Source: a virus. From it: a DNA stretch of 27,186 nt. Both the position numbers and the translations under genes were made by a program. A model generated the notes under the pieces. It did no database searches. It saw nothing but the letters and a program-made list of their open reading frames with translations, and had not been told where the DNA came from. Shown here one piece after another: positions 1 through 27,186 of this stretch. Location: positions 1 to 27,186 of the IMG/VR virus record IMGVR_UViG_3300022929_003229; one strand, written 5' to 3'. Positions within the stretch are counted from its first letter, which is position 1. Each line of letters begins with the position of its first letter.

Positions 1-1
1 T

Positions 2-1555
2 TCCGAAGAAGGTGAAGAAGGTGAAGAAGAATCAGAAGAAGAAGAATCAGATCAAGATTCTAACAAATCAGAAGAAGGAGAAGGTTCAGAAAAAAGTAGT
101 ACTAGGTCTCCTCTAGATCAACTTCTTGATGAAATGAACAAATCAATTACTGATCATGCTTTCAGAGAAAAAGAATCAGAGTTATACAAAACTGAACATG
201 ATTGGTCTGATCCTGAACCAACTTATTTTGAGATCAAAGATAAAATCAAATATAAAAATTACATTGTTGATTTCAAAGAAATTGATAAACAGTTTGGTCC
301 TAGTGAATCGAATGAAAAAGGTTTAAACAGAACTAGAGTTTCTAAAACAGTCAAAGAGTTTCAAGACTCAAACAAAAAGATCATCAACTATATGGTCAAA
401 GAATTCGAAATGAAAAAAGCAGCTGCAGCTTACAAAAGAAGTTGGTCAGCTAAATCAGGTGAGTTGAACATGGATAAACTTCACTTGTTTCAATTAAAAG
501 ATGATATCTTCAATAGAGTACAAGTTACTCCGGAAGGTAAGAATCATGGTATCGTTATGGTACTAGATTGGTCCGGATCCATGTCAGGTACAGTTCAAAA
601 TACAATAGAACAAGCATCATTACTTTCAATGTATTGTAGAAGACTTGCAATACCATTTACTTTGTTTGCTTTTAGTGACTCATACATGAGACATAGAAAT
701 TATGATGATGACTTTGAAACTATTCAGAAAAAAGATGAATACAAAAGATATGGTAAAGAATTTGAAAAAACTGATACAGAAAATGATTGGACATTAGGTA
801 ATCTTGGACTTCTAGAAATGTTCTCAGATAGAATGTCTAATACAGAATTTACAAGAGCAATGGAAAATTGGTTTCAACTTGGTTACACAATCGATCATGG
901 ATACAGTTATTACTATGATGAATCGACAACTCATGATACTAACTTTTTTATACCAATGGGATTGCATTTAGGTGGTACTCCTCTTGATCATTCAATCGTA
1001 GTTCTAAGAGATTACATTTTAGATTTTCAAAGACAACATAATCTTGATATCTGTAGTTTTATTACTCTTACAGACGGATCCAGTCATTCACTATTTACAA
1101 GAGGTAGTAATCCTCACATAGTAGATAGAAAAAGAAATCTAACTATGAAACTGGCTAACACTGGATACAGATCAACAACTCATGGTCTTTTGAATTGGTT
1201 GAAAGAAACTACAGGTTGTAACACTATCGGATTTTACATCAAAGAAAACAGACCAAAAGATGTCGTGTGGGATGCACAAAATTTTTGTGATACTAAATGT
1301 TCTGCGTATGGTGTTGAAGGTGATATCAAAGTAAAAGAATTCAGACAAATTGCAACTACTTTCAATGATGGTTGTTATGATCTAGCGATTATTATTAATC
1401 AAAAGAAAATATCAATCAACTATGATGAAGATCAACTTAATGTTGATCAAGGTGCAAACAAAGGTGCTTTGAAAAGAGCATTAGTAAAAGCGGGTAACAA
1501 CAAAATGAAACAAAGAGTTATCTTAAATCAATTTGTAGAACAAATGGCGGTATGA
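2..1555 (+). CDS. cobT: CobT-like VWA-domain protein (5' partial)
   Basis: The reading frame is open to the left edge, so the first 44 codons seen here are the inside of a larger gene; the ATG at 134 is internal. The visible N-terminal part is a Glu/Ser-rich acidic linker (about bases 2-110), as found between the two halves of CobT proteins. The C-terminal half has a von Willebrand A fold: a MIDAS motif DWSGS at about 566-580, and a later TLTDGSS strand near 1066-1086 that fits the third MIDAS loop. In bacteria CobT pairs with the AAA+ protein CobS in cobalt chelation; T4-like marine phages often carry both. The next gene is a CobS-like ATPase, so a CobS/CobT-type chaperone or chelatase pair is likely. 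No other cobalamin gene is seen, so the real substrate is unknown. Confidence 0.85.
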   Translation, partial: SEEGEEGEEESEEEESDQDSNKSEEGEGSEKSSTRSPLDQLLDEMNKSITDHAFREKESELYKTEHDWSDPEPTYFEIKDKIKYKNYIVDFKEIDKQFGPSESNEKGLNRTRVSKTVKEFQDSNKKIINYMVKEFEMKKAAAAYKRSWSAKSGELNMDKLHLFQLKDDIFNRVQVTPEGKNHGIVMVLDWSGSMSGTVQNTIEQASLLSMYCRRLAIPFTLFAFSDSYMRHRNYDDDFETIQKKDEYKRYGKEFEKTDTENDWTLGNLGLLEMFSDRMSNTEFTRAMENWFQLGYTIDHGYSYYYDESTTHDTNFFIPMGLHLGGTPLDHSIVVLRDYILDFQRQHNLDICSFITLTDGSSHSLFTRGSNPHIVDRKRNLTMKLANTGYRSTTHGLLNWLKETTGCNTIGFYIKENRPKDVVWDAQNFCDTKCSAYGVEGDIKVKEFRQIATTFNDGCYDLAIIINQKKISINYDEDQLNVDQGANKGALKRALVKAGNNKMKQRVILNQFVEQMAV

Positions 1556-1563
1556 TAAAAAAC

Positions 1564-1593
1564 TTGAAACCGCTGGTACCCTTTTTGTATAAT
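1564..1593 (+). promoter_or_regulatory. Promoter of the conserved GGTAC family, copy 1
   Basis: A TTGAAA -35 box at 1564-1569 and a perfect TATAAT -10 box at 1588-1593 are separated by 18 bases. The spacer (CGCtGGTACcCTTTTTG) is shared with two other copies near 23206 and 23421, and the surrounding sequence 1561-1608 is nearly identical to 23418-23466. It lies in the 82-base gap before cobS and should drive that gene from host sigma70 RNA polymerase. Confidence 0.8.
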
Positions 1594-1637
1594 ATGTACA
1601 TAATGAAAAATAATCAAATTAACGAGGTAAATATAGT

Positions 1638-2816
1638 ATGATTAAATTGACAGCTCAACATGAGAAATTTATTGACGCAGCTGCTGGACTCTATCCAGGA
1701 CAAGCTGAGTTTTCAAAATCACAAATCAAAAAGATTTGTGCAGAGACAGGATGTCCAAATCCTTCATGGTTACAAAAACCAGCTTACAGAGTAGGACATG
1801 GTACTTACTCTTTAGAACTAGCAGGTGTTGCAGTTCAAAACAATGTAGTTGATCTACCAGTAGGTCCTACTTCAACGGGAGCAGTTAATGTTCTCTTAAA
1901 TGATGTTTCAGTTGTACCTGAACAAATCAAAGAGTATGTTCCTTTTGGACACTTTACAGATTTAAAATCAATCCTCAGTTCAGGATTGTTCTTTCCAGTT
2001 TTCATCACAGGATTATCAGGTAATGGTAAAACTATGATGGTTGAACAAATATGTGCTAGACTCAAAAAAGAATGTTACAGAGTCAATGTTACTATTGAGA
2101 CCGATGAAGATGATCTTATCGGTTCTAATACATTGGTTGATGGTAACATTGTTTTCAGAGAAGGACCTGTTCTCAAAGCAATGAGAAAAGGTGCTGTTCT
2201 TTTGATTGACGAAATCGATCTAGCGTCTAACAAAATTATGTGTCTTCAATCAATACTTGAAGGTAAAGGTTACTTAAACAAAAAAACTGGTGAATATGTT
2301 TCTCCAGAAGATGGTTTTACAATAGTCGCGACAGCGAACACTAAAGGTAAAGGATCCGATGATGGTAGATTTATCGGGACTAATGTTCTTAACGAAGCTT
2401 TTCTTGAAAGGTTCTCAATTACAATGGAACAAGAATATCCTTCAAATGCAATTGAGAAAACAATTCTCAAAAAAGAATTTGAGAAACTTGGTGTCACTGG
2501 TTACGGAGACTATGTTGATAACTTAGTCACTTGGGCTGATGTTATCAGAAAAAGTTTTTACGAAGGAGCAATTGATGAATTGATCTCAACTAGAAGATTG
2601 GTTCACATTGCACAAGCTTACAAAATGTTTGATAACAAATTGAAAGCAATCGAAATGTGTGTTGCAAGGTTTGATTCAGAAACGAAATCAACTTTCCTTG
2701 ATCTCTACACTAAAGTAGATGATGAAGTTATCAATCCTGAAACAGAGGAGTCAGAACTATCATCGGAAGTCAAAGATGATTATGATACTCCTGACAACTC
2801 AGAAGATATATTTTAA
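1638..2816 (+). CDS. cobS: CobS-like MoxR-family AAA+ ATPase
   Basis: A 392-residue AAA+ ATPase. Walker A is GLSGNGKT (residues 125-132) and Walker B is LLIDEID (188-194); the stretch TANTKGKG followed by NEAFLERF fits sensor 1 and the arginine-finger region. The N-terminal about 100 residues are a separate phage-type domain. CobS normally hydrolyses ATP to remodel a target with the help of CobT, whose homologue lies just upstream. The start has a GAGG ribosome site at 1624-1627 and its own conserved promoter. The C-terminal tail is acidic. In T4-like marine phages this gene is common; whether it acts in cobalamin synthesis or as a general chaperone is not known. Confidence 0.9.
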   Translation: MIKLTAQHEKFIDAAAGLYPGQAEFSKSQIKKICAETGCPNPSWLQKPAYRVGHGTYSLELAGVAVQNNVVDLPVGPTSTGAVNVLLNDVSVVPEQIKEYVPFGHFTDLKSILSSGLFFPVFITGLSGNGKTMMVEQICARLKKECYRVNVTIETDEDDLIGSNTLVDGNIVFREGPVLKAMRKGAVLLIDEIDLASNKIMCLQSILEGKGYLNKKTGEYVSPEDGFTIVATANTKGKGSDDGRFIGTNVLNEAFLERFSITMEQEYPSNAIEKTILKKEFEKLGVTGYGDYVDNLVTWADVIRKSFYEGAIDELISTRRLVHIAQAYKMFDNKLKAIEMCVARFDSETKSTFLDLYTKVDDEVINPETEESELSSEVKDDYDTPDNSEDIF

Positions 2817-2831
2817 AATGATTTACCTCGG

Positions 2832-2875
2832 CCTCTCTCCTAATGTTTGTTCTGAACTAAGGGGGGAGGTTTTTT
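2832..2875 (+). terminator. Rho-independent terminator after cobS
   Basis: The left arm CCTCTCTCCT (2832-2841) pairs with AGGGGGGAGG (2860-2869), with two G-U pairs. A run of six T follows at 2870-2875. It lies 16 bases after the cobS stop and should end the cobT-cobS transcript. Confidence 0.8.
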
Positions 2876-2903
2876 CAGAGATAAATAATAACCGAGAATT
2901 AAT

Positions 2904-2999
2904 ATGACTCAATATGACGATAAAGTAGAATTTCAAAGATTAACATTAGAAGCTGAGGAGTGGCAAAGATACCACGAAGTGTTCATATTCATAGATTAA
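2904..2999 (+). CDS. Small acidic protein, 31 residues
   Basis: A short frame from ATG 2904 to TAA 2997-2999. It begins MTQYDDKVEF and is rich in Glu, Asp and aromatic residues. It is the first frame after the cobS terminator, and a weak late-type box GATAAATA (2880-2887) lies upstream. It overlaps the GTG start proposed for the next gene by 40 bases in a different frame, so one of the two starts may be wrong. Not recognised; no signal peptide or membrane segment. Confidence 0.4.
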   Translation: MTQYDDKVEFQRLTLEAEEWQRYHEVFIFID

Positions 3000-3178
3000 C
3001 TTCTATGTGGTATGAGACAGAGGACTCAAAAGTTGATTTTAAAAAAGGTAATGTGATCGATACACAATTCAATAGTGGTCGAATAGAAAGAAAACAAAAA
3101 GGTAAACTAATCAGAACTTTTGGTAAAGACTTAAAAGGTGAAGATTTAGTTAGAGCTTATATTAGAGGTATTGCTTAA
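2960..3178 (+). CDS. Hypothetical basic phage protein, 72 residues
   Basis: The frame from GTG 2960 encodes a small Lys/Arg-rich protein (begins MAKIPRSVHI). The start is uncertain: the only AGGAG sequence touches the GTG itself, and the next in-frame ATG is at 3005, which would give 57 residues and remove most of the overlap with the upstream small frame. The stop TAA overlaps the ATG of the next gene by one base, so the two are probably translated together. No known domain recognised. Confidence 0.6.
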   Translation: MAKIPRSVHIHRLTSMWYETEDSKVDFKKGNVIDTQFNSGRIERKQKGKLIRTFGKDLKGEDLVRAYIRGIA

Positions 3179-3432
3179 TGTCTAGTATATCAGAATTACT
3201 GTATATGAAAATGGATAATGGTAAATACATCTATGGTACCAATTTAGACATAGGTAAGTATTCAGTTGAACACAATGTAGAATGTGAAAGAGAATTTGAT
3301 CATGTCAATCCTTCAACTTTATATTCAAAATTTACTTATGTTGGAACAGATAATAATCCGACTAACTTTGAGACACAAAGTAGATACATGGATTATAAAC
3401 AAGGTAAGATAATTGGTAAGGAGAAATGGTAA
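3178..3432 (+). CDS. Hypothetical protein, 84 residues
   Basis: Starts at an ATG that shares one base with the preceding TAA, and ends in a TAA that shares one base with the next ATG. It is therefore the middle gene of a tightly coupled trio. The protein is polar, rich in Tyr, Asn and Asp, with no membrane segment and no motif I can name. Confidence 0.6.
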   Translation: MSSISELLYMKMDNGKYIYGTNLDIGKYSVEHNVECEREFDHVNPSTLYSKFTYVGTDNNPTNFETQSRYMDYKQGKIIGKEKW

Positions 3433-3557
3433 TGGATTTTTTATACAATCTATTTTGGTTACCTATGAATTCTATTGAGTTATTATTCAATATAGGATTA
3501 TGGGTTTTATTAGGTTATGTAATTTACGAAGGTGTTCGTAAGTACAAGGATCAATAG
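3432..3557 (+). CDS. Small membrane protein, 41 residues
   Basis: ATG 3432 overlaps the stop of the upstream gene (TAATG). The protein begins MDFLYNLFWL, has one hydrophobic helix at about residues 16-32 (ELLFNIGLWVLLGYVIY) and ends in a short basic tail. This is the pattern of a single-pass inner-membrane peptide with the tail in the cytoplasm. Function unknown; T4-like phages have many such peptides in their accessory regions. Confidence 0.6.
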   Translation: MDFLYNLFWLPMNSIELLFNIGLWVLLGYVIYEGVRKYKDQ

Positions 3558-3655
3558 GGGCTTCGAGCTCGGGTAGGGACAGGAGTACGACATTATACAA
3601 AGAGGACAATTTTATTCTAGCTCTTGTAGTATAGACAGCGACTCCATCCCACCAA
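3557..3655 (+). ncRNA. Candidate structured RNA next to the tRNA genes
   Basis: This stretch is visibly richer in G and C than its surroundings and folds on paper into one long irregular hairpin. GGT (3572-3574) plus GGGA (3576-3579) pair with TCCC (3647-3650) plus ACC (3651-3653), with A3575 bulged. GGAGT (3582-3586) pairs with ACTCC (3641-3645). Further in, TATAC (3594-3598) pairs with GTATA (3629-3633), and AAGAG (3600-3604) with CTCTT (3621-3625). The right arm ends in ACCA, like a mature tRNA 3' end. No good reading frame crosses it. T4 encodes two small stable RNAs in its tRNA cluster, so a stable RNA here would not be unprecedented. It does not fit a tRNA cloverleaf. Confidence 0.45.
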
Positions 3656-3665
3656 ATTTTATTTT

Positions 3666-3818
3666 ATGATTTTATATTTAGAAAAACAATTAGATGATGC
3701 GTATGATGTTTACAGAAGAAATCAGATTAAACATGATGCAGCATTTATATCAAAAGAAAACTTTAGGACAATGTTCGAAGAACTAATGGATGTAGTTTAC
3801 GCAGATGACACCGATTGA
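3666..3818 (+). CDS. Hypothetical protein, 50 residues
   Basis: ATG 3666 to TGA 3816-3818. Begins MILYLEKQLD; mostly helical and charged, with an acidic C-terminus. It overlaps the start of the zinc-ribbon gene by 14 bases in another frame, a usual phage coupling arrangement. Not recognised. Confidence 0.5.
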   Translation: MILYLEKQLDDAYDVYRRNQIKHDAAFISKENFRTMFEELMDVVYADDTD

Positions 3819-3996
3819 TTTTGAAAAGAAATTTGGTCCAGGAAAATGTTCCAAGTGTGGAACATATATTGACTCAGATGTAGAACTTTATGTTGCTACT
3901 AATTTGACAGGAAGACCAAGTTTAGTCAAAGATCAGTTAGTATTAGTTGATCCAGAGTTTTGTGAAATATGTTATGAAAAAATTTCGGGGCGGTAG
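3805..3996 (+). CDS. Small zinc-ribbon protein, 63 residues
   Basis: Two Cys pairs, CSKC (residues 15-18) and CEIC (53-56), are spaced as in a treble-clef or zinc-ribbon fold binding one zinc ion. The stop codon TAG (3994-3996) lies inside the following tRNA-Ala gene, whose first base is 3987, so the coding region and the tRNA overlap by ten bases. Such small zinc proteins can bind nucleic acid or protein partners; the role here is unknown. Confidence 0.65.
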   Translation: MTPIDFEKKFGPGKCSKCGTYIDSDVELYVATNLTGRPSLVKDQLVLVDPEFCEICYEKISGR

Positions 3997-4062
3997 CTCA
4001 GTAGGGAGAGCGTCTGGTTTGCATCCAGAAGGTCGTGGGTTCGATTCCCTCTCGCTCCACCA
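3987..4062 (+). tRNA. trnA: tRNA-Ala (anticodon TGC)
   Basis: Full cloverleaf of 76 bases. Acceptor GGGGCGG pairs with TCGCTCC (two G-U pairs). The D stem is GCTC/GAGC. The anticodon stem TCTGG/CCAGA encloses the loop TTTGCAT, giving anticodon TGC at 4020-4022. The T stem GTGGG/CCCTC has one U-U mismatch around TTCGATT. CCA is encoded at 4060-4062. It reads GCA and other GCN alanine codons. Confidence 0.95.
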
Positions 4063-4067
4063 GATTC

Positions 4068-4143
4068 GCTATCGTAGCTCAGTTGGCAGAGCAGCTGATT
4101 TGTAATCAGCAGGTCGTCGGTTCGAATCCGACCGATAGCTCCA
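4068..4143 (+). tRNA. trnT: tRNA-Thr (anticodon TGT)
   Basis: Full cloverleaf of 76 bases. Acceptor GCTATCG/CGATAGC is perfectly paired. The D stem is GCTC/GAGC. The anticodon stem GCTGA/TCAGC has the loop TTTGTAA with anticodon TGT at 4101-4103. The T stem is GTCGG/CCGAC. CCA is encoded at 4141-4143. It reads the A-ending threonine codon favoured in this AT-rich genome and lies five bases after tRNA-Ala, so both probably come from one transcript. Confidence 0.97.
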
Positions 4144-4180
4144 GTTTGACAAATTTAAAAAATGAGAGTACAATTATATT

Positions 4181-4462
4181 ATGATTTCAGAATACAATTA
4201 TAAAAGACCACTTAGTGAATACTGTTATGAAGAAACAGAACATTATGGTGGCGTTCAAAAACTTTACCAATTTGATAACAAGAAAGGAGCTAGTGTTATT
4301 AGACACGAAGGTTCTTATGGGTACAAAGATGGTAAATGGGAGTTGGCAGTTCTAGATGAAGAAGGTGATCTAGATTATTCAACAGAGATCACTAGTGATG
4401 TCATTGGACATTTAGAGTGGAAAGAAGTTTCAGCTTTACTTAGGAGAATTCAAGCATTATGA
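4181..4462 (+). CDS. Hypothetical protein, 93 residues
   Basis: First gene after the tRNA pair, ATG 4181. The protein is acidic and polar with alternating aromatic and charged residues (for example a GSYGYKDGKWELAVLD hairpin-like stretch at about residues 44-59), suggesting a small beta-rich fold that ends in a helix. Its TGA overlaps the ATG of the following membrane peptide (ATGA). I do not recognise the family. Confidence 0.65.
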   Translation: MISEYNYKRPLSEYCYEETEHYGGVQKLYQFDNKKGASVIRHEGSYGYKDGKWELAVLDEEGDLDYSTEITSDVIGHLEWKEVSALLRRIQAL

Positions 4463-4623
4463 ATGAATTGGAAATAATGTGGAACATAATGGTACCACTA
4501 ATAGTTATTGGTTTGTGTTTGGGTATACTTTTCAGCTTTGTTGCTGGGTCAATCAGACTTGGTTGGAAGTTTGCACCTTACATTATTGTGTTTGGTTTTA
4601 TAGTATGGTGGTTTAATTTATGA
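4459..4623 (+). CDS. Small two-helix membrane protein, 54 residues
   Basis: ATG 4459 overlaps the upstream TGA. Residues 11-30 (MVPLIVIGLCLGILFSFVAG) and 40-53 (PYIIVFGFIVWWFN) are strongly hydrophobic and are joined by a short basic loop (SIRLGWK). That is the layout of a hairpin inner-membrane protein. Its stop overlaps the next start (ATGA at 4620-4623). Size and shape would allow a small holin-like or membrane-remodelling role, but nothing shows it. Confidence 0.6.
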   Translation: MNELEIMWNIMVPLIVIGLCLGILFSFVAGSIRLGWKFAPYIIVFGFIVWWFNL

Positions 4624-4757
4624 GTGATAAGTATATAGAAGTATGTAAGTTACATTGGAAAGAAATATTGACACTTTCTTTCGCATGGCATTTTGTGGTT
4701 GATTGGTTAGTATTAGCTATCGGTATTTTAATTGGTATGCACATAGGACATCATTAA
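4620..4757 (+). CDS. Small membrane protein, 45 residues
   Basis: Coupled by ATGA to the preceding membrane peptide. One hydrophobic helix at about residues 28-43 (DWLVLAIGILIGMHIG) follows a mixed N-terminal helix with several Trp and His residues. The C-terminus is GHH. Function unknown; it forms a pair with its neighbour and they may interact. Confidence 0.55.
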   Translation: MSDKYIEVCKLHWKEILTLSFAWHFVVDWLVLAIGILIGMHIGHH

Positions 4758-4758
4758 T

Positions 4759-5247
4759 ATGAATATTTTTTATTTGAATGAAAATCCTGAGATAGCTGCA
4801 GTAGAACATAATGATAAACATTGTGTAAAGATGATCTTAGAATCAGCACAAATGTTATGTACTGCACATAGAGTTCTTGACGGTGATGAAAGAGCTGATG
4901 AACTTTTCATGTACAAGAAAGCTCATGTAAATCACCCAAGTACAATATGGGTTAGAGATAATGTACACAACTATTGGTGGTTATATAGATTATTCGAAGC
5001 ACTATGTGATGAATACACATATCGTTATGGTAAAGGACACATGACAGATTTAAAATTGAGAGACACATTGAGAAAACCACCCATGAACATTCCGGTTAAC
5101 AAAAAGTTTTATCAACCACCTCAATGTATGCCTGATCAATATAAAGGTGAAGATTCAGTTGAAGCATATCAAAAATATTACATGGGTGAGAAAAGTAGTT
5201 TTAGTGTTTGGAAAAAAAGACCAACACCAACTTGGTATATAGTATGA
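4759..5247 (+). CDS. Conserved phage-type hypothetical protein, 162 residues
   Basis: ATG one base after the upstream stop. The protein begins MNIFYLNENP and is rich in Tyr, Trp, His and Cys, with helical stretches such as HCVKMILESAQMLCTAHR (residues 21-38) and NVHNYWWLYRLFEALCDEY. The conserved-looking polar residues (HNDKHC, NHPSTIWVRD) suggest an enzyme or nucleic-acid binder rather than a structural protein. It resembles proteins I associate with T4-like marine phages but I cannot name the family. It ends in ATGA, overlapping the SET-domain gene. Confidence 0.7.
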   Translation: MNIFYLNENPEIAAVEHNDKHCVKMILESAQMLCTAHRVLDGDERADELFMYKKAHVNHPSTIWVRDNVHNYWWLYRLFEALCDEYTYRYGKGHMTDLKLRDTLRKPPMNIPVNKKFYQPPQCMPDQYKGEDSVEAYQKYYMGEKSSFSVWKKRPTPTWYIV

Positions 5248-5576
5248 AAAAATTTGGACCACAACATTACAAACCATTACCTGACGGATTGACTATTGCT
5301 AGTTCACCTATAAATGGTAATGGATTATTTACAAAAACAGATTTGAAAGCAGGTGCCTTTCTTGGTGTGACTCATGTATGGGAAGCAAATAGATGGGATT
5401 GGATAAGAACACCTCTTGGTGGTTTTATAAATCATTCAGAGGATCCTAATTGTTTTATCAATATGAATATTCATTATCATAATGGACAACAAAGAGAGTT
5501 GTATACAATTAAACCTATAGAAGAAGGTGAAGAATTAACTGTTTATTATACAGTAGGATATGATGATTGTGACTAA
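5244..5576 (+). CDS. SET-domain protein (putative lysine methyltransferase)
   Basis: 110 residues from the ATG at 5244, which overlaps the upstream TGA; an upstream in-frame start at 5208 would run inside the previous gene. It shows the minimal SET layout: a first strand with GNGLF (residues 25-29), the core pseudoknot motif NHSEDPNC (63-70), which matches the family signature for cofactor and active-site binding, then the second half of the knot EGEELTVYYT (94-103) with its tyrosines. SET enzymes transfer a methyl group from S-adenosylmethionine to lysine side chains. No pre-SET zinc domain is present. The target could be a host or phage protein; unknown. Confidence 0.8.
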   Translation: MKKFGPQHYKPLPDGLTIASSPINGNGLFTKTDLKAGAFLGVTHVWEANRWDWIRTPLGGFINHSEDPNCFINMNIHYHNGQQRELYTIKPIEEGEELTVYYTVGYDDCD

Positions 5577-5787
5577 GTGGCATGGTGGTAAAGGTTCTAA
5601 AAGAAGACCAGAGAAACCTGGTCAATATCAAGATCAATGGGAAAGAATTTTTGGTAAACCAAAACCAGAAGTAAAAGAACATAAGAAGACACCCAAGCAT
5701 GGTGTAACTAAAGTTCATAGAGACAGAACAAAATATAACAGAAAGAGGGTTGACAAATCAGAGTTCTGTAGTAAAATAGATATATGA
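5569..5787 (+). CDS. Small basic conserved phage protein
   Basis: A 72-residue, strongly basic protein (TKWHGGKGSKRR near the start; HRDRTKYNRKR near the end). Starts at ATG 5560 or 5563 are possible, but I prefer GTG 5569: it gives M-TKWHGGKGS, the form I associate with this kind of protein in T4-like marine phages, and it reduces overlap with the SET gene. The charge suggests nucleic-acid binding. The stop overlaps the next start (ATGA). Function unknown. Confidence 0.6.
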   Translation: MTKWHGGKGSKRRPEKPGQYQDQWERIFGKPKPEVKEHKKTPKHGVTKVHRDRTKYNRKRVDKSEFCSKIDI

Positions 5788-6095
5788 GTTTGAAAATAGA
5801 TTATAAATTTAGTGAAGGTGAACTAGTAAAAGAATTGAAAGAATATATCGATTCAACATATGGTAAAGACTCAGGATCACATTACAATCAAAACAAATTT
5901 CAAGCAACAGAATTTATAGTAGACGGTGGACATGGAGAAGGTTTCTGTATTGGTAACATTCTCAAATATGCTCAACGCTATGGTAAAAAGGAAGGCTATA
6001 ATCGTAAAGACTTACTGAAAGTTTTACATTATGGTATAATTGCACTTCATGTGCATGATCTAAATAATGGAGAAAGTGAAAATGAAATTAAGTAG
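5784..6095 (+). CDS. DUF3310-like protein (predicted nucleotide-metabolism family)
   Basis: 103 residues. The central stretch CIGNILKYAQRYGKKEGY followed by DLLKVLHYGI (about residues 54-85) matches the DUF3310 pattern of a helix with N-x-x-K-Y-x-x-R plus a following Lys/Asp helix. DUF3310 proteins are widespread in phages and are often annotated as nucleotide kinase-like without proof. It overlaps the gp45 start by 14 bases, placing it in the replication operon. Confidence 0.6.
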   Translation: MSLKIDYKFSEGELVKELKEYIDSTYGKDSGSHYNQNKFQATEFIVDGGHGEGFCIGNILKYAQRYGKKEGYNRKDLLKVLHYGIIALHVHDLNNGESENEIK

Positions 6096-6750
6096 CAACA
6101 CACTTAATGTCCTGAATAATTTTTCGACAATTAATTCAGGTATAACTGTTAAGGCAGGTAACGAATTGTCAACAGTTAGTGCGATGAAAAATATCTTCGC
6201 AAAAGCAGTCGTAGATGAAACATTCGATCAAGAACATTCAATCTATGATTTATCAGAATATCTTGGAGCAGTATCATTGTTTGATACACCAGACTTCAAT
6301 TTCAATGGAGAATCAGTAAATGTAACTGAAGGTGATAACTCAGTAACTTATTACTATGCTGATCCTCAAATGGTTATATCACCACAGAAAGATATTACAA
6401 TGCCAGATCCAGAGATCACTTTTGATCTTGATGATGAAGTACTTGGAAGTTTACTCAAAGCTTCGTCGGTACTATCATTACCGGATATGGTTTTATCTAG
6501 TGATGGTACAACAGTTTCATTAACAGTCAAAGACAAAAAGAATTCTACATCTAACACTTACAGTAGAGTAGTTGCTCAAGGTAACGGTTCAACTTTTGAA
6601 ATGTTCTTGAGAATGGAGAACATCAAAGTTATCAATGGTAACTATACAGTCTTTGTATCATCAAAAGGAATAGCTCAATTTACTAATAGAGACATTGCAG
6701 TTGAATACTTCATAGCTCTAGAACCTGACTCAACTTATAATGAAGGTTAG
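6082..6750 (+). CDS. gp45: Sliding clamp, DNA polymerase processivity factor gp45
   Basis: 222 residues, close to T4 gp45 (228). The start is set at ATG 6082 because the family begins M-K-L-S; the in-frame ATG at 6067 adds five residues. The opening (LNNFSTINSGITVKAG) and the closing stretch (YFIALEPDSTYNEG, compare T4 YVVALEADSTHDF) match the T4 clamp. gp45 forms a trimeric ring on DNA that holds gp43 polymerase and also activates late transcription in T4 by contacting the late sigma factor. It is followed three bases later by gp44, its loader. Confidence 0.93.
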   Translation: MKLSSNTLNVLNNFSTINSGITVKAGNELSTVSAMKNIFAKAVVDETFDQEHSIYDLSEYLGAVSLFDTPDFNFNGESVNVTEGDNSVTYYYADPQMVISPQKDITMPDPEITFDLDDEVLGSLLKASSVLSLPDMVLSSDGTTVSLTVKDKKNSTSNTYSRVVAQGNGSTFEMFLRMENIKVINGNYTVFVSSKGIAQFTNRDIAVEYFIALEPDSTYNEG

Positions 6751-6752
6751 TA

Positions 6753-7691
6753 ATGAAAGAAGAATTTCTATGGGTTGAAAAGTACAGACCTAGAAATATT
6801 TCAGAGTGTATATTACCAACTACAACAAAAAAGATATTTCAGGATTTTGTAAACAATAGTGAGATACCAAATCTATTACTATGTGGTACTGCAGGTGTAG
6901 GTAAAACTACTGTAGCAAGAGCACTATGTAATGAATTAGATGCTGACTTTGTATTGATCAATGGTTCAGAAGAAAGAAACATTGATACACTTAGAGTCAA
7001 AATCAAACAGTTTGCGTCTACAGTTTCACTAGGTGGTGGTCCGAAGATTGTAATTCTAGATGAAGCAGATTATCTGAATCCACAATCTACTCAACCAGCA
7101 CTTAGAGGTTTTATAGAAGAATTTTCTAAAAACTGTAGATTCATATTTACTTGTAATTACAAAAACAGAATCATTTCTCCATTACATTCAAGATGTAGTG
7201 TTGTTGATTTTACTATTGAGTCAAGTGAAAAACCACAGATAGCAAATGGTATCTTTCAAAGAGTATTAGATATTCTTAAACAAGAAAATATCGAATACAA
7301 TGAACAAGTAGTTGTTCAACTAATTCAAAAGTTCTTTCCGGATTTTCGTAGAGTACTTAACGAATTACAAAAGTATTCTTCATCAGGCAAAATAGATAGT
7401 GGAGTACTTGCAAATCTAGATGATGAATCATTAAGTGAAGTATTAGGTTTTATTCGTGATAAAGAATTCTCAAAAATGAGAAAATGGGTAGCGCTAAATA
7501 TACATAATGATCCACAAGCAATCTATCGAAAGATATACGATAGTTTGTTTACTAGAATGGAAAATAGTAGTATCCCTCAAGCAATCATTATCTTGAGTGA
7601 TTACACATACAAGTCAGCTTTTGTTGCTGATCAAGAAGTCAACATGGTAGCATGTATGACAGAGTTAATGATGGAGTGTAAAATAAATTGA
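6753..7691 (+). CDS. gp44: Clamp loader large subunit gp44
   Basis: 312 residues (T4: 319). AAA+ features in order: WVEKYRP N-terminal motif (residues 7-13), Walker A GTAGVGKT (45-52), Walker B VILDEAD (100-106), sensor 1 around TCNYKN (133-138), and the SRC arginine-finger motif (146-148). With gp62 it opens the gp45 ring using ATP and places it on primer junctions. In T4 the partner gene 62 follows directly; here it is about 5.5 kb downstream, after the 7-deazaguanine block. The TGA stop overlaps the TTG start of queD. Confidence 0.95.
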   Translation: MKEEFLWVEKYRPRNISECILPTTTKKIFQDFVNNSEIPNLLLCGTAGVGKTTVARALCNELDADFVLINGSEERNIDTLRVKIKQFASTVSLGGGPKIVILDEADYLNPQSTQPALRGFIEEFSKNCRFIFTCNYKNRIISPLHSRCSVVDFTIESSEKPQIANGIFQRVLDILKQENIEYNEQVVVQLIQKFFPDFRRVLNELQKYSSSGKIDSGVLANLDDESLSEVLGFIRDKEFSKMRKWVALNIHNDPQAIYRKIYDSLFTRMENSSIPQAIIILSDYTYKSAFVADQEVNMVACMTELMMECKIN

Positions 7692-8125
7692 AGTATCAAG
7701 TAATAAAAACATACGGTAATGAGACAGGACATTCATGTGCTTTCAGACAATGGAGAGCTGATTCTCATTGCAATTTAATTCATGGATATGCTTTGGGTTT
7801 TGAAATAACATTCGAAGCAGAAACATTAGACGATAGAAATTGGGTAATCGATTTCGGTGATTTAGGTATAGTTAAAGATATGTTAAAACAAACTTTTGAT
7901 CATACAACAGTAATAGCAAAAGATGATCCTTATATCGATACATTTATAAGATTACAAAAAGATGGTCTTATTGATCTTAGAGAAATGGATAATGTAGGTT
8001 GTGAAGCTTTTGCTGAATATGTATACAAATTTTGTGAAACAGAATTATCTAATGATAGAGTTAAAATAAAATCAGTTCGTGTATTCGAACATGGAGCAAA
8101 CAGTGCTGTATTCGGAAATTTTTAA
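7688..8125 (+). CDS. queD: QueD / 6-pyruvoyl-tetrahydropterin synthase family
   Basis: 145 residues, starting at TTG 7688 (TTGA overlap with gp44). It converts dihydroneopterin triphosphate to 6-carboxy-tetrahydropterin, the second step to preQ0. Seen: the catalytic Cys and zinc site in SHCNLIHGY (about residues 26-34), the catalytic Asp-His in TFDHTT (residues 69-74), and the late Glu in RVFEHGA. The family usually has HGH at the zinc site, here HGY; I recall the same change in phage members, so it need not be a defect. First gene of the 7-deazaguanine block. Confidence 0.88.
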   Translation: MKYQVIKTYGNETGHSCAFRQWRADSHCNLIHGYALGFEITFEAETLDDRNWVIDFGDLGIVKDMLKQTFDHTTVIAKDDPYIDTFIRLQKDGLIDLREMDNVGCEAFAEYVYKFCETELSNDRVKIKSVRVFEHGANSAVFGNF

Positions 8126-8957
8126 AAGTATTCAAGGTGAAGGACACTATACAGGTGTACCTACAACTTGGTTAAGATTTTTTGGTTGTAATTTAGAGTG
8201 TAATGGTTTTGGACAAGATGATCCGACTGATCCGTCAACATATAAATTACCATATAAAGACTTTGATATAATAGAAGTCAAGAATGTAGAAGATTTACCT
8301 GTATGGAAATATGGGTGTGATTCGTCTTACTCATGGTCAAAGAAGTTTGCTAAACTACAACACAAAGAATCAGAAGAAGAAGTTGCAAAGAAATTATTCG
8401 ATCAAATGTATAATCAAAATACTCACATAGCTTTTACTGGTGGTGAACCATTAATGAAAGCAGCTCAAAAGAAGACTGTAAAGATTCTAGAAGAAATGGA
8501 AAGATTGTGTCGTCAAAAGTTTGGTAAAAGATTTACAAATATAACTTGGGAAACGAATGGTACAAGACCAATGGAAACTGTATTACATAATCATCTAATG
8601 AGTATGAATGGTGAAGTTGAATATTTCTTTTCAGTAAGTCCGAAAATGTTTAATACAAGTGGTGAGAAAGATGCTGTATGTCCGGACATAGTAAAACAAT
8701 ATCATGATATATCAGAAGTTGGACAACTAAAGTTTGTTTGTAATGGTTCTGATGCATCATGGAATGAGATTGAAGAATCAATCGTTAAGTTTAGAAAAGC
8801 AGGTGTTATGTATCCGATATGGATAATGCCTGTAGGTGCAACAGAAGAATCTCAAGATGAAGTAGCAAAAGAAATTACACTTCAAACAATGGAAAGAGGT
8901 TACAATGTATCAGCAAGAGTACATTGTTATATCTTTGGTAATCAGATAGGTACATAA
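8103..8957 (+). CDS. queE: QueE-like 7-carboxy-7-deazaguanine synthase (radical SAM)
   Basis: About 284 residues. The start is chosen at GTG 8103, with GGAG at 8093-8096 six bases ahead; in-frame ATGs at 8079 and 8091 are alternatives. The opening YSEIFKSIQGEGHYTGVPTT is typical of QueE. It uses a 4Fe-4S cluster and SAM to contract 6-carboxy-tetrahydropterin to 7-carboxy-7-deazaguanine. The cluster cysteines are unusual: Cys29-x3-Cys33 in GCNLECNGF, then no nearby third Cys; the likely third ligand is Cys72 in YGCDSSYSW, after an insertion of 38 residues. The TGGEP motif of radical SAM enzymes is present. It overlaps queC by one base. Confidence 0.88.
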   Translation: MLYSEIFKSIQGEGHYTGVPTTWLRFFGCNLECNGFGQDDPTDPSTYKLPYKDFDIIEVKNVEDLPVWKYGCDSSYSWSKKFAKLQHKESEEEVAKKLFDQMYNQNTHIAFTGGEPLMKAAQKKTVKILEEMERLCRQKFGKRFTNITWETNGTRPMETVLHNHLMSMNGEVEYFFSVSPKMFNTSGEKDAVCPDIVKQYHDISEVGQLKFVCNGSDASWNEIEESIVKFRKAGVMYPIWIMPVGATEESQDEVAKEITLQTMERGYNVSARVHCYIFGNQIGT

Positions 8958-9658
8958 TGGATAAAGTATTAGTAGTATTAAGTGGTGGTCTGGATAGTTC
9001 AGTTGCAACTATGATGTGCGTTGATAAGTATGGTAAAGATAATGTTCAAGCTGTTACTTTTAATTATAATCAAAAACAAGTATTAGAGATTGATAGAGCA
9101 GGTGATTTGTGTACAGCTCTAGAGATAGAACATACAATTCTTGATTTATCAGTATTGGGTACAATAGCTCAACCAATGTCAGCAAACATATCAGGTACAA
9201 ATGTAGAAATGCCAAATATCAAAGAAGTATTAGGTGATCCTCAACCAGTAACTTATGTACCATTTAGAAATATGATTTTATTATCTATTGCAATGAGTCA
9301 TGCAGAAGTACAAGGTTGTAATAAAGTAATTACAGGTTTACAAGTTCATGATGAATATGGTTATTGGGACACAACTCAAAAGTTTGTTGATACAATGAAT
9401 GTTGTAGCTTCTCAAAATAGAACTCATTCAGTTGAGATAGAAGCACCTTTCAGTCATATGTCAAAAGCAGAAGAAATAGAAGTAGCAATAGAACTAGGAC
9501 AATTTGATTTACTTAGACATACATTAACTTGTTATAATCCACAAGGAATTCTATCTTGTGGTAAATGTCCTTCATGTGCTGAGAGAATAATGAATTTTAT
9601 GAAAGTAGGTCGTAAAGATCCAATTCCTTACGACATAGATATAGATTGGAAATTATAA
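8957..9658 (+). CDS. queC: QueC, preQ0 synthase
   Basis: 233 residues, a normal QueC length. The PP-loop ATPase motif SGGLDSS is at residues 9-15, and a four-Cys zinc site lies at Cys192, Cys201, Cys204 and Cys207 (CGKCPSC). The enzyme turns 7-carboxy-7-deazaguanine into preQ0 with ATP and ammonia. TAATG overlaps tie it to queE before and to the amidotransferase after. That second link matters, because fused amidotransferase-QueC proteins are known in archaea and phages for making archaeosine-type bases. Confidence 0.95.
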   Translation: MDKVLVVLSGGLDSSVATMMCVDKYGKDNVQAVTFNYNQKQVLEIDRAGDLCTALEIEHTILDLSVLGTIAQPMSANISGTNVEMPNIKEVLGDPQPVTYVPFRNMILLSIAMSHAEVQGCNKVITGLQVHDEYGYWDTTQKFVDTMNVVASQNRTHSVEIEAPFSHMSKAEEIEVAIELGQFDLLRHTLTCYNPQGILSCGKCPSCAERIMNFMKVGRKDPIPYDIDIDWKL

Positions 9659-10302
9659 TGTGTGCAATATTTGGTAGTAAAGATAAAGACAAGTTTTTAG
9701 AACTTGCTGAACTTAATCAATATAGAGGTAACTTCGCTTATTCAACAACTGTATTTCGAACAGGTATGTTTCAACATTATCCTGAAGCTGAAAAAGTTGT
9801 TCACATAACAACAAATACAGGTCATGGTGAATTTAAAGATTCAATTAATATGTCAAAGGAAGATTACAAAACAACATATTATCTTGGTCATGTTCAAGCA
9901 CCAACAACAGATAGTGTAGAAACGCACCCTTCAAATATTAATGGTGATTTACTATGGCACAATGGTATTATAAAAGATTATCAAGTTCAAGAATGGAAAC
10001 AAGAACTTGGTAATGTAGATTGGGATACTGAATTACTACATAGACATTTAGTTCTAGGTGGTGAATTAGATAATGTAGATGGTACATTTAGTTGTGCTAG
10101 ATACACTAAGGACAATTTATTTCTTTTTAGAAATGAGATTAGTCCTTTATTTTATGATGATGATATGAATATATCGTCAACTAAATTTGATGGTTCGTTT
10201 GAGACAGAAGCAGGTGTTATGTATCAAATGAATCTAGTGAATAATAGTCTTGAACCTTTATCTAGATTTGAGACTAAAGAAAACCCATATTATTTTGGGT
10301 GA
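9658..10302 (+). CDS. Class II glutamine amidotransferase (Gat domain, stand-alone)
   Basis: 214 residues from ATG 9658 (TAATG with queC); a longer in-frame start at 9646 would bury the catalytic Cys. The protein begins M-CAIFG, so Cys2 becomes the N-terminal nucleophile of an Ntn-type glutaminase. Other matches are LGHVQAPTTDS (about residues 80-90) and WHNGIIKDY (about 100-108), the usual asparagine and glycine-rich oxyanion region. It releases ammonia from glutamine. Its position next to QueC suggests the two act as a split Gat-QueC, converting preQ0 or a preQ0 base to the amidine (archaeosine, G+). A different amide acceptor is possible. Confidence 0.85.
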   Translation: MCAIFGSKDKDKFLELAELNQYRGNFAYSTTVFRTGMFQHYPEAEKVVHITTNTGHGEFKDSINMSKEDYKTTYYLGHVQAPTTDSVETHPSNINGDLLWHNGIIKDYQVQEWKQELGNVDWDTELLHRHLVLGGELDNVDGTFSCARYTKDNLFLFRNEISPLFYDDDMNISSTKFDGSFETEAGVMYQMNLVNNSLEPLSRFETKENPYYFG

Positions 10303-10347
10303 TTATATAATGAGTGTGACAAAACCACATGAAAAAATGGAGAAAAA

Positions 10348-11007
10348 ATGAAAACAGATAGAAAACTTGGACTAGAGGTTGCTAAATATCTAGTTGAAAA
10401 GGGTGTTGAAACACCTATTACTGAAACTTCTTTATCAGACGAGGAGAAGATAGAACTAATCAGAGACAACATGGAAATTGTTGTTGATGTATTGGGTCTA
10501 GATAGAGAAGATGATTCAATAGCTGGTACAGCGGATAGAGTCGCGAAGATGTATGTTTCTGAATTATGTTCAGGATTATCATATAATCGATTCCCGAAAG
10601 TATCAGTATTTGAAAACAAAATGGGATATGATCAAATGATCATACAGAAAGATATTACATTTCATTCATTATGTGAACATCACTTAGTCAACTTTAATGG
10701 TATGGCTCAAGTTGCTTACATACCAAATGACAATGTAGTAGGACTTTCTAAGTTAAATAGAATTGTAAATTTCTTTGCAAGAAGACCACAAGTTCAAGAA
10801 AGAATGACAGAACAAATTTTCTATGCACTAGAATACATTTTGGGTACTGATAATATTGCTGTTCTTGTACAAGCAGAACATCTTTGTGTAAAGTCTAGAG
10901 GTATTGGAGATCAAAACTCTGGTATGACTACATCTAAGTTAGGTGGTTATTTCTTTCACAAACATTCTGTAAGATCAGAATTTATGAAGTTAGCATTACA
11001 GTCATGA
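10348..11007 (+). CDS. folE: GTP cyclohydrolase I, FolE
   Basis: 219 residues, a normal type I FolE. Zinc ligands Cys109 and His112 lie in SLCEHH, and Cys180 in EHLCVKSRG. The motif GLSKLNRIV is also present, and GGYF is seen near the C-terminus. It converts GTP to dihydroneopterin triphosphate, the first step toward both folate and 7-deazaguanines. With queD, queE and queC this completes the GTP-to-preQ0 pathway. It has a GGAG site at 10337-10340. Its TGA overlaps the ATG of the DpdA-like gene. Confidence 0.95.
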   Translation: MKTDRKLGLEVAKYLVEKGVETPITETSLSDEEKIELIRDNMEIVVDVLGLDREDDSIAGTADRVAKMYVSELCSGLSYNRFPKVSVFENKMGYDQMIIQKDITFHSLCEHHLVNFNGMAQVAYIPNDNVVGLSKLNRIVNFFARRPQVQERMTEQIFYALEYILGTDNIAVLVQAEHLCVKSRGIGDQNSGMTTSKLGGYFFHKHSVRSEFMKLALQS

Positions 11008-12296
11008 AGTTTGAGTATGTAGTTTCAGGTCTAACTATGGGGATTGATGATCTCTATTACAATCCTGTAGTTGCTGCACCTTACATCAAACATATGAATC
11101 AAAAGATTACTGATCTAGATGCTAGATTTGATAATCAAAATTTATCATTGTTGTACAACGCACACCAAGAAAGAAAACATGGTGTGACTATGACAGAGAC
11201 AATGAATGATTCATGGCATCGTCTATTTGCTGACTCTGGTGGTCTTCAAATGGCAAGAACTAAAAAAGGTATTACACCTGAGTTAAAAGATAAAGTGTAT
11301 TATCATCAAGCAAAGTATTGTGATGTTGCAATGATATTTGATGAAATACCGATTGAGTTTGATCTATCACTTATTGGTGGTAATTCAATGAAAGCTTCAC
11401 TTACAGGTAGAAGGTTTGATAGAAGTGATATCAAAAGAGCTGCTCATGATACTTTAGAAAATGTCAAAAGACAGATTGAAGTTTTCAAACAAGAAGAATC
11501 AAAAGCAAAACTAATGTTGATCTCACAAGGTCAATCTGTAGATACATACAGAGAATATATTGAATATATTTGTCAAGGACTTGATGAAGAAGAAATCAAT
11601 ATGTTTGTATGTGGTGTTGCTCCAAGTTCACTATGTAATGGTAATTCATTTGCTCATAGATGTGAAATGATCTACGCTATGAAAGAATATCAGATACCTG
11701 ATGTTATCAAAGAGAATGTTCACTTGTTGGGTGTTGGTAATCATGAAGCGTTATCTCCTTTTTATCTATCACCAGATTATTTTAGTTTTATCAAAAACTT
11801 ATCTTACGATTCATCTTCACATGCATCATCATGGTTCTATTCTAGATATAGAAATAAAAACTTTGTTAATATAGATGTAGATGTTGTACATAGATCAAAG
11901 AAAGGATTATCTCAAATTCATTCTGATCAATTACTACCTGTCATTAATGAGATATTTGAATATGATAAAAATACATTAAATGATTTTGGTATTACTGAAC
12001 CGATGCAACTTATAAATGATTCAACAAAATGGTCAGAGTCTAATGTAAATGGTGATAGAAGATTTTGGAAAGATCATGATTCAGCAATACATGGTAGATA
12101 TTTGACACCATGGTTGTGGGTCACAAATACTATTGGTAACTTTATGATTGAATTAGACAGAAGAATAAAAAATCCTGTGGATACAACAGGTCTAGGATCA
12201 ATATCTTCTTATGATGAATTCATGACTAAATGGTTATCAAGACAAAGAGCTCCGGAGAAAGTGCCTGAACATTGGCCGGGAGTTTTAGATGTATAG
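11004..12296 (+). CDS. dpdA: DpdA-like / tRNA-guanine-transglycosylase-family enzyme
   Basis: 430 residues. It has the TGT-family motif FADSGGLQMA (residues 75-84; TGT uses DSGGFQ, where Asp is the general base). These are followed by the loops MIFDEIPIE (110-118), LISQGQS (172-178), CGVAPSS (203-209) and LLGVGNHE, which follow the TIM-barrel order of TGT. The rest of the chain differs from bacterial TGT and lacks its zinc-binding CxCxxC site, so it is not a tRNA enzyme of the usual kind. DpdA proteins exchange guanine in DNA for preQ0. Coupling to folE and the que genes supports that role. Confidence 0.82.
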   Translation: MKFEYVVSGLTMGIDDLYYNPVVAAPYIKHMNQKITDLDARFDNQNLSLLYNAHQERKHGVTMTETMNDSWHRLFADSGGLQMARTKKGITPELKDKVYYHQAKYCDVAMIFDEIPIEFDLSLIGGNSMKASLTGRRFDRSDIKRAAHDTLENVKRQIEVFKQEESKAKLMLISQGQSVDTYREYIEYICQGLDEEEINMFVCGVAPSSLCNGNSFAHRCEMIYAMKEYQIPDVIKENVHLLGVGNHEALSPFYLSPDYFSFIKNLSYDSSSHASSWFYSRYRNKNFVNIDVDVVHRSKKGLSQIHSDQLLPVINEIFEYDKNTLNDFGITEPMQLINDSTKWSESNVNGDRRFWKDHDSAIHGRYLTPWLWVTNTIGNFMIELDRRIKNPVDTTGLGSISSYDEFMTKWLSRQRAPEKVPEHWPGVLDV

Positions 12297-12765
12297 ATTA
12301 GAAGACGATAAAAGTAAACTATTCTATCAATGGTCTGATTACGATAAAGATATGAAAAGTATCGATTGGTTAAAGTTTGATCATGTTGTTGGTATATATC
12401 GAGGTAGTCTTGGTATGGCTGCTCATGTATCTAATGTGAGAAATGTACCAATGTCAATCGTAGGATTTCAAACAAGAGACGGACAAGACAAGAAACCATA
12501 TTGGATTTTAAATAATACAAAACGAGAAAGTATTCATTCATATACTGAAGGTTCAAAAATATTAATTGTAGACGATATCTATGATACTGGATATACAATG
12601 AAAAGAGTTATAGATTTTGTTAAAAAACAAAGAACTAAACCTTCACCTATGCCAACTGTTTTAAGCTACTGTTTATTCGGTACTGATGCATCAGAATTAG
12701 GTACGAATCTTGTTTACAGTAATTACAATGATGGTTCTTGGATTGTCTTTCCATGGGAAAGATAA
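12289..12765 (+). CDS. Type I phosphoribosyltransferase (XGPRT/HPRT-like)
   Basis: 158 residues. The PRPP-binding loop is ILIVDDIYDTGYTM (about residues 91-104) with the two acidic residues and the glycine/threonine end seen in purine salvage enzymes. An early VGIYRGSLGMA matches the pyrophosphate-binding strand, and the C-terminal WIVFPWE is typical of bacterial xanthine-guanine phosphoribosyltransferases. It probably links a purine base to PRPP. Beside DpdA, which releases free guanine from DNA, it could recycle guanine to GMP. It overlaps the DpdA gene by eight bases. Confidence 0.85.
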   Translation: MYRLEDDKSKLFYQWSDYDKDMKSIDWLKFDHVVGIYRGSLGMAAHVSNVRNVPMSIVGFQTRDGQDKKPYWILNNTKRESIHSYTEGSKILIVDDIYDTGYTMKRVIDFVKKQRTKPSPMPTVLSYCLFGTDASELGTNLVYSNYNDGSWIVFPWER

Positions 12766-13182
12766 ATGAAGACACTTATAGTTTCGTGTTGTCAAGCTAA
12801 ACTACCTGGTACTCACAAAGCCATTGATATCTATCAAGGTAAAGTTTTTAAATTAATTCGTAAAGAAAATCTATTAGATACAGTAGATGTTTGGATAATG
12901 TCTGCAGAATTAGGTCTAATACATTCTTCTGATATTATATCATATTACGAATTTAAAATGACCGAGGAAGCATCAAAGCAATGGATTAAGACAGGACTAC
13001 CTGAAAAGTATCCTTCAGGTGAAATATACATTTACGGTGGTAAATTATATCGTGATGTATTGAACTCCTACTTTGAAAATACTATAGAATTGATTGGTAG
13101 AAACAGAGGTATAGGTGATCACTTTTCTGAATTACTAAAATTTGTACATGAACATAAACCTAGAGGAGTTCTACCAATATGA
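12766..13182 (+). CDS. DUF6884-like protein
   Basis: 138 residues starting directly after the previous stop. The opening LIVSCCQAKLPGTHKA, the following IYQGKVFKLIRK and the central VWIMSAELGLI match a small family (DUF6884-like) often seen near base-modification and phage genes, with conserved Ser-Cys-Lys and SAxxGL motifs. The chemistry is not known to me. It overlaps the start of gp62 by four bases (ATGA), so the whole block is transcriptionally joined to the core replication genes. The family assignment is from memory of motifs only. Confidence 0.6.
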   Translation: MKTLIVSCCQAKLPGTHKAIDIYQGKVFKLIRKENLLDTVDVWIMSAELGLIHSSDIISYYEFKMTEEASKQWIKTGLPEKYPSGEIYIYGGKLYRDVLNSYFENTIELIGRNRGIGDHFSELLKFVHEHKPRGVLPI

Positions 13183-13553
13183 ACCCATTTGACTTTGTAA
13201 ATTCTATAACATATTCTAAAAAAGATATCATGAATGATATCAATGAGAAAGAATACGCTCCTTTTCTTGTAAATAGATCATTATCTTACCACCAAGATAC
13301 TCTACTCTATGCTAATGAAATGAACAGTAGATTTGATGTTTCGCATCGTCTACAATATCATTATTTACTAAATAGTATTAGAAAAAGAAAAAGGTTTGCA
13401 AAATGGGCAAAACCTGAATTAGCAGACGATTTGAAGATCGTTATGGAATACTATTCAGTATCCCGAGAGAAAGCAGAAGAATATTTGAATATTTTGAACA
13501 AAAACGAGATCGGGATTCTAAAGAGAAGAATGAACAAGGGTGGAGTGAGATGA
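13179..13553 (+). CDS. gp62: Clamp loader small subunit gp62
   Basis: 124 residues, much shorter than T4 gp62 (187) but like the short form in T4-like cyanophages. It begins NPFDFVNSITYSKKDIM, and the middle has NRSLSYHQDTLLYANEMN and RKRKRFAKWAKPE (T4: RGKRYGKWAK). It partners gp44 in the clamp-loader complex. Its place directly before regA matches the T4 order 44-62-regA-43, except that gp44 is now 5.5 kb upstream. Confidence 0.85.
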   Translation: MNPFDFVNSITYSKKDIMNDINEKEYAPFLVNRSLSYHQDTLLYANEMNSRFDVSHRLQYHYLLNSIRKRKRFAKWAKPELADDLKIVMEYYSVSREKAEEYLNILNKNEIGILKRRMNKGGVR

Positions 13554-13948
13554 GTTATGACATAGACAATATGTTAGAAATATCATTTAAAGAAAATGAT
13601 GATTTTCTAAAAATCAGAGAAACATTAACACGGATTGGTGTGGCATCAAGGAAAGATAGAACTCTCTATCAGTCATGTCATATATTACACAAAAGAAGTA
13701 AGTACTATTTGGTACACTTTAAAGAATTGTTTGCTTTAGATGGTAAAGATTCATCTATAACAGAAAACGACATAGCAAGAAGAAATGCTATAGCAAGATT
13801 GTTAGAAGAATGGAATCTTTTAAAGATTGTTCATAGTGAACAAGCGTCAACACCTTTAGCACCAATGAGTCAAATTAAAGTGTTACCTCACAAAGAAAAA
13901 AACGATTGGAAACTGGTTGCTAAATATAACATTGGAGTCGCCAAATAG
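13550..13948 (+). CDS. regA: RegA translational repressor
   Basis: 132 residues (T4: 122). It matches T4 RegA closely in order: ETLTRIGVAS, the near-identical LYQSCHILHK, YLVHFKELFALDG, and near the end HKEKNDWKLVAKYNIG. RegA binds AU-rich sequences around start codons of phage early mRNAs, including those of the clamp, the clamp loader and its own, and blocks ribosomes. It has a GGAG ribosome site and overlaps gp62 by four bases. The start of gp43 at 26578 sits in such an AU-rich context. Confidence 0.93.
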   Translation: MSYDIDNMLEISFKENDDFLKIRETLTRIGVASRKDRTLYQSCHILHKRSKYYLVHFKELFALDGKDSSITENDIARRNAIARLLEEWNLLKIVHSEQASTPLAPMSQIKVLPHKEKNDWKLVAKYNIGVAK

Positions 13949-14730
13949 TGATCAATGATCTATCTGTTAAAGAAAAACGAGTATTATTTGCAAAGTTAGC
14001 TAAAATAGCGTACTCAAATTTAAAAGATGCTAGACTATCAGCAAAGTTATTAGGTTTTACAAAAACAGTCTTGTTTGATGTAGATGGTGCACAGACTTAT
14101 GTGTTCTCTAGTAAACATGATGTTGCAATAGCATGTAGAGGTACAGAACCTTCAGAAATGAATGATGTGTACGCTGACTTAGAAATATTCAAAGCTGATT
14201 CAGTATCAGGTAATAAAATTCATCAAGGATTCAAAGAAGAAGTCGATAAAGTCTATGATGATGTCGAAGAACTTCTTTCTAGAATATCAAAAAATAAATC
14301 TATTTGGGCATGTGGTCATTCACTTGGTGGTGCTATGGCAACGATTCTAGCACAGAGATTAGAATATAAAAATCATCATAATATAGATACATTATTCACA
14401 TTTGGTTCACCAAGAGCAGGTGGTCCTTTGTTTAGTCAATGGTGTGATGCTAATTTAAATCATCAAAGATTTGTAAATAATAATGATGTAGTTCCTTGTG
14501 TACCAACATACATTCGTTGGAGACACAATGGTAAATGTTTGTATATAAAATCTACAGGTGAAGTTAAAGAACTAGGTCGTTATTCAACTGAAAGAATTCG
14601 TGACAAAGGTTGGTCATTACTCAAAACAATTTTCAAAGGAAGACTAGATTTTATAGCAGATCATAATATGGACGATTATATTATGCATCTAGAAAATGAT
14701 CTAGAATATGATCAACTAGTCAATCAGTAA
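13948..14730 (+). CDS. Class 3 lipase (alpha/beta hydrolase)
   Basis: 260 residues, starting at GTG 13948, which overlaps the regA stop (TAGTG). It shows the lipase class 3 order: CRGTEPSE with the oxyanion strand (residues 63-70), the nucleophile elbow GHSLGG with Ser125 (residues 123-128), TFGSPRAGG (151-159), the catalytic Asp180 in NNNDVVP and His239 in ADHNMDDY. No signal peptide is visible, so it should act in the cytoplasm, perhaps on the inner leaflet during lysis or in infection-time lipid turnover. It is first in the insertion between regA and gp43. Confidence 0.88.
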   Translation: MINDLSVKEKRVLFAKLAKIAYSNLKDARLSAKLLGFTKTVLFDVDGAQTYVFSSKHDVAIACRGTEPSEMNDVYADLEIFKADSVSGNKIHQGFKEEVDKVYDDVEELLSRISKNKSIWACGHSLGGAMATILAQRLEYKNHHNIDTLFTFGSPRAGGPLFSQWCDANLNHQRFVNNNDVVPCVPTYIRWRHNGKCLYIKSTGEVKELGRYSTERIRDKGWSLLKTIFKGRLDFIADHNMDDYIMHLENDLEYDQLVNQ

Positions 14731-14731
14731 A

Positions 14732-14968
14732 ATGTATTCTTTAATTATATTATTGTTAAAGAGTATCATAGGATCCTCTTTTTACAAGTGGTTTCAAACT
14801 ACAACTTTCGGTATCTGGTTTCAAGACAAATTAGATTCTTTTATGGAGTATTTGTCACATAAATACGATATAGAACTAGCAAAAAAACAATCTAAATTTG
14901 AAGCTGATTATCCTTTGATTATGAAAAGGATAGAAGAACTAGAGAAGAAAGTAAATGAAAAGTCTTAA
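14732..14968 (+). CDS. Single-pass membrane protein with coiled-coil tail, 78 residues
   Basis: The N-terminal helix MYSLIILLLKSIIGSSFYKW (residues 1-20) is hydrophobic; the second half is charged, ending in a short coiled-coil-like stretch (IMKRIEELEKKVNEK). It starts one base after the lipase stop and overlaps the RimK-like gene by 14 bases. It could anchor or assist the lipase at the membrane; that is inference from position only. Confidence 0.6.
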   Translation: MYSLIILLLKSIIGSSFYKWFQTTTFGIWFQDKLDSFMEYLSHKYDIELAKKQSKFEADYPLIMKRIEELEKKVNEKS

Positions 14969-16013
14969 AGAATTCGTACAATTATCAGAAGATATCAAAC
15001 CTTATAATATTCTTGTTATAAGTCATTCTGGTGCTCAAGTCAGAGACACAGCAAGAGAAACACCTTCAACACCAATAATCGATAAGACAGCAAAACAACT
15101 AGGACTGAATGTTGTACATGCTGATTTTGTTGGTATGCACATGAATCCAATAGAAAATGGACACGAAATTCATTCTTTACCATTAGATGATGAATTACAA
15201 GTTATATTACCAGATCATAAAGGTGAATACAAATATCAAAAACCAATAAAAATAAATCAGTCTGATTGGATTATCATGCCGAGAGGATTAGGTACATTAG
15301 GTTTTACAGGTAGTAGACATTGGTATGATATGATGAGTTATCTTGAAAAAGAAGGTTATTTTGTTTTGAATTCAATAGATTGTTATGACTTATGTAATAG
15401 TAAATATATGAGTTACTTAAAATGTCTACAATACGATATTAGAACCCCTAAAACAGAACCTATTGTACATTCAGAAACAGTAGAAGATGTATTTAAAAGA
15501 TTGAATACTAATTTTCCTGTAGTATTGAAATCATCTTCTGGATCACAAACTGGTGTCGGTGTAGTTGTTGTAGAGAGTATGAGATCACTAAAAGCATTAG
15601 TACAAATGACTTTATTATATAATAAGTACTTATCTTTACTACTTCAAGAATATATTAAAATAGATTATGATATAAGAGTTATTGTTAATGAAGGTGAAGT
15701 TGTTGGTGCTATGAAAAGAAATGTTATGAGTGATGATATTCGAAGTAATGTTTCTATGGGTGCTACAGCTGAATCAATAGAATTAACAGAACTAGAAAGA
15801 ACAGAATCGATTAGAATAGCAGAAGAATTTGGTGGTAGACTAGTCGGTGTTGATCTTCTACCCTCAAAAGATAGAGAGAAAGAACTACCTTATTGTTTAG
15901 AAGTCAACGCAAACCCTGGTTTAAATGGTATAGAAGAAGTAGCTGATAAACCAACAAAAAGAATACTAGAAAAGTATAAAGATCGGTCAATTTGGCCGGT
16001 ATTAACACCTTAA
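14955..16013 (+). CDS. rimK: RimK-like ATP-grasp ligase
   Basis: 352 residues. The C-terminal ATP-grasp fold matches RimK closely: the glycine-rich ATP loop SSSGSQTGVGVV (193-204), QEYIKIDYDIRVIV (231-244), GAMKR (251-255), DIRSNVSMG (261-269), GVDLL (298-302), and the metal-binding EVNANPGLNGIE (316-327). RimK adds glutamates to the C-terminus of ribosomal protein S6. The N-terminal about 140 residues are longer than in RimK. A phage copy might modify host ribosomes or another acceptor; the phage-type start MKSLKEFVQLSE suggests it is long adapted to phage life. Last gene before a late promoter. Confidence 0.85.
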   Translation: MKSLKEFVQLSEDIKPYNILVISHSGAQVRDTARETPSTPIIDKTAKQLGLNVVHADFVGMHMNPIENGHEIHSLPLDDELQVILPDHKGEYKYQKPIKINQSDWIIMPRGLGTLGFTGSRHWYDMMSYLEKEGYFVLNSIDCYDLCNSKYMSYLKCLQYDIRTPKTEPIVHSETVEDVFKRLNTNFPVVLKSSSGSQTGVGVVVVESMRSLKALVQMTLLYNKYLSLLLQEYIKIDYDIRVIVNEGEVVGAMKRNVMSDDIRSNVSMGATAESIELTELERTESIRIAEEFGGRLVGVDLLPSKDREKELPYCLEVNANPGLNGIEEVADKPTKRILEKYKDRSIWPVLTP

Positions 16014-16017
16014 CTCT

Positions 16018-16025
16018 TATAAATA
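16018..16025 (+). promoter_or_regulatory. T4-type late promoter box TATAAATA
   Basis: An exact TATAAATA lies five bases after the rimK-like stop and 30 bases before the next ATG. In T4 this box is read by RNA polymerase carrying the late sigma factor gp55, with gp45 as activator. It should give a transcript starting near 16032 covering the small membrane protein and the Fe-S carrier. Confidence 0.75.
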
Positions 16026-16054
16026 TATAAGACTAACTATAACAGGGAGTAAAT

Positions 16055-16219
16055 ATGATAGATTTCGTAAAGGCTAGATTAGCCGAAAGAACATCATGGG
16101 ACGGAGCAACTATAGTAGGTATGTCATTACTAGTTCTCCTCGCAGCACCAGTTGTCAAATTATTGGCATGGCCTGCTTTAGTTTATGGTCTGTGGACTAT
16201 CTATAAAGAAGAAAAGTGA
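16055..16219 (+). CDS. Small membrane protein, 54 residues
   Basis: ATG 16055 with a GGGAG ribosome site at 16045-16049. After a charged start (MIDFVKARLAERTSWDG), residues 19-50 form one or two hydrophobic helices (TIVGMSLLVLLAAPVVKLLA, then WPALVYGLWTIY) and the end is KEEK. Similar small proteins are familiar from T4-like marine phages, but I know no function. Coupled by GTGA to the Fe-S carrier gene. Confidence 0.7.
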   Translation: MIDFVKARLAERTSWDGATIVGMSLLVLLAAPVVKLLAWPALVYGLWTIYKEEK

Positions 16220-16548
16220 GTGCGTGTATAGTCGAATTGACAGACGAAGCTCTGATTAAACTTCAAGAGAAAACTCAAGAAAACGATAATAGAAATATCA
16301 GAATCGGAGTTAAAGGTAGTGGTTGTAATGGTTACGCTTACATCTTTGATTTCTGTAAAGGAAAAGAAGATGATCTAGATTTAGAAGTCAATTATGGTGA
16401 CTTTAGTATCTGGATTAACCAAGCATCAGTAGATTATCTACATGGTATGCAACTAGACTATCAATATCATGGAATCAACGAAGGATTCACCTTTGTAAAC
16501 CCAAACGCAGCAGCTTATTGTGGTTGCGGTGAGTCTTTTTCAATCTAA
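16216..16548 (+). CDS. A-type iron-sulfur carrier (IscA/ErpA/HesB family)
   Basis: 110 residues, starting at GTG 16216 (GTGA overlap). The three cluster-binding cysteines are present: Cys37 in GSGCNGY, and Cys102 and Cys104 in CGCGESF at the C-terminus. The family passes 2Fe-2S or 4Fe-4S clusters to apo-enzymes. In this phage a possible client is the QueE-like radical SAM enzyme, although the gene sits behind a late promoter, which makes a late client more likely. Such hesB-type genes are known in marine phages. Confidence 0.93.
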   Translation: MSACIVELTDEALIKLQEKTQENDNRNIRIGVKGSGCNGYAYIFDFCKGKEDDLDLEVNYGDFSIWINQASVDYLHGMQLDYQYHGINEGFTFVNPNAAAYCGCGESFSI

Positions 16549-16565
16549 ATCCATTAAAAAATAAG

Positions 16566-16596
16566 AAAGGGAGGCAGTCTTTGTCTCCCTTTTTTT
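16566..16596 (+). terminator. Rho-independent terminator after the Fe-S carrier gene
   Basis: AAAGGGAGGCA (16566-16576) pairs with TGTCTCCCTTT (16582-16592), with one G-U pair and a five-base loop. T runs to 16596. It ends the transcript before the curli-like operon; its last T is the first base of the following late promoter. Confidence 0.92.
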
Positions 16597-16603
16597 ATAA
16601 ATA
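16596..16603 (+). promoter_or_regulatory. T4-type late promoter of the curli-like operon
   Basis: An exact TATAAATA directly abutting the terminator T-run and 26 bases before the ATG at 16629. No other terminator is visible until after 23083, so this one box could drive the whole series of eight overlapping genes as a single late message of about 6.5 kb. Confidence 0.8.
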
Positions 16604-16628
16604 CTAGTATTAATGGAGAAACATTAGC

Positions 16629-16943
16629 ATGGATATATTAGGTCTGATCGCAGAGGTCGGAGCACCAATAGCAGGAGCGTTGGTGATGGGATTCTTTATC
16701 TTCTTAGTACTAAAACAGATTTTAGACGGAGTTATAGATGACATCAAAACACTAACAGGTTTCTGTAAAATGTTAGAAGACAGAGCAAGAGTTGGTAGTA
16801 ATGAGTTGATAAAAATTGACTTATTAGTTAGTAGTGCTTTAGAATTGACTCCACCAATAGACAGAGTAGCACGAGCTGAGAACTTTAGAACGAATGAAAA
16901 AGGTCAACCTCAGAATGTGAAACTTGATGTGAGGAGAGATTGA
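16629..16943 (+). CDS. Single-pass membrane protein A, 104 residues
   Basis: First gene after the late promoter, with GGAG at 16615-16618. A short N-terminal helix (MDILGLIAEVGAPI) leads into a transmembrane helix at about residues 13-31 (PIAGALVMGFFIFLVLKQIL), followed by a soluble charged half. It shares its layout with the next gene product (a G-P-I turn, then MGFFIFLVLK versus MGYFIYFVWK), so the two are probably paralogues from a tandem duplication. A holin or a membrane anchor for the fibre system are possible; neither is shown. Confidence 0.7.
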   Translation: MDILGLIAEVGAPIAGALVMGFFIFLVLKQILDGVIDDIKTLTGFCKMLEDRARVGSNELIKIDLLVSSALELTPPIDRVARAENFRTNEKGQPQNVKLDVRRD

Positions 16944-17266
16944 TGGACGGAATGGATGCTTTAGCTCAAGCTATAAGTGATTTTGGATTTCCCATTATAA
17001 TGGCTCTAGGAATGGGATATTTTATATACTTTGTATGGAAATATATTACAGATAAACTAGAACCTGAGATAGAAACAATGCATCTAGCACTTATTAAGTG
17101 TATTGATGCGAATCGTATGTTAGATAACGATATGATTAGATTACAACAAAAAGTGAAAGTTGTACTAGAATATCGTGAAAGACAAATGATTTTAGAGGAT
17201 GCTGAAGAAAAAGAAGCTTTAGCTAAGGTAACTAGTGAAAAACAGGAAAGAAAAAATAAGAAATAA
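16943..17266 (+). CDS. Single-pass membrane protein B, 107 residues, paralogue of A
   Basis: The start is set at ATG 16943 with GAGGAGA at 16931-16937; a TTG at 16940 also opens this frame. The N-terminus (MDGMDALAQAISDFG) is followed by a transmembrane helix at about residues 16-34 (FPIIMALGMGYFIYFVWKYI) and a long helical, highly charged tail that is likely a coiled coil. It resembles gene A upstream in size, topology and helix sequence. The final 32 bases overlap the CsgF-like gene. Confidence 0.7.
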   Translation: MDGMDALAQAISDFGFPIIMALGMGYFIYFVWKYITDKLEPEIETMHLALIKCIDANRMLDNDMIRLQQKVKVVLEYRERQMILEDAEEKEALAKVTSEKQERKNKK

Positions 17267-17795
17267 TTTAGAGTTAGTCGCTTTAATTAGTATATTTGTA
17301 TTTGGTTTAGTAGGTTTAAGCCCTAGTGTACATACAGATGAACTTACTCATAAATTTAAAAATCCTAGCTTTTCAGGTGTAGGTACATCAGCACATTATC
17401 TCACTATTGAGAACCAAGAAAAGTCTAGACGAGATGCTATACAAAAAGATATAGAATCAGCTTTATTAGCAGCTCAGAGAGAAGCTGAAAACACAACAAT
17501 GGCTAAGTTCATAAGGAACTTAGAAAGCCGTATTTACTCACAACTTTCAAAACAATTAGTTGATTCATTATTTAAACAATGTGATTTAACATTAGATCCA
17601 ACCTGTGTAGAATCTGATTTTGGTAGTTTTGCTTTAGAAGGTAATACAATATCATATCTAAAAACAACTTGTGATACAGAAGCAATGACAGGGTGTGTTC
17701 TCGGTGAAGAAGTTATTGTTTTAACTATTGTTGACGAAGACGGAACAGAGACAATTATAACCATACCAATTGGTAATGGTTCATTCGGAGGTTAA
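17235..17795 (+). CDS. csgF: CsgF-like curli assembly protein
   Basis: 186 residues from GTG 17235; no ATG is available nearby. A signal or membrane helix (about residues 13-32) is followed by a mature start DELTHKFKNPSFSGVGTSAHYL. This matches the CsgF pattern F-x-N-P-x-F-G-G at the mature N-terminus, the part which in bacteria plugs into the CsgG pore. The middle holds a helix with LESRIYSQLSKQL (compare the Q-S-x-I-L-x-x-L helix of CsgF), and the end (VIVLTIVDEDGTETIITIPIG) matches its C-terminal strands. It is longer than E. coli CsgF (138), with a four-Cys insertion at about residues 115-153. Directly followed by csgG, as expected. Confidence 0.82.
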   Translation: MKNRKEKIRNNLELVALISIFVFGLVGLSPSVHTDELTHKFKNPSFSGVGTSAHYLTIENQEKSRRDAIQKDIESALLAAQREAENTTMAKFIRNLESRIYSQLSKQLVDSLFKQCDLTLDPTCVESDFGSFALEGNTISYLKTTCDTEAMTGCVLGEEVIVLTIVDEDGTETIITIPIGNGSFGG

Positions 17796-18659
17796 GTGAA
17801 CTTTAGGATAGGGATAGGTGTTGTTAGCCTTCTACTATTAAGTAGTTGTGCATCTATGGTAAGTGTAAAAGGAATACACGATACTAACTGTGCAAGTTTT
17901 GTTGAGTGTGCAGAAGAACCTAAAACTATAGAATTACCAACACACGAAAAACTATTGAATCTACCACCAGCTGTAGAAAAACCTGTTATAGCAGTTTATA
18001 AGTTTTTAGATAAAACAGGTCAAAGAAAACAGAAAGGTGATGCAGCTATGTTTAGTACAGCAGTATCACAAGGTACAGAGACTATGTTAATTGATGCTCT
18101 GAAAACAGCGGGTGATGGTACATGGTTTCGTGTAGTAGAAAGAGTTGGTATAGACCATTTGACTAGAGAGCGTCAAATAGTAAGAACAACAAGAGAAGCG
18201 TATCAAGAGGAGAAAAAATTAGCACCACTCTTATTCGCTGGGATTATTCTTGAAGGTGGTATTATTGGGTACGATACCAATATAGAAACTGGAGGAAGAG
18301 GTGCTAGATATCTTGGCATAGGTGCTCAACAAGCTTACCGTAGAGATATCGTAGTTGTTCACTTGAGAGCAGTAAGTGTTCTTACAGGTGAAATTTTATT
18401 AAATGTACAAACATCAAAGACAATTTTATCGGTCGCTGAAGGATTTGATGTGTTTAGATTCGTTGAGATGGATACTCAGTTAGTAGAAGTTGAAGACGGA
18501 ATGACCGAGAATGAGAGTGTAACCAGAAGTGTAAGATCAGCAATCGAAGCTGCTGTTTACGAATTAATTCTTCAAGGCGATGAAAGAGGTTTTTGGACAA
18601 TTCAATGGCCAGAAGAAACTAATAATAACGAGGAAAAAGAAAATGAAAATGTTAAATAA
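17796..18659 (+). CDS. csgG: CsgG-like outer-membrane curli secretion pore (lipoprotein)
   Basis: 287 residues from GTG 17796, right after the csgF stop. A lipobox LLSSC places the lipidated Cys at residue 18. CsgG matches in order: IAVYKFLDKTGQ (residues 65-76), WFRVVERVGIDHLTRERQIV (about 108-127), LLFAGIILEGGIIGYDTNI, then GIGAQQAYRRDIVVVHLRAV and TGEILLNV. CsgG forms a nine-part outer-membrane channel that exports curli subunits. The length is near the bacterial form (277), with an acidic tail added. A phage version would let infected cells export the curlin-like proteins encoded next to it. Confidence 0.95.
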   Translation: MNFRIGIGVVSLLLLSSCASMVSVKGIHDTNCASFVECAEEPKTIELPTHEKLLNLPPAVEKPVIAVYKFLDKTGQRKQKGDAAMFSTAVSQGTETMLIDALKTAGDGTWFRVVERVGIDHLTRERQIVRTTREAYQEEKKLAPLLFAGIILEGGIIGYDTNIETGGRGARYLGIGAQQAYRRDIVVVHLRAVSVLTGEILLNVQTSKTILSVAEGFDVFRFVEMDTQLVEVEDGMTENESVTRSVRSAIEAAVYELILQGDERGFWTIQWPEETNNNEEKENENVK

Positions 18660-19371
18660 AATTTTAGCATTAGTATTATTTACACCAACTTTATTATTTG
18701 CTGAAGCAACAACTGATAATGCAATCAAACTTGATCAAACAGGTGATACTCTTACATTAACTATTGATCAGATTGGATATGGTAACAAATTATGTGGATC
18801 CATATCAAGCGGACTATGTGGTTCAGCAATGGTAATTACAGGTACAACTAATACAATTAATTTTGATATGATTGGTAACATGAACAAAATTTATGGACCA
18901 ATGATTCTCGATCAATCTACTTATAGTGTCAATATGACAGGTAGTAGTAATGATTGGGATCAGACTATTGGTGCATCAGGTTCAGCTGACTCATCTAACT
19001 TATTAGCAAATTGGACAGGTAGTTCAAACACTATGGACTTAGATTGGGGAGCAGCTCAATCTTCTGAAAGACTAGATTTTGATTTAGATGTTACAGGTAG
19101 TTCTAATGTATTTACAACTGTTGTTGAAGTTGACGACGCAACATACGATTTAGATGTTACAGGTAGTTCAAATGATGTTAATACAAGTCAAACTGATGGA
19201 GCTTATCATAAAATTGATTTAGAGTTAATTCAGTCTAATGGTAATATTGATATTGTTCAGAGTTCTGGAACATGCCCTAGTGGTGTAAATTCGTGTCATA
19301 GTGAACTGATTGCAGATTTTGATAGTGAAAATGCTACAATTACAATCAATCAAAAAGATACTGGCGATTAA
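18643..19371 (+). CDS. Curlin-like exported repeat protein 1
   Basis: 242 residues from ATG 18643, with AGGA at 18631-18634; the frame is open further upstream inside csgG but only this start gives a signal peptide (MKMLNKILALVLFTPTLLFA, cut before EA). The mature protein is poor in Lys/Arg and rich in Asn, Ser, Thr, Asp and Gly. It has curlin-like pieces such as TLTIDQIGYGN and ATITINQKD at its ends and four exact TGSSN repeats at residues 99, 125, 151 and 173, spaced 26, 26 and 22. This is a beta-solenoid type pattern. It is the likely CsgG substrate and fibre subunit. It overlaps csgG by 17 bases. Confidence 0.8.
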   Translation: MKMLNKILALVLFTPTLLFAEATTDNAIKLDQTGDTLTLTIDQIGYGNKLCGSISSGLCGSAMVITGTTNTINFDMIGNMNKIYGPMILDQSTYSVNMTGSSNDWDQTIGASGSADSSNLLANWTGSSNTMDLDWGAAQSSERLDFDLDVTGSSNVFTTVVEVDDATYDLDVTGSSNDVNTSQTDGAYHKIDLELIQSNGNIDIVQSSGTCPSGVNSCHSELIADFDSENATITINQKDTGD

Positions 19372-20491
19372 TTTTTGTCTATTTACTACTTTTGTTTATG
19401 CAAATGATATAGGTGATATAACAGAACACAATGGTAGTTCTGGTATAGTAAGAGATACAGGTGAAACTTTATCCGGTGGAATCGGAGAAGACATATACTT
19501 TAAAGATTCTATAGAAACAGCTCAAGGTAGAATGAACATCAAGTTTATTGATGAAACTAACTTGAAGTTGACAGAGCATACCGAAGTAGTAATAGACGAA
19601 TATTATTTTGATCCTGATCCCTCAAAGTCAAAAATGGCTATGAGTTTTGTATCAGGCACAGCTAGATTTACAACAGGTAAGTTGGGTCTAGTACCAAAAG
19701 AAAATATCGTCATTACAACACCAACGGCAACGATTGGTGTTCGAGGCACAAGTTTTACAACTAGTGTAGATGAACTTGGTCGGAGTTTAGTAATACTTCT
19801 ACCTGAAACAGAATGTACAGTTGATGGTGATTGTAGTCCGTCTGGTGAAATAACAGTTACGAATGAAGGTGGTGTAGTTGTTTTGAATGAAGCATTTCAA
19901 GCTACAATGGTGTCTAGTATATCGACACCACCTGTACAACCTGTAGTGTTAGATAATATTATGAATTTAGATGCAATAGATAATATGTTTATTGTATCAC
20001 CACCACAAGAAGTTCAAGATGCTACAGACGAAGCTGCAGAAACTCAAGATGATAGTAGTGACAGTCTTCTAGATTTTAATGATCTTGATATAGATTATTT
20101 AAAAGAAGATTGGGATGATGGTGGTGAAGATTTAGAGTTCTCAGAACTTGATATAGATTTATTAGATGTTGACTTTCTTCAAGATGTTCTTAAACTTTTC
20201 GAAGAAGTAAACATTTTAAAACAGAAACAAAGAGACAAAGGTAAAACAGGATCCACTGAAGGTAACATAGTGGGTACAGCATTGGGATTCGATAAGAATA
20301 CTCAATATAATACAATAATAGATGATTCAACAGGTCAGATATGGTTTTATAGAGAAGTTAACGGAATCATAGATATAAGAGTACCAATTGAATCAGCAGT
20401 AAAAATAGAGAGTGAAAATGAAGGTGTTAAAAATTCAATTATTGTTAATGACGGCGATAGTGTCGTTATTATCATTAAACAGTCTGGCTGA
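19331..20491 (+). CDS. Exported FecR-domain protein
   Basis: 386 residues from ATG 19331; earlier in-frame ATG 19310 would spoil the signal peptide, which reads MLQLQSIKKILAINFCLFTT and ends at FVYA-ND. Residues about 55-155 form a FecR domain with FKDSIETAQGR, MSFVSGTARFTTGK and the signature TPTATIGVRGTSF (130-142). After this comes a very acidic region (about 225-300) and a C-terminal beta stretch. FecR domains bind or sense periplasmic partners; such proteins are often found next to CHASE2 cyclases in bacteria. Its first 41 bases overlap the curlin-1 gene. Confidence 0.85.
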   Translation: MLQLQSIKKILAINFCLFTTFVYANDIGDITEHNGSSGIVRDTGETLSGGIGEDIYFKDSIETAQGRMNIKFIDETNLKLTEHTEVVIDEYYFDPDPSKSKMAMSFVSGTARFTTGKLGLVPKENIVITTPTATIGVRGTSFTTSVDELGRSLVILLPETECTVDGDCSPSGEITVTNEGGVVVLNEAFQATMVSSISTPPVQPVVLDNIMNLDAIDNMFIVSPPQEVQDATDEAAETQDDSSDSLLDFNDLDIDYLKEDWDDGGEDLEFSELDIDLLDVDFLQDVLKLFEEVNILKQKQRDKGKTGSTEGNIVGTALGFDKNTQYNTIIDDSTGQIWFYREVNGIIDIRVPIESAVKIESENEGVKNSIIVNDGDSVVIIIKQSG

Positions 20492-21236
20492 TCCTAATCA
20501 TATTCATTTAGATCAAGTCGCTACAGGTGGTAGTGATAATTTAAATCTAAGTATTGAACAGATTGGACATGATAATTTAATTAGATTTTCTTTTGATCAC
20601 AATAACAACACTATTAATCTTTTACAATTAGGAAATAAAAACTATATTGGTTATACTGATGCATGGGGTTCAGGATATAGTTGGGGTGGTGATTTAGACG
20701 GACTAAGAAATAATATAGATATTCGTCAAAAGTGTTCAACTTCAAATTGTAATGATAACGATTTTCAATTTCATATTTGGGGTGATGACAATACAGTAAA
20801 ATTTGGACAAGGTTATTCATTGAATGATACTTCTAACTGGTCACCAACTTGGGACTATGACGGTAATGAACCAGGTGGAAACTTTGTAAGATTAGATATA
20901 CATGGTGATGATAATAAATTTATTGGAAGTCAAAAGATGGATACAAGTAGTATATCACATTCTATGACTGTAAATATATACGCTGATGATAATGATGTAT
21001 TCGCTAGACAAGCACAGAATGGTGACAAAACATTAACTCTTACAATTAACAATGATGGTAATGATGTATGGATTAATCAAAGAGACAATGGTGCACATAC
21101 GGCAACAATCGAATTGAATGGTGCTTATCCTACAGATTTAGATTTACTACAAAAAGGAAATACATCTCAATCATATTCTTTATCACAAAATTGTCAGACA
21201 GCTAGTGGTTGTTCGATTAGTGTAACTCAACAATGA
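20418..21236 (+). CDS. Curlin-like exported repeat protein 2
   Basis: 272 residues from ATG 20418 (a GTG at 20412 is possible). Signal peptide MKVLKIQLLLMTAIVSLLSL, cut after NSLA. The mature part has curlin-type repeats I-E-Q-I-G-H-D-N (47-54), L-L-Q-L-G-N-K-N (68-75) and repeated GDDN or ADDN turns at residues 122, 163 and 189, each preceded by a short beta strand. It shares low-charge, Asn/Asp-rich composition with curlin 1 but not its TGSSN repeats, so it may be a minor subunit or nucleator. Its first 74 bases overlap the FecR gene and its TGA overlaps the cyclase ATG. Confidence 0.78.
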   Translation: MKVLKIQLLLMTAIVSLLSLNSLADPNHIHLDQVATGGSDNLNLSIEQIGHDNLIRFSFDHNNNTINLLQLGNKNYIGYTDAWGSGYSWGGDLDGLRNNIDIRQKCSTSNCNDNDFQFHIWGDDNTVKFGQGYSLNDTSNWSPTWDYDGNEPGGNFVRLDIHGDDNKFIGSQKMDTSSISHSMTVNIYADDNDVFARQAQNGDKTLTLTINNDGNDVWINQRDNGAHTATIELNGAYPTDLDLLQKGNTSQSYSLSQNCQTASGCSISVTQQ

Positions 21237-23083
21237 AACTAACTTCTATTTGGTCATGTATAATAGTTCTTGTCAGTTTAATCGGACTCAGAGTTTATGA
21301 TCCTGATATTATAGAACAACTCAGAGTAATCAATTTTGATTATTATCAGAAAGCAGAAGAACAAGTTCAAAACGAATCGATAGTTCTTATCGATATCGGA
21401 GAAAAATCTTTAGAACAATTTGGTCAATGGCCATTTCCAAGACATCAATTTGCTCAGATGATATCAGATTTAAGAAACAGTAATGCTGGTGTGATAGGAT
21501 TCACTACTATGTTTGCTGATGTAGATAGATTTGGTGGTGACGAGATATTTTCATCTTGGGTAAAAGATAATGGTATTGTTTTGTCATCAACTACATCTCA
21601 GAAGGGGTTAGAAAGTGTAGCACCTCATGTAGGAACTGCTACTTTAGGTAATGGTGATGCAACAACCTTTGCTTACAGGTACAACTCTATAGTAAATAAT
21701 ATACACGGATCAGCTGCTGATGGGGTAGGAATGTTATCGTCATCTCCAGAAGTTGATGGTTCAGTAAGAAGAATACCATTAGTCATTTCAGTACAAAATA
21801 AATTATATCCTAGTTTTGGTATGGAAACAGTTCGTGTCATGGCGAACAAAAAATCATATACAATGAAAGTAGAAGAAACAGGTATTGAGAATATGAGAAT
21901 ACCACCATATGAACCTGTTAAAACAGATTACACAGGATCAATATATGTAGATTGGACTAATACTTTTGAGAGATATCAATATGGTGATGTTCTACCTGAT
22001 CTTCAAGGTAAAACAGTTATCATTGGTACAACAGCAGAAGGTATCTCACCATTAGTTACTACGCCAATGGGTCTAAAATATCCTCATGATATTCAAGCAT
22101 CAGTAATTCATACTCTTACAGGTGGTAAACAAATTAGTAGACCTCAATGGGTTCTATTGGGTGAGGTAAGTCTAATGTTTTTCTTGGGACTAATACTTCT
22201 CCTATCGGTTTATCATTTACCGATATGGTTATCAGCTTTAGTTTTCGGTGGGAGTGTAACCGGCGTTGTCTTCGCTGGGTTTGAAGTCTTCGCTTCCGGA
22301 ATCTTGATTGATTTTTCATATCCCCTTATCTTATTGATACTTATATTTAGTCATTCGAGTTTTAACAACTTCTATGTTCAGTTCAAACTCAAACAACAAA
22401 TTAAAGGACAGTTTGGTACTTACATATCACCTGAATATGTTGATATGATTGTCAAAGATCCAAGTCTAATGAAACTAGGTGGTGAAAGAAAAGAGATGAG
22501 TTTCATGTTCGCCGACATTGTTGGATTCACACCCATAAGTGAGCGTTATATGAAAGAAGATGATCCAGAGGGATTAGTAGAATTGATCAATGAGTTTCTA
22601 GATAAAATGACTAAGATTGTATTAAAGAATGGTGGTACTATTGATAAGTATATGGGCGATTGTATTATGGCATTTTGGAATGCTCCGATCCTTTGTCCTA
22701 ATCATGCTGAGATGGCTGTTAAAACATCAATCGAAATAGAACTTCTAGGTGACGAACTAGAAGAAAAGATGAAAGATATGGGATTACCAAGAGTCAAATT
22801 TGGTACTGGTGTGAATACGGGTGTATGTATTGTAGGTAATATGGGTTCAGAAACAAGAATGGATTATAGTGTTGTTGGTGACGCTGTTAATCTTGGAGCT
22901 AGATTAGAAGCACAAACGAGACAAGAAGATACACCTATAATCGTGTCTGAATATTCGTATCTTCAATGTAGTGATATACCAATGAGTATATTAGGTGAAG
23001 TCAAAGTCAAAGGTAAAGAAGAACCTGTTAAAATGTACGCACCAATAATAGATGGTGAGGTTCGTAAACTTTACAAAGATTGA
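21233..23083 (+). CDS. CHASE2-domain class III adenylate cyclase
   Basis: 616 residues. One N-terminal membrane helix (4-20), an extracytoplasmic CHASE2 sensor (about 25-300, with IDIGEKSLEQFGQWPFPR and VIIGTTAEG), then three membrane helices (about 306-372) and a cytoplasmic cyclase domain (about 420-605). Catalytic residues are complete: Asp428 in FMFADIVGFT, Lys472 and Asp476 in DKYMGD, Asp550 in VVGDAVN, Asn553 and Arg557. Lys472 and Asp550 are the residues that select ATP over GTP, so it should make cAMP. The length is normal for bacterial CHASE2 cyclases. It is the last gene of the operon, coupled by ATGA to curlin 2. To my knowledge a full membrane cyclase is very unusual in a phage. 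Confidence 0.95.
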   Translation: MKLTSIWSCIIVLVSLIGLRVYDPDIIEQLRVINFDYYQKAEEQVQNESIVLIDIGEKSLEQFGQWPFPRHQFAQMISDLRNSNAGVIGFTTMFADVDRFGGDEIFSSWVKDNGIVLSSTTSQKGLESVAPHVGTATLGNGDATTFAYRYNSIVNNIHGSAADGVGMLSSSPEVDGSVRRIPLVISVQNKLYPSFGMETVRVMANKKSYTMKVEETGIENMRIPPYEPVKTDYTGSIYVDWTNTFERYQYGDVLPDLQGKTVIIGTTAEGISPLVTTPMGLKYPHDIQASVIHTLTGGKQISRPQWVLLGEVSLMFFLGLILLLSVYHLPIWLSALVFGGSVTGVVFAGFEVFASGILIDFSYPLILLILIFSHSSFNNFYVQFKLKQQIKGQFGTYISPEYVDMIVKDPSLMKLGGERKEMSFMFADIVGFTPISERYMKEDDPEGLVELINEFLDKMTKIVLKNGGTIDKYMGDCIMAFWNAPILCPNHAEMAVKTSIEIELLGDELEEKMKDMGLPRVKFGTGVNTGVCIVGNMGSETRMDYSVVGDAVNLGARLEAQTRQEDTPIIVSEYSYLQCSDIPMSILGEVKVKGKEEPVKMYAPIIDGEVRKLYKD

Positions 23084-23126
23084 GACTCTGGTATAAATTT
23101 GTGAATTACTTTCTGTAATCTTCCTG

Positions 23127-23161
23127 ATTTCATAATCTTATGAAATTTCTTTAATTTTTTT
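23127..23161 (+). terminator. AT-rich terminator after the cyclase gene
   Basis: ATTTCATAA (23127-23135) is the exact reverse complement of TTATGAAAT (23138-23146). A T-rich stretch with seven T in a row follows at 23155-23161. The stem has only two G-C pairs and the T-run is offset by eight bases, so it is weak by normal rules, but it sits 44 bases after the last stop of the operon. Confidence 0.5.
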
Positions 23162-23205
23162 CTTAAATATGTCATATAAGTATTTATGTCACATAAATGT
23201 CACAT

Positions 23206-23235
23206 TTGATATCGCAGGTACACTTTTGATATACT
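23206..23235 (+). promoter_or_regulatory. Promoter of the conserved GGTAC family, copy 2
   Basis: TTGATA at 23206-23211 and TATACT at 23230-23235 with an 18-base spacer containing CGCaGGTACaCTTTT, the same core as the copies at 1564 and 23421. It lies eight bases before the ATG at 23243. In front of it (23168-23205) ATGTCA occurs three times, the last two within a repeated ATGTCACAT. Confidence 0.75.
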
Positions 23236-23242
23236 ATATGTA

Positions 23243-23449
23243 ATGAAGTTGAGACTTGAAAAGTTGGTTGGTTGGTTGAAGTCGATAAACGAAACTGGAA
23301 ATGCTGGACCGCGGTCTGGTTGGGAAAGAGTGAACACAACTTCGCGAGGAGGCCTTACCTCATTAAAAAAGCTGAGAGATGAAAATGGGTTACAGTTTGA
23401 AGACTCCCATGAATTAAAACTTGAAACCGCGGGTACACTTTTTGTATAA
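23243..23449 (+). other. Uncertain 68-residue ORF or small RNA between two promoters
   Basis: The interval between promoter copies 2 and 3 has clearly more G and C than its surroundings and several self-complementary pieces (GACCGCGGTC at about 23309-23318, and GAGG...CCTC at about 23348-23361). One frame is open from ATG 23243 and codes for MKLRLEKLVGWLK..., with a helical, charged second half, but its last codons and stop lie within the conserved promoter copy 3. It could be a small early protein translated from an almost leaderless message, or a short untranslated RNA. I see no ribosome site. Together with the gap before it, this is the largest part of the window with no certain gene (23084-23459). 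Confidence 0.4.
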
Positions 23450-23450
23450 T
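23421..23450 (+). promoter_or_regulatory. Promoter of the conserved GGTAC family, copy 3
   Basis: TTGAAA at 23421-23426 and TATAAT at 23445-23450, 18 bases apart, with the spacer CGCgGGTACaCTTTTTG. The region 23418-23466 is nearly identical to 1561-1608. The ATG of the next gene (23460) is only nine bases after the -10 box, so the message would have almost no leader. Confidence 0.82.
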
Positions 23451-23459
23451 ATGTACATA

Positions 23460-24035
23460 ATGAAAATAACATTAGAAAAATTTCAAAGTGATTATTTAGA
23501 TATCTTTAAATTTTTATGTAATAATGGTCATAGAAAAAATAATCACTTTTTACAAGATGTTTATAATCATCTTTCTTTGAAAGGTGAAATATCAATTAAA
23601 CAGATTAACGGTATTAGAAATTCAATGATGTATCATCAAAAGAAAATAGATAGAGAAAATCTAAAAGAACAACACAAAAATGATGAACCCACAGGTTCTT
23701 TTGTTGGTAAAGAAAAGAAAAGATACGATATGACTTTAAAGTATGTATCCGGAAAGGGTACAAGTAGAGGTTTCTATATTCATAATTTTGTAGATAGAGA
23801 AGGTAATGATTTAATGTGTTTTTCTGATAATAAGAGAATACAAATACAAGACAATACAACCGAATCAAAAGCTGATGTTGTGTATAGATCACTAGTAGAA
23901 GGTGATTGTTTCACTTGCAGAGCTACAGTCAATAGACATTCGGTCAATAACTTTGATCCAACAAATAAATTCAAACAAACAGTTTTAAATAGAATAAAAT
24001 ATCAAAAATATTTAGGTAATAAAAATGAAAAATGA
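23460..24035 (+). CDS. Phage protein with OB-fold-like C-terminal half, 191 residues
   Basis: The start at ATG 23460 is chosen because it directly follows promoter copy 3; the open frame continues upstream through the promoter from a TTG. The N-terminal half is helical and basic. The C-terminal half has GTSRGFYIHNFVDREGNDLMCF, then VEGDCFTCRATVNRH and KQTVLNRIKY, the order seen in many phage proteins with a small OB-type barrel (strand, D-x-x-G-N turn, G-D, T-V-x-x-H, Q-T-x-L-x-R). Nucleic-acid binding in early infection is likely; the exact role is unknown. Confidence 0.65.
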   Translation: MKITLEKFQSDYLDIFKFLCNNGHRKNNHFLQDVYNHLSLKGEISIKQINGIRNSMMYHQKKIDRENLKEQHKNDEPTGSFVGKEKKRYDMTLKYVSGKGTSRGFYIHNFVDREGNDLMCFSDNKRIQIQDNTTESKADVVYRSLVEGDCFTCRATVNRHSVNNFDPTNKFKQTVLNRIKYQKYLGNKNEK

Positions 24036-24171
24036 TTTTTTAAGAAAGTCTTTAACTAGACGAATTTTCTTTTTACGAAGAGCAGAAGAAAGAGCTCAAG
24101 ACCCTGAAATGAAAAAACTTTGGGAAAGTAAAAAGAATGAATTAATGAAAGTTTATTTAGAACAGAGTTAA
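24025..24171 (+). CDS. Small basic protein, 48 residues
   Basis: ATG 24025 overlaps the end of the previous gene by 11 bases; TAA at 24169-24171. The protein is Arg/Lys-rich (RKSLTRRIFFLRRAEERAQ) and should be one or two helices. Not recognised. It ends eight bases before a late promoter box. Confidence 0.5.
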   Translation: MKNDFLRKSLTRRIFFLRRAEERAQDPEMKKLWESKKNELMKVYLEQS

Positions 24172-24178
24172 TTTCTGT

Positions 24179-24186
24179 TATAAATA
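24179..24186 (+). promoter_or_regulatory. T4-type late promoter box before hsp20
   Basis: An exact TATAAATA. By T4 spacing, transcription would begin near 24192, exactly where the next hairpin begins, so the hsp20 message would carry a hairpin at its 5' end. Confidence 0.7.
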
Positions 24187-24192
24187 TATTAT

Positions 24193-24221
24193 GTAGATGC
24201 CATTAGGGTCTACGTTTTTTT
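24193..24221 (+). terminator. Terminator hairpin / 5' hairpin upstream of hsp20
   Basis: GTAGAT (24193-24198) pairs with GTCTAC (24208-24213), one T-G pair included; CC (24200-24201) pairs with GG (24206-24207) across a bulged base and an ATTA loop. Seven T follow at 24215-24221. It can end transcripts coming from promoter copy 3. Confidence 0.75.
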
Positions 24222-24246
24222 AACCTTGCTTTAATTAGGAGGAAAT

Positions 24247-24702
24247 ATGACTATAAATGAAGCAATCTGGAGAGAACTCTCTCCTTTCACAATCGGCTTT
24301 GACAATATGTTTACACAATTGGACAGAGTTCGACAAATACCACAAACTAACTATCCACCTTACAATATTCGTAAAGGTTCTACAGAGGATACATTCTTAA
24401 TTGAACTAGCAGTAGCTGGGTTCGGTGAAGAAGATTTAACAATTACTGTTAAAGAAAACAATCTTACTGTAGAAGGTGATATCGGTGAGAAAGATAGTGG
24501 GTTTGTTCATCAAGGAATCTCACAAAGAAAATTCTCTAGAAATTTTGTTCTAGCAGATGATGTTGTGATTAAAGGTTCCGATCTTTCGAATGGTATTCTA
24601 ACCATTTACGCTGAAAGAATAGTTCCAGAAGAAAAGAAAGCTAGAACTATTGAGATTGGTAGTCTCAAAAAATCAGATAAGAAAGTATTTCTATCTGAAT
24701 AA
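24247..24702 (+). CDS. hsp20: Hsp20 small heat-shock protein
   Basis: 151 residues with a strong AGGAGG ribosome site (24237-24242). The alpha-crystallin domain (about residues 36-135) includes YNIRKGSTEDTFLIELAVAGF, the conserved A-x-x-x-G-L equivalent LSNGILTIYAERIVPE (118-133), and the core strand LTVEGD. Small heat-shock proteins bind unfolding proteins without ATP. T4-like marine phages often encode one, perhaps for late virion assembly. Preceded by its own late promoter, and followed by an inverted repeat and a new promoter, so it may be a one-gene transcript. Confidence 0.93.
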   Translation: MTINEAIWRELSPFTIGFDNMFTQLDRVRQIPQTNYPPYNIRKGSTEDTFLIELAVAGFGEEDLTITVKENNLTVEGDIGEKDSGFVHQGISQRKFSRNFVLADDVVIKGSDLSNGILTIYAERIVPEEKKARTIEIGSLKKSDKKVFLSE

Positions 24703-24715
24703 ATAAATTCGAAGA

Positions 24716-24745
24716 CTCAGGTGTCGAAAAAACTTGACACCTGAG
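24716..24745 (+). promoter_or_regulatory. Ten-base inverted repeat overlapping a promoter
   Basis: CTCAGGTGTC (24716-24725) and GACACCTGAG (24736-24745) are perfect inverted copies around a ten-base loop. The right arm overlaps the -35 box of the next promoter. There is no T-run after it on either strand, so an operator or an mRNA-end hairpin fits better than a classic terminator. Confidence 0.6.
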
Positions 24746-24761
24746 GATTCGGTAGTATAAT
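24734..24761 (+). promoter_or_regulatory. Consensus sigma70 promoter
   Basis: Perfect TTGACA (24734-24739) and perfect TATAAT (24756-24761), 16 bases apart. It should be read by host RNA polymerase early in infection and would start transcription near 24768, which is why the downstream start is placed at 24797. Confidence 0.82.
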
Positions 24762-24796
24762 TAATGTATATTAATAAATTATTGGAGAAATATATT

Positions 24797-25006
24797 ATGT
24801 CATTTTGGAATGCACTAAAAAACTTTTTCAGTAGTGAACCAACAGGTGTCAGAGCAAGAGACTCTAAAGGTAGATATGTTGCTGATGATCCTACTACTGC
24901 AAATGTAAACGAAGCTTATAAAGATGGTAAGACACCAACTAAAAAAGCTCCTGCTAAAAGAGGTCGTGGAAGACCTAAGGGTTCAAAAAATAAACCTAAG
25001 AAGTAA
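24797..25006 (+). CDS. AT-hook protein, 69 residues
   Basis: The start is ATG 24797 with GGAGA at 24783-24787; the in-frame ATG at 24764 lies upstream of the expected transcription start. The N-terminus MSFWNALKNFF is amphipathic. The C-terminus KRGRGRPKGSKNKPKK contains an AT-hook (G-R-P core flanked by basic residues), which binds the minor groove of AT-rich DNA. In an AT-rich phage this could coat viral or host DNA, like a small nucleoid protein. Behind a perfect host-type promoter, so probably early. TAATG links it to the next gene. Confidence 0.75.
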   Translation: MSFWNALKNFFSSEPTGVRARDSKGRYVADDPTTANVNEAYKDGKTPTKKAPAKRGRGRPKGSKNKPKK

Positions 25007-25164
25007 TGGCCTTACTTTTTAGGAAATTCAGTAGAGACTCACGAGGTCGAAAAGCATCTTCAAATGGAAGAGGTGGTCGAGGTCGTAGAGTAAAAATTAG
25101 TATGTCTACTATGAATAAATCAAAGAAAAGGTCTCATAAGAGTTATCGTGGTCAAGGAAGATAA
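25006..25164 (+). CDS. Arg/Gly-rich basic protein, 52 residues
   Basis: ATG 25006 overlaps the previous TAA; ends at TAA 25162-25164. Begins MALLFRKFSR and carries an RG-rich stretch (GRGGRGRRVK, residues 21-30) plus a second basic end (KSKKRSHKSYRGQGR). Very strongly positive, so RNA or DNA binding is expected. Function unknown; the pairing with the AT-hook gene suggests a shared nucleic-acid role. Confidence 0.65.
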   Translation: MALLFRKFSRDSRGRKASSNGRGGRGRRVKISMSTMNKSKKRSHKSYRGQGR

Positions 25165-25477
25165 CACTATAAATACTCATTATCCATTATTTGATGATGG
25201 TCTCTATACAGAAGTCGTTCATCAAAATGGAGAAAGAGCCATCAAAATCTTAAAGGGTGATTACAAAGGTATAGTTTATCAGTATGGTAAAATTAATTTT
25301 ATACCTAGAGAAGAAAGTGAAACACCAACAATAGATTTTGAAAGAGCTGTTCGTTCTTGTCCTGATGAATTAGTTGACACTATTTCAGAAGATCAAGAAT
25401 TCAACCAACTCATGGGTAATATACTCATAGAACTGTTAGCCAATCAAGGGCTAGAGGAACTTAACAATGGAATATAG
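25148..25477 (+). CDS. Hypothetical protein, 109 residues
   Basis: The only usable start is GTG 25148, which overlaps the RG-rich gene by 17 bases. The first half is beta-rich (GLYTEVVHQNGERAIKILKG, with GIVYQYGKINFIP), the second half is acidic and helical. No family recognised. A late promoter box lies within its first codons, so a late message for the lysozyme genes would lack its start. Confidence 0.6.
   Translation: MVKEDNTINTHYPLFDDGLYTEVVHQNGERAIKILKGDYKGIVYQYGKINFIPREESETPTIDFERAVRSCPDELVDTISEDQEFNQLMGNILIELLANQGLEELNNGI
25168..25175 (+). promoter_or_regulatory. T4-type late promoter box inside a gene
   Basis: An exact TATAAATA inside the first codons of the 109-residue gene. It could give a separate late transcript for lysozyme and the genes after it; by chance such an 8-base AT word can also appear in AT-rich coding DNA. 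Confidence 0.4.
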
Positions 25478-25937
25478 TAAAGAGTTTAGACAAAGACTTA
25501 GAGAAGAAATTATAGCTGATGAAGGTCAAGTATTAGAAGTATACTTAGATCATCTAGGTTATCCAACTGTAGGTGTAGGTCATTTAATTTTAGAGAGTGA
25601 TGAAGAATATGGATTAGGCGAAGGTACTCCTATTACACAAACTAGAAGTGATGAACTATTATTTCAAGATTTAAATATTGTTCTAAAAGAATGTGAAGAT
25701 CGTTTTCACAATAATTGGAGAGACTATCCAGAAGAAGTAAAATTGATTATTGCTAATATGGCATTCAATCTTGGATTGACTAGATTAGTAAAATTCAAAA
25801 AAATGTTTGCAGCTTTGAATGAAGGTGATTACAAACAAGCTTCTGTAGAAGGTATGGACTCCAAATGGGCTAAACAAGTCTATAATCGTGCTAGAAGATT
25901 AATGAATCGTTTGCGTGATATAGATGTTATGGATTAA
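25467..25937 (+). CDS. T4-type lysozyme (GH24 endolysin)
   Basis: 156 residues, close to T4 gene e lysozyme (164). Catalytic residues fit the T4 triad Glu11-Asp20-Thr26: here Glu19 in ADEG, Asp28 in YLDHLGYPT and Thr34 in TVGVGHL. The C-terminal helix bundle contains NMAFNLGLTRLVKFKKM and SKWAKQVYNRARRLMNRL, both typical of the family. It cuts the glycan bond in peptidoglycan. No signal peptide is seen, so a holin is needed; candidate small membrane proteins lie elsewhere in the window, but none directly beside it. Confidence 0.93.
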   Translation: MEYSKEFRQRLREEIIADEGQVLEVYLDHLGYPTVGVGHLILESDEEYGLGEGTPITQTRSDELLFQDLNIVLKECEDRFHNNWRDYPEEVKLIIANMAFNLGLTRLVKFKKMFAALNEGDYKQASVEGMDSKWAKQVYNRARRLMNRLRDIDVMD

Positions 25938-25939
25938 TT

Positions 25940-26161
25940 ATGGAATTAGATAAACAATTAAGAGAAGCTCTTAAATTGAGATATCAAGGTGAAATTGCAT
26001 CAGCAAAAGCAAATATTGCTGTGTATATGAAACAGTCTGTCGGTATTGGAGAGCATCCTGATATCGTTGGGGCTATTGATGAACAACTCAACTTACTCAC
26101 TGCAGCAGAAGAAAAACTTCAAGCTGTTGAATCACACTTTACACCTGATAGAGTAATTTGA
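25940..26161 (+). CDS. Hypothetical helical protein, 73 residues
   Basis: Starts two bases after the lysozyme stop. Almost wholly helical with heptad-like spacing (LDKQLREALKLRYQGEIASAK and DEQLNLLTAAEEKLQAVE), so a coiled-coil hairpin is likely. Similar short proteins appear near late genes in T4-like marine phages. Function unknown. Its TGA overlaps the TTG start of denV. Confidence 0.65.
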   Translation: MELDKQLREALKLRYQGEIASAKANIAVYMKQSVGIGEHPDIVGAIDEQLNLLTAAEEKLQAVESHFTPDRVI

Positions 26162-26568
26162 CAAGAATCAATATAATCCCTGTAGAAGATTTAACTGATC
26201 AACATTTAATGGCAGAGTATCGTGAGATATTCATGATAGGACCTGCCTTACAGAGATCACTAAAATCAGAGAGTTGGAACTCTAACAAAATCCCTAAGAA
26301 ATTTACTTTGGGTAAAGGTCATGTAATGTTTTTCTATGACAAAGGTAGATATCTTTTTAAAAGATATGACGAGATTAGAGAAGAACTAAAGAAACGAGGA
26401 TATAAGTTAGATCAACATAGACACTTTAAAACATATCAATTTCCTACAGATTATTTTAATGATTGGGATCCTTCAGAAGAAGATCAATCAATCGTATTAC
26501 AAAGGATTGAAGAAAGGATACAACAGAAACCAGAATGGTATAGACATTATGGCATTTCTATTGTATAA
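26158..26568 (+). CDS. denV: Endonuclease V, pyrimidine-dimer DNA glycosylase (DenV)
   Basis: 136 residues (T4: 138), starting at TTG 26158. The start is fixed by chemistry: Thr2 is the nucleophile after Met removal, and the chain reads M-TRIN as in T4. The catalytic Glu23 is in DQHLMAEYRE, identical to T4 over this stretch. GKGHVMFFYDKG and the C-terminal KPEWYRHYG also match. It cuts the glycosyl bond of UV-made cyclobutane dimers and then the DNA backbone, useful to a phage of sunlit water. It precedes the polymerase gene. Confidence 0.96.
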   Translation: MTRINIIPVEDLTDQHLMAEYREIFMIGPALQRSLKSESWNSNKIPKKFTLGKGHVMFFYDKGRYLFKRYDEIREELKKRGYKLDQHRHFKTYQFPTDYFNDWDPSEEDQSIVLQRIEERIQQKPEWYRHYGISIV

Positions 26569-26577
26569 TTATATATT

Positions 26578-27186
26578 ATGCACTACTATACTAATGTAAA
26601 AAGATACAAAGACTTTATACTTGTTCGAGGTGTAAAGAATGGTGAGAAGTATCTCAAGAGATTGAAATACGAACCAACTCTTTATATACCGACAAACAAA
26701 GCAACAGCACACAAATCTATTTCAGGTGAATATCTTCAATCGAAGAAGTTCAAATCACCAAGTGATGCAAGACATTGGAAAAAACAATATGATAATACAG
26801 GTATTGATATTCATGGGTTAGATTCATGGGAGTATACTTATCTATCAGAAACATATCCGTCAGACATAGAATTTGATATCAAGAACATCAACATACTTAA
26901 TATTGATATTGAGTGTGAATGTGAAAATGGTTTTCCAGAACCAACTGAAGCAGAAGAAAGAGTCAATGCTATCACCATGAAACTTTTTGGACATGATGAA
27001 ACTCATGTTATTGGTACTGATAATTTTGATTACAAAACAGATAATCCAAATGTTGTGTATCATAAAACAAGACACGAAAAAGAATTACTTTTAAAGTTCA
27101 TGGAGATATGGGACAACTTAGAACCTGATGTAGTCACTGGTTGGAATGTTGAAACATTTGATATTGCTTATCTTGTTAATCGTATT
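26578..27186 (+). CDS. gp43: DNA polymerase gp43, N-terminal part (3' partial)
   Basis: The first 203 codons of a family B polymerase; the frame is open to the right edge. Matches to T4 gp43 in order: YEPTLYIPT (compare VEYLPTMF), KKFKSPSDARHWKKQY, the Exo I motif IDIECECENGFPEP (the DIE acidic pair of the proofreading exonuclease) and the Exo II region VTGWNVETFDIAYLVNRI. It begins with no visible Shine-Dalgarno site in an A/T-only context (26566-26578), the kind of start RegA is known to repress. The polymerase domain lies outside the window. Confidence 0.95.
   Translation, partial: MHYYTNVKRYKDFILVRGVKNGEKYLKRLKYEPTLYIPTNKATAHKSISGEYLQSKKFKSPSDARHWKKQYDNTGIDIHGLDSWEYTYLSETYPSDIEFDIKNINILNIDIECECENGFPEPTEAEERVNAITMKLFGHDETHVIGTDNFDYKTDNPNVVYHKTRHEKELLLKFMEIWDNLEPDVVTGWNVETFDIAYLVNRI

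Follow-up and report, generated by a model that had tools for sequence, protein, structure and literature searches.

A CHASE2-adenylate cyclase at the end of a marine phage curli cassette and its possible role in sensing fibre export

A T4-like marine phage encodes a predicted membrane adenylate cyclase with a periplasmic CHASE2 sensor, and this cyclase is the last gene of a phage curli (type VIII secretion) cassette. We put the chance at about even that this receptor-type class IIIb cyclase reads the FecR protein and/or curlin of its own cassette in the periplasm and reports on the fibre system via cAMP. Curli cassettes occur in phages throughout the ocean and still lack an explanation. The CHASE2 receptor, its old pairing with FecR and a sensor that appears to be inherited with the fibre genes lead to a testable idea, a self-monitoring signal for fibre export.

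The cyclase and the cassette around it

The window, which is the whole stretch of DNA analysed here, is the 27,186-base IMG/VR virus record IMGVR_UViG_3300022929_003229 (positions 1 to 27,186). The original prediction, made without the cassette context, claimed a full-length membrane CHASE2-adenylate cyclase in this phage and overlooked that the genes upstream of it form a curli cassette. The genes of the cassette and the domains of the cyclase are as follows:

16629-16943, plus strand: TMA, a small single-helix membrane protein, paralogue of TMB (hydropathy; no kinase domain)
16940-17266, plus strand: TMB, a small single-helix membrane protein with a coiled-coil-like tail (hydropathy; no kinase domain)
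17235-17795, plus strand: CsgF (PF10614, E = 6.2e-8, which exceeds the curated cut-off)
17796-18659, plus strand: CsgG, the outer-membrane curli secretion pore lipoprotein (PF03783, E = 9.2e-52)
18643-19371, plus strand: curlin 1, a curlin-like secreted repeat protein (repeats common to bacterial curlins; weak NCBIfam CsgA match, E = 0.004)
19331-20491, plus strand: FecR-domain protein without a membrane helix beyond its signal peptide, the proposed partner of CHASE2 (PF04773, E = 5e-12; hydropathy)
20418-21236, plus strand: curlin 2, a curlin-like secreted repeat protein with a signal peptide and predicted repeated beta strands (Curlin_rpt matches of its relatives; model)
21233-23083, plus strand: predicted CHASE2-class IIIb adenylate cyclase, 616 aa (Pfam CHASE2, E = 2.4e-39; PF00211, Guanylate_cyc, E = 9.5e-19; PHROGs family phrog_35576 over the full length, E = 2.8e-187; AlphaFold model, mean pLDDT 91)
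21305-22141, plus strand: periplasmic CHASE2 sensor domain (residues 25-303), flanked by helix 6-22 and helices 305-395 (Pfam, hydropathy, model)
22484-23050, plus strand: class III cyclase domain, residues 418-606, with D428, K472, D476, S546, N553 and R557 (Pfam, residue alignment; nearest structure 3r5g)

The cyclase is a single open reading frame of exactly 21233-23083, and this frame, the Pfam domains and the helices of the model agree with the full-length membrane protein that had been claimed. In the AlphaFold model, a helix at residues 6-22 is followed by an alpha/beta domain that starts at 25 and ends near 303, by three helices (305-328, 331-354 and 362-395) and by the cyclase fold. 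The sensor and membrane helices are thus complete in the model, as was also claimed, and hydropathy agrees with this arrangement. The predicted topology is that of a CHASE2 receptor cyclase, with an N-terminal helix, CHASE2 outside, three helices and the catalytic domain inside. The nearest single-domain cyclases in the PDB were P. aeruginosa CyaB (3r5g) and S. platensis CyaC, and a TM-score of 0.87-0.88 over the target assigned the catalytic half to the cyclase fold of 3r5g. The CHASE2 half matched no solved structure in sequence.

The six catalytic residues are all present: D428 and D476 for the metal, K472 and S546 for base recognition, and N553 and R557 for the transition state. K472 and S546 are the ATP-type pair, which bears out the earlier statement that the class III residues, including the two that select ATP, are intact. 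Judged by its residues (two Asp, Lys with Ser/Thr, Asn and Arg), the protein is a probable class III (IIIb) adenylate cyclase, and cAMP is its predicted product. Mammalian cyclases have Asp as the second base-recognising residue. This residue is Ser in 72 of the 80 best bacterial relatives, as in the window protein. Among 84 viral sequences, both Asp, the Lys and the Arg are kept in all and the Asn in 83, while position 546 is Ser in 81 and Thr in two. The sole viral exception is Melnitz, in which position 546 is Asp and the transition-state Asn at 553 is replaced by Ser. The dN/dS against relatives was 0.06-0.20, which shows purifying selection on the cyclase.

The cassette has the order of the pelagiphage type VIII secretion module (CsgF, CsgG, curlin, FecR, second curlin, cyclase), preceded by the two small membrane proteins, and the identity of the window curlins is weak when taken alone. 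Neither of them reaches the Pfam curlin-repeat model. Their repeat family matches curlins from bacterial csg operons, and 5 of 20 relatives of curlin 2 matched Curlin_rpt (best E = 8.2e-6). Curlin 2 was modelled as a succession of short beta strands (pLDDT 75), and a structure search with it against the PDB gave no significant match. The paralogous TMA and TMB (16629-17266) lie upstream of CsgF in 43 of 44 loci checked. A classical FecR anti-sigma regulator has a membrane anchor and an adjoining FecI sigma-factor gene. The FecR protein of the window has no anchor beyond its signal peptide, and no sigma-factor gene was found among the neighbouring proteins scanned, so it does not fit the FecIR anti-sigma type; its relatives also start signal-peptide-like.

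An assembly chimera with bacterial DNA had been discounted earlier on the grounds that the cyclase overlaps its phage neighbours by ATGA. This overlap exists only upstream, where the TGA ending curlin 2 overlaps the ATG of the cyclase, and there is no such overlap downstream. The gene is not a chimera, because a second IMG/VR contig (L002) encodes an identical protein over 616 aa and the gene order recurs in isolated phages. Promoter and terminator scans stayed at chance level.

Other genes of the window were noted as well. Directly upstream of the curli cassette region lie a class 3 lipase, a small protein and a RimK-like ATP-grasp ligase (13948-16013), and on the other side of the cyclase, downstream, an HSP20 small heat-shock protein (24247-24702) is kept in several near relatives. 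A gene run at 7688-12296 resembles 7-deazaguanine synthesis and transfer, with a PTPS/QueD-like member by Pfam and QueE-, QueC-, FolE- and transglycosylase-like members judged by eye, which suggests DNA hypermodification. A SET-domain protein (E = 8e-11), here in a phage, is encoded at 5208-5576.

Distribution, bacterial relatives and split evolution

The cyclase was thought to be hardly described in phages, and this view did not hold: GenBank names it in HTVC008M and Melnitz, a PHROGs family covers its full length, and a pelagiphage curli cluster including FecR and adenylate cyclase was published in 2022 (PMC9599517). The cyclase-bearing curli module is already known and the existence of the cyclase is not news. 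The new points are CHASE2 as the sensor, its interpretation together with FecR, the separate evolution of the sensing and catalytic halves, and the apparent lack of a cAMP receptor.

Using tblastn, GenBank phages with the cyclase were found to be HTVC008M (43.8% identity) and four Melnitz isolates (35.2%), and both kinds carry the whole cassette in the same order as the window. At least 597 IMG/VR stretches encode a related cyclase. The gene is not rare, and it is kept in sister phages. The upstream genes were surveyed in the best 80 of these stretches and the annotated Melnitz locus. All 44 loci with at least 5.5 kb upstream had CsgF, CsgG, curlin and FecR on the same strand, and in 32 of them a second curlin lay between FecR and the cyclase. 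In the reverse direction, all 32 viral CsgG loci with 5 kb or more of downstream DNA had FecR and the cyclase there. Both samples consist of the closest relatives of the window, and in the relatives examined the linkage of the cyclase to CsgF-CsgG-curlin-FecR is obligate. Some podophage versions of the cassette are without the cyclase and the second curlin, and FecR occurs there without a cyclase (PMC9599517).

The bacterial comparison set contained the best 80 bacterial relatives, which are mostly alphaproteobacterial and 29-35% identical. In a tree, 34 viral sequences grouped together in a single clade, separate from 33 bacterial sequences (SH-aLRT 100), so the phylogeny separates the viral cyclases from bacterial CHASE2 cyclases. 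A FecR gene was found within 200 bp of the CHASE2 cyclase in 22 of the 80 bacterial loci, compared to 0.35 expected from the FecR density in the same flanks. Sixteen of these 22 neighbours are upstream on the same strand, and several are very large and repeat-rich. Similar pairs have been reported: CyaD1 (CHASE2) of S. meliloti adjoins the FecR gene smc02177 (PMC5498481), CHASE2 cyclases of Campylobacterota are clustered with a FecR outer-membrane protein (PMC9239204), and a Burkholderia biofilm operon has LysM-FecR with a CHASE2 histidine kinase as output (PMC5192318).

Curli genes were missing from this bacterial setting. CsgG, CsgF and curlin were found at none of the 80 cyclase loci (flanks of at most 10 kb, less where contigs were short), and CsgF in none of 40 genomes among those of the cyclase relatives. 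CsgF was present in 6/385 alphaproteobacterial and 6/369 gammaproteobacterial genomes. No FecR or CHASE2 gene was seen within about 8 kb at five alphaproteobacterial CsgF loci examined, and curli-bearing genomes that have CHASE2 carry it elsewhere, over 1 Mb distant or on a different contig (11 curli-bearing genomes by position). Capture of a whole bacterial curli and cyclase operon was considered and rejected, being unseen in the 80 cyclase loci, 5 CsgF loci and 11 curli-bearing genomes. Because the bacterial loci examined show the FecR/CHASE2-cyclase pair without curli genes, the cassette looks as if a curli operon had merged with such a pair. We infer that bacteria had long used this pair for signalling before it joined a curli operon. 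No single bacterium with both together was found, though one may exist.

To compare the two halves of the cyclase, pairwise distances were calculated over 41 non-redundant viral modules; these distances are not independent. CHASE2 distances correlated with those of FecR (0.73), curlin 1 (0.74) and CsgG (0.67), compared to an r of 0.18 with the cyclase domain of the same protein (5-95% range 0.08-0.24 on subsampling). The excess of FecR and curlin over CsgG was small (partial r about 0.19-0.29, with the same dependence among distances). Single pairs gave the same picture: contigs L017 and L025 are 93% identical in CHASE2 and 64% in the cyclase domain, L022 and L028 86% and 62%, and Melnitz and HTVC008M 61% and 38%. 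The Melnitz gene (L083:12001-14052) appears to have a swapped, possibly altered catalytic domain, with the Asn-to-Ser change and Asp at 546.

DNA of two further contigs, L044 and L049, was aligned. Upstream they are unrelated (50-64%), the cassette through CHASE2 is 73-97% identical, and identity falls within the cyclase domain (85, 79, 72), after which the DNA is dissimilar (~60%). The high identity starts about 6 kb upstream of the cyclase and spans only the curli cassette in otherwise dissimilar backbones. Due to this pattern, the cassette seems to be transferred from phage to phage with a 3' breakpoint that falls within the cyclase gene, and the sensor therefore stays with the genes presumably read by CHASE2. 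The breakpoint pattern may simply reflect homologous recombination where the sequence is conserved. The sensor half seems to be inherited with the fibre genes and the catalytic half to be reassorted or exchangeable.

What the cyclase may sense and report

In the preferred reading, CHASE2 would read the periplasmic state of the cassette's FecR and/or curlin, such as arrival, build-up or a secretion block. The signal would release the inhibition by CHASE2 of the cytoplasmic cyclase dimer, which would then make cAMP in the infected cell and report on the surface-fibre system. CHASE2 is likely to be inhibitory until the signal arrives, because CyaD1 without CHASE2 is constitutively active in S. 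meliloti (PMC5498481). The parts, predicted topology, intact active site, linkage and selection come from the sequence, and from there we infer the ligand, the activity and the direction of control.

Self-sensing is supported by the complete cassette linkage, by the FecR pairing in bacteria, by CHASE2 distances that follow FecR and curlin 1 and by the conserved active-site residues. Several points weigh against it. CHASE2 tracks CsgG too, smc02177 is dispensable for plant-signal perception in S. meliloti (PMC5498481), and some podophages have FecR but no cyclase. The Asn-to-Ser change of Melnitz and the lack of a cAMP-binding domain in SAR11-like genomes and phage records also count against it.

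The receptor was sought in three SAR11-like genomes, which are single contigs of 1.20-1.34 Mb with about 29% GC and an alphaproteobacterial permuted tmRNA. Neither the cyclic-nucleotide-binding domain PF00027 nor class III cyclases were found in them. PF00027 was also absent from seven phage records, including the full HTVC008M and Melnitz, and a phage-encoded cAMP receptor was rejected on this basis. Literature searches returned nothing relevant on a SAR11 cAMP receptor. The absence of PF00027 from the SAR11-like genomes and phages suggests that SAR11 has an unconventional receptor or that the circuit matters in other hosts, which makes the output side a checkable question. Seven of seven marine or alphaproteobacterial genomes searched, six of them chosen for carrying a related cyclase, have cNMP-binding proteins. 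The original prediction that cAMP could reshape host transcription is thus doubtful for a SAR11 host and possible for others. The tRNAs leave the host of the window ambiguous between alphaproteobacteria and SAR86: for tRNA-Ala(TGC) and tRNA-Thr(TGT) at 3987-4143, the SAR11-like genomes give matches no better than those in SAR86 and an alphaproteobacterial single-cell genome. We consider it doubtful that the phage has a cAMP circuit of its own, in which the cassette would sense its amyloid export via CHASE2 and signal in hosts without a class III cyclase or known cAMP receptor; an undescribed receptor of host or phage would then be required.

Another possible explanation, which follows the original prediction and which we rate as rather improbable, assigns the cyclase a general part in host takeover. 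The enzyme would sense some unrelated signal in the periplasm (envelope stress, redox or nutrient) and act through cAMP on host CRP-type regulators, and the curli linkage would be mere co-transfer. The intact active site and the cNMP-binding proteins of all seven genomes fit this explanation, as does the tRNA evidence, by which the host may have CRP. However, the curli linkage is complete both ways in the sampled phages, and it is the sensor half, not the catalytic half, that follows the curli genes. Also, HTVC008M infects Pelagibacter (GenBank record), yet the SAR11-like genomes have no PF00027 protein.

It is unlikely that CsgG forms an ungated pore by which the cassette brings about lysis or import, with the cyclase timing or reporting pore opening. 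This would extend the 'pinholin' proposal of the Melnitz authors, who modelled CsgGF as a gated pore (PMC9004378), and phage cassettes are not known to have a CsgE gate (PMC9599517). However, the encoded curlin-like subunits mean that a pore-only reading leaves conserved genes unexplained, and the window encodes a phage lysozyme.

The loss of the transition-state Asn in Melnitz could indicate that the cyclase is inactive and retained in the cassette as a passenger or decoy, but this is very unlikely given the low dN/dS and the six catalytic residues kept in nearly all of the 84 relatives. Finally, a Pycsar-like anti-phage cyclase making cCMP or cUMP is highly improbable, since the match to PADLOC PycC profiles (best 1.3e-20) spans only the fold common to class III cyclases, bacterial CHASE2 cyclases have the same ATP-type pair as K472 and S546, and no effector (PycTIR/PycTM) was found among the four neighbours tested, none of which matches any PADLOC model.

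Comparison with known systems

The published pelagiphage cluster (PMC9599517) is alike in its marine phages and its genes: two small genes, CsgF, CsgG, CsgA/B, FecR, CsgA/B and adenylate cyclase. CHASE2 goes unmentioned in that paper. The genes before CsgF are labelled histidine kinases there, whereas here they encode single-helix proteins of about 100 aa, with no kinase domain in 23 relatives, and the label may be wrong. FecR is labelled an iron-dependent regulator; here it is a secreted protein without the classical anti-sigma anchor.

The closest named phage proteins are homologous over their full length and occupy the corresponding position in their cassettes. HTVC008M AGE60353 is annotated as an adenylate/guanylyl cyclase, and Melnitz QZI94833 has a divergent cyclase domain. 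Melnitz is said to lack csgA and csgB (PMC9004378), but its record annotates two curlin-repeat proteins.

P. aeruginosa CyaB (3r5g) shares the class IIIb fold, with 36% identity in the structural alignment, and differs in that the structure covers the catalytic domain only. Bacterial CHASE2 cyclases, such as CyaD1, have the same domain order and active site and are often paired with FecR. In contrast to the phage cyclases, which form a separate clade, they have curli genes at 0/80 loci and CsgF in 0/40 genomes.
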